Source of the DNA: Nitrosomonadales bacterium | GTDB lineage: Bacteria > Pseudomonadota > Gammaproteobacteria > Burkholderiales > Gallionellaceae | Reading direction: 5' to 3' | NCBI GenBank assembly: GCA_016235045.1 | Contig: JACRME010000008.1 | Span: 186,001-250,000 of the forward strand | DNA: 64,000 bases | Part shown: positions 1 through 64,000 of the stretch, in pieces | Position numbering within the stretch: position 1 is the first letter of the stretch | Layout of the letters: each line of letters opens with the position of its first letter | Notes under the pieces: generated by a model | Seen by the model: only the letters and a program-made list of their open reading frames with translations | What the model was told of the DNA's origin: nothing | The model's database searches: none | Made by a program: the position numbers and the translations under genes

Positions 1-192
1 GCCGTCGGTGCCATAGCCCTGCGCCTGCAGCCATTCCAGCGCGCCCGGATTGACTTGCCCGGCGGGATGGCTACCCGCGCTCCAGGCTTTGAATTTACCC
101 TTCCCCAGGCTGTTGAACAGCACTTCGCCCAGAATGCTGCGCGCGGAATTGCCGGTACATAACACCAGTACGTTGTATTGCTTTTCACTCAT
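1..192 (-). CDS. arsC: Arsenate reductase, low-molecular-weight phosphatase type (3' end outside window)
   Basis: Only the first 64 codons are in the window; the gene runs off the left edge. The N-terminus carries the P-loop CTGNSARS, a CX5R phosphatase motif of thiol-dependent arsenate reductases of the LMW-PTP fold, followed by WSAGSHPAG, which is typical of that family. The enzyme reduces arsenate to arsenite in the cytoplasm for export. The ATG overlaps the arsR stop codon by four bases, so the two are co-translated. It could in principle be another LMW protein-tyrosine phosphatase, but the arsR partner favours ArsC. Confidence 0.85.
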
Positions 193-530
193 TTTGGATT
201 TCCATTCCTGTTATCGACATTTTTCGCGCTGGTACATTGCGACGCATCGCCCGCACAGCAGTGCTCGGTCAAGTATTCAATCAGCCTGTCCATTTCGGCA
301 AAATTGGCGCTATAGATCACAAAGCGCCCCTCGGTGCGCGGCTTGATCAATTTGGCATGGCTCAGCGTCTTCAAATGGAACGACAACGTGGCCGGAGGAA
401 TACCCAACTGCTCCCCCAACACCCCCGCCGCTATGCCCGCTTTGCCTGCTTGCACCAGCAAACGAAAAATCGATAAACGCGATTCCTGTGCCAGTGCCGC
501 CAGTGCCTCCACCGCCAACTCGATCTTCAT
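189..530 (-). CDS. arsR: ArsR-family arsenite-responsive repressor
   Basis: This 113-residue winged-helix protein should repress the ars operon until As(III) or Sb(III) binds. The helix-turn-helix covers about residues 35-60 ([20 protein letters not shown]). The classical ELCVCDL metal site of the E. coli/plasmid type is absent. Instead a C-terminal cluster C91, C92, C99 resembles the Cys95/Cys96/Cys102 site described for Acidithiobacillus ferrooxidans ArsR. A good ribosome-binding site (AGAGG) lies seven bases before the ATG. It is the first gene of an arsR-arsC operon and probably regulates itself through the palindrome just upstream. Confidence 0.9.
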
Positions 531-547
531 TCTTACCTCTTAAATCG

Positions 548-574
548 ATTTTACATTTCCAATATTATGGAAAT
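548..574 (-). promoter_or_regulatory. Candidate ars promoter and ArsR operator
   Basis: On the minus strand a TAAAAT -10-like hexamer (548-553) is directly preceded by an inverted repeat with 7-base arms, ATTTCCA (555-561) and TGGAAAT (568-574), separated by six bases. The palindrome covers the spacer between -10 and -35, where an ArsR dimer would block RNA polymerase. The -35 is weak. The operator role is inferred from position and symmetry. Confidence 0.55.
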
Positions 575-675
575 ATTACAAAAGACGCAACCCCATGGAC
601 GCAATCCATCCGCCGAAGGCATTCGTGCTAGCATGAAACAACAAATTCACCCTGCCGCTCGCTACCGGACATCAT

Positions 676-750
676 ATGTTCCTTGAACTTATCATCCTCG
701 CCGTGCTGGTCGCGGTTGTAGTCATCGCACTGCGTCCGCCGCGCCGTTGA
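676..750 (+). CDS. Possible 24-residue single-span membrane peptide
   Basis: The reading frame encodes MFLELIILAVLVAVVVIAL followed by RPPRR: one hydrophobic helix with a positively charged C-terminal end, a common pattern for small inner-membrane proteins. A perfect hairpin terminator begins about a dozen bases after the stop. The ribosome-binding site is poor and no family is recognised, so this is a candidate only. It lies between the divergent ars promoter and the convergent pbpG gene. Confidence 0.35.
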   Translation: MFLELIILAVLVAVVVIALRPPRR

Positions 751-761
751 AGCAGGCAAAA

Positions 762-789
762 GAAAAGGGGGCCCGCGGCCCCCTTCTTT
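762..789. terminator. Bidirectional rho-independent terminator
   Basis: A GC-rich hairpin, GGGGGCC (767-773) / CGC / GGCCCCC (777-783), is flanked by AAAA on the left and TTCTTT on the right. It can end transcription of pbpG (minus) and of the small plus-strand ORF. Confidence 0.8.
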
Positions 790-805
790 GACTAACAGAA
801 AAAAA

Positions 806-1705
806 CTAGTAACGCCTCACTGTGCGCGCAGATCTGGCGGCGGCGTTTTCCATCCAGTTCTTGACACGGACGGCATCTCCGACCCGGGTGCGCTTGCCCC
901 ATGAATCCAGCAACACGATGATCACCGGGCGCTGCAGTATCTTCGCCTGCATCACCAAACAACGCCCCGCCTCGCTGATATAGCCGGTTTTGCTCAGGCC
1001 GATGTCCCACGACGAATTGCGCACCAGCGGATTGGTGTTAACGAAACGCAGGGTACGACGGCCATCCACATTCACGATGTGCGAACTCGACGTCGAATAC
1101 TGCTGGATCAAATCATAGCTCTGCGCAGCCATCACCATCTTGACCAGATCCTGCGCGGTCGAGACATTCTCGCTGTGCAGGCCGGTCGGGTCGAAAAAGC
1201 GGGTTGAGTCCATCCCCAGTTCCCGCGCCTTGGCGTTCATCATCGCCAGCACAACCTGGGTGCCGCCGGGATAGGTCCGCGCCAGGGCCGCGGCGGCACG
1301 GTTCTCCGATGCCATCAAAGCCAGCTTGAGCAACTCGCCGCGAGTCAGCATCATGCCGTTGCTCATGCGTGAACGCGTTCCTTTCAGGTGGTCGCGATCT
1401 TCCGCTTCGATGCTGATCGGTTCGTCCAGGGGAAGATTGGCATCCAGGATCACCATCGCCGTCATTAACTTGGTGATGGAGGCAATGGGAACGACCGTTT
1501 CGGCATTTTTTGTATAAAGCGGACGCTGGCCTTGCTCGTCGTAGATCACCGCAAAGGCGGATCCCAACTTGGGCATGGATGTTTTTTGCAGGATGGAAGT
1601 GACGAACTCGTCGTCCCGCACCGGCACAGCCGCGTTTCCTTCGGTCGCCGCGTGAGCCAATACGACATGGCTTAACAACGACAGAATCAGAATTACCTTG
1701 CGCAT
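806..1705 (-). CDS. pbpG: D-alanyl-D-alanine endopeptidase, PBP7/8 type
   Basis: This is a periplasmic penicillin-binding protein of the S11 family (299 residues) that cleaves peptidoglycan cross-links. Residues 1-20 form a signal peptide ending AHA. The three active-site motifs are present: SITK (S76 nucleophile, K79), SEN (133-135) and KTG (239-241). The stretch ASENRAAAALARTYPGG is typical of PbpG rather than of the DacA carboxypeptidases. I chose the internal ATG at 1705, which has an AAGGGG ribosome-binding site and begins the signal peptide; the longer open frame upstream is not needed. It is followed by the bidirectional terminator at 762-789. Confidence 0.9.
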   Translation of the reverse strand: MRKVILILSLLSHVVLAHAATEGNAAVPVRDDEFVTSILQKTSMPKLGSAFAVIYDEQGQRPLYTKNAETVVPIASITKLMTAMVILDANLPLDEPISIEAEDRDHLKGTRSRMSNGMMLTRGELLKLALMASENRAAAALARTYPGGTQVVLAMMNAKARELGMDSTRFFDPTGLHSENVSTAQDLVKMVMAAQSYDLIQQYSTSSSHIVNVDGRRTLRFVNTNPLVRNSSWDIGLSKTGYISEAGRCLVMQAKILQRPVIIVLLDSWGKRTRVGDAVRVKNWMENAAARSARTVRRY

Positions 1706-1791
1706 ATTTCCCCTTTGAAACGATTCCCTGACTGACGCGGCGCAGGATACCTTATAAAAATCAAATAAATCAAGGCGAGTGGCAAATATCG

Positions 1792-3618
1792 CTAATGCTC
1801 TTCCTGCTGTTGCAAAGCCCACATTTGAGAGTAAATCCCCTGTTTTTCCAACAAGTTGCGGTGGGTTCCGCGTTCGAGAATGCGGCCTTTGTCCATGACG
1901 AGAATCTGATGAGCGTCGACGATAGTCGACAGACGGTGCGCGATAACCAGCGTGGTGCGGTTTTGCGCAATGTTGCGCAACTCGTCCTGGATGGCTTTCT
2001 CTGACTTGGAATCCAGTGCCGAGGTCGCCTCGTCGAAAATCAGGATCGCCGGATTTTTCAGGATGGCGCGGGCGATGGCGACGCGCTGCTTCTCGCCGCC
2101 GGAAAGCTTCAGACCGCGCTCGCCCACCATCGAGTCGTACCCTTGCGGCAATGATTCGATGAACGTATGGATGTGCGCGGACTGTGCCGCCGCAATCACC
2201 TCCTCATGCGTGGCATTGGGGCGGCCGTAGGCGATGTTGTAGTAGATGGTGTCGTTGAACAGCACCGTATCCTGCGGCACGATGCCGATGGCCGCGCGCA
2301 GGCTGGCCTGCGTGACCGAGCGTATATCCTGTCCGTCGATGGAGATGCTGCCCGCATTCACGTCGTAGAAACGAAACAACAGCCGCGACAAAGTGGATTT
2401 GCCTGCCCCGCTTGCCCCCACCACCGCCACCGTGTGCCCGGAGGGAATGTCGAAGCTCACCTCATGCAATATCTCGCGTGCCGGATCATAGGAAAACCTT
2501 ACGTTTTCAAAGCGCACGCCCGACGCCGCACCCGTCGGTTCCGTTGCACCGTGTCGCGGCCGCACTGCTGCGCCGTTCAATTCGAGCGGAAGCGCGCCCG
2601 GCGCGTCCTGCACCTCGCGGCTTTCATCCAGCAGACGGAACATTTTCTCCATGTCGGCCAGCGCGTTCTTGATTTCGCGGTAGACGAAGCCGAGGAAATG
2701 CAGCGGCATATAAAGCTGCAGCATGAACACGTTGACCAGCACCAGGTCGCCGATGGTCATCGAGCCCTTCACCACCCCGTCCGCCGCCAACAGCATGAGC
2801 AGGGTCACGCCGATGGCGATGATGATGCTCTGCCCGGCGTTGAGCGTCGCCAGCGAGGTCTGGTTGCGCACCGCCGAGACTTCCCAGCGCTGCATCTGCT
2901 CGTCGTAGCGTTGCACTTCGTAACGCTCGTTGCCGAAATACTTCACCGTCTCGTAATTGATCAGGCTGTCGATGGCCCGCGTATTCGCCTTGGAATCCAT
3001 TTCGTTCATGGTACGGCGGAACACCATGCGCCATTCGGTGACGATCAGCGTGAACGCGATATAAAGCACCAGCGTGGAAAAGGTGATGATGGCAAACCAC
3101 GGGTCGTATTTGGCGAACAGGATCGCCGCAACCAACCCGATCTCCAGCAGCGTCGGCAGGATGTTGAACAAGAGAAAGGTGAGCAAAAAGCTGATGCCGC
3201 GCGTGCCGCGCTCGATATCGCGCGACACACCGCCGGTCTGCCGCTCCAGATGGAAACGCAGGCTCAGGCTGTGCAAATGCTCGAAAACCTGCAATGCCAC
3301 GCGGCGGATGGCGCGCTGCGTCACCTTGGCGAACAGCGCGTCGCGAATTTCCCCGAACAGCGTGCTGAACAAGCGCAGCAGTCCGTAGCCGATGACCAGA
3401 AACACCGGGATGGTGAGCATCGCCTGCGGCTTGCTCATCGCATCCACGATCTCCTTGAGCACCAGCGGCACGGCCACGTTGGTAAGCTTGGCCAGCACCA
3501 AAAGCACGATCACCGCGACCACGCGGACTTTGAACTCCATTAAATAGGGCAGCAAACTGCGAATGACACGCCAATCGGTACGGGTTTCGGCGGAAGGAGT
3601 GTGCGAATAGTGTCTCAT
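1792..3618 (-). CDS. Atm1-type ABC exporter (fused membrane and ATPase domains)
   Basis: This is a half-transporter with an N-terminal six-helix membrane domain (about residues 25-330) and a C-terminal ATPase. Visible motifs are Walker A GASGAGKST, signature LSGGEKQ and Walker B ILIFDEATSALD. The membrane-domain segment NYETVKYFGNE is characteristic of the Atm1/HMT1 branch, whose bacterial members export glutathione-conjugated metals or persulfides. The protein would work as a homodimer in the inner membrane. An upstream in-frame ATG at 3648 lies inside the likely -10 box, so I used the ATG at 3618. Its nearness to the ars genes is suggestive but they are not co-transcribed. Confidence 0.85.
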   Translation of the reverse strand: MRHYSHTPSAETRTDWRVIRSLLPYLMEFKVRVVAVIVLLVLAKLTNVAVPLVLKEIVDAMSKPQAMLTIPVFLVIGYGLLRLFSTLFGEIRDALFAKVTQRAIRRVALQVFEHLHSLSLRFHLERQTGGVSRDIERGTRGISFLLTFLLFNILPTLLEIGLVAAILFAKYDPWFAIITFSTLVLYIAFTLIVTEWRMVFRRTMNEMDSKANTRAIDSLINYETVKYFGNERYEVQRYDEQMQRWEVSAVRNQTSLATLNAGQSIIIAIGVTLLMLLAADGVVKGSMTIGDLVLVNVFMLQLYMPLHFLGFVYREIKNALADMEKMFRLLDESREVQDAPGALPLELNGAAVRPRHGATEPTGAASGVRFENVRFSYDPAREILHEVSFDIPSGHTVAVVGASGAGKSTLSRLLFRFYDVNAGSISIDGQDIRSVTQASLRAAIGIVPQDTVLFNDTIYYNIAYGRPNATHEEVIAAAQSAHIHTFIESLPQGYDSMVGERGLKLSGGEKQRVAIARAILKNPAILIFDEATSALDSKSEKAIQDELRNIAQNRTTLVIAHRLSTIVDAHQILVMDKGRILERGTHRNLLEKQGIYSQMWALQQQEEH

Positions 3619-3639
3619 CTGGGCATCAGTATTTATGAC

Positions 3640-3652
3640 GGCTCGCATTATA
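3640..3652 (-). promoter_or_regulatory. Probable promoter -10 with GC-rich discriminator for the ABC exporter
   Basis: Minus strand reads TATAATGCGAGCC: a perfect -10 hexamer (3647-3652) followed by a GC-rich discriminator. The -35 is not recognisable. The same arrangement precedes several other genes in the window. Confidence 0.6.
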
Positions 3653-3680
3653 GCGGTTGCCTACCAGTCCTTTCCCCCTG

Positions 3681-3708
3681 AAAAAACGGGCATCCGCGAG
3701 GATGCCCG
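3681..3708 (-). terminator. Rho-independent terminator after the GGDEF-EAL gene
   Basis: Nine-base-pair perfect hairpin, CGGGCATCC (3687-3695) and GGATGCCCG (3700-3708) with a 4-base loop, followed on the minus strand by six T residues. It lies about 190 bases after the stop of the GGDEF-EAL gene and before the exporter promoter. Confidence 0.85.
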
Positions 3709-3893
3709 AAACAGAGGAGAAACAGGAAAGCGGGAGGAAGGGGGAGGGATCCAGAACCGCTCTCGCAGTTTATTCAGCAAGCGCCATGCCAATCATGCTT
3801 GGCGTTGATTCATAAAGAATAGTGAATTTGCGCAACACCGCGCCTGCAACGTAAAGCGCACCCGGTTGGCGCACGGCGCACCTTGGCCGTGCA

Positions 3894-5942
3894 TTATTCC
3901 GGGCGGGCGGGGTGTCCGAAGTGGTAACCCTGGGCGTAATCCACGCCCATCTCGGTGAGCATTTTCGCCGTCATCTCGTCCTCGACAAACTCGGCCACCG
4001 TCTTCAGGCCAAACTCGTGCGCCATGCCGTTGATGTGCGCGACCATGACGCGGTCGCGTTCGTCGGCAACCACCTGGCGCACAAAACTGCCCTCGATCTT
4101 GACGTAATCGATTTGCAGGTATTTCAGGTAAAGGAAAGATGAGAAGCCGCTGCCGAAATCGTCCAGCGCCACCGCGATCTTGCTCTCGCGCAACTCCTCG
4201 ATCACCGCGCGCACCTGCGTCAGGTTGGGCAGGGCTTCGCGCTCGGTGATCTCCAGTACGATCTTCTCGCACGGTACGCCCGCGCGGCGCACCAGATCGG
4301 GAATTCCGCGCACCCATTCGATATCGTTGAAACTGCGCGGGAACAGGTTGAAGAACAACTTGGCCTGCGGATGCTTTTTGCCGATCATCGCATAATGCGC
4401 CAGACCTTTGCGGAACACCTCTTGATCGAGCTCTTGCGCCATGCCCAACTCTTCGGCGACTTCGATGAAATCGCCCGCCGGGATAATCGTCTCGCCATCG
4501 CGAATCCGCACCAGAACCTCATAGGCTGCCACCGTGCGGCTCTTCAGTTCGACGATAGGTTGCAGGAAAGCCTCGACGCGATCCTCGCGCAAGGCATTGC
4601 GCAGGAAATCGCCCTGCTTGAAGATCGCCATCATGCTGCGATCCGCTTCTGACTCCGCCGTCATCACCTGGTTCTTGCCGAGCATCTTGGCCTTGTACAA
4701 CACGACATCCATCGCCGAATAGAGCTCTTCCTCGGTCTTGCCGTCCTCGGGATAGGTGACCATGCTGAAACTCGCGGTCGTGCGAACTTTGCCGACCGGC
4801 AATTCGAACTCGCGCCCGACCAGCGTCTGGTGCAATTTATTCGCCACCAGCAATCCGTTTTTCGCCGGAGTCTCCGGCAGGATCAGCGCGAACTCGTCGC
4901 CGCCCAGGCGTGCCAATACATCGCCGCGACGCAACCCTTCGCCCAGCATTGCAGTCAGTTCCTTTAGCACCATGTCGCCGATGGGATGGCCGAAGGTGTC
5001 GTTGATGTACTTGAAGTTGTCCAGGTCGATCATGATTACCGCGAAACCGTGCTGATGCCGCTCGGCGCGAATAATCTCGTATTTCAAAAACTCATGGAAC
5101 TTACGGCGGTTGTACAGCCCGGTCAGCGGATCGCGAATGGAAAGCTCTTCCAGCTTGGCGTTATATTCCTGCACGGTCTGCAGCAGGTGGTTGAAATACT
5201 CCGCCAGATGCTTGATTTCCAGCAGCCAGGAGGTTCCTTTGACGCGACGGCTCATATCCATGTCGAGCGTCACGCTGCGCATCACCCCCACCAGATTGGC
5301 GATGGGCTGTGCCACCAGATAGCGCAATTTCAGGTAAAGGATGATGAACACGATCGCGATCACCACCAGGGTGTAGCCGACGATGGTATTGATCACCACG
5401 CTGAAAGACACCTTCAGGTCGCGGATCGGGTACGCGATGTCGATCACCCCGTGCACCGCTCCCACATGCGACTGCGTGTGGCAGACCAGGCACTCTTGCC
5501 GGGCAATGACCGGAAAAAGATAGCGAATGGACTCTTCGTCGGGAAAGGTCATTGCATCCTTGCCGTACAGCAACGCCTGCGCCAACTCCGCGTCTTTGTG
5601 GATGGCGCCCTCCTCTCCCTCCATCGCGCCGAATTGCCGGGTGACAATTTCGCCGCGATAGACCTGGATTTTCAGCTCGGGAAAGTTCTCGTTTAGCCGC
5701 TGGATGGATTCGTTGATTTCCTGCTTGCTCCAGCCCTTGCGCATGGCCGAATAAAGACTCTGGAACACCAGCTTGGAGGTTTGCTGCGCATCTTCGCGCG
5801 CCAATTCATGGATGGCACGCGTGCGTATCGTCTCCGACATGGTGTAGATCAGCAGCGAGGCGATCAGCGCCGCCATGAAAGAAATCAGGACCAGAAGTCT
5901 GCCCAACGTCAGTTGCTTGAAGTTCTCGAGGGTTTTCCTCAT
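3894..5942 (-). CDS. Membrane GGDEF-EAL protein with periplasmic c-type haem motif
   Basis: This 682-residue inner-membrane protein combines diguanylate cyclase and c-di-GMP phosphodiesterase domains. A first membrane helix (about 14-34) and a second (about 182-206) enclose a periplasmic sensor of some 145 residues. The sensor holds CLVCH (151-155), a CXXCH covalent haem-binding motif. A HAMP-like segment follows, then GGDEF (347-351) with an upstream RRGD inhibitory site, then the EAL domain (about 450-680). There EAL reads EVL (475-477), but the catalytic glutamates, DDFG (594-597) and K615 are kept. The start at 5942 has an AAGGA ribosome-binding site. It is monocistronic. Redox, oxygen or NO sensing is inferred from the haem motif. 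Confidence 0.88.
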   Translation of the reverse strand: MRKTLENFKQLTLGRLLVLISFMAALIASLLIYTMSETIRTRAIHELAREDAQQTSKLVFQSLYSAMRKGWSKQEINESIQRLNENFPELKIQVYRGEIVTRQFGAMEGEEGAIHKDAELAQALLYGKDAMTFPDEESIRYLFPVIARQECLVCHTQSHVGAVHGVIDIAYPIRDLKVSFSVVINTIVGYTLVVIAIVFIILYLKLRYLVAQPIANLVGVMRSVTLDMDMSRRVKGTSWLLEIKHLAEYFNHLLQTVQEYNAKLEELSIRDPLTGLYNRRKFHEFLKYEIIRAERHQHGFAVIMIDLDNFKYINDTFGHPIGDMVLKELTAMLGEGLRRGDVLARLGGDEFALILPETPAKNGLLVANKLHQTLVGREFELPVGKVRTTASFSMVTYPEDGKTEEELYSAMDVVLYKAKMLGKNQVMTAESEADRSMMAIFKQGDFLRNALREDRVEAFLQPIVELKSRTVAAYEVLVRIRDGETIIPAGDFIEVAEELGMAQELDQEVFRKGLAHYAMIGKKHPQAKLFFNLFPRSFNDIEWVRGIPDLVRRAGVPCEKIVLEITEREALPNLTQVRAVIEELRESKIAVALDDFGSGFSSFLYLKYLQIDYVKIEGSFVRQVVADERDRVMVAHINGMAHEFGLKTVAEFVEDEMTAKMLTEMGVDYAQGYHFGHPARPE

Positions 5943-6062
5943 CGCCATCCTTATTATGGTCGTTGCGATGCGCTGTTCTCCGCAACGAATCGCATTCGGC
6001 TGTTCAGTCCGGCGCACATCGTGCCACATTGTCGGCACGTCAACAATGCCAAATCCAGCAGA

Positions 6063-7037
6063 TCAGGAGATTGCGCACAACGCCGGGCCGTACAGCGCAA
6101 CCCGGTCATCCAGGATCAGGCGCACCGGCATCGCCTCCAGCAGGGGACGCATGCGCCCTTTGTTCAGAAAAGCCTGCATGAAGTTACCGCGTTGCAGCAG
6201 CGGCAATATTTTCGGCGCGATGCCCCCGCCCACATACAATCCACCGCGGCTCATGGTCTTCAACGCAAGGTTGCCCGCCTCGGCACCGTACAGTTGCACG
6301 AATATGTCCAGCGTCTCGATGCAAATATCGTCGCTGCCGCCGAGCGCCTCCCGGGAAATGACCGCAGCCGCATCGCCTTCGCGCATCTCCTCCGCCAGTC
6401 TGTGCGGCAAGACGGCTTTGCGGTGGGCGCGCAAAAAATCGTGCAAATCGACCAGCCCCATGCCGGAGACGATGCGTTCCCAACTGACATGGCCGTAACG
6501 CAATTGCAGGTGCCGCAGCAATGCGGTCTCCAACTCCGACTGCGGACTGAAGCTGGCGTGTCCGCCCTCGGTTGCATAGGGATGATGCCGTTGCCCGTCC
6601 CAATACATGCCCGCTTCGCCCAAACCGGTTCCGGCGGCGATGATGGCGGCATTGCCGCGCGCTTCCTGCCCGCCTGCCTGCAAAGCCAGCAAATCATCCG
6701 GCTCCAGCGCAGGAAGCCCGTGGGCAATTGCTTCCAGATCGTTGAGCAAAGCGCAGGTCTTGAAACCGAAGCGTTGACGCAAGGCTTCAGCCTCGATAAA
6801 CCAGGGCAGGTTGGTTGTGCGCACCGCACCGCCGATAACCGGCCCGGCAATACCGAACGCCGCTTGGGCCGGCACTTGCTCCCCAATCAAGAAATCCGCC
6901 AGGAGTGCTTCGAAGGTGGCAAAGTTGCGGCTCGGATAGCTGGCTTCCCGCCTGATTTTCACTTGTGCATCGACTACTTCAGCGATCGCCAATCGCGTCT
7001 TGGTTGCTCCGATATCGCCGGCAATGACTGTATTCAT
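6063..7037 (-). CDS. glk: Glucokinase (bacterial Glk family)
   Basis: The 324-residue cytoplasmic enzyme phosphorylates glucose with ATP. It begins with the phosphate-binding motif GDIGATKTRLAIAE, has LLNDLEAIAHGL around the sugar-binding aspartate, and GTGLGEAGMYWDG and EGGHASFSP in the second half, all typical of proteobacterial Glk (about 320 residues). The ATG lies 10 bases after the glgP stop without a clear ribosome-binding site, so translation is probably coupled. With glgP it forms a short glycogen-use operon: phosphorolysis yields glucose-1-phosphate and the glucose left over is fed in by Glk. Confidence 0.92.
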   Translation of the reverse strand: MNTVIAGDIGATKTRLAIAEVVDAQVKIRREASYPSRNFATFEALLADFLIGEQVPAQAAFGIAGPVIGGAVRTTNLPWFIEAEALRQRFGFKTCALLNDLEAIAHGLPALEPDDLLALQAGGQEARGNAAIIAAGTGLGEAGMYWDGQRHHPYATEGGHASFSPQSELETALLRHLQLRYGHVSWERIVSGMGLVDLHDFLRAHRKAVLPHRLAEEMREGDAAAVISREALGGSDDICIETLDIFVQLYGAEAGNLALKTMSRGGLYVGGGIAPKILPLLQRGNFMQAFLNKGRMRPLLEAMPVRLILDDRVALYGPALCAIS

Positions 7038-7047
7038 CGGGGGCAAT

Positions 7048-9537
7048 CTAGTGCGACTGTTGGTCGGGTTGCATTTCGATCGGCGCAACGTGCCAAACTC
7101 GTTCTGCATATTCGCGGATGGAGCGGTCGCTGGAAAACTTGCCCATCCCCGCGACATTGAGGATGGCGCGCTTCGTCCACTCCTGCGGCTGGCGATACAA
7201 CTCGCCCACCTTGTCCTGGCAGGCGACATAGGAGGCGTAGTCCGCCAAGACCAGATAATTGTCGCCCTGCTTGAGCAGGGCATCGACGATATCCTGATAA
7301 CGCGCCGCCTCGTCGGGGCAGAAATATCCGGACGCGATCATGTCGACAGCCTGCTTAAGATCGGCATTGCCCCGGTAATAGCCGAGCGGGTCGTAGCCTT
7401 GACGGCGCACGGCCTGGACTTCATCGGTGGTCAAACCGAACAGGAAGAAATTCTCCGCACCCACTTCATCGCGTATCTCGATATTCGCACCGTCCAGCGT
7501 GCCGATGGTGAGCGCACCGTTCAGCGCCAACTTCATGTTGCCGGTGCCGGACGCCTCCGTCCCGGCGGTGGAAATCTGCTCGGACAGGTCGGCCGCCGGC
7601 ACGATGCGTTCGGCATTGGAAACATCGTAATTGGGGATAAATACCAGCTTCAGCTTGCCGCCGACCTGATAATCGTTGTTGACGATATCGGCAACGTCGT
7701 TGATGAGCCGGATGATGAGCTTGGCCATCGCATAACCGGGAGCTGCCTTGCCCGCGACGATGACCGTGCGCGGCACCATGTCGGGATGCGTGCCGGAACG
7801 AATGCGGTTATAGAGCGTGATGACGTGCAGCACGTTGAGCAATTGCCGCTTGTATTCGTGGATGCGCTTGATCTGGATATCGAACAGGGAATTCGGATCG
7901 ACCTCGATGCACAGCCGCTTGCGAATCAATTCGACGAGATGCGTTTTGTTGGCTTGCTTGACGGCACGGAACTGCTGCTGGAAAGCCTCATCGTCGACAT
8001 AAGCGCGAAGTTTCTGCAACTGGCCGAGATCGGTCAGCCACTCCTTGCCAATCCGCCCCGAAATCAGCCCGGCCAATCCGGGATTGGCCTGGTTCAGCCA
8101 GCGGCGCTGAGTCACGCCGTTGGTAATGTTGATTATCTTGCCCGGCATGACACGTTCGAAGTCGGCAAAAATGGTGCGCTTCATCAATTCCGTGTGCAGC
8201 GCGGCGACGCCGTTCACCGCATGGCTGCCGACGATGGCGAGATGCGACATGCGCACGCGGCGTTCGCCGCGCTCGTCGATGATGGACAGCCGCTGCAGCA
8301 ATTCGCCGTCGCCGGGAAACTGGTGCATCACCTGCTGCAAAAAACGGTGGTTGATTTCATAGATGATCTGCAAGTGGCGCGGCAGCATGCTTTCGAACAT
8401 CGCCACCGGCCACGTTTCCAGCGCCTCCGGCATCAGCGTATGGTTGGTGTAGGAAAATATCCGCGTGGTCAGGCTCCATGCCTCGTCCCAGGTCTGGTGA
8501 TGGACATCCACCATCAGGCGCACCATCTCGGCAATGGCGATGGACGGATGCGTATCGTTCAGTTGCACTGCAAGCTTGTCCGGCAGTTGCGCCCAGCTCG
8601 CATGGTTTTTCTTGTAGCGGAACAGCATGTCCTGCAGCGATGCGCTGACAAAGAAATACTGTTGCTTCAGGCGCAATTCGCGGCCCATCGCGGTAGTGTC
8701 GTTCGGGTACAAAACCTTGGACAGGTTCTCGGATTCGTTCTTGTCGGCGACCGCCTGAATGTAGTCGCCCTGATTGAAATAGCGCAAATCGAAATCGCGC
8801 GAAGATTTCGCCGCCCACAGCCGCATGTTGTTGACCGTCTTGCCGCCGTAACCGGGAACCGGCGTATCGTAGGCCATGGCCATCACGTCGTCGGTGTCCA
8901 CCCAGTGGTGGCGCAGCAAACCGTTTTCATGCTTGTATTCCACCACGTGGCCGAAAAACTTCACCGGATACAACAGCTCGGGCCGCGGGAACTCCCACGG
9001 ATTGCCGTAACGCAACCAGTTGTCGGGGTGCTCCGTCTGGATTCCGTTTTCTATGCTCTGGCGGAACATGCCATATTCGTAGCGAATGCCATAGCCGTAG
9101 CAAGGCAGGTTGATCGTCGCCATGGAATCGAGAAAGCAGGCGGCCAGCCGTCCCAGGCCGCCGTTGCCCAGCGCGGCATCGGCCTCGATTTCCGCGACCT
9201 GTTCGAATTCCTGGCCCAGTTCGTACAGGGCCGTTTTGCATTGCTCGTCCATCTCCAGGTTGAGCATCGCATTGCTGAGCGTACGCCCCATCAGGAATTC
9301 CAGCGAGAGATAGTAAGTGCGCTTCGCGTCCTGGTCGTAATAGCGCTGCATGGTCTCCATCCAGCGCTCGACCAAGCGGTCGCGCACGGTTAGCGCCATG
9401 ATCTGGAACCAGTCGTGCGTAGTGGCATCGGTGTGGTATTTGCTGCTGGTGTACACCAGGTGATCGCCGAGCGAAACCTCGATCGCCTCTTTGCTCATGC
9501 CCGCGTTCCGGTGTTGCGGCGTCGCCTTGTTGCTCAT
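7048..9537 (-). CDS. glgP: Glycogen/alpha-glucan phosphorylase
   Basis: The 829-residue pyridoxal-phosphate enzyme releases glucose-1-phosphate from alpha-1,4-glucans. The PLP-lysine region EASGTGNMKLALNGALTIG is intact, as are FLMGRTLSNAMLNL near the N-terminus and LNDTHPSIAIAEMVRLMVD in the centre. I selected the ATG at 9537, which follows a GGGGGAG ribosome-binding site, in preference to a longer upstream extension. It is the first gene of a two-gene operon with glk. It could also be named malP; sequence motifs alone do not separate the two names. Confidence 0.93.
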   Translation of the reverse strand: MSNKATPQHRNAGMSKEAIEVSLGDHLVYTSSKYHTDATTHDWFQIMALTVRDRLVERWMETMQRYYDQDAKRTYYLSLEFLMGRTLSNAMLNLEMDEQCKTALYELGQEFEQVAEIEADAALGNGGLGRLAACFLDSMATINLPCYGYGIRYEYGMFRQSIENGIQTEHPDNWLRYGNPWEFPRPELLYPVKFFGHVVEYKHENGLLRHHWVDTDDVMAMAYDTPVPGYGGKTVNNMRLWAAKSSRDFDLRYFNQGDYIQAVADKNESENLSKVLYPNDTTAMGRELRLKQQYFFVSASLQDMLFRYKKNHASWAQLPDKLAVQLNDTHPSIAIAEMVRLMVDVHHQTWDEAWSLTTRIFSYTNHTLMPEALETWPVAMFESMLPRHLQIIYEINHRFLQQVMHQFPGDGELLQRLSIIDERGERRVRMSHLAIVGSHAVNGVAALHTELMKRTIFADFERVMPGKIINITNGVTQRRWLNQANPGLAGLISGRIGKEWLTDLGQLQKLRAYVDDEAFQQQFRAVKQANKTHLVELIRKRLCIEVDPNSLFDIQIKRIHEYKRQLLNVLHVITLYNRIRSGTHPDMVPRTVIVAGKAAPGYAMAKLIIRLINDVADIVNNDYQVGGKLKLVFIPNYDVSNAERIVPAADLSEQISTAGTEASGTGNMKLALNGALTIGTLDGANIEIRDEVGAENFFLFGLTTDEVQAVRRQGYDPLGYYRGNADLKQAVDMIASGYFCPDEAARYQDIVDALLKQGDNYLVLADYASYVACQDKVGELYRQPQEWTKRAILNVAGMGKFSSDRSIREYAERVWHVAPIEMQPDQQSH

Positions 9538-9630
9538 CGCTCCCCCATTTCTCTGCGTGCGTTTGCTCGTCGCGCAACTTGTCCCCTGGCAGATTCTCCG
9601 CGCGGCGCACCAGAGTGTCAATTCGGTAGG

Positions 9631-10797
9631 CTAGTGCCTCTTGGAAATGCCCAGCACGCCGATGATGAAGCGTATCAGCGCGTAGCTGATACGAGCCATG
9701 ATGCCGGTGAACGGGTTGGCACGGGAAAGCGTGATGCGCCGCCCATGGAGCTCGATGCTGTGCAGCAGGCTTGCGCGCAACGCCCCGGCAAAATCGTTGT
9801 CATGCACAACCAGATTTGCTTCGCGCGCCAGCAGCAAACTGAACGGATCGATGTTGAACGACCCCACTGTCGCCCACTCGCCATCGGCGACCGCGACCTT
9901 GGCATGCAAAAAGCTGGCATGGTATTCGTATATCTCCACGCCCGCCGCCAGCAGGCGTCCGTACAGCGCCAGCGTCGCGTAGTGCTGCAGGCGGTACTCC
10001 ACCTTGCCTTGCAGCAGCAACACCACGCGCACTCCGCGCCGCGCCGCATGCACCAGCGCGCGGCGGAACAGCCGCCCGGGCAGGAAATAGGCGTTGGCAA
10101 CGATGACTTCGCGCTTTGCCCCGGCGATCGCCTTGAGATAGGCACGCTCGATATCGCGCCGATGCCGCACGTTGTCGCGCAGCACCAGTTGCACCATCGA
10201 ATCGGGGTGCGGTTTGATGCGGTACAAACGCCATCCATCCGTTTTGACGCGCTTGCGGAAAGCCGCCCAGGAGACCGTCGCCCACAAGCGTTGCATCGCT
10301 GCCTGCACTTCGTCCACCAGCCTGCCTTTTATCCGAACTGCGAAATCCATCCGCGGCGCATCGAAATCCAGCTTCGCCGGGATGTCGTTGATGATGTTGA
10401 TGCCCCCGACAAAAGCCACCGCACCGTCTATCGCCGCCATCTTGCGATGCATGCGGCGCAAGCGGCGCATCCGGTTGCGGCGCAGGGTGAAAGGGGAAAT
10501 CTCCGGCCTGAACCATTGCACCTCCACTCCGGCGGCGCGCAGGTCGTCCACAAATTCCCGCGGCAATTCCGCCGAACCGAAGCCATCCAGCAGCACCCTT
10601 ACCGTCACGCCTCTCCCGGCGGCATAACGCAAGGCCTCCGCAACCATCAGTCCGGTTTCGTCGGCCGCAAAGATATAGGTCTCCAGATAAACGGAGTGCC
10701 GCGCGGCATGGATATCCGCGCACAGTTGCGGAAAGAAGATGGCGCCGTTCTGAAGCAGGGTCAGTTCATTGCCCGAAACCGAATGGGTGCGATTCAT
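9631..10797 (-). CDS. clsB: Cardiolipin synthase, ClsB-type phospholipase D protein
   Basis: This 388-residue membrane-associated enzyme has two HKD motifs, HRKMAAIDGAVAFVGG (first half) and HAKVAVADGEWATVGS (second half), both with intact H, K and D. These form the single active site that joins phospholipids into cardiolipin. Its ATG overlaps the stop of the upstream exo/endonuclease-family gene by four bases. The same pair, ybhP-clsB (ybhO), is adjacent in E. coli, which supports the ClsB assignment over ClsA; there is no N-terminal pair of membrane helices as in ClsA. Confidence 0.87.
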   Translation of the reverse strand: MNRTHSVSGNELTLLQNGAIFFPQLCADIHAARHSVYLETYIFAADETGLMVAEALRYAAGRGVTVRVLLDGFGSAELPREFVDDLRAAGVEVQWFRPEISPFTLRRNRMRRLRRMHRKMAAIDGAVAFVGGINIINDIPAKLDFDAPRMDFAVRIKGRLVDEVQAAMQRLWATVSWAAFRKRVKTDGWRLYRIKPHPDSMVQLVLRDNVRHRRDIERAYLKAIAGAKREVIVANAYFLPGRLFRRALVHAARRGVRVVLLLQGKVEYRLQHYATLALYGRLLAAGVEIYEYHASFLHAKVAVADGEWATVGSFNIDPFSLLLAREANLVVHDNDFAGALRASLLHSIELHGRRITLSRANPFTGIMARISYALIRFIIGVLGISKRH

Positions 10798-11537
10798 ATT
10801 TTCTTCAGTTGTGCCGAAAGCGCAGCGTGGTCGGACAGGCGCAACCATTTGCCGCCGATATGCACATCGCAGTGTTGCACGCTGAAGCCGCGCACGTAGA
10901 TGCGATCCAGCCGGAAGATCGGTACCCTGGAAGGATAACTGCGCGCGGGCTTGCCGTCTTGCACATCGAACACGTCGCGCACACCCAACTCTCGCGCCAG
11001 CACCGGGCTCAACTGGTCGCGCCAGTCGTTGAAATCGCCCGCGATGATCAGCGGCTCGTCGTCGGGGATCGCACTGCGCACATACTCGATCAGGGCGCGC
11101 TTCTGCATCCTGCGCCCCTTGGCGAACAGCCCGAAATGCGCGCACAGGCAATCCACCTTCTGCCCCCCGATCTCCACCTCGCAATGCAGCAGACCGCGAC
11201 TCTCGAAGCGGTGCGCCGAGACATCCTTGTTCAGCGTCTGCACGATGGGGAAGCGGCTGAGGATGGCATTGCCGTGATGCCCCTCGTCGTATACCGCATT
11301 CATCCCGTAGGCATGGTGCGCCCAGAACTCGTCGGCCAGGAATTCGTGCTGCGGCACGGTCGGATAATCGGTATGGCGCTGCGGATGGCGCAAATGTTCG
11401 CCCTGCACCTCCTGCAGGAAGACGATATCGGCATCCAGTTCGCGCAGACGTTCGCGCAGATCATGCAGCACCAGCCGTTGGTTGAATTGGGAGAAACCCT
11501 TGTGGATGTTGTAGGTGGCGATCTTGAGGGGGGTCAT
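10794..11537 (-). CDS. ybhP: Endonuclease/exonuclease/phosphatase family protein, YbhP-like
   Basis: The 247-residue protein has the EEP-fold signatures: TYNIHKG at the N-terminus, VFLQEVQ with the metal-binding glutamate, GDFNDW in the middle, and a C-terminal SDHAALSA with the catalytic Asp-His. The substrate is unknown; the conserved link to clsB suggests a role in phospholipid metabolism (inference). It lies 58 bases after nadA with no visible terminator between them, so read-through is possible. Confidence 0.82.
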   Translation of the reverse strand: MTPLKIATYNIHKGFSQFNQRLVLHDLRERLRELDADIVFLQEVQGEHLRHPQRHTDYPTVPQHEFLADEFWAHHAYGMNAVYDEGHHGNAILSRFPIVQTLNKDVSAHRFESRGLLHCEVEIGGQKVDCLCAHFGLFAKGRRMQKRALIEYVRSAIPDDEPLIIAGDFNDWRDQLSPVLARELGVRDVFDVQDGKPARSYPSRVPIFRLDRIYVRGFSVQHCDVHIGGKWLRLSDHAALSAQLKKI

Positions 11538-11595
11538 GGCTTGGCATTCTACCTAATCAGTGCCGGGGCGTGCGCAATGCCCCCCCCGTTACTGA

Positions 11596-12693
11596 TCAGG
11601 CATTACCAATACCGCGCGTCGGCAGGTTGATCTGCCTGGCGAAATCCAGCATGCGCCGGATCGGCAGCACCGCGCGCGGAATGATGGCCGGATCGACATG
11701 TATCTCGTTGTTGCCCTTTTCCAGCACCTCGGCCAGGTTGATCAGGCCGTTCATCGCCATCCACGGGCAGTGGCTGCAGCTGGTGCAGGTAGCACCGTGC
11801 CCGGCAGTGGGCGCTTCGAGGAAGACCTTGTCCGGGCACAGGGTGCGCATTTTGTGCAGGATGCCGTTGTCGGTGGCGACGATGAATTCCCTGGCGGCCG
11901 AATTCTGCGCGGCCTTGATGAGTTGCGTTGTGGAGCCGACCGCATCGGCGAGTTTGATGACGGCGCGCGGCGATTCCGGGTGCACCAGCACCAGCGCGCC
12001 GGGATGCTGCGCCTTGAGTTCCTGCAACTCCCTGGCCTTGTATTCGTCATGCACGATGCACGAGCCCTGCCACAGCAGCATGTCGGCGCCGGACTGTTCC
12101 TGCACGTAGTTGCCGAGGTGGCGGTCCGGCGCCCACAGTATTTTCTTGCCCTGTTCCTTGAGATGTTTGACTACCGGCAAGGCAATGGAGCTGGTCACCA
12201 TCCAGTCGGCGCGCGCTTTCACCGCCGCGCTGGTGTTGGCATACACCACCACGACGCGATCCGGATTGGCATCGCAGAACGGGACGAACTCATCTATCGG
12301 GCAGCCGAGATCAAGCGAGCATTCCGCTTCCAGATCGGGCATCAGCACGCGCTTTTCAGGATTCAGGATTTTGGCCGTCTCGCCCATGAAGCGCACGCCC
12401 GCCACCACGATGGTCTTGGCCGGATGCTGGTGGCCGAAGTTGGCCATGTCGAGCGAATCGGAAACGATGCCGCCGGTCGCTTCCGCCAGGTCCTGCAAGT
12501 CTGCGTTGACGTAATAATGCGCCACCAGCACGGCATCCTGCTCTTTCAGCAGACGCTTGATGCGTTCAATCAGTTCGGCTTTTTCGCCAGCTTCCGGCTC
12601 GCGCGGTTTCTTCGCCCAGGCATGTGCCGTGCTGCACGTGTGGCGCTCGGCATCGGGGTGGTCATAAGCGATGGAAATGATGTTGTCAGCCAT
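11596..12693 (-). CDS. nadA: Quinolinate synthase
   Basis: The 365-residue [4Fe-4S] enzyme condenses iminoaspartate with dihydroxyacetone phosphate to give quinolinate in NAD synthesis. Candidate cluster cysteines are in [22 protein letters not shown] and the C-terminal [13 protein letters not shown], which is typical of proteobacterial Nad[16 protein letters not shown] near the N-terminus is also diagnostic. Its ATG at 12693 overlaps the end of nudB by 8 bases. It is the last gene of the fmdB-aspS-RNase-barstar-nudB operon. Confidence 0.94.
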
Positions 12694-13135
12694 GATGGAT
12701 GCGTTCCGGTAATTGCAGTATCGCCGCACGGTTGCTCGGCGAGAAGACTTTGTCGGCTGCCACGTTCCACGGCAGCCACAGGTAACTCAAATGCTCGCGC
12801 GGCGAAAGTTGGACTGCGACGGGTTGCGGGAGTTGCAGGCCGAACACCTGCTCGGTGTTGTGCGTGGTGCCCGGCGGATAGCGATGCCGCCACTGCCGAT
12901 AGATCTCGTACACGTTCTGCTGCTGCCAATCGCTCAATTCGTAACGCGACGCATCCAGCCCGGTTTCCTCACCCACTTCGCGGATCGCCGTTTCGCGCAG
13001 GGTTTCCTCGCCATTCCGGCTGCCCGTCACCGATTGCCAGTAGCCCGGAAAATCCGCACGTTCCAGCAGCAGCACATCGAGCGCGGGAGTGTAAATGACG
13101 ACGAGCGCGGAGATCGGCTGTTTGTTTGACGACAT
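12686..13135 (-). CDS. nudB: Dihydroneopterin triphosphate diphosphatase (Nudix)
   Basis: This 149-residue Nudix hydrolase removes pyrophosphate from dihydroneopterin triphosphate in folate synthesis. The Nudix box is perfect: G-x5-E-x7-REVGEETGL, beginning at GSRNGEE. The combination [12 protein letters not shown] before the box and WRHRYPPG after it matches NudB. The gene follows aspS closely in many proteobacteria, as here with two small genes in between. Its ATG overlaps the barstar stop codon in a TAATG arrangement, so the genes are translationally coupled. Confidence 0.9.
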
Positions 13136-13518
13136 TACGCGAAAAACACCCAGAATGCCTTACCCTGCAATTTCCAGAACGACACGGTCGCCTTGAGAAT
13201 GCTGTTCAGCGTTTCGTAATCGTCCGGAGCGAACTTCGCACCTTTCAGCAGCAGCACGTAGCCGGGCGCTTCTTTCCAGGAAAGATCGCCCAGCGCGTCG
13301 GCCAGCGCATCCCAATTGTGTCCGAACCATTCCGGCGCCTGGATCGTCCGCGCCAGCACAGCCAGCACCTCGCCTTTGCCTTGTGCATCCGTAATGTCTG
13401 CGTCAAACAAAAGGAACCCGCTGCTCTCCACCGAGTCGCGCAAATCCTCCACCGGGCAATTCAGGCGATACACGCCCGACTCGCTCGCGTTCTGAAGAAG
13501 GTGGCGGTAGTCCTTCAT
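13135..13518 (-). CDS. Barstar-family RNase inhibitor
   Basis: The 127-residue cytoplasmic protein has the barstar signature WFGHNWDALADALGDLSW in its middle, where the family binds the RNase active site. It overlaps the secreted RNase gene upstream by four bases (ATGA) and nudB downstream by one, and has a GGAGGAA ribosome-binding site. It would protect the cell from the barnase-like RNase encoded next to it. The tight overlap implies matched production of toxin-like RNase and inhibitor. No activity data exist for this pair; the assignment rests on the fold signature and context. Confidence 0.85.
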   Translation of the reverse strand: MKDYRHLLQNASESGVYRLNCPVEDLRDSVESSGFLLFDADITDAQGKGEVLAVLARTIQAPEWFGHNWDALADALGDLSWKEAPGYVLLLKGAKFAPDDYETLNSILKATVSFWKLQGKAFWVFFA

Positions 13519-14012
13519 CGGAGTTCCTCCCTGATGCGCCTGAATGACCGGTAATGATCGTCGCTGTAGTAACACTCCGGGAGTGCGAATGGGTCGCTGC
13601 GCAGCAGCGGGGCTGCGCCAGGACCGCCCGGAGGGCGAGTGTCTGGCGGCGTACCCTTTGCGGGTGAACCCATCGGCCTACCCCTTGCGGGTACGATGCC
13701 GCATACGATGCGCCGGGCTCCGCGATGGCGCACGCCCGGCGTCTTCACCGTGTATTCGTGGTAATAACCGCGCGCCTGTTGCGGCAGGATGCGTTCATAG
13801 TTGCCGAACACAACGCCATCGCGCGGAAAGGGAAACGGCCCCCCTTGCTTGATGAGCTGCAAGGTGTCGCGCGCCTCGGTCGGTAGACTGGAAACGGCAA
13901 TGACCGCGATGGAGGTGTCAGTGCCGGAATAACCGTCGCGCGCCTGCACCAGCGGCAGGCACAGCAGCAAGCCAACCAGCAGCCACCACCGTGCTCGCAC
14001 CCCGCGCCGCAT
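13515..14012 (-). CDS. Secreted barnase/RNase Sa-like guanyl ribonuclease with in-frame insertion
   Basis: The 165-residue protein has a signal peptide (about 1-24, hydrophobic core WWLLVGLLLCLPL). The microbial RNase fold shows LPTEARDTLQLIKQGGPFP, YYHEYTV with the likely catalytic base E86, RGARRIV with R100/R101, and SDDHYRSF with the catalytic H153. In barnase the Glu-His distance is 29 residues; here it is 67. The extra stretch of about 38 residues (roughly 106-143, rich in P, G, R) is encoded by palindromic repeat DNA. The fold may tolerate it as a surface loop, or the enzyme may be inactive. It starts two bases after the aspS stop and overlaps barstar. Confidence 0.8.
   Translation of the reverse strand: MRRGVRARWWLLVGLLLCLPLVQARDGYSGTDTSIAVIAVSSLPTEARDTLQLIKQGGPFPFPRDGVVFGNYERILPQQARGYYHEYTVKTPGVRHRGARRIVCGIVPARGRPMGSPAKGTPPDTRPPGGPGAAPLLRSDPFALPECYYSDDHYRSFRRIREELR
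13580..13697. repeat. Palindrome-rich insertion inside the RNase gene (approximate ends)
   Basis: This roughly 115-base stretch interrupts the conserved RNase domain but keeps its frame. It contains short inverted repeats: GCGCAGC/GCTGCGC, CGCCC/GGGCG and two TACCC...GCGGGTA units. Ends are estimated from where RNase homology stops and resumes, not from target-site duplications, which I could not identify. Confidence 0.6.
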
Positions 14013-14013
14013 C

Positions 14014-15810
14014 TTATTCCTTGGCTGGCTCGGCCGGCGCGGGCTGGCGCAGACGGATGTGCAGCTCGCGCAATTGCTTCTCGTCCACCGGACTCGGCGC
14101 CTGGGTCAGCAGACACTGCGCGCGCTGGGTCTTGGGGAAGGCGATTACGTCGCGGATGGATTCGGCACCGGTCATCATGGTGACGATGCGGTCCAGGCCG
14201 AAGGCCAGGCCGCCGTGCGGCGGCGCGCCGTATTGCAGCGCATCGAGCAGGAAGCCGAACTTGAGCCGGGCTTCTTCCGCGCCGATGTTGAGCGCGCGGA
14301 ACACCTGGCTCTGCACGGCTTCCTTGTGGATACGAACGGAACCGCCGCCGATCTCCCAACCGTTGAGGGCGAGGTCGTATGCCTTGGCCAGGCACTTGCC
14401 GGGATCGGTTTCGAGGAATTGCAGATGTTCGTCCTTGGGCGCGGTGAACGGGTGGTGGCAGGCGTTCCAGCGTTTGGCTTCGTCGTCGTATTCGAACATC
14501 GGGAAGTCCACCACCCAGATCGGCTCCCAGGCCTTGCCGTTGGTGTAGCCCTTCTCGTGGCCGATCTTGCTGCGCAATGCACCGAGCGCATCGTTGACGA
14601 TCTTGGTCTTGTCCGCGCCGAAGAAGACGATGTCGCCGTTCTGCGCGCCCGTGCGTTCGATGATGGTCTTCAGTGCCGTTGCATGCAGGTTTTTGACGAT
14701 GGGCGATTGCAGGCCGGTCTCGTTCAATTGCGTAACATCGTTGACCTTGATGTAGGCCAGGCCCTTGGCACCGTAGATGCTCACGAACTTGGTGTAGTCG
14801 TCGATCTCGCCGCGCGAGAACGCGCCGCCGTTTGGCACGCGCAAAGCCGCCACGCGGCCGGTGTCGGAATTGGCCACCCCGGCAAACACCTTGAACGCCA
14901 CATCCTTCACCGCGTCGGTCACGTCGGTGATCTCCAGCGTCACACGCATGTCCGGCTTGTCGGAGCCGAAACGGTTCATCGCCTCGGCATAGCCGATACG
15001 CGGAAACGGGTTGGGCAATACGACATTCAGCACTTCCTTGAACACGACGCGGATCATCTCTTCCATCATCGTCATGATCTGTTCTTCGGTCATGAAGGAT
15101 GTCTCGACATCGACCTGGGTGAATTCGGGCTGGCGGTCGGCGCGCAGGTCTTCGTCGCGGAAGCATTTGGTGAGCTGGTAATAACGGTCGTAGCCCGCCA
15201 CCATCAGCATCTGCTTGAACAACTGCGGCGACTGCGGCAGGGCAAAGAACTCGCCCGCATGCACGCGCGACGGCACCAGGTAGTCGCGCGCGCCTTCCGG
15301 CGTGGACTTGGTCAGCATCGGCGTCTCGATGTCGATGAAGCCGTTGTCGTCGAGGAAGCGGCGGAACGCGCGCGCGGTCTTGTAGCGCAGCATCATGTTG
15401 TGCTGCATCTGCGGACGGCGCAGGTCGATCACGCGGTGGGTCAGGCGCACGTTCTCGGACAGGTTCTCGTCGTCGAGCTGGAACGGCGGTGTGACCGAGA
15501 CGTTCAGCACTTCGATCTCGTGACACAGCAGCTCGATCTCGCCGCTGGGGATGTTCTTGTTCTCGGTGCCTTCGGGACGGCGACGCACGCGGCCGGTGAC
15601 TTTCAGCACGAATTCGTTGCGCACCGATTCGGCGATCTTGAACATGTCGGCGCGATCGGGATCGCACACCACTTGCGCCAGGCCTTCGCGGTCGCGCAGG
15701 TCGATGAAGATCACCCCGCCGTGGTCGCGGCGGCGATGCGCCCAGCCGCACAGGGTGACGGTCTGGCCGAGGTTGGTAGCGTTAAGTTGTCCGCAGTAAT
15801 GTGTTCGCAT
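14014..15810 (-). CDS. aspS: Aspartyl-tRNA synthetase
   Basis: The 598-residue class II enzyme charges tRNA-Asp (possibly also tRNA-Asn). The N-terminal OB domain reads [20 protein letters not shown], motif 2 contains [16 protein letters not shown], and motif 3 is [16 protein letters not shown] bacterial GAD insert occupies the middle. Length matches the bacterial-type AspRS (about 590-600). It lies 39 bases after the DUF502 gene and is immediately followed by the RNase gene, so its expression drives the RNase-barstar-nudB-nadA tail of the operon. Confidence 0.96.
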
Positions 15811-15849
15811 AGTGATTCAGTTCAGATGGATCGAGATAAAGAGGGAAAA

Positions 15850-16467
15850 TTACTTGCCGGGTGCCAGCTGGTCGATCGCTTCCGGCGTGATTACCACGCC
15901 CATCGAGACGATAGCCTTGAATGCCGCATCCACGCTGATATCCAGCTCGACAGTTTCGGATTTTTTGACGTAGAAATAAAAACCGTTCACCGGGCTGGGG
16001 GTGGTCGGGACGAACACGCCAACGTATTCGTCGCCTTCCAACCTGCGCGTCACTTCGGCCGGAACGCTGGTCAGGAACGCCAGCGACCATGCATCGGGAT
16101 GCGGATAGCGCACCAGCAACACCTTGCGAAAGGCATGACCGCTGTCCGACAGCAAGGTGTCGCTGACCTGCTTGACGCTGTTATAAATGGCATTGACGAA
16201 GGGGATGCGGCGCAGCATGCCGTCCCAATAGGCGAGCAATCGCTGGCCGAACACGTTGCGCACCATCAATCCCGTACCCAGCACCACAACCGCCGTCAGG
16301 ATGACGCCCAGTCCCGGTATGTGGATTCCAAGCAGTTCGTCCGGATGCCAGTGCGTCGGCAACAGGGTCAGCGTCCTGTCCAACGTGCCGATGATGAGGT
16401 TCAATACCCACAGGGTGATGCCCAGCGGTACCCACACCAACAAGCCGGTCAGCAGGTATTTTTTCAC
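15850..16467 (-). CDS. DUF502 family membrane protein
   Basis: The 205-residue protein has two membrane helices (KYLLTGLLVWVPLGITLWVL near the start and a second around residues 55-75) followed by a soluble C-terminal domain containing NGFYFYVKKSETVELD. The function of DUF502 is not established. The start is a GTG that overlaps the fmdB stop codon (GTGA), consistent with translational coupling. It sits between fmdB and aspS, an order common in Betaproteobacteria. A longer frame upstream would run through fmdB and is rejected. Confidence 0.85.
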   Translation of the reverse strand: MKKYLLTGLLVWVPLGITLWVLNLIIGTLDRTLTLLPTHWHPDELLGIHIPGLGVILTAVVVLGTGLMVRNVFGQRLLAYWDGMLRRIPFVNAIYNSVKQVSDTLLSDSGHAFRKVLLVRYPHPDAWSLAFLTSVPAEVTRRLEGDEYVGVFVPTTPSPVNGFYFYVKKSETVELDISVDAAFKAIVSMGVVITPEAIDQLAPGK

Positions 16468-16706
16468 GAATGGGTTCCGGCAGCCGGGCAACTGGCGCAG
16501 GCAGACGGTTCGCACTGACTTGGTTTGTTCTTGAAATCGGTCGCGTAGTAACCGTTCCCCTTGAGTTGGAAACCCGCCGCGCTGAGCTGCTTGGCGAACG
16601 TTTCCTGGCCGCATTCAGGGCATTTGGTCAGTGGTGCATCGCTCAACTTCTGCATTACGTCTTTTTGCGAACCGCAATTGCTGCATCGATATTCGTAGAT
16701 GGGCAT
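16464..16706 (-). CDS. FmdB-type zinc-ribbon protein
   Basis: The 80-residue protein begins MPIYEYRCSNCG and continues to KCPECG, giving the two CxxC pairs of the FmdB/CxxC_CxxC_SSSS regulatory domain. The tail CEPSACASCPAAG adds three more cysteines. FmdB was named as a putative regulator of formamidase, but its general role is unknown. It is the first gene of the aspS operon, 22 bases downstream of a perfect TATAAT box. Confidence 0.85.
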   Translation of the reverse strand: MPIYEYRCSNCGSQKDVMQKLSDAPLTKCPECGQETFAKQLSAAGFQLKGNGYYATDFKNKPSQCEPSACASCPAAGTHS

Positions 16707-16727
16707 AACCCGCTCCAGGATTTGAAA

Positions 16728-16740
16728 GGCGCGCATTATA
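16728..16740 (-). promoter_or_regulatory. Promoter -10 and GC discriminator of the fmdB-aspS operon
   Basis: Minus strand reads TATAATGCGCGCC. The hexamer is a perfect consensus (16735-16740) and the discriminator GCGCGCC is identical to that at panD. No convincing -35 is seen at 17 bases. Confidence 0.65.
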
Positions 16741-16982
16741 ACCCGCGCGCCTGCATTGGAAGAAGCGGGTTTATCGCAGCAACGTTTACGCAACAAGCAG
16801 GCTGGCCAGCCTGTCGCCATACGGATTGCGATGGGTGGAAGAAGAGTTGTGACGGGAAGCCTCATCCGGAAACCGGGTGCCTTCCCGCAGGAGGCGCATC
16901 GAAGGCTCCATCCCCGGCCGATTCACCCGCGGCGCGATTGGAAAGGCTTCGGAATAATTGCCGAATGCAGAATTTGTCGCAT
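16741..16982. other. Intergenic region with a hairpin, no gene seen
   Basis: The 242 bases between the fmdB promoter and the small secreted-protein gene hold one clear hairpin: outer arms CGGGAAG (16853-16859) and CTTCCCG (16881-16887) and an inner CCGG-AAA-CCGG. It has no T-run, so it is not a standard terminator. It does not match any riboswitch consensus I know. Confidence 0.4.
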
Positions 16983-17129
16983 CTACTCGCCCGGATAGAA
17001 CAAATTCCAGCGGGACGCATTTCCGGAGAAAGATTTATCGGTAGCCTGCACCACTTCCGCCGCCTGGCTTTTCATGGAAAACAGGCCATACATAAAAACA
17101 AAAACAACCACTGCCCAAACCGGCTTCAT
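16983..17129 (-). CDS. Small secreted protein of unknown function (48 residues)
   Basis: An excellent ribosome-binding site (AGGAGG, 6 bases before ATG) precedes a frame that begins with a signal peptide, MKPVWAVVVFVFMYGLFSM, ending SQA-A. The predicted mature part is only about 23 residues (AEVVQATDKSFSGNASRWNL and a few more). No family is recognised. The strong translation signals and the clean export signal make it a likely real gene, monocistronic, located between rluE and the fmdB operon. Confidence 0.55.
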   Translation of the reverse strand: MKPVWAVVVFVFMYGLFSMKSQAAEVVQATDKSFSGNASRWNLFYPGE

Positions 17130-17312
17130 ATAACCTCCTGTCAGTTCGTTCCCATATCGTCGGGAATCGCCAGAAGATGTCGCAACAACCATGCCAATGC
17201 CCGGAATGCCTGAAAACGCGGGTTTGGACCAATGACCTGACAAAATATCGGGGATACGCAGACAGCGCCTGACGGCAGACAGACAGGCTTCTACCCCTAT
17301 TAAATACAGGGT

Positions 17313-17855
17313 TTATGCGTTCTGATTCGACCACTTTCCGGGAGCGATCCCGTCAAGCGTCCAGTCGCCGATCGCGTAGCGAATCAGGCGCAAGGTGGGA
17401 AAACCGACCGCTGCCGTCATGCGTCGCACCTGGCGGTTCTTGCCCTCGCGGAGGGTCAGTTGCAGCCAACTGGTGGAAATATCCTTGCGAAAGCGCACGG
17501 GTGGATCGCGCTGCCACAAACCGGGCGGCTCATCCATCGATTCTGCACCGGCAGGCAGCGTCATCCCGTCCTTGAGTTGCACGCCATCCCGCAATCGTTG
17601 CAATGCAGCCTGGTCCGGCACGCCTTCCACTTGCACCCAATAAGTCTTGGGCAGCTTGTGTTTCGGATCGGTGATGCGATGCTGCAGCTTGCCATCGTCG
17701 GTAAGCAACAACAGCCCTTCGCTGTCCGTATCCAGGCGTCCTGCCGGATAAAACCCCGGCATGGCAATGTAATCCGCCAGCGTCGGATGCATCCCGTCGC
17801 GGCTGAATTGGCAGATCACGCCATATGGCTTGTTGAACAGCAATATCCGGCCCAT
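17313..17855 (-). CDS. rluE: 23S rRNA pseudouridine synthase E-like
   Basis: This 180-residue RsuA-family enzyme starts directly with the catalytic domain (MGRILLFNKPYGVICQF) and lacks the N-terminal S4 domain found in RluB/RluF/RsuA, as is typical of RluE, which modifies U2457 of 23S rRNA. The catalytic aspartate is D42 in GRLDTDSEG. The C-terminal KNRQVRRMTAAVGFPTLRLIR motif is present. The internal ATG at 17855 has a GGAA ribosome-binding site; it is monocistronic, with a bidirectional terminator just upstream separating it from cspA. Confidence 0.88.
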   Translation of the reverse strand: MGRILLFNKPYGVICQFSRDGMHPTLADYIAMPGFYPAGRLDTDSEGLLLLTDDGKLQHRITDPKHKLPKTYWVQVEGVPDQAALQRLRDGVQLKDGMTLPAGAESMDEPPGLWQRDPPVRFRKDISTSWLQLTLREGKNRQVRRMTAAVGFPTLRLIRYAIGDWTLDGIAPGKWSNQNA

Positions 17856-17902
17856 TTTCCGTTTCTTTGCGAATTTAGAGAACCGCTGAAGCGAACGCAA
17901 AC

Positions 17903-17934
17903 AAAAAGCCCGCCACTTTCGTGGCGGGCTTTTT
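17903..17934. terminator. Bidirectional terminator downstream of cspA
   Basis: A perfect 10-bp stem, AGCCCGCCAC (17907-17916) / TTTC / GTGGCGGGCT (17921-17930), is flanked by A and T runs. On the minus strand it ends the cspA message 20 bases after its stop. Confidence 0.92.
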
Positions 17935-17950
17935 GCAACTCAAGCAGGAA

Positions 17951-18154
17951 TTAACCCGCCTGGATGTTGGAGGCTTGCTTGCCCTTGGGGCCTTGAACTA
18001 CCTCGAAAGTCACTTTCTGACCTTCTTTGAGCGACTTGAAGCCGCTCATGTTGATTGCGGAGAAATGCGCGAACAGATCTTCGCTGCCGTCATCGGGAGT
18101 AATGAAACCGAAACCCTTTGCATCGTTGAACCACTTTACAGTACCGTTTGCCAT
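17951..18154 (-). CDS. cspA: Cold-shock domain RNA chaperone
   Basis: The 67-residue protein is a single OB-fold cold-shock domain with both RNA-binding motifs, KGFGFI (13-18) and LFAHF (27-31). It melts RNA secondary structure in the cytoplasm. The ribosome-binding site AAGGAAG is well placed. The promoter lies about 125 bases upstream, giving a long 5' leader as in cold-inducible csp genes; whether this copy is cold-induced cannot be told from sequence. It is divergent from clpS-clpA. Confidence 0.95.
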
Positions 18155-18279
18155 GCTTAACTTCCTTACAAAAAACAACGGGTGGAAGCCCGTCAAATTG
18201 TTTGAATTCCAAGATCGCAAATGGGACCGCACATGGCAAAACCAGCACTGCAGATACTTTGATTCAAACACCCGAGCGC

Positions 18280-18309
18280 TTTTTACCCCACTTGAACTTG
18301 TAACGTCAA
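18280..18309 (-). promoter_or_regulatory. Probable cspA promoter
   Basis: Minus-strand -35 TTGACG (18304-18309) and -10 TAAAAA (18280-18285) are separated by 18 bases. The predicted leader is about 120 nt long. Confidence 0.5.
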
Positions 18310-18399
18310 GGGCTTAACAAGATTTATTGTCGAATTGACTTGAAAATCCCACGTTAATCGTCAAATATGCAACTGAGTACAAGGTGAGAATAGCAAACG

Positions 18400-18702
18400 A
18401 TGGCAACCAAGCAAGAAAATGTGAGCCTGTTGGAGCACAGCAAGACCAAACCGCCGAAGCTCTATAAGGTAATTCTGATCAACGACGATTTCACCACCAT
18501 GGAATTCGTCATCGAGGTGCTGAAAACGTTTTTTTCGATGGGCATGGAACGGGCAACACAAGTGATGCTCAAAATACATAATGAGGGTTCGGCCGTATGC
18601 GGCGTGTACCCCAAAGACATCGCCGAAACCAAGGTCACTCAGGTGTCGGAGTTTGCAAAGCAGCATGGGCATCCGCTACGATGTCACACGGAGGAAAACT
18701 AA
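18400..18702 (+). CDS. clpS: ClpS adaptor of the ClpAP protease
   Basis: The 100-residue protein binds N-end-rule substrates and hands them to ClpA. The core reads [19 protein letters not shown], with N28, D29 and M34 around the N-degron pocket and H60 in LKIH. The final [11 protein letters not shown] is typical. The N-terminal extension (1-20) contacts ClpA in known structures. Its stop is one base before the clpA start region, so clpS-clpA form an operon. Confidence 0.96.
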
Positions 18703-18703
18703 A

Positions 18704-20965
<2,262 letters not shown>

Positions 20966-21004
20966 CCCCAAGGCTGTATGTCTCTTTGCATCACATGAGC
21001 AAGC

Positions 21005-21128
21005 GTAGGATGGGTTGAGCGTAGCGATACCCATCATTGCCGCTTCGTTGGGTATCGCTACGCTCTGACGATTTCTCACGCAGTTAACTGCGTAGAGAAT
21101 CGCGTAACTTTGTTGCAACCCAACCTAC
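21005..21128. repeat. Nested palindromic repeat between clpA and gluQ
   Basis: The outer arms (GTAGGATGGGTT at 21005-21016; AACCCAACCTAC at 21117-21128) have one mismatch. Inside is a perfect 17-bp inverted repeat, GAGCGTAGCGATACCCA (21017-21033) and its complement (21049-21065). The right side holds a separate perfect 16-bp palindrome, ACGCAGTTAACTGCGT, near 21079-21094. It looks like a REP/MITE-type element with a second palindrome lodged in it. Confidence 0.75.
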
Positions 21129-21134
21129 GACCGA

Positions 21135-22133
21135 ATGCCATCCTCACCTACCTATCGCGGGCGCTTCGCCCCCTCCCCCACCGGCCCATTGCATTTCGGC
21201 TCACTTGTCGCCGCCGTCGGCAGCTATCTCGACGCCAAACATCATCACGGCACCTGGCTGGTGCGCATGGAAGACCTCGATGCGCCGCGTTGCGTGGCGG
21301 GTGCGGCGGACGACATCCTGCTCACGCTGGAAGCGTTCGGGCTGCATAGCGATGAACCCATCCTGTACCAGAGCCAGCGCACGGCGGCTTACGAGGAGGC
21401 GTTGCGCAAGCTGCAGGCCAGCGGTACAGCCTATCCGTGCTGTTGCACGCGCAAGGAGATTTCCGATTCGGCGCTGAACGGTCTCGAAGGCCCGGTCTAT
21501 CCCGGCACCTGCCGCGCCGGCATACCGGCCGGGCGCGAAGGGCGAGCCTGGCGGGTGCGGACGAATCCCCCATCCTGCCCTAGCAGGGGCAAGGGCAGGA
21601 TGGGGGTAGACCAGTGGAACAACAGAGCTTCTACCCCCTCCCCAACCCTCCCCCTGCAAGGGGGAGGGAGTGTCGAGTTCACCGATGACTTACAAGGCCG
21701 CATCACCCAGCACCTCGAAAGCGAGATCGGCGATTTCGTGGTGAAGCGGGCAGACGGGCAGTTCGCTTATCAGCTTGCCGTGGTGGTGGACGATGCGTTC
21801 CAGGGCATCACCCATATCGTGCGCGGCGCGGACTTGCTGGATTCCACTCCGCGCCAGATATACCTGCAGCGCTTGCTTGGCCTGCGTGTTCCGCAATACC
21901 TGCATTTGCCTGTGGCAGTAAACGAGTCGGGCGAGAAATTGAGCAAGCAGACGCTGGCCGCGCCGGTGGATGAGTCGCATCCCGTCAAAACGTTGCTGCG
22001 CGTGCTGAATTTCTTGCGGCAGCAACCGCCGTCCGGGTTGACCGCCTGCGACTTGAGGGCGGTGCTGGAATGGGCGGTGCCGAACTGGGACGCCACGAAG
22101 ATGCGGGGAATCAAGTCGCTCCCCGCAATCTGA
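21135..22133 (+). CDS. gluQ: Glutamyl-Q tRNA(Asp) synthetase with in-frame repeat insertion
   Basis: This GluRS paralogue lacks an anticodon-binding domain and glutamylates queuosine on tRNA-Asp. It has the HIGH-like APSPTGPLHFGSL, the zinc site YPCCCTRKE...YPGTC, DFVVKRADGQFAYQLAVVVDD, and KLSKQ in place of KMSKS. At 332 residues it is about 35 longer than usual. The surplus (about residues 144-179, with RGKGRMGVDQWNNRAS) is unrelated to the family and coincides exactly with a run of palindromes in the DNA, so the frame survived a repeat insertion. Its usual partner for queuosine, tgt, is 4 kb downstream on the other strand. Confidence 0.9.
   Translation: MPSSPTYRGRFAPSPTGPLHFGSLVAAVGSYLDAKHHHGTWLVRMEDLDAPRCVAGAADDILLTLEAFGLHSDEPILYQSQRTAAYEEALRKLQASGTAYPCCCTRKEISDSALNGLEGPVYPGTCRAGIPAGREGRAWRVRTNPPSCPSRGKGRMGVDQWNNRASTPSPTLPLQGGGSVEFTDDLQGRITQHLESEIGDFVVKRADGQFAYQLAVVVDDAFQGITHIVRGADLLDSTPRQIYLQRLLGLRVPQYLHLPVAVNESGEKLSKQTLAAPVDESHPVKTLLRVLNFLRQQPPSGLTACDLRAVLEWAVPNWDATKMRGIKSLPAI
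21564..21671. repeat. 108-base three-hairpin repeat inserted in gluQ
   Basis: Three perfect stems lie in series: CCCCCATCCTGCCC (21567-21580) with its complement at 21593-21606; GGGGGTAGA (21602-21610) with TCTACCCCC (21630-21638); and CCCTCCCCC (21646-21654) with GGGGGAGGG (21660-21668). The last unit resembles the repeat before mnmA and those near panB and secF. The length is divisible by three and no stop codon occurs in the gluQ frame. Confidence 0.75.
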
Positions 22134-22137
22134 TTCG

Positions 22138-22779
22138 TTACGACTGCTGCCTGCGATGCTTGATGAATTCGCGGATCGCCGGAATGAACGAGATGAATAT
22201 GATGACGAGAATCATCAGGGTGAGGTTGTCCTTGATGATGGGGATGTTGCCGAAGAAGTAGCCCGCCAATATCAGGCTGCCGATCCAAGACACCCCGCCC
22301 AAGATGCTGAACATCACGTACTGGCGGTAGTTCATGGTGCCGATACCCGCCACGAACGGCGCGAAGGTGCGGATGATTGGAAGAAACCGCGCGAAGATGA
22401 CGGTCTTGCCGCCGTGCCTGGCATAGAACTGGCGCGTCTTCTCCAGATGCTCATGTTTGATGAAACGCGGGCTGGCGCGGTTGAGCAGCCTTAGCCCCAG
22501 CAGACGGCCAACCCAGTAGTTGGTGTTGTCGCCCATGAAGGCCGCGAGGATCAGCAGCGGCATCGCAATCTTCATTTCCAGCGAACCCATGCCGCACAGC
22601 GCGCCGATCACGAACAGCAGCGAATCGCCGGGCAGGAAGGGCGTGATGACCAGCCCCGTCTCGGCGAAGATGATCAGGAACAGGATGGCGTAAATCCAGA
22701 TGCCGTAATCCTGCACCATTGCCAGCAGATGCGCGTCCAGATGCAGGACAATATCGATGAATGCGGTGAAAATTTCCAT
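22138..22779 (-). CDS. DedA-family inner-membrane protein
   Basis: The 213-residue polytopic protein carries the DedA signatures ETGLVITPFLPGDSLLF (re-entrant region) and FARFLPIIRTFAPFVAG. Four to five membrane helices are evident. DedA proteins act in membrane lipid (undecaprenyl-phosphate) flipping and proton-dependent homeostasis in other bacteria. It is convergent with gluQ with only four bases between stop codons. E. coli has several paralogues, so I give no specific symbol. Confidence 0.88.
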   Translation of the reverse strand: MEIFTAFIDIVLHLDAHLLAMVQDYGIWIYAILFLIIFAETGLVITPFLPGDSLLFVIGALCGMGSLEMKIAMPLLILAAFMGDNTNYWVGRLLGLRLLNRASPRFIKHEHLEKTRQFYARHGGKTVIFARFLPIIRTFAPFVAGIGTMNYRQYVMFSILGGVSWIGSLILAGYFFGNIPIIKDNLTLMILVIIFISFIPAIREFIKHRRQQS

Positions 22780-22825
22780 ATGAGTGAGTATCCGGTACTA
22801 CCCCCATCAACCCTCCCCCGGTGGG

Positions 22826-22874
22826 ATAACCAGCGACTTGCCCGCTTGCGGGCTTAGTCGAATGGCTAGTAGTT
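22826..22874 (+). repeat. Structured dispersed repeat, copy A
   Basis: Conserved ends ATAACCAGCGACTTG (22826-22840) and AGTCGAATGGCTAGTAGTT (to 22874) flank a variable internal stem, here CCCGC-TT-GCGGG. CGACT in the left end can pair with AGTCG in the right end. It abuts a CCCTCCCCC/GGTGGG tract on its left. Copies B and C are at 27374 and 42473. Confidence 0.8.
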
Positions 22875-22905
22875 CCACCAGAGCGAGCTGGTTTGGGGGA
22901 TTTTT

Positions 22906-23838
22906 CTAGGGCAGCACTTCTTCGGCTTCGACCTTTTCAGGCTTGATGAAGTCTTCACGCGATACGCCGAACATCAGCAGCAAGGGGCTGGCGACCAGCA
23001 CCGAGGAGTAGATACTGAACAGGATGCCGATGGTCAGCGCCAGCGCGAAGTAATGCAGCGTCTCGCCGCCCAGGAACAGCATGGAGGTCACCATCATCTG
23101 GGTACAAGCATGGGTGATGATGGTGCGCGACATGGTGCGGGTGATGGCGTTGTCGATGATTCCGGCGACTTCGGTCTTGCGCATCTTGCGGAAGTTTTCA
23201 CGTATCCGGTCGAACACCACCACCGACTCGTTCACCGAGTAGCCCAGCACCGCCAGCACCGCCGCCAGCACGGAGAGCGAGAACTCCCACTGGAAAAAGG
23301 CGAAGAAGCCGAGAATGATGACCACGTCGTGCAGGTTGGCGATGATCGCCGCCAGACCGAACTTCCACTCGAAACGCATCCACAGATAACCGACAATGCC
23401 CAAGCTGACCAGCAACAGCGCCATCGCGCCGTTCTCGACCAGGTCCTTGCCGACCTGCGGACCGACGAACTCGACCCGGCGCAACTCCACGCTGGCATCC
23501 TGCTGATGCAGCGAATCCAGCACCAGTTCGGAAAGTTTCGCACCCGCCTTGTTCTGCTTGAGCGGAATCTGGATCAGCACATCCTTGCTGGAACCGAAAT
23601 TCTGCACCAGCGCATCTTTCAGGTCGATGTTGCCTAGCTGCACCCGAACCTTGTCCAGATCGGCCGATTGGGCGTAATGCACTTCCATGACCGTGCCGCC
23701 GGTAAAGTCGACGCCAAAGTTCAGTCCCTTGGTCGCCAGGAAGACCACCGCCAACAGGAAAGTCACCAGTGAAACCGAGGTGGTAAATTTCCCGTAACTC
23801 ATGAACGGGATGTCTTTTTTGATGCGGAAGAATTCCAT
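22906..23838 (-). CDS. secF: Protein translocase subunit SecF
   Basis: The 310-residue inner-membrane protein has six helices: one near the N-terminus (FTTSVSLVTFLLAVVFLATK), a periplasmic domain, and the conserved GYSVNESVVVFDRIRENF in the C-terminal helical bundle. With SecD it uses the proton gradient to help complete protein export after SecYEG. It is 12 bases downstream of secD in the operon yajC-secD-secF. Confidence 0.96.
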   Translation of the reverse strand: MEFFRIKKDIPFMSYGKFTTSVSLVTFLLAVVFLATKGLNFGVDFTGGTVMEVHYAQSADLDKVRVQLGNIDLKDALVQNFGSSKDVLIQIPLKQNKAGAKLSELVLDSLHQQDASVELRRVEFVGPQVGKDLVENGAMALLLVSLGIVGYLWMRFEWKFGLAAIIANLHDVVIILGFFAFFQWEFSLSVLAAVLAVLGYSVNESVVVFDRIRENFRKMRKTEVAGIIDNAITRTMSRTIITHACTQMMVTSMLFLGGETLHYFALALTIGILFSIYSSVLVASPLLLMFGVSREDFIKPEKVEAEEVLP

Positions 23839-23850
23839 TGTCGTATTCCC

Positions 23851-25662
23851 CTAGCCGATGGCGATCTTGTTCAGTCGCGCTTTGCTGCCGTAGATCAGGT
23901 TAACCAGCAGGCGCGAGACCAGCACCGCGCTGAAAATCGAAGTCAGGATGCCGAGGCACAGCACCACGGCGAAACCCTTCACCGGTCCGGAACCGAACAT
24001 GAACAGCGCAATGCCCACGATCAGGGCGGTGATGTTGGAGTCCAGAATCGTGGCGAAAGCGTGCGTATAACCCTCGTGGATCGCCGTTTGCGGCGGCACG
24101 CCGTTGCGCAATTCCTCGCGGATGCGTTCGTTGATCAGCACGTTGGAATCGATCGCCATACCCAGCGTCAGCGCAATACCCGCCATCCCCGGCAGGGTCA
24201 GCGTGGCTTGCAGCATGGACAGCAATGCCACCAGCAACAGCAGGTTGGCGCCCAGCGCCAGCACGGAAACACCGCCGAACATCAGGTAATAAAAGATCAT
24301 GAAGATGGCGATGGCGGCAAATCCGATCCAGGTGGAGTGGAAGCCGCGCGCAATGTTATCCGCGCCCAGACTGGGACCGACGGTGCGTTCTTCGACGATC
24401 TCCATCGGCGCAGCCAGGGCTCCGGCACGCAACAACAGCGCCGTATCGTTGGCTTCTTCCGTGTTCATCTTGCCGCTGATCTGCACGCGCCCGCCGCCGA
24501 TCTCTTCGCGAATCACCGGCGCGGTGACCACCTCGCCCCTGCCCTTCTCGAACAGGATGATGGCCATGCGCTTGCCGACGTTTTCGCGTGTCGCTTCCTT
24601 GAACTTGCGCGCGCCGACCGCGTCCAGGTTGATATGCACGGCCGGTTCGTTGTCGCGGCTGTCGAAGCCGGGTTGCGCGTCGTTGATACGGTCGCCGGTC
24701 AGTATCACGGCTTTCTTCACCAGCAATATCGTGCCGTCGCGATCCTTGAACATTTCGGTACCAAACGGCGCGACCGCCCCCATGCCCAATTGATGCTCGT
24801 CATCCACCATGCGCACTTCCAGCGTCGCAGTGCGCCCCAGGATATCCTTGGCACGCGCCGTATCCTGCACCCCCGGCAACTGCACCACGATGCGATCCGC
24901 GCCCTGCTGCTGGATCACCGGTTCGGCCACGCCCAGTTCGTTCACCCGGTTGCGCAGGGTCACGAGGTTTTGTTGCACGGCCGATTCCTGGATTCGAATT
25001 TGCTCCTGCTGCCTGAGCGTGGCGAGCAGCAAAAATTCGCCTCCCTCATCCTTCGTATTGAATTCCAGGCCGCCGAAGCGCTGTTTGAGTTCCGCCTCGC
25101 CTTTGCTGCGTGCAGCGGCGTCGCGGAATTTGGTGGTAATCACGCTTGCATCGCGGCTCACGCCGGAATAAGGAACGTTTGCCTCGCGCAGGGTGCTGCG
25201 GATGTCGCTGGAAGAAGACTCCAGCGCCTTGTCCATCGCGCCTTTCATGTCGATTTGCAGCAGGAAATGCACCCCGCCGCGCAAATCGAGACCGAGATAC
25301 ATCGGTAATGCGCCCATGCTGCTCAGCCATCGCGGCGAACGCGCCAGCAGGTTTAGCGCCACCATGTAGTCCTCGCCCAGTCGGGCTTGCAGCACGTCTT
25401 TCGCCTTGATCTGGGTATCGGTGTCGTTGAAGCGTGCCTTCACGCTGGTCGCATCCAGCGACATGGCGTCGGGAGCCAATTGCGCCGATTTCAGCGCCTC
25501 TTCCACACGCGCCAGCAAGGCCGCATCCGCTTTCAGGTTGGAACGCAGCGGCAGCACCTGTACCGCCGGCGCCTCGCCGTAAAAATTGGGCAGGGTATAA
25601 ATGAAACCCAGCGCCAGCGCGAACAGCACCAGCAGGTTTTTCCACAGCGGATAGCGGTTCAT
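23851..25662 (-). CDS. secD: Protein translocase subunit SecD
   Basis: The 603-residue partner of SecF has an N-terminal helix (WKNLLVLFALALGFIYTLP), a large periplasmic P1 region, and a C-terminal six-helix part with LGLDLRGGVHFLLQID and TLGMAIDSNVLINERIREEL, which holds the conserved charged residues for proton flow. Length matches proteobacterial SecD (about 615). It lies 26 bases after yajC in the same operon. Confidence 0.97.
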   Translation of the reverse strand: MNRYPLWKNLLVLFALALGFIYTLPNFYGEAPAVQVLPLRSNLKADAALLARVEEALKSAQLAPDAMSLDATSVKARFNDTDTQIKAKDVLQARLGEDYMVALNLLARSPRWLSSMGALPMYLGLDLRGGVHFLLQIDMKGAMDKALESSSSDIRSTLREANVPYSGVSRDASVITTKFRDAAARSKGEAELKQRFGGLEFNTKDEGGEFLLLATLRQQEQIRIQESAVQQNLVTLRNRVNELGVAEPVIQQQGADRIVVQLPGVQDTARAKDILGRTATLEVRMVDDEHQLGMGAVAPFGTEMFKDRDGTILLVKKAVILTGDRINDAQPGFDSRDNEPAVHINLDAVGARKFKEATRENVGKRMAIILFEKGRGEVVTAPVIREEIGGGRVQISGKMNTEEANDTALLLRAGALAAPMEIVEERTVGPSLGADNIARGFHSTWIGFAAIAIFMIFYYLMFGGVSVLALGANLLLLVALLSMLQATLTLPGMAGIALTLGMAIDSNVLINERIREELRNGVPPQTAIHEGYTHAFATILDSNITALIVGIALFMFGSGPVKGFAVVLCLGILTSIFSAVLVSRLLVNLIYGSKARLNKIAIG

Positions 25663-25688
25663 AGCGACACCTGGCTTTGCAAGGATGA

Positions 25689-26030
25689 TTAGATGGACTT
25701 GATCGTGCCTTTGGGCAGCACGTTCTGGATCGCCGGCTTTTGCACCTGGACGACGACGTTATCGGCGATCTCGACGGCCACGTTTTCTTCGCCGACCTTG
25801 GTCACTTTACCCAGTACACCGCCAATGGTGACGACCTCGTCGCCCTTTTGCAGCGCCTCGACCAGGGCTTTATGCTCCTTGGCGCGCTTTTGCTGCGGGC
25901 GCAGGATGAGGAAATAGAACACCGCCAGCAGGGCAACCAACGGCAGGAATTCTATGAAACCGCCACCTTGCGGGGCGGCGGCACCTTCTGCGTAGGCGTT
26001 GCTGATGAACAATTCGCTGATGGAAACCAT
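25689..26030 (-). CDS. yajC: SecDF-associated protein YajC
   Basis: The 113-residue single-span membrane protein has the helix EFLPLVALLAVFYFLIL followed by RPQQKRAKEH, the hallmark of YajC, then a small beta domain with GDEVVTIGGVLGKV. It associates with SecDF. The ATG at 26030 has an AGGAG ribosome-binding site. It heads the secD-secF operon; a -10 box with a GC discriminator is 40 bases upstream, so transcription can start here independently of tgt. Confidence 0.95.
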   Translation of the reverse strand: MVSISELFISNAYAEGAAAPQGGGFIEFLPLVALLAVFYFLILRPQQKRAKEHKALVEALQKGDEVVTIGGVLGKVTKVGEENVAVEIADNVVVQVQKPAIQNVLPKGTIKSI

Positions 26031-26069
26031 AACTACTCCTCCTTGGGAAATCGGGTTGTTAAAATCAAA

Positions 26070-26082
26070 GGCGCGCATTCTA
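26070..26082 (-). promoter_or_regulatory. Probable yajC-secDF promoter -10 with discriminator
   Basis: Minus strand reads TAGAATGCGCGCC, one mismatch from the TATAATGCGCGCC seen at fmdB and panD. The -35 is unclear. Confidence 0.5.
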
Positions 26083-26177
26083 ACATGGATGGCATGACTG
26101 TTTTACTACGCGCCCGTCCGCCATCCGAATGCCGTTCAAGGTGTCCACCTGATGCCGAAAGCGCTCAATCCTGGTTT

Positions 26178-27428
<1,251 letters not shown>

Positions 27429-27434
27429 ACATCA

Positions 27435-27508
27435 GAGAACACAGAGGTCACAGAGAAATACAAACCCACGGAGACTTCTCTGTGATCTCTGTGTGCTCTG
27501 TGGCTAAT
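27435..27508. repeat. CACAGAG-type inverted repeat between queA and tgt
   Basis: The left arm AGAGAACACAGAGGTCACAG and right arm ending CTCTGTGGCTAA are near-complements with a short spacer. Each arm is itself made of degenerate ACAGAG units. A second copy is at 43233-43325. Confidence 0.75.
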
Positions 27509-28534
27509 TTATTTTGCCTCTCTCTCGATCAGCATCGCATCTCCGTAACTGAAGAAGCGATATTCCTGTTCCACCGCATGCCGATAAGCGGCCAGCATCC
27601 TGTCCATTCCGCCGAAGGCGCACACCAGCATCAGCAGCGTCGAGCGCGGCAGGTGGAAATTGGTCAGCAGCACATCCACCACCCTGAAGCGGTAGCCGGG
27701 GGTGATGAAGATGCGCGTCTCGCCCGATCCGGCCTTCAACTCGCCGGCTGCCGCTGCGCTTTCCAGCGCGCGCAGGCTGGTCGTGCCGACAGCGATGATG
27801 CGCCCGCCCTTGGCCCTGGCTTGGGCGATGGCGTCCAGCGTGGCCTGCGGGATGGTATAGCGCTCGCTGTGCATGACGTGTTCTTCGATATTTTCGGCGC
27901 GCACCGGTTTGAACGTGCCCGCGCCGACATGCAAGGTCACGTAGGCGATGTTCACGTTCTTGTCGCGCAACGCCTGCAGCATGGTCTCGGCAAAATGCAG
28001 CCCGGCCGTGGGCGCCGCCACCGCACCCGGCTCGCGCGCGAACACGGTCTGGTAGCGCGTCTCGTCCTCGGCACCGGCGGCATGGGTGATATAGGGAGGC
28101 AAGGGCAGATGCCCGTGCCGCTCCAGCAGAGTCGTCACCGCTTCCGCATCTTCGAAGCGCAAATGGAAGAATTCCCCCTCGCGCCCCAGTACCTGCACGC
28201 GCAGTTTCCCTGCCAATATCAGGCGGCTGCCCGGCCTGGGCGTCTTGCTCACGCGCACCTGCGCCAGAACATCATGCTCGTCCAGCACCCGCTCGACCAG
28301 CACTTCGACCTTGCCGCCACTCTCCTTTTCCCCGAACAGGCGCGCCTTCAGCACGCGCGTATCGTTCAGGACCAGCAGGTCATGCTCGCGCACCAGCCCG
28401 TGCAGGTCGGCGAATTGGCTGTCTTTCAACCCCGCCCTGCCCACCTGCAACAAGCGGCTTGCCCCCCGCTGTGCGGGCGGATGTTGCGCGATCAGGCGCT
28501 CGGGCAGAATGAAGTCGAAATCGTCGGTACGCAT
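27509..28534 (-). CDS. queA: S-adenosylmethionine:tRNA ribosyltransferase-isomerase
   Basis: The 341-residue enzyme converts preQ1 in tRNA to epoxyqueuosine. It begins [19 protein letters not shown] and carries [20 protein letters not shown] and [19 protein letters not shown], both diagnostic for QueA. An open frame extends upstream through the tRNA-Leu gene, but this extension is the antisense of the tRNA and is rejected; the ATG at 28534 is the family start. It lies upstream of tgt in the usual order. Confidence 0.96.
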
Positions 28535-28561
28535 GGAAACCGGGGAAATGCGGGAAGAAAA

Positions 28562-28573
28562 GCGCGCATTGTA
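28562..28573 (-). promoter_or_regulatory. Possible queA promoter -10
   Basis: Minus strand reads TACAATGCGCGC, a -10-like hexamer followed by the same GC discriminator seen elsewhere, 28 bases before the queA ATG. Confidence 0.4.
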
Positions 28574-28659
28574 GTTGATGGGGGCTGGCGTTTCATGGAT
28601 AATTCGCGCCCTCCCGAGTCGACACGCCTCAAACCGTCGATGCCGGGAAATACATCCTT

Positions 28660-28746
28660 GCCGGGGTGATGGAACTGGTAGACGTGCCGGACTCAAAATC
28701 CGGTGCCTGAAAGGGCGTGGGGGTTCGATTCCCCCCCCCGGCACCA
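28660..28746 (+). tRNA. tRNA-Leu, anticodon CAA
   Basis: The 87-base class II tRNA has acceptor arms GCCGGGG and CCCCGGC, anticodon stem CCGGA/TCCGG with loop CTCAAAA (anticodon CAA, reads UUG), a short variable arm (TGCCTGAAAGGGCG region) and T-loop TTCGATT. The discriminator base is A and the 3' CCA is encoded. It stands alone, divergent from queA. Confidence 0.95.
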
Positions 28747-28822
28747 AAATTCATTTTTTCCTAGATTCAATCTGCCAATATCAGTAGCTGCACTGCGCAC
28801 GCTGCCGATGTCCGACCAAAGC

Positions 28823-30076
28823 TTATCGGTACGCGTAACCAACCATGGCGCAGAAACCGGTATCGCTGAATGCCGGCCCGATCCCGGCAGAATAGTTTCC
28901 GCGTCTGGCACTCAATTGGGCATTCCACTCCCGGCTAAATTTGTAATACATCGCGGCCGTGATTCGGGTGTAGGTGGCGGTGGCTGCATATTGATACGAG
29001 GTAAAGCTCAAGGTAACGCCCGGATTAGCCACGTAGTTGCCGGAGCTGGTTTGTTTATCCCGCCCATATCTCCCGTCAACGCGAAAACCGATTTTCTCGT
29101 TTACCGGAATGATTGCGCCTGCTCCCACCATCAGCATGCTGTCTTTCTGCGAATAGTTATCCAGGAAATCTATTTCATTCCCCGTGCCATTGGTTGAGTT
29201 CAGTGCATAACCAAATAGAACATACGGCGAAAAATAGCCGGACGACAACGACCGAATTAGCCACCGGACATCGATTTCGGCTTCATTTGTACGAAATGAT
29301 TTGCTGACTGAACCGACACCCGGAATGCTGGAAGACAGATTTCCGCTTCTTCTTCCATACGACGCCATTACGGTGATGTCGCCGTTGCCAACCCAGGCGC
29401 CTACGTCCGGCTGGGAAGCACTGTAACTTTGAGTCACGTAATTCAAAACTCCACCAACCGGGTAATAAAGGGGTTCGGTAGCCTTGTAACTGGAAAGCTC
29501 CGCAGAAATACCGGACACCCATTTGCCCGGTGCGGCGACTGTCGGGTCGGAATAGACCCACTTGCCTCCGGCGGCTTTTTTATCGACTCGCGCTTGAACC
29601 TGCGGTTTTTCCTGGGGCTTCTCTACAGGCATTTCCTTGGGTTTCTCCAGCGGCTTTTCCGGTGCTGTTTCCTGCGGTTGTATCGGCGCCTTTGCGGGCT
29701 CTGTCTGCCCGCGCAATTTTTTCAATTCGTTTACTGCATACACATTCCCCTTGGCCGCGGCATTTTCAATTACCTGCAACGCCCTTGGGTTTCCTTGTGC
29801 TGCCGATTTTCGAAACCACTCGAAAGCCCGCATGTCGTCTTTCGGCACGCCCTGCCCATTCAGATAGAACGCTCCCATGTTAAATTGGGCTGCCGTTTTC
29901 CCCTGTTCCGCCAGGATGGAGAATTTGGAAAATGCAGTTTTGTAATCCTTTTGTGCCAGTGCGGCATTGGCGTCGTGAACAAGCGCTTTATCTTCTGTGC
30001 TCGCCAAGTCGTCTGCATGTGCAATACCCACCAGAAGCGCATAAGACAAGATAAGGGTCGTAAGCAGTGTTTTCAT
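28823..30076 (-). CDS. Sel1-repeat protein with C-terminal beta-barrel-like domain
   Basis: The 417-residue exported protein starts with a signal peptide (MKTLLTTLILSYALLVGIAHA). Residues about 30-125 carry Sel1/TPR-like repeats (AAQFNMGAFYLNGQGVPKDD, EWFRKSAAQGNPRALQVI). A Pro/Glu/Lys-rich linker (EKPLEKPKEMPVEKPQEKPQ) leads to a C-terminal region rich in alternating aromatic strands (residues about 175-417), ending GYAYR, that reads like an outer-membrane barrel. No specific family is recognised. The linker could span the periplasm. The start at 30076 has a GAGGAA ribosome-binding site. Codon use is less GC-rich than neighbours, which may point to acquisition. Confidence 0.7.
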   Translation of the reverse strand: MKTLLTTLILSYALLVGIAHADDLASTEDKALVHDANAALAQKDYKTAFSKFSILAEQGKTAAQFNMGAFYLNGQGVPKDDMRAFEWFRKSAAQGNPRALQVIENAAAKGNVYAVNELKKLRGQTEPAKAPIQPQETAPEKPLEKPKEMPVEKPQEKPQVQARVDKKAAGGKWVYSDPTVAAPGKWVSGISAELSSYKATEPLYYPVGGVLNYVTQSYSASQPDVGAWVGNGDITVMASYGRRSGNLSSSIPGVGSVSKSFRTNEAEIDVRWLIRSLSSGYFSPYVLFGYALNSTNGTGNEIDFLDNYSQKDSMLMVGAGAIIPVNEKIGFRVDGRYGRDKQTSSGNYVANPGVTLSFTSYQYAATATYTRITAAMYYKFSREWNAQLSARRGNYSAGIGPAFSDTGFCAMVGYAYR

Positions 30077-30201
30077 TTGTTCCTCAAAGTTAATTCGTTC
30101 GGCCAACCCATCTTGCCTGGTTGGCTCTTCTTATCGATCCCTCCCCGTGGGTGATTCGTACGTCGCAGTCCCAAACCGTGATGCGTTGTCACTTTAATTA
30201 G

Positions 30202-30229
30202 ATAGTATCCTGAAATATTGGATATGCAA
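30202..30229 (-). promoter_or_regulatory. Probable promoter of the Sel1/barrel gene, in a 377-base intergenic region
   Basis: Minus-strand -35 TTGCAT (30224-30229) and -10 TACTAT (30202-30207) are spaced by 16 bases, giving a leader of about 120 nt. The rest of 30077-30453 is AT-richer than its surroundings. It holds a short dyad GACAC/GTGTC near 30404-30419 upstream of the small Ala/Lys-rich gene, but no gene that I can see. Confidence 0.5.
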
Positions 30230-30453
30230 GTAGGGATTTTGGCCCGAGTTGGCAAATTCCACAACAAAAACGACTTCATGTGCTTCCAGAATTGAGACAT
30301 TCCCCACTTTCGGCCTATCGCGTTCTTGCAGCTTCAATCCCTCACTCCCACCAAACAATCGTTCCCACTGTCAACGCAATACAAAGCTGCGGCGTTACTG
30401 GCTCTGACACAAGTCAGTGTCGTGCTAATTTCAACTACTGAATGGAGCCACAA

Positions 30454-30657
30454 ATGAAACTGCTGTCTACCCTGATCGCTGCTGTATTCGCTATTGTTTC
30501 CTTCTCCGCAGTTGCCGCAGAAGCTGCTGCTCCCGCTGCAGCCCCGGCGGCTTCTGCCGCTCCGGCTGCCGCCGCCCCGGCCAAAATGGCAAAAAAAGCC
30601 AAGAAAGCCAAAAAGGCCAAGAAAGCCAAGGCCGCTGACGCAGCACCTGCAAAGTAA
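30454..30657 (+). CDS. Small secreted alanine/lysine-rich protein
   Basis: The 67-residue protein has a signal peptide (MKLLSTLIAAVFAIVSFSAVA-A). The mature part is an Ala/Pro segment followed by tandem KKAKKAKKAKKAK repeats, giving a strongly basic tail. A GGAG ribosome-binding site precedes the ATG and a strong terminator follows. Similar low-complexity exported proteins are common in Betaproteobacteria, but I know no function. The basic repeats could bind polyanions at the cell surface (inference). Confidence 0.65.
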   Translation: MKLLSTLIAAVFAIVSFSAVAAEAAAPAAAPAASAAPAAAAPAKMAKKAKKAKKAKKAKAADAAPAK

Positions 30658-30676
30658 TAATCCGGCAATAAATTAA

Positions 30677-30701
30677 GGCAGGGGTAACCCTGCCTTTTTT
30701 T
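30677..30701 (+). terminator. Rho-independent terminator
   Basis: GGCAGGG (30677-30683) / GTAA / CCCTGCC (30688-30694) followed by seven T residues; it ends the small Ala/Lys-rich gene. Confidence 0.93.
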
Positions 30702-30704
30702 CAT

Positions 30705-30769
30705 CGGCAACCCAAAAATCCAAATCCTGTCGCAACACTGCAATGGCGCCTTGAATTTTTGGGTTGCCG
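30705..30769. repeat. 15-bp perfect inverted repeat upstream of nudJ
   Basis: CGGCAACCCAAAAAT (30705-30719) is the exact complement of ATTTTTGGGTTGCCG (30755-30769), with a 35-base loop. It lies between the terminator and the nudJ -10 box and could be an operator, an attenuator or a mobile-element relic. Confidence 0.7.
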
Positions 30770-30779
30770 GTATTTCGTT

Positions 30780-30785
30780 TAAAAT
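30780..30785 (+). promoter_or_regulatory. Probable nudJ -10 box, seven bases before the start codon
   Basis: TAAAAT is followed by CCCACC and then the nudJ ATG. If used, the transcript would begin at or next to the A of ATG, giving a leaderless mRNA; no ribosome-binding site is present. The -35 is poor. Confidence 0.45.
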
Positions 30786-30791
30786 CCCACC

Positions 30792-31238
30792 ATGATCTGG
30801 AAACCTCACGCCACCGTCGCCGCCGTCCTCGAACAGGATGGCAAGTTCTTGCTGGTGGAAGAACATACCCCGCAAGGCCTGCTGTTCAACCAGCCCGCCG
30901 GTCACTGGGAACCCAATGAGACCCTGCCCGCAGGGGCGATCCGCGAAGTGCTGGAAGAATCGGCCTACGAGTTCGAGCCGGAGTTCCTGCTCGGCGTCTA
31001 TCGCTGGCACTCGACTGCCTCCGATACCACTTATCTGCGTTTCGCCTTCGGCGGACGCATCCTCGCCCATCATCCCGAACGTGCGCTGGACAAGGGCATC
31101 GTGCGCGCCGTGTGGATGACGCCGGAGGAGATCCGCGCCACCCAGGCACGCCATCGCAGCCCGCTGATCCTGCGTTGCGTGGAAGATTATCTTGCGGGCA
31201 AACGCTTCCCGCTCGACCTCATCACGCATTATGAGTAA
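30792..31238 (+). CDS. nudJ: Phosphatase NudJ-type Nudix hydrolase
   Basis: This 148-residue Nudix protein resembles E. coli NudJ (YmfB), which hydrolyses thiamine and nucleoside di- and triphosphates. The Nudix box is GHWEPNETLPAGAIREVLEES followed by AY, so the usual glycine after EE-x is replaced by alanine; the metal-binding glutamates are all present. N-terminal WKPHATVAAVLE and the later YRWHSTASDTTYLRFAFGG fit NudJ. As in E. coli it lies directly upstream of mnmA. Confidence 0.88.
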   Translation: MIWKPHATVAAVLEQDGKFLLVEEHTPQGLLFNQPAGHWEPNETLPAGAIREVLEESAYEFEPEFLLGVYRWHSTASDTTYLRFAFGGRILAHHPERALDKGIVRAVWMTPEEIRATQARHRSPLILRCVEDYLAGKRFPLDLITHYE

Positions 31239-31290
31239 CGAGCTTGCTCGTTCCCTCTCCCCAACCCTCTCCCGCAAGCGGGAGAGGGAG
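31237..31290 (+). repeat. Palindromic repeat forming the mnmA leader
   Basis: A perfect palindrome AACGAGCTTGCTCGTT (31237-31252) overlaps the nudJ stop. It is followed by CCCTCTCCCC-AA and then an 11-bp hairpin CCCTCTCCCGC (31265-31275)/GCGGGAGAGGG (31278-31288). The right arm ends in GGGAG, which is correctly spaced to serve as the mnmA ribosome-binding site. Confidence 0.75.
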
Positions 31291-31295
31291 CAATC

Positions 31296-32390
31296 GTGGA
31301 CAGCAATATGAAATCTCGCGGCTGCGTCGTCGTCGGCATGTCCGGCGGCGTGGACTCTTCCGTCACGGCACTCCTGTTGAAACAACAAGGCTACGAAGTC
31401 ATCGGCCTGTTCATGAAGAACTGGGAGGACGATGACGACAGCGAATATTGTTCCTCGCGCCAGGACCTGATCGACGCTGTGGCCGTCGCCGACACCATCG
31501 GCATCCCCATCGAGGCGGTGAACTTCGCCAAGGAATACAAGGACCGCGTGTTCAGCTATTTCCTGCGCGAGTACGAAGCTGGGCGCACGCCGAACCCGGA
31601 CATCCTGTGCAATTCCGAAATCAAGTTCAAGGCCTTCCTCGACCACGCCATCCGCCTGGGTGCAACGAAGATCGCCACCGGTCATTACGCCAAGGTGCGC
31701 GAACAGGACGGCCTGTTCCAGTTGCTCAAGGCGGACGACGACAGCAAGGACCAGAGCTATTTCCTGCATCGCCTGAATCAACACCAGTTGTCGAAATCCA
31801 TGTTCCCGCTGGGCGACATTCCAAAATCGAAAGTGCGCGAGATCGCGCGCCAGCACAACCTGTCCAACCACGCGAAAAAGGACAGTACTGGCATCTGCTT
31901 CATCGGCGAGCGCCCGTTCCGCGAGTTCCTCAACCGCTATCTGCCGACCAAACCGGGCGACATGGTCACACCGGATGGCAAGGTGATGGGGCAGCACATG
32001 GGGTTGTCGTTCTACACCTACGGCCAGCGCCAGGGACTGGGAATCGGCGGCGGCAAGGAAGGCAGCGGCGAACCGTGGTTCGTCGCGGGCAAGGACATGG
32101 CAAGCAACCGCCTGATCGTGGTGCAGGGACACGACCATCCCGCACTGCTCAAGCCGGAACTGGAGGCGCTGGAAATGCACTGGATCAGCGGCGCCGCGCC
32201 CGACACCGCGCGCGCCTATGCCGCCAAGACGCGCTACCGCCAGCAGGATGCGGGTTGCCGCATCGCCCTGACCGGCGCGGATTCGGCCCGCTTCAGCTTC
32301 GACGAGGCACAGTGGGCGGTAACGCCGGGACAATCAGTCGTCGCCTACGACGGGGCGGTCTGTCTCGGCGGCGGCATCATCGAGAAATGA
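31296..32390 (+). CDS. mnmA: tRNA-specific 2-thiouridylase
   Basis: The 364-residue enzyme puts sulfur on U34 of tRNA-Lys, -Glu and -Gln. It shows the PP-loop [10 protein letters not shown], the first catalytic cysteine in [12 protein letters not shown], and the second in [14 protein letters not shown]-like [14 protein letters not shown] is also typical. I prefer the GTG at 31296 because GGGAG is five bases upstream; an ATG four codons later (31308) lacks a ribosome-binding site. It is downstream of nudJ and 13 bases before the mscS-like gene. Confidence 0.94.
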
Positions 32391-32403
32391 GCAAGGAGAG
32401 AAC

Positions 32404-33456
32404 ATGACCATCAACCTGAGTCCCGAAAACCTCCGTCTGCTGGCTGTGCTCGCCGCCGCCATCGCGGCGCACTATCTGGCGCGCCGCGCCTTGCAGCAGG
32501 CAGCGAAAGTCGCCGCGCACACCGACAACATCTGGGACGATTCGCTGATCGAAGCGGCACGCAAGCCCTTGCCGGTGCTGATCTGGCTGACGGGCATCTC
32601 TTTCGCCCTGCACCTGCTGCATCGCCAGACCGGTGAAGAACTGCTCGAATACGTCGCCCCGCTACGCAGCATCGGTATCGTGCTTTGCGTCTCCTGGTTC
32701 CTGCTCAAACTCATCCGCGAAGTCGGCAAGAACGTGACCGCATCGCACGCCCAAGCCGGACAGGAGATCGACCGCACCATGGTCGACAGTCTGGGCAAGG
32801 TGTCGCGCATCGCGGTGGTGGTGATCGCCGCCCTGGCCGTGATGCAGACACTGGGATTCAGCCTCTCCGGTTTGCTGGCGTTCGGCGGCATGGGCGGCAT
32901 CGCGGTCGGTTTCGCCGCAAAGGACTTGCTGTCCAACCTGTTCGGCGGATTGATGATCCAACTGGACCGTCCTTTCGCCATCAACGACTTCATCCGCGTA
33001 TCAGAACAGCAACTGGGCGGAACGGTGGAATACATCGGCTGGCGCCACACGCGCCTGCGCTCGATCGACAAGACCGCCCTGTATATCCCGAATTCGATCT
33101 TCACCACCGTTGTGGTCGAAAACGTCACGCGCATGTCGCACCGCCGTTTCGACCTCACCATCAGCCTGCGCTACCAGGACATGGACAAGGTGGAAGCGGT
33201 CAGCGCCGCTATCCGCAAGTTGCTGGAGAACCATCCCGGTATCGACCACGATCTGATCGTCGCGGTCGGACTTGAGGAATTTGCCGCCTCATCGCTCGAC
33301 CTGAAAGTGATGGCGTTCACCCAGGTCACCGACTTCCAGCAATTTCGCCAGCTCAAACAGGATCTGTTGCTGCAAATCAGCGCCATATTGGGCAATAACG
33401 GCGCCGACATCCCGTTCCAGACCCAGACATTGCATATCGTCCGCGAAGACGCTTGA
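32404..33456 (+). CDS. MscS-family mechanosensitive channel
   Basis: The 350-residue protein has three to four N-terminal helices and then the pore-lining TM3 with glycine/alanine packing (LLAFGGMGGIAVGFAAKDLL), the beta domain starting with PFAINDFIRVSE, and a cytoplasmic alpha-beta domain. This order is that of small MscS-like channels (E. coli MscS 286 residues; this one has extra N-terminal helices, as YnaI-type proteins do). It releases solutes on osmotic downshift. It is probably co-transcribed with mnmA. Confidence 0.9.
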   Translation: MTINLSPENLRLLAVLAAAIAAHYLARRALQQAAKVAAHTDNIWDDSLIEAARKPLPVLIWLTGISFALHLLHRQTGEELLEYVAPLRSIGIVLCVSWFLLKLIREVGKNVTASHAQAGQEIDRTMVDSLGKVSRIAVVVIAALAVMQTLGFSLSGLLAFGGMGGIAVGFAAKDLLSNLFGGLMIQLDRPFAINDFIRVSEQQLGGTVEYIGWRHTRLRSIDKTALYIPNSIFTTVVVENVTRMSHRRFDLTISLRYQDMDKVEAVSAAIRKLLENHPGIDHDLIVAVGLEEFAASSLDLKVMAFTQVTDFQQFRQLKQDLLLQISAILGNNGADIPFQTQTLHIVREDA

Positions 33457-33478
33457 AGCAGGGAATTGCGCTTTCACG

Positions 33479-33491
33479 TAAAATGCACGCC
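33479..33491 (+). promoter_or_regulatory. Probable purB promoter -10 with GC discriminator
   Basis: TAAAATGCACGCC lies 25 bases before the purB start and matches the recurrent -10/discriminator pattern of this window. The -35 is weak. Confidence 0.5.
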
Positions 33492-33494
33492 TGA

Positions 33495-34886
<1,392 letters not shown>

Positions 34887-34916
34887 ATACCACCCACCGG
34901 CCTTTCAGTGGCAGGC

Positions 34917-34940
34917 AGGGGCAAATAATCATTTGCCCCT
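34917..34940. terminator. Hairpin between purB and the response-regulator gene
   Basis: AGGGGCAAAT (34917-34926) and ATTTGCCCCT (34931-34940) form a perfect 10-bp stem with a 4-base loop between two convergent genes. There is no long T-run, so it may be a repeat element that also works as a weak terminator. Confidence 0.55.
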
Positions 34941-34950
34941 ACGGGGTTCC

Positions 34951-35870
34951 TCACAGTTCGATGATGTGTGTCGTGTTGCGCCCCGACTCCTTGGACTGAT
35001 AGAGCATCCTGTCGGCCGCTTCCGTCAGTTGCTGGCTCGTCACTTCGCCGGTCCGATCGGTGCTGGCGACGCCCACACTGATGGTGACCTGAGACGACAC
35101 CAGCGAGTGCTCGTGCGGAATCGCCAGTTCGCTCACGGCTTCATGCAGACGTTCGGCCAACTGCAAAGCGCCTTCCTTGTGGGTGCCGGGCAGGATGGCG
35201 CTGAACTCTTCCCCGCCATAACGCGCCAGGATGTCGCCGGGACGATGGATGCAGCCCTGCAGCGCCTTGGCGATGCGCGACAGGCATTCGTCGCCCGCGC
35301 CGTGGCCATAGTTGTCGTTGTATTGCTTGAACTGGTCGATGTCCAGCATGATGAGCGAGATGGGCATGCCCTCCCGCTGGCAGCGGCGCCATTCCTCGAT
35401 ACGGGCCTGGTCGAAGGCGCGCCGGTTGGGCACCCCGGTCAGCGCATCCACGGAAGCCAGGTTCTCGAGCAAGTCGTTCTGGCGTTTGAGCCGCAGATGG
35501 ACGCCGACGCGCGCCTTGACCACGGCGTTGTTGAAGGGCTTGGAAATGTAATCCACCGCGCCCAGCGCAAACCCCATGGTCTCGTTCTCGGCATCGCCCA
35601 TGGCGGTGATGAAGATGATGGGGATGTTGTGCGTGATGGGGTCGGACCTGAGCTTGCGGCATACCTGATGTCCGTCCATGCCCGGCATCAGGATGTCGAG
35701 CAGGATCAGGTCGGGCTGTCCGGTGTGCGCGGCCTTGAGCGCCTGTTCGCCGCTGGTTGCCACCATCAGCCGGTAATCGTTCTTGAGCAGCGCGTTGAGG
35801 ATGGTGATGTTGATGCGCTCGTCATCCACGATCAGGATGCACGGGCGTTCGTCGTTCTGGGCGTTTGTAG

Positions 35871-35874
<4 letters not shown>
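34951..35874 (-). CDS. Response regulator with GGDEF (diguanylate cyclase) output
   Basis: The 307-residue protein has a receiver domain (1-130; phospho-acceptor aspartate in LILLDILMPGMDG, switch residues ITA and K in YISKPFNN) followed by a diguanylate cyclase domain with YGGEEF. An upstream RPGD inhibitory site five residues before GGEEF indicates product feedback. It resembles PleD/WspR-like enzymes with a single receiver. Its ATG overlaps the stop of the hybrid kinase gene (ATGA), so the kinase is the likely phosphate donor. Confidence 0.92.
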
Positions 35875-38735
<2,861 letters not shown>

Positions 38736-38770
38736 AGTGGTTGAAGTAGCGATGGCCGTGCTCCCTGCGT

Positions 38771-40135
38771 TCAGTTGAAATCGAATCCCGAATTGCGGTT
38801 CGGGCTGGCGGGTGTGTCGCCGCCGAGGTGGAACCAGCGGCGCACGTCCGCCAGCGCCTCCTCGCCGACGAAGTAGGCCGCTTCCTCCAGCAATAGGCCG
38901 GACTCCGACAGCGGCAGGAAGCTGAGCAATTCCTTGAGCGTGAATGCCTTGAGCACCGCCCCCAGCATGATGTGCACTTCTTCCGTGGTGATGTCCAGCG
39001 TGAACACCTTTTCGCAATACAGCGGGTCGATATGGTTGGGACTGGCCGGATTGAACAGGCCGATGAAGCGATCCAGCAACGGCGCCGCCGCGTCGGACAG
39101 GAAATGCGTGATCAGCGTATTGAGCACGATCTCGGAACGTTCGCGGAAGCGGAAGTGCGGGATCGCCGCCAGCTCGGTGCGCCCCAGCCTGTCCGCGCGC
39201 AGCGCCGCATCGAGCTTGCCGGAAAAATCGCGGTAGTTGTTGAGGATGAACGACATGCCCCAGCCGCACGGCGTGGTCCAGCACGCCGCATCCCCGGCGA
39301 AGATCACGCGCTCGCGCGCCAGTTCCTGCGAGACGCTGCCGGACGGATACCAGCCGTATTTGATCTCCTTGATCGTCATGTCGTGGAACGCCGCCGTGCC
39401 GGCCTCTTCGCGGATGATGCGTTGATAGACCGGCTCCATCGCCTCGCGCGTGATGATCTCCTTGCGCAGATACAGGATCAGCGAGAATGAAGTACGGGGA
39501 TCGAGAATCTCGTATTCGAACACCGGACGGCCCTGTTGCAGCGAGGCGTCGGCATTCCTGTTGGTGTCGGCGAAGGTCTGCCACAGCATGTAGTCGCCCA
39601 CCTCCATGCCGCCCAGGCCGTTGGGATGATCGCCGATCGCGCCGAACACCGACCACCAGTAGTAGCCGGCGCGGCTGATGCCGTATTGCTTCGCGATGGG
39701 GGAGTTGTAGCCGGTGCAGTCGATCAGCAGCCGCGCCTGGAACTTGCCGCGCGCGGTGGCTATGCTGACCCCGCTGCCGCTCACCTCGTGCGAGCGGTAC
39801 TCGCACTGGTCCAGCACCTCCGAACCGTTGGCGCGCACCGTCTCGACCCAGTGCGGCAGCAAAGTCTTTTCATTGACGTAGGGATAACGCTCGAACTGGC
39901 GCGCCTGCCATTGCGCCGTGGCGCCGGTACAGGTATTGGCCAGGAACCGCGTCACGCCGCCAAAAGTAAAGGGGCGGACCAGGTCGTCGACGACGTTGTA
40001 CGGCACGAACCAGCTGCGGTTGGTGGTGCCCGCCACGCCCTTTTCCACCACCAGTACGCGCCAGTTGCGCGACAACTCGGATGCGATGGCCAGCCCCGCC
40101 GGGCCGCCCCCGATGATGACAGCATCGTATTGCAT
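38771..40135 (-). CDS. FAD-dependent oxidoreductase, lycopene-cyclase/halogenase-like
   Basis: The 454-residue flavoprotein begins MQYDAVIIGGGPAGLAIASE, a classical dinucleotide-binding fold, and has the second flavin motif VIFAGDAACWTTPCGWGMSF around residue 290. These features occur in lycopene cyclases, geranylgeranyl reductases and flavin-dependent halogenases. The substrate is unknown, and no carotenoid genes are nearby. It is the first gene of an operon with a hybrid kinase and a GGDEF regulator, so it might make or sense a redox or lipid signal for them (speculative). A good promoter precedes it. Confidence 0.75.
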   Translation of the reverse strand: MQYDAVIIGGGPAGLAIASELSRNWRVLVVEKGVAGTTNRSWFVPYNVVDDLVRPFTFGGVTRFLANTCTGATAQWQARQFERYPYVNEKTLLPHWVETVRANGSEVLDQCEYRSHEVSGSGVSIATARGKFQARLLIDCTGYNSPIAKQYGISRAGYYWWSVFGAIGDHPNGLGGMEVGDYMLWQTFADTNRNADASLQQGRPVFEYEILDPRTSFSLILYLRKEIITREAMEPVYQRIIREEAGTAAFHDMTIKEIKYGWYPSGSVSQELARERVIFAGDAACWTTPCGWGMSFILNNYRDFSGKLDAALRADRLGRTELAAIPHFRFRERSEIVLNTLITHFLSDAAAPLLDRFIGLFNPASPNHIDPLYCEKVFTLDITTEEVHIMLGAVLKAFTLKELLSFLPLSESGLLLEEAAYFVGEEALADVRRWFHLGGDTPASPNRNSGFDFN

Positions 40136-40188
40136 GGAAACTCCCCTTTGAGCGAAAGATGGAAACTCAGACCCGCTTGTTTTTATGG

Positions 40189-40217
40189 AGTATCCCGTGC
40201 ATTCCCGCCGCAGTCAA
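40189..40217 (-). promoter_or_regulatory. Promoter of the oxidoreductase-kinase-GGDEF operon
   Basis: Minus-strand -35 TTGACT (40212-40217) and -10 GATACT (40189-40194) are separated by exactly 17 bases, about 55 bases before the start codon. This is the best full sigma-70-type promoter I see in the window. Confidence 0.7.
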
Positions 40218-40240
40218 TTGCAGGGCATCAGAAGCAGAGC

Positions 40241-40284
40241 GACAAAAGCAAAACGCCCCGTTTCCGGGGCGTTTTGCTTTTGTC
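40241..40284. terminator. Strong bidirectional terminator downstream of panD
   Basis: A perfect 20-bp stem with a TTTC loop: the left arm (40241-40260) ends AAAACGCCCCG and the right arm (40265-40284) begins CGGGGCGTTTT. It lies two bases after the panD stop and isolates the pan cluster from the signalling operon. Confidence 0.95.
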
Positions 40285-40285
40285 A

Positions 40286-40669
40286 TTATGCTGCGGCCTG
40301 GACGGGAATGTTGTCGCGCTTGTCGATGATGCGGTTGTATTCGTCCACGTAGACGAGCGTGGGATGGTACTTCTGCAACTCCATCTCCGAATAGATGGAG
40401 AAGGCGGCGATGATGAGAATGTCGCCCGGACCGGCCTTGTGCGCTGCCGCGCCGTTGACCGAGATGGTGCGCGAACCGCGCTCGGCGCGGATGGCATAGG
40501 TGCTGAAGCGTTCGCCGTTGGTGACGTTGTAGATATCGATGGCCTGATATTCCCTGATGCCGGACGCATCCAGCAGGTCGTCGTCGATGGCGCACGAACC
40601 CTCGTAATGCAGTTCGGACTGCGTCACGCGCACGCGGTGCAATTTGGCCTGTAGCATGGTTCGTTGCAT
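40286..40669 (-). CDS. panD: Aspartate 1-decarboxylase (pyruvoyl enzyme precursor)
   Basis: The 127-residue proenzyme makes beta-alanine for pantothenate. The self-cleavage site GS is present in [10 protein letters not shown] (between G24 and S25), which creates the pyruvoyl group. [19 protein letters not shown] and [18 protein letters not shown] are family signatures. It has an AGGAG ribosome-binding site and its own TATAAT promoter box, but also follows panC within about 105 bases. It ends at a strong terminator. Confidence 0.97.
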
Positions 40670-40749
40670 ATTCCACTCCTGCCCTCTCGCAGTCCCCCGG
40701 CAAACGGAGGCCGACGAAAGGCAATCTATCATTTCTACCCTCTTTCGGG

Positions 40750-40762
40750 GGCGCGCATTATA
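40750..40762 (-). promoter_or_regulatory. panD promoter -10 and GC discriminator
   Basis: Minus strand reads TATAATGCGCGCC, identical over 13 bases to the fmdB promoter. It lies between panC and panD, so panD can be transcribed alone. Confidence 0.6.
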
Positions 40763-40774
40763 AACGTCTGGCGG

Positions 40775-41653
40775 CTAAAGACAAACCTCAATGTTGTCGA
40801 TCAAACGGGTCTTGCCCAGCCGCGCCGCCGCCACAATCACCAGTTTGCGTTCGCCCTGGGGCGGAACGCCAAGATCGGACTGCCTGCGCACGGAGATATA
40901 TTCCACCTGCCAGCCGCGCTTGGCAAGGGCCGCGCCCGCTCCGCGCTCCAGCGCCAGGATGTCGGCACCGCCTCGTTTCAGCGCATCCCCCATCCCACAC
41001 AACGTTCGACTGAGAAAAGCCGCTTCGGTTCGCTCTTCCGGGGACAGGTACTGGTTGCGCGAGGACAAGGCCAGCCCGTCCGCCGCGCGCGAAGTCTCTG
41101 CCCCTACTATTGCAATGGGTAAATTGAACTGGGTGACCATCTGCCGGATGATGGCCAGTTGCTGGTAATCCTTCTTGCCGAAAATGGCGACCTGCGGCTG
41201 CACCAGGTTGAACAGCTTCAGCACCACCGTCGCCATGCCGCGGAAGTGGCCGGGGCGGAACTCGCCGCACAGTTCGTTGGCGATGGGCGGCGGCTCGACA
41301 TAGATGGTTTGCTGTTCGGGGTACATATCGGCCACGGAAGGGGCGAACACCACGTCGGCCAGTCCCTGCAACTTGTCGCAGTCCGCTTCCAGCGTGCGCG
41401 GATATTTGTCGAAATCCTCGTTGGGGCCGAATTGCAGCGGATTGACGAAGATGCTCACCACCACGCAGACATCTCCGCCACCGGTTTGCTGGTTAGCGGA
41501 TTGCGTACCTTTGGTGCAGGTACCTTGTTCGCGCGCGATGCGCACCAGTTCGATGTGACCTTCGTGCAGGTTGCCCATGGTGGGCACGAAGGCGACGGCC
41601 TTTTCGTTGGCCAAGCGCGCGCGGAGTTCGGAAACGGAATGGATCAGTTGCAT
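40775..41653 (-). CDS. panC: Pantothenate synthetase with a short extra loop
   Basis: The 292-residue enzyme joins pantoate and beta-alanine using ATP. It has the [10 protein letters not shown] signature (HIGH-like), [34 protein letters not shown] and FGKKDYQQL. Between residues 44 and 60 it contains about 15 extra residues ([15 protein letters not shown]) that E. coli PanC lacks; they would fall in a surface loop just before the strand leading to SIFVNP. Its ATG overlaps the panB stop (TGATG). Confidence 0.94.
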
Positions 41654-42450
41654 CAGAAGGAATGTTCGGTTGCGGGGAAACTGCCGGATTTTACTTCGGC
41701 GACATAGCGCGCCACCGCGTCGCCGACAGACGACGCACCCTGCATGAAGTCCTTGACGAAGCGCGCTTTTTTGCCGGGATAGATGCCAAGCATGTCGTAC
41801 ACCACCAGCACCTGGCCGGAACAGGCCGCACCTGCGCCGATGCCGATGGTGGGAATGGAAAGTTGCGCGGTCGCTTCCGCCCCCAGAGCAGCAGGAATGG
41901 CCTCGAACACGATCATGCCTGCACCTGCTTTTTGCAGCGCCTGCGCATCGCGCAAGAATTTCTGTGCCGCGGCATCGCCCTTGCCCTGCACCTTGTAGCC
42001 ACCAAGCTGGTGCACCGACTGCGGCGTCAGGCCGATGTGCCCGCATACCGGAATGCCGCGCGAAGTAAGGAAAGCGACGGTCTCCGCCATCTCGGCGCCG
42101 CCTTCGAGCTTGACCATGTGCGCGCCTGCCGCCATCAGTTGCACCGCATAGCCGAAGGTCTCGCGCGCGCTGAATTGCGAAGTGCCGAACGGCATGTCGG
42201 CGACGATGAAGGCCTGTTGCGAGCCGCTCACCACGCAGGAGGTGTGATAGGCCATCTGCTCGATGGTGACGGGCAGGGTTGTCTCGCGCCCCTGGATCAC
42301 CATGCCCAGCGAGTCGCCGACCAGCAGCACGTCCACGCCGTTGTTCTCCATCAGTGTGGCAAAGCTGGCGTCGTAACAGGTCAGCACGGCGATCTTCTCG
42401 CCCTTGTCGCGCATGGATTGGAGTTTGCTCAGCGTCGTTCTCATCATCAT
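41653..42450 (-). CDS. panB: 3-methyl-2-oxobutanoate hydroxymethyltransferase
   Basis: The 265-residue enzyme makes ketopantoate from alpha-ketoisovalerate and methylene-tetrahydrofolate. It shows [32 protein letters not shown] and [12 protein letters not shown], with the catalytic glutamate in FEAIPAALG. Three consecutive ATG codons open the frame. The GAGAGGG ribosome-binding sequence is best spaced for the second or third (42447, 42444), and that sequence belongs to a palindromic repeat arm. It is coupled to panC downstream. Confidence 0.95.
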
Positions 42451-42472
42451 TCCCTCTCTCCAACTCTGAAAT

Positions 42473-42527
42473 AACTACTAGCCATTCGACTAAGCTGGCA
42501 AACAACGCCAGCCAAGTCGCTGGTTAT
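42473..42527 (-). repeat. Structured dispersed repeat, copy C, inside another palindrome
   Basis: On the minus strand it has the same conserved ends as copies A and B and an internal stem GCTGGC...GCCAGC. It is flanked by the two halves of a CCCTCTC/GGGAGAG palindromic repeat (about 42450-42470 and 42528-42550), as if inserted into it between dNK and panB. Confidence 0.8.
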
Positions 42528-42568
42528 CTCCCACCCGCGGGAGAGAGAGCAAACGTGAAGGGCGATTT

Positions 42569-43213
42569 TCAATCCCTGCCCACGTTGAAATATTCCCTGC
42601 GCCCTTTCATCTTCGCGATACGGTCGAGCAACAGGCCGAAGTCATCCGCATTATCCACAAAATTCAGATGTTCGCTATTCACCACCAGCAGCGGCGCATC
42701 GTCATAGTGGTGGAAGAACTCGCCGTAGCTCGCCGAGAGCCGCTCCAGATAGTCGTCCTGAATGGTGCGCTCGTAGCGGTTGCCGCGACGGCGCACGCGC
42801 TCGGACAAGGTGTAAGTGGGGGCTTGCAGATAGATCACCAGATCGGGCGTCGGCGCCTGCGGCGACAGCCCCTGGTAGATAGTCTGGTACAGCTTGTACT
42901 CATCGTCGCTCAGCGTCAGGCGCGCGAACAGCGCGTCTTTCTCGAACAGGTAATCGGAGACGGTGCGGGTCTGGAACAGATCCATCTGTGCCATGTCGCG
43001 CGCTTCGTTGATGCGCTGGAACAGGAAGAACAACTGCGTCGGCAGCGCATAGCGCACCGGGTCCTGATAGAAGTTGGCCAGGAAAGGATTGTCCTGCGGT
43101 TTTTCAAGCAGGGGATGCGCCTCGGCATGACCGGCCAGCCGCTGCGCAAGACTGGTCTTGCCCACGCCGATGGGGCCCTCGACCACGATGTAGCGATATT
43201 TACTCAGGGGCAT
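42569..43213 (-). CDS. Deoxynucleoside kinase (deoxyadenosine/deoxyguanosine kinase family)
   Basis: The 214-residue P-loop kinase begins YIVVEGPIGVGKTSLAQRLA, followed by EKPQDNPFLANFYQDP, QLFFLFQRINEARDM and the DRS-like region; the lid has RRRGNRYERTI. It salvages purine or pyrimidine deoxynucleosides. Such a kinase between folK and panB is frequent in Betaproteobacteria. It is separated from folK and panB by repeat elements, but all read in the same direction. Confidence 0.88.
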   Translation of the reverse strand: MPLSKYRYIVVEGPIGVGKTSLAQRLAGHAEAHPLLEKPQDNPFLANFYQDPVRYALPTQLFFLFQRINEARDMAQMDLFQTRTVSDYLFEKDALFARLTLSDDEYKLYQTIYQGLSPQAPTPDLVIYLQAPTYTLSERVRRRGNRYERTIQDDYLERLSASYGEFFHHYDDAPLLVVNSEHLNFVDNADDFGLLLDRIAKMKGRREYFNVGRD

Positions 43214-43232
43214 TCAAAATCCTTAAAACAAC

Positions 43233-43325
43233 TTAGCCACAGAGAACACAGAGACCACAGAGAAAGCCGCATAACGGAAGATTTCTGCCATATCTCTCTG
43301 TGACCTCTGTGTTCTCTGTGGCTAA
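43233..43325. repeat. CACAGAG-type inverted repeat between folK and the dNK gene
   Basis: Left arm TTAGCCACAGAGAACACAGA (from 43233) and right arm ...GTTCTCTGTGGCTAA (to 43325) are almost perfect complements about 30 bp long, with a 27-base spacer. The folK stop codon is in the terminal GGCTAA. First copy: 27435-27508. Confidence 0.8.
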
Positions 43326-43804
43326 ATCAGTTTTTCAAGCTGTTGATCTTTGCTAGCCTTTGCTGCATCTGCCGCCGAACTGATTCCCGGAATCACACAC
43401 TCCGGCGCGATCTCCAGCAGCGGCTGCAACACGAACGCGCGCAAATGCATCTGCGGATGCGGGATGGTCAGCCCATGTTCGTGGTGCTCCAGGTCGTCGT
43501 ACAGCAACACGTCCAGGTCCAGCGTGCGCGGCGCGTTGCGGAACTCGCGCGTGCGGCCGCATTCGTGCTCCAGCGCCAGCAGCGCATCCAGCAGCGCGCG
43601 CGGCGCCAGTTCCGTTTCCAGCTTTGCCACGGCATTGATGAAATCCGGCTGCTCCAGAAATCCCACCGGCGCGCTGCGATACAGCGACGAGCGCTTCAGC
43701 AAACGCGTTTGCGGCAATCCGTTCATGGCGTCCAGCGCATGCGATACCTGCGCGACCGGATCAGCCAGATTGCTGCCCAGACCGATAAACGCGATATGCT
43801 TCAT
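43322..43804 (-). CDS. folK: 6-hydroxymethyl-7,8-dihydropterin pyrophosphokinase
   Basis: The 160-residue enzyme transfers pyrophosphate to hydroxymethyl-dihydropterin in folate synthesis. Signatures are FIGLGSNLADP, SLYRSAPVGFLEQPDFINAV and RTLDLDVLLYDD with the metal-binding aspartates, then LTIPHPQMHLRAFVL. The ATG overlaps the pcnB stop codon (TGATG). The stop codon TAG is provided by the first bases of a CACAGAG repeat, and the last residues (DQQLEKLI) may be recently changed by it. Confidence 0.95.
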   Translation of the reverse strand: MKHIAFIGLGSNLADPVAQVSHALDAMNGLPQTRLLKRSSLYRSAPVGFLEQPDFINAVAKLETELAPRALLDALLALEHECGRTREFRNAPRTLDLDVLLYDDLEHHEHGLTIPHPQMHLRAFVLQPLLEIAPECVIPGISSAADAAKASKDQQLEKLI

Positions 43805-45141
43805 CAATCGATCGGCAGTTCGGCCTGTGCTGCCGGTTTCTTGCGGCGACGGCGCTTCTTGGGTCCGCCGGTATCCGGCAACAGCATCTCGGCACGGCGC
43901 TCGTCGCTCGCATGCTGGAACTCTTCCCACCAGGTACCCAATTCGGCGTCCACTTCGCCACTCTGGCAGCGCAACAACAGGAAATCGTAAGCGGCGCGGA
44001 AGCGCGGCAACGCCAGCAGGCGCAGGGGACGCTGCCCGCCGCGCTGTTCGAAGCGCGGCTGCATCAGCCACAATTCCTTCATCACCGTGTCGTAGCGGCG
44101 CGGGATGGCGAGTTGGGCGCGCTGCCGATCCAGCACTTCATCCATCGCCGCATGCATCGCACCGATCGGTTTCTCGCCCGCATCCTGCCTGGCCTTCCAC
44201 GCCGCCAGCACTTCGTGCCACAACAGGGCGGCAAACAGGAAGGCGGGCGAAGTGGCTTTCTCTTCGGCAATGCGCTGGTCGGTGTTCTGCAACGCCAGCA
44301 TGACGAATTTCTCGCCCATCGGCTGTTCCAGAATCACATCCAGCATGGGCAGCATGCCGTGGTGCAAGTCCATCGCGCGCAGTTTCTTGATGCACGGCAT
44401 GGCGTGGCCGGACAACAGCAGCTTGAGCATCTCGTCGAACAAACGCGCCTCGGGCACGTTGCTCAACAGTTCTTTCATCTTGAAAATGGGCGCGGCAGTA
44501 GCCGGGTCCAGCTTCATGCCCAGCTTGGCCGAGAGCCGCACCGCGCGCAGCATGCGCACCGGGTCTTCGCGGTAGCGCACTTCCGGGTCGCCGATCATAC
44601 GCAACACGTTGGCGCGGATGTCTTCGTAACCGCGGTGGTAATCGTAGATTTCCTGCGTGGAGGGATCGTAAAACAATGCATTGGCGGTGAAGTCGCGCCG
44701 CGCCGCGTCCTGTTCCTGGTCGCCGAATTCGTTGTCGCGCAGAATACGCCCGTGCGCGTCGGTCTCGGCATCTTCGGCATCGATGGCGCGGCGGAAAGTG
44801 GAAACTTCCACCGTCTCTTCGCCGAACATCACATGCACCAGGCGGAAACGCCGCCCGATGATGCGCGCACGGCGGAATACGCGTTTCACTTCCTCCGGTG
44901 TGGCGTCGGTGGCCACGTCGAAATCCTTGGGCTGGCGGTCCAGCAACAGGTCGCGCACGGCGCCGCCGACCACAAAAGCCTGGAAACCGGCTTCCTGCAA
45001 CCCGTCGGTGACGCGTTTCGCGCCATAACTGATGCCATCGCGGCTTACGCCATGTTTTCCATGGGGAATCACATGCGCGGAACCCGCCACACGCACCGGT
45101 GCAGCCTTGCCGAACACACGTTTGATCAGTCTTTTTATCAT
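43804..45141 (-). CDS. pcnB: Poly(A) polymerase I
   Basis: The 445-residue nucleotidyltransferase has the catalytic FVVGGAVRDLLLDRQPKDFD with the DxD motif, RRARIIGRRFRLVHV, RRDFTANALFYDP and REDPVRMLRAVRLSAKL. A basic C-terminal tail (PKKRRRRKKPA) and the N-terminal GISYGAKRVTDGLQEAG favour PcnB over CCA-adding enzyme. It adds 3' poly(A) tails that promote RNA decay. It is coupled to folK, and a TATAAT box lies about 60 bases upstream of its start. Confidence 0.92.
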   Translation of the reverse strand: MIKRLIKRVFGKAAPVRVAGSAHVIPHGKHGVSRDGISYGAKRVTDGLQEAGFQAFVVGGAVRDLLLDRQPKDFDVATDATPEEVKRVFRRARIIGRRFRLVHVMFGEETVEVSTFRRAIDAEDAETDAHGRILRDNEFGDQEQDAARRDFTANALFYDPSTQEIYDYHRGYEDIRANVLRMIGDPEVRYREDPVRMLRAVRLSAKLGMKLDPATAAPIFKMKELLSNVPEARLFDEMLKLLLSGHAMPCIKKLRAMDLHHGMLPMLDVILEQPMGEKFVMLALQNTDQRIAEEKATSPAFLFAALLWHEVLAAWKARQDAGEKPIGAMHAAMDEVLDRQRAQLAIPRRYDTVMKELWLMQPRFEQRGGQRPLRLLALPRFRAAYDFLLLRCQSGEVDAELGTWWEEFQHASDERRAEMLLPDTGGPKKRRRRKKPAAQAELPID

Positions 45142-45195
45142 TATCGGTAAAGTTGAAATCGCCGCGAGGGCGGCGATTCACTGGACATCCTCCAA

Positions 45196-45207
45196 GGGGC
45201 GATTATA
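45196..45207 (-). promoter_or_regulatory. Probable pcnB-folK promoter -10 with GC discriminator
   Basis: Minus strand reads TATAATCGCCCC, a perfect -10 followed by a GC-rich discriminator. A TTGAAA lies 21 bases upstream, which is further than usual. Confidence 0.5.
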
Positions 45208-45230
45208 CACCGCCCCCTCGCCCCCGCCTT

Positions 45231-45893
45231 TCAACGCAGCGAGATGACCGCCCAGCCATGCCTTTCGGCATGCGAGCGCAGGGTGGCATCGGGATCGACC
45301 GCGACCGGCTGCTTCACTTTGGCCAGTAACGGCAAGTCGTTCAGGGAATCGCTGTAGAAACAGGTTTCGTTGAAGCTCGCCCAGGTCCAGCCGCGTTCTG
45401 CCAGCCAGTTCTCCATGCGCAGCACCTTGCCATCGCGGAAGCTCGGTTCGCCGGCGACGCGCCCGGTGAATTCGCCGTCTTTCTGCTCCGGATCGGTCGC
45501 GATCAGGTGCTCCACGCCGAATTCGCGCGCAATGGGCGCAGTCACGAAACTGTTGGTGGCGGTGACGATCACGCACACGTCGCCCGCCGTCTTGTGTTTC
45601 GCCACCAGTTCGCGCGCCTTGGCGCCCATCATCGGCCGCACCTTGCGCCGCATGAACTCCTGATGCCACTCGTCCAGCACCTTGCGCGAATGGCGCGACA
45701 GCGGCTTGAGCTGGAAATCGAGGAATTCGTGGATATCCAGCGTACCGGCCTTGTACTGTTCGTAGAACGCGAGGTTTTTCGCCTCGAACAGTTCGCGGTC
45801 GAGCACGCCCTGCTCGATCAGGAATTGCGACCACTCGAAATCGCTGTCGCCGCTCAGCAGGGTATTGTCCAGATCGAATAAAGCCAGATTCAC
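45231..45893 (-). CDS. HAD-IB family phosphatase
   Basis: The 220-residue hydrolase has the nucleophile motif ALFDLDNTLLSGDSD, motif II VIVTATNSF and motif III with YSDSLNDLPLL. This IB subgroup includes phosphoserine phosphatases and CicA. The conserved location between hda and pcnB in Betaproteobacteria is known, but the substrate is not. Because the serine-specific residues cannot be confirmed by eye, I give no symbol. Confidence 0.85.
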   Translation of the reverse strand: MNLALFDLDNTLLSGDSDFEWSQFLIEQGVLDRELFEAKNLAFYEQYKAGTLDIHEFLDFQLKPLSRHSRKVLDEWHQEFMRRKVRPMMGAKARELVAKHKTAGDVCVIVTATNSFVTAPIAREFGVEHLIATDPEQKDGEFTGRVAGEPSFRDGKVLRMENWLAERGWTWASFNETCFYSDSLNDLPLLAKVKQPVAVDPDATLRSHAERHGWAVISLR

Positions 45894-45904
45894 TATTTAC
45901 CTTT

Positions 45905-45935
45905 CCAAAAAACAAGGCCTGCATCGCTGCAGGCC
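45905..45935 (-). terminator. Terminator of the outer-membrane protein gene
   Basis: GGCCTGCA (45916-45923) / TCGC / TGCAGGCC (45928-45935), followed on the minus strand by TTGTTTTTT. Confidence 0.85.
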
Positions 45936-45960
45936 TCTTGTTGCATCAGGCCAAACCGGG

Positions 45961-46647
45961 TCAGAAGTTGTACGACACGCCGAACGAGATCACCGGGTAG
46001 TACTTGAAGTCCTTGATGTCGGATTCCAGTTTGGTCGCGCCTGCCGCCACGTCGGCCTTCATCTGGTCACACGCAGCCGCACCGCCTGGTTGCGCCAGCA
46101 GGGTTGCGCTGCAGGTCACCGTGCTGTTCACTTTGGGCGAGCCCTGGAACAACACGCCGATATCCGTCACGAAACCCCAGCTCTTGCCCTTGGCCACCGG
46201 ATTACCCCAGCCAATCCCCAGATACGGCGCCGTACTGTTGAATTTCACTTCGCCGTTGAAGGCACCCACGTCCGCAGTGGAGTACGGCACGCCGTTGAAA
46301 GTGTACGTCCCGGTGGCGCTCGGCGTCGCCGTCAGCGTCGCCTTGTTGCCGTTGGAGACCAGGCCCAGCGTGGTTCTGAAAGCGCCGCCGAACGGATACC
46401 AGTCGGCCAGCATATTGATGGTCTGCAGTTTCAGGTCAAGGTTGTAATTGCCGTTGCTGTCGCTCTGGGTGACCGTCCGCTTCCAGGTATCGAAACTCAG
46501 CCGACCCGTCACGCCATCCGTCAGCACCCCTGCCAGCCCCAGACCGAAACCGGTCGTGCCGCCGTTGACGTAAACGCCCAATCCTTCGGCCTGCGCGGGA
46601 GCCGCAAACGCCCCGCACAGCGCCAATACCAGCATTCTTGCTTTCAT
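45961..46647 (-). CDS. Outer-membrane beta-barrel protein
   Basis: The 228-residue protein has a signal peptide ending APAQA and alternating amphipathic strands, with the C-terminal strand ending VSYNF; a terminal phenylalanine is the recognition signal for outer-membrane assembly. GVYVNGGTTGFGLGLAGVLTD and WYPFGGAFRTTLGLV resemble small OmpW/OmpA-barrel-like proteins. Two cysteines in the loop (TCSATLL...AACDQ) may form a disulfide. It interrupts the usual hda-HAD order and has its own ribosome-binding site and terminator. Confidence 0.75.
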   Translation of the reverse strand: MKARMLVLALCGAFAAPAQAEGLGVYVNGGTTGFGLGLAGVLTDGVTGRLSFDTWKRTVTQSDSNGNYNLDLKLQTINMLADWYPFGGAFRTTLGLVSNGNKATLTATPSATGTYTFNGVPYSTADVGAFNGEVKFNSTAPYLGIGWGNPVAKGKSWGFVTDIGVLFQGSPKVNSTVTCSATLLAQPGGAAACDQMKADVAAGATKLESDIKDFKYYPVISFGVSYNF

Positions 46648-46744
46648 CGTCAGTCTCCCTTGGTTGTGTTCAGCCGTGTGCCACCGCGCAAAGCTAATGC
46701 GCCCATGCCTCTTTGTCAAATCAAGTCACCGCATTTAAGCCACA

Positions 46745-47395
46745 TCAGCCTTGCATCACTTCCTTCAACAGCGGCACGGATGCCGCCCGCTTCAGCCGCA
46801 AACAGTGTTCGTCCAGCGCATCCAGCGTCGCCAGCAGCGCCGGGAGGTCGCGCCGGCCGTGCCGCAGCAGATAGGTCGTTACCTCGTTGGGCAAGTCGAA
46901 GCCGCGGGCCTGCGCGTGCTGTTTCAGGGCCTGCGTCTTCTCGGCATCGTCCAGCGCGTGAACCTGATACACCAGCCCCCAGCCCAGCCGGGTGCGCAGA
47001 TCGTCGCGCAGCGGCAGGAAAGCCGGCGCCTGCGCGCCGCTTACCAGCAGCATGCCGCCATGCTCGCGCTGGCGGTTGTAGAGCGAAAACAATTCGATCT
47101 GCGCCGCAGCATCCAGCTTCTCCACGCCGTCCACCGCCACCACCTGCGCCGCTTGCGGCACTTCGCCGCAGGCATAGGCCGCGTCCAGTCCGGCCGCGCG
47201 CGCCGTGCCGGCCGCCGCCTGCAGCAAATGGCTCTTGCCCGCACCCGCTTCGCCCCAGATGTAAAATCCGCGCTCTCCCTGACGCGCGGCCAGCGCCTGG
47301 CGCAAGGCGGAAAGCAGTTCGACGTTGCGCCCGGCCACGAAATTATCCAGTGTGGGTGTCCACTCGGGCGCGATTCCCAGCAATAATTGGGTCAT
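46745..47395 (-). CDS. hda: DnaA inactivator Hda
   Basis: The 216-residue AAA+ protein is a DnaA paralogue lacking the DNA-binding domain. It has a Walker A-like GEAGAGKSHLLQA and a weak Walker B around VAVDGVEKLD. QLLLGI at the N-terminus fits the beta-clamp-binding motif that directs Hda to the sliding clamp to stimulate DnaA-ATP hydrolysis. It lies one base after the permease gene, in the conserved purM/permease/hda block. Confidence 0.9.
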   Translation of the reverse strand: MTQLLLGIAPEWTPTLDNFVAGRNVELLSALRQALAARQGERGFYIWGEAGAGKSHLLQAAAGTARAAGLDAAYACGEVPQAAQVVAVDGVEKLDAAAQIELFSLYNRQREHGGMLLVSGAQAPAFLPLRDDLRTRLGWGLVYQVHALDDAEKTQALKQHAQARGFDLPNEVTTYLLRHGRRDLPALLATLDALDEHCLRLKRAASVPLLKEVMQG

Positions 47396-47396
47396 G

Positions 47397-48455
47397 TCAC
47401 TTGCGGTAGAAGGCGCTGGTCAGGTACCAGCCTTTGAAATGGCGCAAGCCGACCAGCAGCATCGCGGAAATCGGCAGCGCCAGCAGCACGCCGAAGAAGC
47501 CGAACAACTGGCCGAAGGCCAACAGCGCGAAGATCACCCCCAGTGGATGCAGGCCGATGCGGTCGCCGACCAGTTTGGGCGTTACCACGACGCCTTCCAG
47601 CAACTGACCTGCGGCGAATACCCCCCACACCAGCAGCATGCCGGTGAAGGAATCGAACTGCGTCACCGCGACCATGGTCGCCAGCGTCAGGCCGATGATC
47701 GCCCCCAGGTAGGGCACGAACACCAGCATGCCGCTCACGATGCCAATGGGCAGCGCGAACTGCATTCCGGTCAGCAACAGGGCCAACGCGTAGAACATGC
47801 TCATCAACACCATCACCGACAGTTGCCCGCGCAGGAATTCGGCCAGGACGACATCCACTTCGGCGGCGATCTCCACCGTCTTTGCATGCCAGCGGCGCGG
47901 AATGATCGCGCCGACGCGTTCCAGCAACTGCGGCCAGTCGCGCAACAGGTAGAACATCACCAGCGGGATCAACAGCAGGTTCATCGCCACCGCCACCAGG
48001 GTCGCGCCGCCGCTGCTCAACCAGGGCAGCAGGCTGGCCGGGACACCGCCCGCGTTCTGCCAGTGTTCGCTCAACAACTCCTTGAAGGTCGCGGCATCCC
48101 ATTGCACGGCAATGCCGAAATATTGCTCCAGCAACGGCAACAGCCGCTGGCGGACGACATCCAGCAATTCCGGCAGCCTGGTCACCAGCATGTCCGACTC
48201 GTAGCGCAGCAGGGGCAACAGGATCAGCAGCAGCGCGACCATGGCCGCGAACAGCAAAACCATTACCAGCGCCGTGGCCGATGTGCGCGACATGAAACGC
48301 CAGCGCGCCGAACGCGCGACCAGCGGCTGCAGGATATAAGCCAGGATGCCCGCGGCCAGGAACGGCGTGAGCACGGGGTCGAGCAGATACAGCAGCCAGG
48401 CCGCGGCTGTCGCCGCGACCAGCCAGTACAGCGCCCCAAAGCGTTCGGGAGTCAT
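47397..48455 (-). CDS. AI-2E/PerM-family permease
   Basis: The 352-residue inner-membrane protein has about seven to eight helices, including a central pair flanking LLRDWPQLLERVGAIIPRRW and the C-terminal GLHPLGVIFALLAFGQLFGF, both typical of the AI-2E transporter superfamily. Members export quorum signals or exchange ions; this member's substrate is unknown. It is divergent from purM (64 bases between starts) and followed by hda, as in many Betaproteobacteria. Confidence 0.88.
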   Translation of the reverse strand: MTPERFGALYWLVAATAAAWLLYLLDPVLTPFLAAGILAYILQPLVARSARWRFMSRTSATALVMVLLFAAMVALLLILLPLLRYESDMLVTRLPELLDVVRQRLLPLLEQYFGIAVQWDAATFKELLSEHWQNAGGVPASLLPWLSSGGATLVAVAMNLLLIPLVMFYLLRDWPQLLERVGAIIPRRWHAKTVEIAAEVDVVLAEFLRGQLSVMVLMSMFYALALLLTGMQFALPIGIVSGMLVFVPYLGAIIGLTLATMVAVTQFDSFTGMLLVWGVFAAGQLLEGVVVTPKLVGDRIGLHPLGVIFALLAFGQLFGFFGVLLALPISAMLLVGLRHFKGWYLTSAFYRK

Positions 48456-48519
48456 TTCAGGTAAAATCCGCCGTTGAAGAATTTGCCGCACTTTACCTTC
48501 TGGAAAGCGAGAACTCAAC

Positions 48520-49563
48520 TTGAATACCCCCTCCAACAGCCTGTCCTACCGCGATGCGGGCGTCGACATCGACGCGGGCGACCAACTGGTCGAGAACATC
48601 AAACCCTTTGCCAAGCGCACCATGCGCCCGGAAGTCCTGTCCGGTATCGGCGGTTTCGGCGGTCTGGTCGAGATATCGAAGAAATTCAAGGAGCCGGTGC
48701 TGGTGTCCGGCACCGACGGCGTCGGCACCAAACTCAAACTGGCGTTCGAACTGAACCGCCACGACACCGTCGGCATCGACCTCGTCGCGATGAGCGTGAA
48801 CGACATCCTGGTGCAGGGCGCCGAACCGTTGTTCTTCCTCGACTACTTTGCCTGCGGCAAGCTCGACGTGCCCGCCGCCACCGAAGTCATCAAGGGCATC
48901 GCCAAGGGGTGCGAAGATTCCGGTTGCGCCTTGATCGGCGGCGAAACCGCCGAGATGCCGGGCATGTACCCGGTGGGCGAATACGACCTCGCCGGTTTTG
49001 CCGTGGGCGTGGTGGAAAAGAGCAAGATCATCACCGGCGAACATATCGTCGCGGGCGACGTGGTGCTGGGGTTGGCCTCCAACGGCGCGCACTCCAACGG
49101 CTACTCTCTTGTGCGCAAGATCATCGAACGCAGCAAGCCCGACCTGAACGCAAAATTCGACGGCGAGCGCTCGCTGGCCGACTGCATCATGGCGCCGACG
49201 CGTTTGTACGTGAAGCCGATGCTGGGCCTGATGCAGCAGCTCACCGTAAAAGGCATGGCGCACATCACCGGCGGCGGCATCACCGAGAACGTGCCGCGCG
49301 TATTGCCCGCCAACGTCGTCGCCGACATCGACAGCAAGACCTGGCAGATGCCCAAGCTGTTCCACTGGCTGCGCGAAGGCGGCAACGTCGCGGCGCAGGA
49401 GATGTTCCGTACTTTCAACTGCGGTATCGGCATGGTCGTGGTCGTCGCCGCGCAGGATGCGGACGCGGCCATCGGGCACCTGCAAGCCGCGGGCGAAACC
49501 GTCTCGCGCATCGGCGTCATCCGCGCGCGCACCGGCGACGAGCACCAGACGCAAGTGCGGTAA
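48520..49563 (+). CDS. purM: Phosphoribosylformylglycinamidine cyclo-ligase
   Basis: The 347-residue enzyme forms aminoimidazole ribonucleotide. It shows [53 protein letters not shown] and [15 protein letters not shown]. No ATG is available near the family start; TTG at 48520 gives the expected N-terminus and seems the real start codon. A TAAAAT -10 with CCGCCG after it is about 55 bases upstream. It is divergent from the permease gene and precedes purN. Confidence 0.95.
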
Positions 49564-49579
49564 AACCGCAACCTTGGTG

Positions 49580-49716
49580 TCCGCAGATTACGCAGATTAC
49601 GCAGATTACGCAGATTACGCAGATTAAACAGATTATCAGCTTGCAGGATTATCATGCTTGTGTGCGTCGTTGAAGTTTTGCCTTTCAATCTGCGCGAATC
49701 TGCGTAATCTGCGGAT
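49580..49716. repeat. CGCAGATTA tandem plus inverted repeat between purM and purN
   Basis: Five perfect 9-base CGCAGATTA units run from 49582 to 49626 and end in a degenerate sixth. The complementary arm, AATCTGCGTAATCTGCGGA (49697-49715) and a preceding AATCTGCGCG, lies about 60 bases on. It could fold into a long hairpin between two purine genes. Confidence 0.85.
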
Positions 49717-49743
49717 AGCTGTTTTTTTGATTTTCCATACTCA

Positions 49744-50382
49744 ATGAAAAAAATCGTCATCCTCATCTCCAGTCGCGGCAGCAACTTGCAGGCTTTGCTG
49801 GAAGCGAACCTGCCCTGTCGGGTCGCGGCGGTCATCAGCAACCGCGCCGATGCGCAGGGATTGGAGATTGCGAGGAAACACGGCATCCAGACCGCCGTCC
49901 TGTCGCACAAGGACTTCTCGGATCGCGCCGCCTTCGATGCCGCACTGGCCGCGACGGTCGACGGTTACGCGCCCGATTTCGTCGTGCTGGCCGGATTCAT
50001 GCGCATCCTGACGGCCGAATTCGTCGGGCGCTACGCCGGCCGCCTCGTCAATATCCACCCTTCGCTGCTGCCCGCCTACCCCGGCATCGACACGCATCAG
50101 CGCGCCCTGCAAGACGGAATCAAGATACACGGCTGCACCGTGCATTTCGTCACGGCCGACCTGGACCACGGCCCCATCATCATCCAGGCGGCGGTGCCGG
50201 TACTGTGCGACGACACGCCGCAAAGCCTGTCCGCCCGCGTGTTGTGCGAGGAGCATCGCGTTTATCCGCAGGCCGTGCGCTGGTTGTGCCGCAATCAGGT
50301 GTGGCTGGACAAAGCGGGTCGCGTCGCCAGCGACCGCCTGGAACAGCCGGGCTCGGCACTCATCTCCCCGGGATTGGAATAA
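49744..50382 (+). CDS. purN: Phosphoribosylglycinamide formyltransferase
   Basis: The 212-residue folate-dependent enzyme makes formyl-GAR. It begins KKIVILISSRGSNLQALLEA, has AGFMRILTAEFVGRYAGRLVNIHPSLLPAYPG with the catalytic His, and VHFVTADLDHGPIIIQA with the catalytic Asp. Its stop is three bases before the first DUF3108 gene. The order purN-DUF3108-DUF3108-rsmB-like recurs in related bacteria. Confidence 0.96.
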   Translation: MKKIVILISSRGSNLQALLEANLPCRVAAVISNRADAQGLEIARKHGIQTAVLSHKDFSDRAAFDAALAATVDGYAPDFVVLAGFMRILTAEFVGRYAGRLVNIHPSLLPAYPGIDTHQRALQDGIKIHGCTVHFVTADLDHGPIIIQAAVPVLCDDTPQSLSARVLCEEHRVYPQAVRWLCRNQVWLDKAGRVASDRLEQPGSALISPGLE

Positions 50383-50385
50383 GCC

Positions 50386-51087
50386 ATGCGCCCACTCGTT
50401 GCCCTGCTGTTGTGTTGCGTCGCACCCGCGCTGTTCGCTGCGCCGCCGGGGCGCATTGAAGCCAATTACGACGTGTCCACCAAGGGCGTCAAGATCGCCA
50501 TGGTCGCCGAAGTGTTCACGCGCACCGGCAACCGCTACCGCATCGAGAGCATCACCAAACCGGTCGGCCTGCTTGCCTTGTTCAGGCCGGATACGCTTTA
50601 TGTCGTCAGCGAGGGCGACATCGGCGCGCAGGGCCTGCGGCCGAACGTCTTCGTCTACAAGCGTTCGCAGGAAACCCTCAAGAACACCGAAGCGAACTTC
50701 GACTGGAGCCAGTCCACGCTTCTGCTCAGCGACCGCTACGGCCAGCGCTACGAACCTTTGCCGGCCGACGCGCAAGACCGACTGAGCGCGCTGTACCAGT
50801 TCCGCTATCTGCCCTTCCTGCGCGACCGCAAGGAGGTGACCATGCACATCACCAACGGCAGCAAGATCGATACGCGCCAATACATGATCCAGCCCAGGCA
50901 GATGCTGAGCGTGCCGTTGGGCACTTTGGAAACGCTGTACCTGAGCACGCCCGCGCAGGAGACTGCCTGGAAGACCGAAATTTGGCTGTCGGTCGAGAAC
51001 GGCAATTTTCCCTGCAAGATCGTATTGACCGAGGACAGCGGAGAAAAACTTACACAAGTTCTCACTGCACTGAGCATCACCCAGTGA
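50386..51087 (+). CDS. DUF3108 family exported protein
   Basis: The 233-residue protein has a short signal peptide (MRPLVALLLCCVAPALFA) and a single DUF3108 domain, recognisable by the N-terminal YDVSTKGVKIAMVAEVFTRT and the motif LSALYQFRYLPF. The function is unknown; it is probably periplasmic. It is a paralogue of the next gene, sharing the pattern QDxLSxLYQF and NGSKI. Its stop overlaps the following GTG start. Confidence 0.8.
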   Translation: MRPLVALLLCCVAPALFAAPPGRIEANYDVSTKGVKIAMVAEVFTRTGNRYRIESITKPVGLLALFRPDTLYVVSEGDIGAQGLRPNVFVYKRSQETLKNTEANFDWSQSTLLLSDRYGQRYEPLPADAQDRLSALYQFRYLPFLRDRKEVTMHITNGSKIDTRQYMIQPRQMLSVPLGTLETLYLSTPAQETAWKTEIWLSVENGNFPCKIVLTEDSGEKLTQVLTALSITQ

Positions 51088-52112
51088 AATTCGGGCTGGA
51101 CACATTTTCGCATCGAATTGCTTTTGCCCTGGGCATCTCCGTGCTGGTGCACGGTTTGTTGCTGTGGGGACCGAACGTCCGGCTGCCGCATTTCAAGTCA
51201 GCACTGCCGCCATTGGTGGCCAAACTCGAGGCACTGCCCGCAGCACCCCCGAAGCACCGCAAGCCCAAGCGTAAACCGCAACCCGCCGCCCAAGAGACCG
51301 CCCCCGAGGCTGCGCCCCAGGCCGAATCGCCTCCGCAGGAGCTTCCGCTTGCCGCCAGCGAGCCGGTGGCAATAGCCGCCAGTGCGCCTGCGGAAACCGG
51401 GCAGCTCGCCGCAAATGCCGAACAGGCAGCCGAACGGCCGCCCTTGCCCAGGGAAGCCCAACTCACCTTCGCCATCAACAAGGGCAGCGGCAGCTTCCGC
51501 ATCGGCGTAGCCATCCACACGCTGGAGATCAAGGACGGCCATTACGTGCTGCAGGCAGTGACGAAAACCGTCGGTCTGGTGCGGCTGTTCAAGAGCTTCG
51601 AGTTGACCCAATTCAGCAGCGGCAGCTACACGCAATACGGCCTGCAACCGGAACAGTTTCTGGAGGAGCGCAAAGAAAGCGCCGGCACCCGGAGCAACGG
51701 GGTGGAATTCGACCGCGCGGCGCACCAGGCCTATTTTGCACCCGGCGGAGAAAAACCCCTGCCGCCGGATACGCAGGACATCCTGAGCGTGCTGTACCAG
51801 TTCCCGCCGCTGGCCAATACGGAAATCGCCACGGTCTCGGTCAGCAACGGCAGCAAGATCGAAAGCTACGCGTTCGAGATCACGCCCAACGAAGAGATCG
51901 ACACGGCGCTCGGCAGGCTGATCACGGTGCGCCTGCATAAAATGCATGCCCCCAACGAGGAAGGCCTGGATATCTGGCTGGCGCAGGAATACCGGCTGTT
52001 CCCGGTCAAGATGCGTTATTTTGAACGAAACGGCGATGTCGCCGGCGAGGCTGTCATTACCGACATCCGCGTGTCGGAAGAAGAAGGAGCAAGAAGCGAT
52101 GCTGTTAACTGA
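51084..52112 (+). CDS. DUF3108 protein with TonB-like N-terminal anchor and Pro-rich linker
   Basis: The 342-residue protein starts at a GTG overlapping the preceding stop. It has one N-terminal membrane helix (IAFALGISVLVHGLLLWGP), then a Pro/Ala/Lys-rich stretch (about residues 45-120, with KHRKPKRKPQPAAQETAPEA) like the periplasm-spanning region of TonB, and a C-terminal DUF3108 domain (about 135-335). This design suggests an envelope protein anchored in the inner membrane. The function is unknown. It overlaps the methyltransferase gene by 14 bases. Confidence 0.78.
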   Translation: MKFGLDTFSHRIAFALGISVLVHGLLLWGPNVRLPHFKSALPPLVAKLEALPAAPPKHRKPKRKPQPAAQETAPEAAPQAESPPQELPLAASEPVAIAASAPAETGQLAANAEQAAERPPLPREAQLTFAINKGSGSFRIGVAIHTLEIKDGHYVLQAVTKTVGLVRLFKSFELTQFSSGSYTQYGLQPEQFLEERKESAGTRSNGVEFDRAAHQAYFAPGGEKPLPPDTQDILSVLYQFPPLANTEIATVSVSNGSKIESYAFEITPNEEIDTALGRLITVRLHKMHAPNEEGLDIWLAQEYRLFPVKMRYFERNGDVAGEAVITDIRVSEEEGARSDAVN

Positions 52113-53370
52113 ATACCGTCTCGACCTGGTCGTGCAAGCCCTGCGCACCGCCCTGAAAATGGAACATCCGGCGGATGCCGTGCTGCGGCATTTTTTCCAG
52201 GCCGAGCGCATCGGCTCCAACGAACGCTCGCTGGTGGCCGATACCCTGTTCGGCGTGTTGCGCCACCGCCTGTTGCTGGAACACGCCTGCACCCTCGACG
52301 ACAAGGGGCAGGCCACGGCGCGGCGCATGGCGCTGGCCTATTGGGTCAGGTTCGGCGGCTACAACCTGCGCGAACTGGAACCGCTGCTCAAGGCGAAAGA
52401 GGCGGAATGGCTGGGCAAGGTCAAGAGCATCGACGCGAACGAACTGCCGCTGCCCCTCCAGGCCGAATTGCCGGACTGGATCGTCGACAAGCTGCGACCG
52501 CAACACAGCGATGCCGAGATCCTGGAACTGGGCCGCTCCATGCAGCAGCCCGCCCCGCTCGACCTGCGCGTGAACACGCTGCTGGCCGGACGCAACGAGG
52601 TGCTGCAATCGCTGCAGGCCGAAGGCATGGACGCGCAGGCCACGCCGTATTCGCCGATGGGCATCCGGCTCAAATACAAGCCGGCGCTGAACAAGCATGC
52701 GCTGTTCCTCAGCGGCAAGTTCGAGGTGCAGGACGAAGGCAGCCAGTTGCTCGGACTGTTGCTGGCGCCCAAACGCAACGACATGGTGGTGGATTTCTGC
52801 GCGGGAGCGGGCGGCAAGACGCTGCAACTCGGTGCGATGATGAATTCTCAAGGCCGCTTGTATGCCTGGGACATTTCCGAAAAGCGCCTCACCAACCTGA
52901 AACCACGACTGAAACGCTCGGGTTTGAGCAACGTGCAGCCGCAACTCATCGCCCACGAGAACGACAGCAAGGTAAAACGGCTGGCCGGCAAGATCGACCG
53001 CGTGCTGGTGGATGCGCCGTGCAGCGGTACCGGCACGCTGCGCCGCAATCCCGACCTCAAGTTCCGCCAGTCGCCGCAAAGCGTGGCCGAACTCAACCGG
53101 AAACAGGCGGCGATCCTGGCCTCCGCCGCGCGCCTGCTGAAACCGGGCGGGCGCCTGGTGTATGCCACCTGCAGCCTGCTGCACGAAGAGAATCAGGCCA
53201 TCGTGCAAGCCTTCCTCGCCGCCCACCCCGGCTTCGCACTGCTGTCCGCAGGCGAGATGTTGCGCCAGCAGCATATCGATCTGGCGATGGGCGACTACCT
53301 GCAACTTACCCCGCAACGTCACAATACCGACGGATTCTTCGCGGCGGTGCTGGAACGCGCGGGCGCATGA
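52099..53370 (+). CDS. RsmB/NOP2-type RNA (cytosine-5) methyltransferase
   Basis: The 423-residue protein has a reduced N-terminal RNA-binding part and a C-terminal Rossmann SAM domain: VVDFCAGAGGKTLQLGAMM (motif I), VLVDAPCSGTGTLRRNPD with motif IV cysteine, and YATCSLLHEEN with the catalytic motif VI cysteine. The likely target is 16S or 23S rRNA. Because the NusB-like domain of classical RsmB is not evident, I assign the family but not the exact enzyme. It overlaps the DUF3108 gene by 14 bases. Confidence 0.88.
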   Translation: MLLTEYRLDLVVQALRTALKMEHPADAVLRHFFQAERIGSNERSLVADTLFGVLRHRLLLEHACTLDDKGQATARRMALAYWVRFGGYNLRELEPLLKAKEAEWLGKVKSIDANELPLPLQAELPDWIVDKLRPQHSDAEILELGRSMQQPAPLDLRVNTLLAGRNEVLQSLQAEGMDAQATPYSPMGIRLKYKPALNKHALFLSGKFEVQDEGSQLLGLLLAPKRNDMVVDFCAGAGGKTLQLGAMMNSQGRLYAWDISEKRLTNLKPRLKRSGLSNVQPQLIAHENDSKVKRLAGKIDRVLVDAPCSGTGTLRRNPDLKFRQSPQSVAELNRKQAAILASAARLLKPGGRLVYATCSLLHEENQAIVQAFLAAHPGFALLSAGEMLRQQHIDLAMGDYLQLTPQRHNTDGFFAAVLERAGA

Positions 53371-53482
53371 CAATGTTGCAAACAGCAATCGCGCGGAATA
53401 TTCAATTTATGGAATAATCTGCCGATAAGCTGCGGGGAGCAGAAAGTCGCTCAGCCAATAACATGCTGTTCAGGGACAGAAC

Positions 53483-55618
53483 ATGAAGAAATTCTCGATA
53501 CGCTGCGCTTTGCTGGCAAGCCTGCTGGCAACCTCTATTACCCCCCCCGTTGCCGCCGAAGAACAAACCTGGCCGGAACTCAGTCTGGGCGACCTGATGA
53601 AAGTCGGCATCGAATCCGCCGCACGCAAAAGCCAATCCCTTTCCAATACCGCCGCCGCCGTTTTCGTCATCTCGGCCTCCGACATCAGGCGTTCCGGCGC
53701 GTTGACCATCCCCGAAATCCTGCAACTCGCCCCCGGCGTCGAAGTCGCCCGCCTCGGCAACAACAAGTTCGCCGTGTCGATCCGCGGCTTCAACGGCCGC
53801 ATGGCCAACAAGCTGCTGGTGATGGTCGACGGCCGCTCGATCTACAGCTCGCTCTACGGCGGCGTGATCTGGGAAGCCGAGAACCTGCCGTTGGAAGAGA
53901 TCAACCGCATCGAGGTCATCCGCGGTTCGGCCGGCCTGGCCTGGGGTTCGAACGCGGTCAACGGCGTCATCAACATCATCACCCGGCGCACGCAGGACAC
54001 CGTCGGCTGGCTGGTCGACAGCCATGCCGGCAGCGAGACCGGCAAAGCCGGCCTGGCCGTGCGCTATGGAGCCAAGGCCGATGACGGCTCGGCCTTCCGC
54101 GTCACCGTGAACGACCAGCGGCGCGACGGCGGCAAGGAGGTCAACGGCAGGGAGGTGCAGGACTTCTGGAACGACACCTCGCTGACTTTCCGCTACGACC
54201 GGCCGGACGGCATCGACACGCGCTGGTTCTTCAGCGGCCGCGTGTTCGACTCGCATTCGGACGAAACCTGGCTGACCCCCACGTTCGACCCGGCCGCGAT
54301 GTACGATGCCAGCCAGTACGGTGCAGCGAAGATCGACACCTTTGTCTCCCAGCGCAACGGCGGCGACCTGCTCGGCCGCTTCGAACGGAATACCGACGGC
54401 GGCGGCGAAGTGCGCGTGCAGACTTATTTCGAGAAATTCCAGGGCACGGTCAGCGGAACCGGCAACACCCACTCCACTTTCGACGTGGATGCGCAGCACC
54501 GCTTCCCGCTGGGCGAGTCGCACGACATCGTCTGGGGCGGCAACTGGCGCCAGACCAACCACCAGACCCGCATGCAACCCGGCGGCTACCTGACCACCTC
54601 GGAGCCCGACACCGCCGTCAACCTGACCAGCCTGTTCGCGCAGGACGAGTGGACAGTGCTGCCGCACACCCTCAGTCTCCAGGCCGGCGCCCGCGTCGAG
54701 CGACAGACCTACGGCGGCACCGCATCGCAACCTTCCGTGCGCGCGCTGTGGACGCCGAGCGAACAGCATTCGTTCTGGTTCGCCTGGTCGAAGGCGGTGC
54801 GCTCGCCCAACGTCGTGCAGAGCACGATGGGCGCGAATGCGGTCGCATTCCCCGCCGGGGCGGCCCCGGCGATATTGATCTATGCCGCCCCGGCCGGACA
54901 AAACGGTTTCGGCAACGAGAAGGTGCGCACTGTCGAGTTCGGCCATCGCGCGCAGTGGACGCCGACGTTCTTTTCCGACCTGAGCGCCTACTCCAGCAAA
55001 TACGAGGGCACGTTCGGCCTGCTGTCGCAGTCGACCGTCCCCAACTCCGCCCTGGCCGGCCCCGGCGGCGATCCCGCCTGCGACGCCACCCTGGCCAGCT
55101 TCGGCCTTGCCGCAGGCACACCCGGCCTTTGCATCACGCACCAGTACGGCAACGCAATGCCGGTGCGCACACGCGGCGTGGAACTCACCTCGGAATGGAA
55201 CCCGCTGCCGGTGTGGCGCTTGCAGGTCAACGCCTCGCGCATGTGGATGGATGCGGGTGCCGGCACCCCCTACGCCCCCGACGCTCTGCAGTACGGCAGC
55301 AGCCCGAAATATCAGGGCGCGTTGCGCTCATCCTACAATCTCTCACCCGACCGCCAGTTCGATCTCTGGCTGCGCCGCATCGGCGGCCTGTCGCATGCCG
55401 ACCAGAATCGCGGCGCCTCCCTCGCCGCCCCCATCGCCGCGCGCACCGAACTGGACCTGCGTTTCGCCGAGCAGGTCAACGAATCGCTGGAACTCTCGCT
55501 CACCTTCCAGAACCTGCTGTCGAGGAACGAGATCCAGTTCCACCCGGATTACAGCCCCACCCTGCCGGTCGTGCCGCAACGCACCGTTTATCTGAAAGCG
55601 CTGTGGCATGGACTATGA
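53483..55618 (+). CDS. TonB-dependent outer-membrane receptor (sensor-linked type)
   Basis: The 711-residue receptor has a signal peptide (1-25), the segment LSLGDLMKVGIESAARK, which is characteristic of receptors found beside YfiR and GGDEF proteins, a plug domain (SASDIRRSGALTIPEILQL, AVSIRGFNGRMANKLLVMVD) and a 22-strand barrel ending KALWHGL. The C-terminal residue is leucine rather than the usual aromatic. The ligand is unknown. It is followed after 21 bases by yfiR-like and GGDEF-EAL genes, so it probably feeds a cyclic-di-GMP pathway as well as, or instead of, nutrient uptake. Confidence 0.88.
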   Translation: MKKFSIRCALLASLLATSITPPVAAEEQTWPELSLGDLMKVGIESAARKSQSLSNTAAAVFVISASDIRRSGALTIPEILQLAPGVEVARLGNNKFAVSIRGFNGRMANKLLVMVDGRSIYSSLYGGVIWEAENLPLEEINRIEVIRGSAGLAWGSNAVNGVINIITRRTQDTVGWLVDSHAGSETGKAGLAVRYGAKADDGSAFRVTVNDQRRDGGKEVNGREVQDFWNDTSLTFRYDRPDGIDTRWFFSGRVFDSHSDETWLTPTFDPAAMYDASQYGAAKIDTFVSQRNGGDLLGRFERNTDGGGEVRVQTYFEKFQGTVSGTGNTHSTFDVDAQHRFPLGESHDIVWGGNWRQTNHQTRMQPGGYLTTSEPDTAVNLTSLFAQDEWTVLPHTLSLQAGARVERQTYGGTASQPSVRALWTPSEQHSFWFAWSKAVRSPNVVQSTMGANAVAFPAGAAPAILIYAAPAGQNGFGNEKVRTVEFGHRAQWTPTFFSDLSAYSSKYEGTFGLLSQSTVPNSALAGPGGDPACDATLASFGLAAGTPGLCITHQYGNAMPVRTRGVELTSEWNPLPVWRLQVNASRMWMDAGAGTPYAPDALQYGSSPKYQGALRSSYNLSPDRQFDLWLRRIGGLSHADQNRGASLAAPIAARTELDLRFAEQVNESLELSLTFQNLLSRNEIQFHPDYSPTLPVVPQRTVYLKALWHGL

Positions 55619-55639
55619 GCAAACAGCCCACTCACCCCC

Positions 55640-56197
55640 ATGAGCGCGCAAGCATTACTCGTTAAGCACCCGACACGGCTTTTTCTGCTGCTGCTGTTGT
55701 TTGGCGTGTTCGGTTCCCGGCCTTGCCCCGCCGCCCTCCCCGAGGTGCAAATCAAGTCGGCCTATGTGTTCAACTTCATCAAGTTCGTGGTGTGGCCCGC
55801 GGCTGAAACCAAACCGGGCAAAAATAAACTCAGGTTATGCGTCATTGGAAGCAGCGAACTGTATGCCTCGCTTTCCGTGCTTGACGGCCAAAGGGTAGGC
55901 GAATACCGGCTGGATGTCGTCCGCCCCGGCGGCGATGACCGCTTGAGGGCATGTCATGTTCTGTATATCGGCGAACTGGAACAGAAGCGCCTCGTCGCCA
56001 TCATCAAATCGCTGGGCAACGCGCCGGTATTGACCATCTCGGACATCCCGGGGTTCGCCGAGCGCGGCGGCGGCATCGGCTTGCTCAACCGCAACGACAG
56101 GATGCTGTTCGAGGTCAATCTCGCCGCGACCAGAAAAGCCGGACTGCAGCTTTCCGGCCAGATGCTGAACCTGGCTGCCAACATTTTCGGAAAATGA
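55640..56197 (+). CDS. YfiR-family (DUF4154) periplasmic regulator
   Basis: The 185-residue exported protein has a signal sequence (LFLLLLLFGVFGSRPCPA) and the DUF4154 pattern: IKSAYVFNFIKFVVWP, LRLCVIGSSEL, CHVLYIGELEQ and the C-terminal LTISDIPGFAERGGGIGLL. In Pseudomonas, YfiR binds and silences the diguanylate cyclase YfiN in the periplasm. Here it sits directly before a membrane GGDEF-EAL protein of similar plan, which is the likely target. The two cysteines of the mature domain may form a disulfide. Confidence 0.88.
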   Translation: MSAQALLVKHPTRLFLLLLLFGVFGSRPCPAALPEVQIKSAYVFNFIKFVVWPAAETKPGKNKLRLCVIGSSELYASLSVLDGQRVGEYRLDVVRPGGDDRLRACHVLYIGELEQKRLVAIIKSLGNAPVLTISDIPGFAERGGGIGLLNRNDRMLFEVNLAATRKAGLQLSGQMLNLAANIFGK

Positions 56198-56201
56198 CGG
56201 C

Positions 56202-58694
56202 ATGAAAATCATTCCGAACCTGTCCGACTGGTCGCTGCGCAAGAAACTGGTATTCCTCATCATGCTGAGCAGCGCGATCAGCCTGCTGGTCAGCTTTTCC
56301 GCGCTGTTCGCGAGTTCGTTGCGCAGCAGCCACGGCGAATCGCTGCAGCAACTCTCCGGCATTTCCGATATCCTGGCCGAGAACGCGCAGGCCGCACTGA
56401 TCTTCGAAGATCGCGCGGAAGCCAGGCGTCTGCTCGAAGCGTTGCACGAGCACCGCGAAATCGATTCGGCATGGCTGCTGGATGCCAAGGGCAACCCGCT
56501 CGCCTTCTGGAACCGCAGCGGCACGATGAAATCCGTCCCGCTCGACTACAAAGTCGTGTCCAAACAATCGCGTTCCGAATTCTGGCTGAGAAGCGCCGAG
56601 TTATACCGCCCCGTGGTTCGCGGCAAGGAAAAAATCGGCTACGTCCTGTTGCAGGCCGACCTCACCGAGCGCTGGAGCAGGCACCTGGTCGACTTCGAAA
56701 CCGGCCTGGTCGTCGCCGCCTTGTCGTTGCTGGTCATTTACTTTCTCGCGATCCGCCTGCAGCGCGTGATTTCGCAACCGATCAGGAACGTGGCGGATAC
56801 GGCGCGCACCATCGCCAACGACAAAGCCTACGAACTGCGCGTGCCGCAGCATACCAGCGACGAAATCGGCGACCTGATCATGGCGTTCAACCACATGCTG
56901 AGCGAAATCCAGGAACGCGACGAAAGCCTGCTGCGCCACCAGGACCGGCTGGAAAAAGAGGTGGCCAAGCGCACGGCCGAACTAGCCAAGACCAACGAAG
57001 AACTGGCGCTGGCGGCCAAGATATCGACGCTCGGATACTGGGAGTACGACGTCGATTCCAGAATGTTTACCTTCAACGACCAGTATTACTCGCTGCATTT
57101 CGCCACCGCCAGGCAAGTCGGCGGTTACCGCATGTCGTACGAGGATTTTGCCCACCGCTTCATCCATCCGGAGGATGCGCAACGCATCGGCGACCACATC
57201 CAGCTTGAGCTCGACTCCAACGAGGCGGATTTCGTCGTGGAAACCGAGATACGCACGCAGTGCACCGACGGCAGCATGCGCTGGATGCGCGTGCGGTTCA
57301 AATCGCTGGTCGACGAACAGGGACGCAAATACAAACTGACCGGCGTCAGCCAGGACATCACCGAAAAGAAGCGCTCGGAAGAGACGATCTGGCAACAGGC
57401 CAACTTCGACCCGCTCACCGGTCTGCCGAACCGGCGCATGTTCCAGGACAGGCTGGAACACGAAATCAAGAAATCGCACCGCGACGGATCGCCGCTGGCG
57501 CTGATGTTCATCGACCTCGACAAATTCAAGGAGGTCAACGACACCCTGGGACACGACAAAGGCGACATCCTGCTGGTGGAAGCGGCACAGCGCATTTCCG
57601 CATGCGTGCGCGAATCGGACACTGTCGCCCGCCTGGGCGGCGACGAGTTCACCGTCATCCTGTCCGAACTGGACGACGCCAACAGCATCGAGCGCATCGC
57701 GCAAGCCATTATCCAGTCGCTGGTAACGCCGTTCCAGTTGGGCGAGGATATCGCCTTCGTCTCCGCCAGCATCGGCATCACGCTCTATCCCAACGACGCC
57801 TCCAATCTTGAAATGCTGATGAGCAATGCCGACCAGGCCATGTACGCCTCCAAGAGCGCGGGACGCAACCGGTTCAGCTACTTCACTCCCAGCATGCAGG
57901 CTGCCGCATTGAATCGCATGCATCTCATCAACGATTTGCGCGGCGCACTCTCCGCCAATCAATTCCGCCTGCACTACCACCCCATCGTCGAACTGGCCAG
58001 CGGCAGCATCCACAAGGCCGAGGCGCTGATTCGCTGGCAGCATCCCGAGCGCGGCCTGATCAGCCCGGGCGAGTTCGTCATGCTGGCCGAGGAGTCGGGG
58101 ATGATCGTCGACATCGGCGATTGGGTGTTCCGCGAGGCGGTGCAGCAGGTGCTGCGCTTGCGTGCGACCCATCATCCGCAATTCCAGATCAGCGTCAACA
58201 AGTCGCCGGTGCAGTTCCGCAACGACGACCGCTATTTCCAGAAATGGCTGCCCCATCTGCAGCAAATGGGCCTGCCCGGACAATGCATAACGATCGAGAT
58301 TACCGAGGGCCTGTTGCTGGATGCCACTTCCACAGTCAAGAGCAAGTTGCTCGACCTGCGCGACGCGGGCATCCAGGTGGCGCTGGACGACTTCGGCACC
58401 GGCTACTCTTCGCTGTCGTACCTGAAGAAATTCGACATCGACTACATCAAGATCGACCGTTCTTTCGTGCGCAACCTGACCGCCACGTCGGACGACATGG
58501 CATTGTGCGAGGCCATCATCGTGATGGCGCATAAACTCGGGCTCAAGGTGGTGGCCGAGGGAATCGAAACGGCGACGCAGCGCCACCTGCTCGCCGCTGC
58601 CGGCTGCGACTACGGACAGGGGCACCTGTTCTCTCCGCCGCTCCCGTCCTTCGAATTCGAGGCGCTGCTCAAGGCGTCGACCTGTCCGGTTTGA
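56202..58694 (+). CDS. CHASE8-HAMP-PAS-GGDEF-EAL cyclic-di-GMP enzyme (YfiN-like)
   Basis: The 830-residue inner-membrane protein has helices at about 14-36 and 165-185 around a periplasmic CHASE8-type domain (LSGISDILAENAQAALIFED). A HAMP domain, a short coiled coil, a PAS domain (about 270-395), a GGDEF domain with intact RESD inhibitory site and RLGGDEF, and an EAL domain with EALIRW, DDFGTGYSSL and YIKIDRSF follow. All catalytic residues for both synthesis and breakdown of c-di-GMP appear present. It is four bases after the YfiR gene, its presumed periplasmic inhibitor. Confidence 0.92.
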   Translation: MKIIPNLSDWSLRKKLVFLIMLSSAISLLVSFSALFASSLRSSHGESLQQLSGISDILAENAQAALIFEDRAEARRLLEALHEHREIDSAWLLDAKGNPLAFWNRSGTMKSVPLDYKVVSKQSRSEFWLRSAELYRPVVRGKEKIGYVLLQADLTERWSRHLVDFETGLVVAALSLLVIYFLAIRLQRVISQPIRNVADTARTIANDKAYELRVPQHTSDEIGDLIMAFNHMLSEIQERDESLLRHQDRLEKEVAKRTAELAKTNEELALAAKISTLGYWEYDVDSRMFTFNDQYYSLHFATARQVGGYRMSYEDFAHRFIHPEDAQRIGDHIQLELDSNEADFVVETEIRTQCTDGSMRWMRVRFKSLVDEQGRKYKLTGVSQDITEKKRSEETIWQQANFDPLTGLPNRRMFQDRLEHEIKKSHRDGSPLALMFIDLDKFKEVNDTLGHDKGDILLVEAAQRISACVRESDTVARLGGDEFTVILSELDDANSIERIAQAIIQSLVTPFQLGEDIAFVSASIGITLYPNDASNLEMLMSNADQAMYASKSAGRNRFSYFTPSMQAAALNRMHLINDLRGALSANQFRLHYHPIVELASGSIHKAEALIRWQHPERGLISPGEFVMLAEESGMIVDIGDWVFREAVQQVLRLRATHHPQFQISVNKSPVQFRNDDRYFQKWLPHLQQMGLPGQCITIEITEGLLLDATSTVKSKLLDLRDAGIQVALDDFGTGYSSLSYLKKFDIDYIKIDRSFVRNLTATSDDMALCEAIIVMAHKLGLKVVAEGIETATQRHLLAAAGCDYGQGHLFSPPLPSFEFEALLKASTCPV

Positions 58695-58697
58695 CGC

Positions 58698-59771
58698 ATG
58701 CCCCACCTCGTCGTTTCCATCTCCGGCCACGGTTTCGGCCACGTCGCGCAGACCGCACCCATCCTGAACTTGCTGCACCGGCAAATGCCGCAGTTGCGCT
58801 TCACGGTGCGCTCGTCCGTACCGCTTCCCCATTTGCGCTCGCGCATCCGCGTTCCGTTCGAGCATGTGCCGAGCGAGGGCGATATCGGCATGCTGATGAC
58901 TTCTGCGCTGGATGTCAGCGTTGAAGCAAGCCGTGCCGCCTATGCGCGTTTTCATGCCGGCTGGGACGACCGCGTCGCCGCTGAAGCCCGCCTGCTGCGC
59001 GATTTGGGCGCGGATGCGGTGTTCTCCAATGTCGGTTACCTACCGCTGGCCGGCGCGCAACGGGCGGGGCTCCCGAATGCGGCGTTGTGCTCGCTGAACT
59101 GGTTCGACATCTATCGCCACTACGCCGGCGACGACCGCATCGCCGCGCAAATATTGGCCTGTTACGCGAGTGCAGACGGCTTCCTGCGAGCCACGCCGGG
59201 TATGGCAATGGAGACGCTATCCAACATTGTTCCGGTCGCGCCGATCGCTGCCGTTGGCGAGAACCGGCGCGGGGAGCTTGAGCGCCGCCTGGAGTTGTCG
59301 AAAGATGAAAAGCTGGTGCTGGTCAGCCTGGGCGGTATCGCCAGCCGCTTGCCCATCGAGCGCTGGCCGCGCATCGACGGCGTGCGCTGGCTGGTTCAAA
59401 ACAACTGGCAGGTGAAACATCCCGATGCCATCGATCTGGAATCGCTGCCGCTGGATTTTGGCGACCTGCTGGCCAGCAGCGATGCACTGCTGTGCAAGCC
59501 GGGATATGGCAGCTTTGTCGAGGCTGCCTGCAGCGGCACCCCGGTAATGTATGTAAACCGTCCCGACTGGCCGGAATCGCCTGCCCTGATCGAATGGTTG
59601 CAGCAGCACGGCATTTGCCGCGAGGTCGCGCGCGAACAGTTGCAGAGCGGCAACATCGCGCAAGACTTGTTCGAGCTCTGGTCTGCCCCCCGCATCGCTC
59701 CGCCGGCAGCGGACGGTGCAGCACAGGTCGCCGACTGGTTGCGGCGCAGGCTTTCTCGTTCGGGTGATTGA
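58698..59771 (+). CDS. GT-B fold glycosyltransferase-like protein
   Basis: The 357-residue protein starts MPHLVVSISGHGFGHVAQTA, a glycine-rich first-domain loop like that of MurG/UDP-sugar transferases, and has the donor-site pattern LLCKPGYGSFVEAACSGTPV near residue 260. There are no membrane helices. The donor and acceptor are unknown. It starts three bases after the EAL gene, so it could be co-transcribed and could act on an exopolysaccharide or surface product under c-di-GMP control (inference). Confidence 0.72.
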   Translation: MPHLVVSISGHGFGHVAQTAPILNLLHRQMPQLRFTVRSSVPLPHLRSRIRVPFEHVPSEGDIGMLMTSALDVSVEASRAAYARFHAGWDDRVAAEARLLRDLGADAVFSNVGYLPLAGAQRAGLPNAALCSLNWFDIYRHYAGDDRIAAQILACYASADGFLRATPGMAMETLSNIVPVAPIAAVGENRRGELERRLELSKDEKLVLVSLGGIASRLPIERWPRIDGVRWLVQNNWQVKHPDAIDLESLPLDFGDLLASSDALLCKPGYGSFVEAACSGTPVMYVNRPDWPESPALIEWLQQHGICREVAREQLQSGNIAQDLFELWSAPRIAPPAADGAAQVADWLRRRLSRSGD

Positions 59772-59794
59772 TTTCGTCTGCCAGCCAAGGCAGG

Positions 59795-60250
59795 ATGCGG
59801 CTTCTTGAACCATATTTGAACGACATGATCGAGTACATCTTCTTCGACGCATCATTGCGCGATAAATTCCTGGCCTTCGCCGAACAGCGGGATGTGCCCT
59901 GCACCGCGTCCGACGACAGCATGGGGCTGCTGGTGGCCATCCCCGAGGACATCCCCGAAGCGCTGGCGGACGAAATCGAGGAGTACTACGAGTCGCTTGA
60001 GGATGAACAGGAAGAACTGAGTAAAGCGAGCGGCGACTTGAATCGATTAGCCGGGTTCAACTTCACCCTGCCGGATGGCCAGCCGCGCATGCTGCCGTTG
60101 CCCTCCGACATGGCCAACCGCTTGCTGGCAAATTTCAGCCTGGCAGAAATCCAGGGCTTGCTCAATGCCGTAGCGGAACGCACGCTTAACCCGAACAGCG
60201 AGCATCTGTGCAAGATACTCGCGGCCCTGAAGAACAAACAGAATCAGTAA
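59795..60250 (+). CDS. Conserved hypothetical protein, acidic
   Basis: The 151-residue cytoplasmic protein has no recognised domain. It is acidic in the middle (EALADEIEEYYESLEDEQEE), likely helical, and has a C-terminal motif FSLAEIQGLLNAVAERTLNP. The start at 59795 has AAGG before it; ATG at 59825 is an alternative. It follows the glycosyltransferase-like gene by 23 bases and is convergent with the nucleotidyltransferase gene. Confidence 0.65.
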   Translation: MRLLEPYLNDMIEYIFFDASLRDKFLAFAEQRDVPCTASDDSMGLLVAIPEDIPEALADEIEEYYESLEDEQEELSKASGDLNRLAGFNFTLPDGQPRMLPLPSDMANRLLANFSLAEIQGLLNAVAERTLNPNSEHLCKILAALKNKQNQ

Positions 60251-60315
60251 AGCGATTTGCCGAAACGCGCCGGCATCCAGTATCGCCAGATACCAGGACT
60301 TTTTAAAACCAGCCT

Positions 60316-60606
60316 TTATACGGCGATTGCCTCGCGCAACACCCGGTCGCGGAATTTGGAAGGCAGGTCGGCCGGCGTAATCACCTCGACCGGGATTCCC
60401 AGCTTTTTCTCCAGCTCGGCCTGGATGGCTCCCAGATCCTGCAACGTGGCGCCAGGCAGATTCTCCACCAGAAGGTCGAGATCGTTTTCGCCCAGATCTT
60501 CGCCGTACAGCACGAAAGCAAACAAACGCGGATTATGGTGACGGTGACTTTCCACCACGCGGCGGATGAACTCCCGTTGAGACTTGAAGATTTCCGTCGG
60601 CTTCAT
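60316..60606 (-). CDS. Small nucleotidyltransferase (MNT-like), no HEPN partner seen
   Basis: The 96-residue minimal nucleotidyltransferase has FAFVLYGEDLGENDLDLLVE, in which the usual GS is GE and the acidic pair D-x-D is kept. Such proteins normally pair with a HEPN-domain toxin, which they AMPylate. No HEPN gene lies on either side: upstream is slyD and downstream is a convergent unrelated gene. The unusual GE may weaken catalysis. It lies 11 bases after slyD and may be co-transcribed with it. Confidence 0.75.
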   Translation of the reverse strand: MKPTEIFKSQREFIRRVVESHRHHNPRLFAFVLYGEDLGENDLDLLVENLPGATLQDLGAIQAELEKKLGIPVEVITPADLPSKFRDRVLREAIAV

Positions 60607-60617
60607 GTCCGGGAAAT

Positions 60618-61103
60618 TTAATGATGATGCCCGCCGTCGCCATGCACATGCCCGTGCGACAGCTCTTCTGCGGAAGCCGCGCGCACGCCGGTGACGGTGC
60701 CTGAAAAAGTGAGTGCCTTGCCCGCCAGCGGATGATTGCCGTCGACGGTAACTTCATCGCCGGTGACTTCGGTGACGGTATACAGCATGTAGTCTTCGTC
60801 TTCGTCGCCTTCGGCGCCACCCTCGAATTGCATGCCGACGGCGACATCCTCGGGGAACAGGTTGCGCGGTTCGGTACGCACGAGATCGTGCTCGTATTCG
60901 CCGAAGGCATCGTCCGGTTCCATGGTGACGGAGAATTTGTCGCCTACCGCCTTGCCGTGCAGCGCTTCCTCGACGACCGGAAAAATGCCGTCGTAACCAC
61001 CGTGCAGGTAGCTGATGGGTTCGCTGTTCTTTTCCAGCAGCGCGCCGCTGGTGTCGGTCAATTCGTAGGTCAGCGAAACAACGGCGTTCTTTTCGATCTT
61101 CAT
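60618..61103 (-). CDS. slyD: FKBP-type peptidyl-prolyl isomerase SlyD
   Basis: The 161-residue protein has the FKBP core split by an insert-in-flap chaperone domain (EPDDAFGEYEHDLVRTEPRN) and a histidine-rich tail (HGHVHGDGGHHH) that binds nickel and other metals. It folds proteins and can deliver nickel to hydrogenases. The ATG at 61103 overlaps the bcp stop (ATGA) and has an AAAGGAAA ribosome-binding site. Confidence 0.94.
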   Translation of the reverse strand: MKIEKNAVVSLTYELTDTSGALLEKNSEPISYLHGGYDGIFPVVEEALHGKAVGDKFSVTMEPDDAFGEYEHDLVRTEPRNLFPEDVAVGMQFEGGAEGDEDEDYMLYTVTEVTGDEVTVDGNHPLAGKALTFSGTVTGVRAASAEELSHGHVHGDGGHHH

Positions 61104-61603
61104 TTCATTTCCTTTATCAATTTGATTATTTCTTGGGCGTGCCCGTGCGCGTGGACGCCATACAGGGCGTGGCGCAACTTGCCCTGCCTGTCGATGACGA
61201 AAGTGGAGCGCTGAATGGCCAGCTTCTTGTGCCCGTCCACACTCCGCGCTTGCTCCGGGCTGGCTTCCTTCTCGTACAACACGCCGTATTTCCTGCAAAC
61301 ATGACCGTCCGGATCGGCCAGCAACTGCACTGCGAGACCGTACTTGTCGCGAAACGATGCATGACTGATGCAATCGTCGCGGCTGATACCGACCACAATC
61401 GTGTTGAACCGGGCAAACTCGGCTTCATGGTCGCTGAACTCGTTTGCCTCCATCGTGCACCCGGGGGTGCCGTCCTTGGGGTAGAAGTAAAGCACGATGT
61501 TTTTGCCGCGTTGCTTATCCAGGCTGAACATTTGCATGTCTGCATCGGCCAGCTCGAAATGCGGCGCATCTGTTCCAACTTGCAACACAACCTGTGGTGA
61601 CAT
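61100..61603 (-). CDS. bcp: Thioredoxin-dependent peroxiredoxin, BCP/PrxQ type
   Basis: The 167-residue peroxiredoxin has YFYPKDGTPGCTMEANEF with the peroxidatic cysteine in TPGCT. The BCP resolving cysteine five residues later is absent (TMEANE); other cysteines in RDDCISH and HVCRKYG might serve, or the enzyme may use an external thiol. The ATG at 61603 follows an AGGAGG ribosome-binding site. It is the first gene of a bcp-slyD(-nucleotidyltransferase) operon, divergent from roxA. Confidence 0.93.
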   Translation of the reverse strand: MSPQVVLQVGTDAPHFELADADMQMFSLDKQRGKNIVLYFYPKDGTPGCTMEANEFSDHEAEFARFNTIVVGISRDDCISHASFRDKYGLAVQLLADPDGHVCRKYGVLYEKEASPEQARSVDGHKKLAIQRSTFVIDRQGKLRHALYGVHAHGHAQEIIKLIKEMK

Positions 61604-61666
61604 AACGTCCTCCTGCCGGGCCATTTTAACCGAGTTTTATTTTGTGCCAAACGATTTTGCGGAGAT

Positions 61667-61678
61667 TATAATCGCCGC
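61667..61678 (+). promoter_or_regulatory. roxA -10 box directly before the start codon
   Basis: A perfect TATAAT (61667-61672) is followed by CGCCGC and then the ATG at 61679, so the transcript would begin at or next to the start codon. TTGTGC lies 19 bases upstream as a weak -35. Confidence 0.6.
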
Positions 61679-62812
61679 ATGAATACCAAACTGACCCTGC
61701 TCGGCGGCCTGACCGTCAATGAGTTTCTGCGCGATTATTGGCAAAAAAAACCCCTGCTGATCCGCCAAGCCGTGCCTGGCTTCAAAGGCTTGCTCGATCC
61801 TCGACAATTGATCGGCCTGGCATGCCGCAACGATGTGCAGGCGCGCCTGGCGACCTATCAGCGCAGGCAATGGAAATTGCGCTATGAGCCGTTCGAGCCG
61901 GTAGACTTCGAGGGGCTTTCCAGGAAAGGCAAATGGTCGGTGCTGGTGCAGGGGGTAAATCACCTCCTGCCGCAAGGCGCCGACCTGGTCAAGCAGTTCA
62001 ACTTCATTCCGCACGCGCGGCTCGACGATCTCATGGTGAGCTACGCCCCCAAGGGCGGAGGCGTCGGCCCCCACTTCGATGCTTACGATGTCTTCCTGGT
62101 GCAGGGACTGGGACATCGGCGCTGGCAGATATCCACGCAGAAGGATCAGACGCTGGTTGAAGGGGCTCCCCTGCGCTTGCTGAAAGATTTCAAGGTGGAG
62201 CAGGAGTGGGTACTGGAGGCAGGCGACATGCTCTATCTGCCTCCGCATTGTGCGCACAACGGCATTGCCGAAGACGACTGCATGACCTATTCCATCGGCT
62301 TCCGCACGCCGTGGTACCAGGAATTGGCGGAGCAGTTCCTGGTTTACCTGCAAGACCGCATCGAGATTGCGGGCACTTATGCCGATCCGGATTTGAAAGC
62401 ACAGAAGCATCCCTCCGAAATCGGCGACGACATGCTGCAACAGGTCGGCCGCGCGATTCGCAAGGTAAGATGGGATGACGAAGATGTGGCCAACTTCCTC
62501 GGCTGCTATCTCTCCGAACCCAAACCGCACATCTTCTTTGCCGCGCCCTCCAAACCCATGCCGCAAGACCGGTTCGATCGCGCCGTGCGGACGCGCGGAG
62601 CAAAGCTCGACCTCAAGACGCAAATGCTGTGCCGCACCGGCACTGTATTCGTCAACGGCGACGCGCACCAGGTTGGCAAAGGCAGTTACACCGCGTTACG
62701 CGGGCTGGCCGATGCGCGCAGCCTGCCCCCGTCGGAAAAGTATCCGCGCGAAGCCGCCAGCCTCCTCTACCAATGGTACCTGGATGGCTACCTGACGCCG
62801 GGCGCCAGGTAG
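61679..62812 (+). CDS. roxA: JmjC-type ribosomal protein L16 arginine hydroxylase
   Basis: The 377-residue Fe(II)/2-oxoglutarate oxygenase matches E. coli YcfD/RoxA, which hydroxylates an arginine of ribosomal protein L16. The iron ligands are in GPHFDAYDVFL (HxD) and LPPHCAHNGIA. FLRDYWQKKPLLIRQA at the start and FNFIPHARLDDLMVSYAPKG are typical. The C-terminal winged-helix part is complete. No ribosome-binding site precedes the ATG, consistent with a leaderless mRNA. Confidence 0.93.
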   Translation: MNTKLTLLGGLTVNEFLRDYWQKKPLLIRQAVPGFKGLLDPRQLIGLACRNDVQARLATYQRRQWKLRYEPFEPVDFEGLSRKGKWSVLVQGVNHLLPQGADLVKQFNFIPHARLDDLMVSYAPKGGGVGPHFDAYDVFLVQGLGHRRWQISTQKDQTLVEGAPLRLLKDFKVEQEWVLEAGDMLYLPPHCAHNGIAEDDCMTYSIGFRTPWYQELAEQFLVYLQDRIEIAGTYADPDLKAQKHPSEIGDDMLQQVGRAIRKVRWDDEDVANFLGCYLSEPKPHIFFAAPSKPMPQDRFDRAVRTRGAKLDLKTQMLCRTGTVFVNGDAHQVGKGSYTALRGLADARSLPPSEKYPREAASLLYQWYLDGYLTPGAR

Positions 62813-62823
62813 ACGGAGTCCCC

Positions 62824-63315
62824 ATGAGCGAAGGCACCCTGCAACATACCCAGTTCGATGGCGTGGCCGACTACATCGCCGCGCTCGACACCGTTTGCGC
62901 GTCGGCGCAACACACGTTGAACATCTTCGAAAACAACTATGAAGACATCGGCTTCAATTCCGAGGCGCGATTCGACAGCTTGCGCCGCTTCCTGCTTGCC
63001 AACAGCAACAACCGCCTTAACCTGCTGGCGCACAACCCGCAGCCGCTGATCCGCTATTGCCCGCGCATGATGATACTGTTGCGCGAGTTCGGGCATGGTA
63101 TGTTCGTCTTCCAGACCCCCAAGAGCCTGCAACATGTCTCGGAGCCGTTCGCCGTCGCCGACGATGCCCATTTCGTGCGCCGCTACCATTTTGACGACAC
63201 GCGCGGGATTCTTGCCAAAAACGACCCGGAAGGCGCGCGCCTGCTCAATTCGCGCTTCCACGAAATGTGGGCTTCATCCCATTCCTGCGCATCCGGCACC
63301 AAGCTGGGTTTATAG
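62824..63315 (+). CDS. Conserved hypothetical protein downstream of roxA
   Basis: The 163-residue cytoplasmic protein has no motif I can assign with certainty. The segment FDSLRRFLLANSNNRLNLLA with a later FGHGMFVFQTPKSLQHVSEPFAV and RRYHFDDTRG recalls small regulatory phospholipase D-like folds, but the HKD motif is missing. It starts 11 bases after the roxA stop, so it is almost certainly co-transcribed; the association could mean a role linked to translation or stress (inference). Confidence 0.72.
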   Translation: MSEGTLQHTQFDGVADYIAALDTVCASAQHTLNIFENNYEDIGFNSEARFDSLRRFLLANSNNRLNLLAHNPQPLIRYCPRMMILLREFGHGMFVFQTPKSLQHVSEPFAVADDAHFVRRYHFDDTRGILAKNDPEGARLLNSRFHEMWASSHSCASGTKLGL

Positions 63316-63449
63316 TCTGGGCATCGGGGTCTGGTATTTTCCAAAGGACTTGATAGAATGCCGCGTCTTTCGCAACGGGGGAGGCTGTTGCGTATGGATA
63401 TGAAGGAAATCGAACACTCCCGTAACTCTAACAACTGAAGGAATATCAA

Positions 63450-63626
63450 ATGAAAAGCTCTGCTCTGATCGCTGCCCTGTTGGCCCTGTCCCTGTCTGCT
63501 TGTGGTGAAAAAGCTGCCGCTCCGGCTGCTGCTCCTGCTGCCGAAGCTGCCGCTCCTGCTGCTGCCGCTCCTGCTGCTTCCGAGCCTGCCGCTGCTGCTC
63601 CCGCTACACCTGCCGCAAAGCAGTAA
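63450..63626 (+). CDS. Small alanine/proline-rich lipoprotein
   Basis: The 58-residue protein has a lipoprotein signal (MKSSALIAALLALSLSAC, lipobox LSAC with the cysteine at 18) and a mature part made almost only of Ala, Pro and Glu (GEKAAAPAAAPAAEAAAPAA). An AAGGA ribosome-binding site precedes it and a terminator follows. TAGAAT at 63354-63359 may be its -10. It parallels the Ala/Lys-rich exported protein at 30454. No function is known. Confidence 0.7.
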   Translation: MKSSALIAALLALSLSACGEKAAAPAAAPAAEAAAPAAAAPAASEPAAAAPATPAAKQ

Positions 63627-63643
63627 GCTGGATCACGCTTCAC

Positions 63644-63669
63644 AAAAAGCCGACGCAAGTCGGCTTTTT
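63644..63669. terminator. Bidirectional rho-independent terminator
   Basis: AGCCGAC (63648-63654) / GCAA / GTCGGCT (63659-63665), flanked by AAAAA and TTTTT; it serves the lipoprotein gene and the convergent MBL-fold gene. Confidence 0.92.
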
Positions 63670-63700
63670 GCATTCTGGCCCAGTGTGTTACCAGCGATGG

Positions 63701-64000
63701 TCAGGCAATTTCGCGCCAATCCAGCCCATGCTCCTGCGTGGCGACCGCGACCCGGTCGGGTGCCCAGCCCAATATGCCGCTTAACGCAGCCACAGCCAGC
63801 CCGGCAACGTTGTTCTTGCGGCTCAGGTGCGCGGCGACAATATGCTGCAGCCCGGAGGTATCCAGCCGTTGCAACAAGGCAGCGGCTTCGTCGTTGCTCA
63901 TGTGGCCGTAGCGCCCGCTAACGCGCTGCTTCAGGCGATAGGGATAATCGCCCCCGAACAGCATGCCGGAATCGTGGTTGCACTCGAGCACCAGCGCATG
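63701..64000 (-). CDS. Metallo-beta-lactamase-fold hydrolase (5' part outside window)
   Basis: Only the C-terminal 99 or so residues are present; the gene begins beyond the right edge. Visible motifs are LECNHDSGML and LQHIVAAHLSRKNN, the latter with the C-terminal metal-binding histidine, plus GRYGHMSNDEAAALL, which together resemble the YycJ/WalJ-type exonuclease-like branch. The substrate is unknown. Confidence 0.8.
   Translation of the reverse strand, partial: HALVLECNHDSGMLFGGDYPYRLKQRVSGRYGHMSNDEAAALLQRLDTSGLQHIVAAHLSRKNNVAGLAVAALSGILGWAPDRVAVATQEHGLDWREIA

Follow-up and report, generated by a model that had tools for sequence, protein, structure and literature searches.

A short hairpin repeat of Gallionellaceae that interrupts other palindromic repeats before AG and is very probably mobile

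Small dispersed repeats (SDR) of Nostoc are very small and mobile, and their enzyme is not known. The element described here is likewise a very small mobile repeat, set apart from SDRs by its host and probably by sequence and size. It also resembles GTAG-type REPs and REPINs, associated with RAYT/TnpA-REP, in being a short extragenic hairpin with a tag by its foot, many copies and compensated stem changes; TnpA-REP recognizes single-stranded GTAG REPs and cleaves at CT or CA (accessible parts of PMC8266576, PMC3116915 and PMC3733652). Cleavage at CT is described for three TnpA-REP enzymes, one of which accepts CA as well, and that of E. coli depends on a bulged stem (PMC8266576). With CGTC-type REPs (dRS3, RPE) the element shares palindromicity and the lack of a known transposase; PMC3733652 counts S. 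lithotrophicus among CGTC-positive species and records a few cases of REP families lying within other palindromes, which gives nesting in itself a precedent. Palindromic repeats are also the targets of certain insertion sequences (PMC1525189, in part), which, unlike our element, are full IS with a transposase gene. By analogy, the closest parallel in behaviour is the yeast mitochondrial GC cluster GC42, a mobile palindrome of about 40 bp with AG target nucleotides and an unsettled mechanism. That cluster resides in an organelle, and AG may occur twice at its sites (PMC4478555, in part), whereas no AG duplication is seen at the element.

We examined a 64-kb window of a genome from the family Gallionellaceae, in which a preliminary description had noted three copies of a dispersed repeat with variable internal stems. 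The copies lie where they had been placed, and their stated ends and stems are correct; of the proposed 49-55-bp unit, the left ends hold and the right edge falls 5 nt short of the true end (...GTAGTTNNNYC, then A). A covariance model built on 48 copies, picked for diversity, gave exactly three matches over the window (E-values 3.6e-28, 1.2e-26 and 3.5e-19). These are copy A (22826..22879, plus strand, 62.2 bits), a 54-bp form with stem CCCGC/GCGGG, and two 60-bp forms, copy B (27374..27433, plus strand, 86.9 bits) and copy C (42468..42527, minus strand, 82.7 bits). Genome-wide alignment of the host's own copies establishes the unit as ATAACC ... GTAGTTNNNYC, followed by A, with a length of 54-60 bp and no gene inside. 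Among 254 copies taken with 40-nt flanks and required to be followed by A, 162 are 60 nt and 60 are 54 nt long. The 3' tail is GTNGTTNNAYC, with YYAY after GTT as a rule (TCATC in 77 and CCATC in 70 of the same 254). Integron attC boxes have the consensus RYYYAAC / GTTRRRY; the element, with GTT followed by YYAY, departs from it, and no cassette array was seen. Nor does it have the unpaired GTAG that GTAG REPs carry 5' of the hairpin: a single base stands there, and GTNG lies on the 3' side.

The element is dispersed in the genome and widespread among iron-oxidising bacteria and related lineages. The genome search suggested by the preliminary description returned 14 copies with both exact ends (reversed control pattern, 0), 19 with a looser left core and 32 right ends at up to three mismatches against one reversed-control match, which puts the genome at about 32 copies. 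In Gallionellaceae, 1,728 exact-pattern copies occur in 127 of 158 genomes and 14 of 15 genera, with a maximum of 108 per genome and none for the reversed control. Right ends were found in 73 of 149 relatives, namely in 73 of the 90 from the same family and in none of the 59 from other families. Confinement to one family is nevertheless rejected, for the covariance model finds diverged copies in eight further families: 31 of 399 genomes across the order were positive, 20 of them outside Gallionellaceae (E from 2e-27 to 2e-4). Sampling across the phylum yielded 3 positives in 398, of which two belong to the window's own genus and one is marginal. Since both scans scored only 13 candidates per genome, their copy counts are lower bounds. 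Hosts among the matches listed are mostly Gallionella, Sideroxydans (the genus of S. lithotrophicus), Ferrigenium, Gallionellaceae or Nitrosomonadales, with a few others, e.g. a Gammaproteobacteria bin (L238) and a Thiobacillus bin (L287). BLAST against plasmids and phages gave no match to the element, and two stretches of viral contigs contain it. Curated Rfam models did not match the element in the window (gathering threshold) or in five loci (E up to 1). No description of it was recognised in the openly accessible literature.

The 60-nt class folds as one hairpin with an interrupted stem, and hairpin strength reaches z-scores of -3.3 to -6.7 for three copies. In the 48 diverse copies, 94.7% of stem cells are paired, and changes on both sides affect 116 cells, where shuffling predicts 38. 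The covariation score of 0.438 compares with 0.169 in shuffled alignments, was reached by none of 500 shuffles and drops to 0.119 or less once the partner is slid by 1-3 columns. APC-corrected mutual information over 155 distinct copies places stem pairs in the top four ranks and in nine of the top 25. Both results bear out the earlier suggestion of selection for structure, and the statistical test of base-pair covariation recommended there is positive. The fifth-ranked pair, 8/42, is a purine mismatch (G·A in 124, A·G in 26, other in five of the 155). The outer stem CGACT/AGTCG initially proposed does pair and is too short: CCA/TGG closes nearly all copies, and relatives have a further stem at positions 2-6/45-49. 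In relatives of family f43 this basal TAACC/GGCTA is replaced by TAAGC/GCTTA or CAGCC/GGCTG, as judged from 12 sequences chosen out of 32 rows, two of them from other families.

Wobble pairs point to the strand that folds. GT/TG outnumbers AC/CA by 81 to 22 in the 60-nt class (leaving out pair 22/28, which is nearly always GT) and by 15 to 0 in the 54-nt class, so that the strand as written appears to be the folding one. Pair 15/35 supplies 41 of the GT cells, without which the count is 40 to 20, and the cells are not independent, related copies being counted.

The insertion junction is precise. Among 263 copies with 60-nt flanks (256 canonical), and with no requirement on the next base, the first base after the element is A in 258; AG follows in 227 and AA in 29. 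We found no target duplication beyond this single A, which cannot be assigned to one side, and ATAACC and NNAYC at the two ends form no inverted repeat; both features separate the element from MITEs of DDE transposons. On the 5' flank, where an IS200/IS605 derivative would have conserved nucleotides, apart from the unassignable A, only positions -1 (0.44 bits) and -3 (0.58 bits) stand out in the set of 254. Of these junctions 243 were tested, and for 110 of them the DNA analysed contained dispersed, non-syntenic uninterrupted insertion sites, compared with 19 of 906 displaced control windows, which include coding DNA, so the contrast with intergenic DNA may be overstated. Several of 40 misses inspected by eye are of the same repeat types as the empty sites found. 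Joined targets include TTCCGGC..GCCGG^AATGACG in one orientation and GGCGC^AGGCC in the other, as well as CCCTCCCCCTTGCAGGGGG^AGGGCTAGGG, GCCAC^AGAGAACACAGAG and CGCCCTG^AGC.TGTCGAAGGGC; by reading, the first of these is a CGTC-type REP, a class that is thus among the targets and is not the element itself. Joined targets fold slightly better than control windows (mean -8.7 vs -8.0 kcal/mol, p 0.016), and the place of the junction inside the host hairpin varies between repeat families; targets thus share the junction sequence and not a fixed place in a hairpin.

In the host's own genome, copies interrupt at least four unrelated repeat families. At least 10 of the 256 canonical copies lie inside another copy of the element, nine at GGCY^AG, and this number is too low because the search pattern swallows tight nests such as L132. 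Two loci (L032, L069) display the converse arrangement, a second hairpin repeat (GTGGTTGTAAAGCC..GGCAACAACCAC) inside the element's loop, in opposite orientations in the two copies.

By reading of the sequence, each of the three window copies appears to interrupt another repeat. Copy A would split a repeat of the CCCTCCCCCGGTGGG^AGAGCGAGCTGG..GGGG type (22811..22899), a class also met at other copies, between ORFs that we take to be secF and a DedA-like gene. Copy C lies in CTCTCTCTCCCGCGGGTGGGAG^AGAGTTGGAGAGAGGGA (42451..42549), upstream of an ORF which is presumably panB. Copy B sits in a palindrome, GCCAC^AGAG..CACAGAG ... CTCTGTG..CTCTGTGGC (27369..27504), in the spacer between genes assigned by us to tgt and queA. 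This spacer was compared with loci from 29 of 33 other genomes of the genus; it was readable between both anchors in 27, two giving the tgt side alone. The element is absent from all 27. Twenty have merely 2-3 bp there, four an unrelated stretch of 553-668 bp, G016 a 153-bp insert with a palindrome of another kind and G011 a 62-bp CTCTGTG remnant. G020 has a CACAGAG palindrome of the same design as at copy B, without the element. In the simplest order of events the palindrome would have come first and the element second.

The preliminary description had considered a non-autonomous mobile element. Insertion into other repeats, nesting, the empty orthologous target and family-wide copy numbers support this, and the element is very probably mobile. 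For the whole mechanism, we favour a non-autonomous, structure-recognised mini-transposon, moved on one strand by an enzyme that acts in trans, most likely a TnpA-REP-like HUH/Y1 enzyme or one related to it (probability about 0.5). The mobile unit would be a single strand that forms one hairpin (positions 2-49), followed by the 3' tail GTNGTTNNAYC. Together with CCA/TGG at its foot and the conserved purine-purine mismatch, this hairpin would provide the recognition signal, leaving the loop arms free to vary while pairing is kept. The enzyme would join the unit precisely at B^AG (5'-CT on the opposite strand), less often at B^AA, and produce no target duplication. Frequent targets are other palindromic repeats, including copies of the element, so that copies could also be carried along when a host repeat spreads. 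The data themselves show mobility, boundaries, target, structure and distribution, from which we infer a role of the fold in transposition and an enzyme working on a single strand.

The RAYT model NF047646, run on all 158 family genomes, matches in 128. The REP-associated transposase anticipated by the preliminary description is abundant in the window's genome, with eight matches, but copies occur in only 3 of 50 RAYT loci, some of which overlap, at distances of about 0.2, 1.1 and 1.3 kb. Unlike GTAG REPs in REPtrons, the element was not found directly flanking a RAYT gene; it is inserted in other repeats, ahead of AG. Flanks were read at 13 RAYT loci, all bordered by GTAG-type repeats unlike the element in sequence; in the window's genome, several RAYT genes (L371-L375 and other loci) are bordered by the types GTAGGGTGGGCAC.., GTAGGTCGGGTTAGC.. 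and GTAGGGCGTCAATAAGC... RAYT presence does not predict copy number either: G175 (42 copies, 83% complete), G158 (34, 83%) and G004 (5, single contig) have copies without any NF047646 match, whereas G067, G081 and G085 lack exact-pattern copies despite 14-19 matches.

Profiles PF01797 and PF04480 were run on 92 relatives. Copy number does not follow PF01797: copies occur in G004 and G036, which it does not match (NF047646 does match in G036), and G039, G040 and G048 match without copies. None of 30 Y1 loci holds a copy, four own-genome regions lack a full one, and 18 further Y1/RAYT regions contain no full main-type copy. An autonomous long form is rejected: a left end lies no more than 140 nt from 273 of the 276 distinct right ends, and one of the three exceptions lies at the extreme end of its locus. 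The orphan right end in the window's own genome (C20:23796) lies near what we take to be a TIR-domain-like ORF, not a transposase. No specific gene family recurs among the ORFs within 350 bp of 266 copies, called crudely in DNA inside the analysed loci; the biggest group, with five sites, reads as ABC ATPases.

DUF559, which we regard as a Vsr-like nuclease, is rejected as a partner, a copy being present in 1 of 30 DUF559 loci, although one more lies 49 bp from a DUF559 match (G050:C33). These loci (L293-L322) have CCCTC(T/C)CCC / GGG(A/G)GAGGG repeats within 200 bp on both sides in 21 of 30 and on one side in six; for RAYT loci the figures are 0 and 2 of 24. DUF559 may be the partner gene of this repeat, which is very common and a main target of the element. 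In L126 (about 4400-5200), a 96-aa GIY-YIG-like ORF lies between two copies in CATTGCGA..GGCAATCC-type repeats, perhaps another nuclease-repeat pairing.

A strand-bound mover of the IS200/IS605 kind should betray itself by replication-strand bias. In three single-contig genomes, 37 of 63 copies are on the C-rich strand (11/15, 10/20 and 16/28; p 0.21; ori and ter of G023 being uncertain), and local GC skew around 154 copies is balanced (78 vs 76), unlike in an IS200/IS605 derivative of the PATE-like sort. In G004 (single contig), nine of 10 right ends are on the minus strand, unlike in other genomes. The complement of the AG junction is CT in 227 of 263 copies, and the fold favours the opposite strand. 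A Y1-like enzyme is still the likeliest single mover, and we do not call the element a REP, because CT opposite the junction fits while the wobble-indicated fold strand and the strand-bias prediction do not.

The strongest competitor, though a rather unlikely one, is copy-and-paste through RNA, in which the element would be transcribed, fold as RNA, and be reverse transcribed and inserted in trans. Over both size classes, G-U-type pairs exceed A-C on the element's strand by 96 to 22. The CTTG and TTCG tips found in the 54-nt class resemble stable RNA tetraloops. An RNA route has also been suspected for the GC42 cluster with its AG target nucleotides (PMC4478555, in part). Copies truncated at the 5' side are rare (3 of 276 right ends without a left end), which speaks against reverse transcription, and a single pair supplies 41 of the 96 wobble cells, in copies that are related and not independent. 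Less probable again is another site-specific enzyme sharing one core base with the target, e.g. an RNA-guided IS110-type or a serine/tyrosine recombinase in trans. The strict one-position junction would suit it, as would the preference for repeat palindromes, which some IS also hit (PMC1525189, in part); on the other hand, the many unrelated targets do not, and 54-60 bp would hardly accommodate a bridge RNA or a shared core of at least two bases.

It is very improbable that the element is only a passenger, spreading solely with host palindromic repeats and never alone. Identical copies with the same recurring flanks in G283 and G243 agree with such transport, as do the two copies with near-identical flanks on either side of a DUF559-like ORF in L238. 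In G283 (L510-L519), the element lies beside a CCCCTCGCCC palindrome in a larger repeat whose recurring copies have nearly identical flanks, which suggests joint spread of host repeat and element there. As a complete account, passenger spread is already contradicted, by the variety of unrelated host repeats in one genome and by copies interrupting other copies at one exact position. An equally small chance is left to an element that is no transposon but is selected for a role in mRNA or transcription, as a REP-like stabiliser or a terminator: the strong hairpin at gene junctions would fit such a role, also proposed in the preliminary description as mRNA processing or stability, but copies insert into other repeats and into the element itself, and the absence of orientation bias between co-directional genes (40 sense, 49 antisense, p 0.40; by a crude ORF rule, 89 of 266 copies were used after setting aside 95 in stop-to-stop ORFs, 30 at edges, 30 convergent and 22 divergent) opposes it.

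Variants with another tail bear on how the mini-transposon would select its site. In twelve right halves the terminal sequence is GGCTATGCAAAGC or similar, in place of GGCTAGTNGTTNNAYC. In those with an adjacent left end, TAACC is preceded by what reads as T in nine of 10. Variants with tail TGCAAAGC and a different junction were observed in L133, L179, L199, L200, L202, L229, L252, L258, L326 and L502. Some of them are inside main-element loops or GTAG-type repeats, and the one in L326 is within 0.1 kb of a RAYT match. This small sample suggests that the tail may help to choose the target.

We read the element as a variant of the REP/SDR kind, a non-autonomous mini-transposon. More speculatively, and with the odds clearly against it, it could represent a separate class of mobile DNA, made up of gene-less hairpins in which the 3' tail sets the target (GTNGTTNNAYC before AG; the minor TGCAAAGC after GT), preying on mobile palindromes and on themselves, with a mover that is neither RAYT nor a known transposase and possibly works via folded RNA.

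The movement of gene-less hairpins, among them REPs, SDRs and GC clusters, has long lacked an explanation. The identical copies in G243 and G283 are probably recent. Exact ends and junction, an empty sister target, compensated variants and lineages with identical copies make both the recognition code and the enzyme testable in this family. Repeat families that nest in one another, as these do, can mislead repeat annotation.
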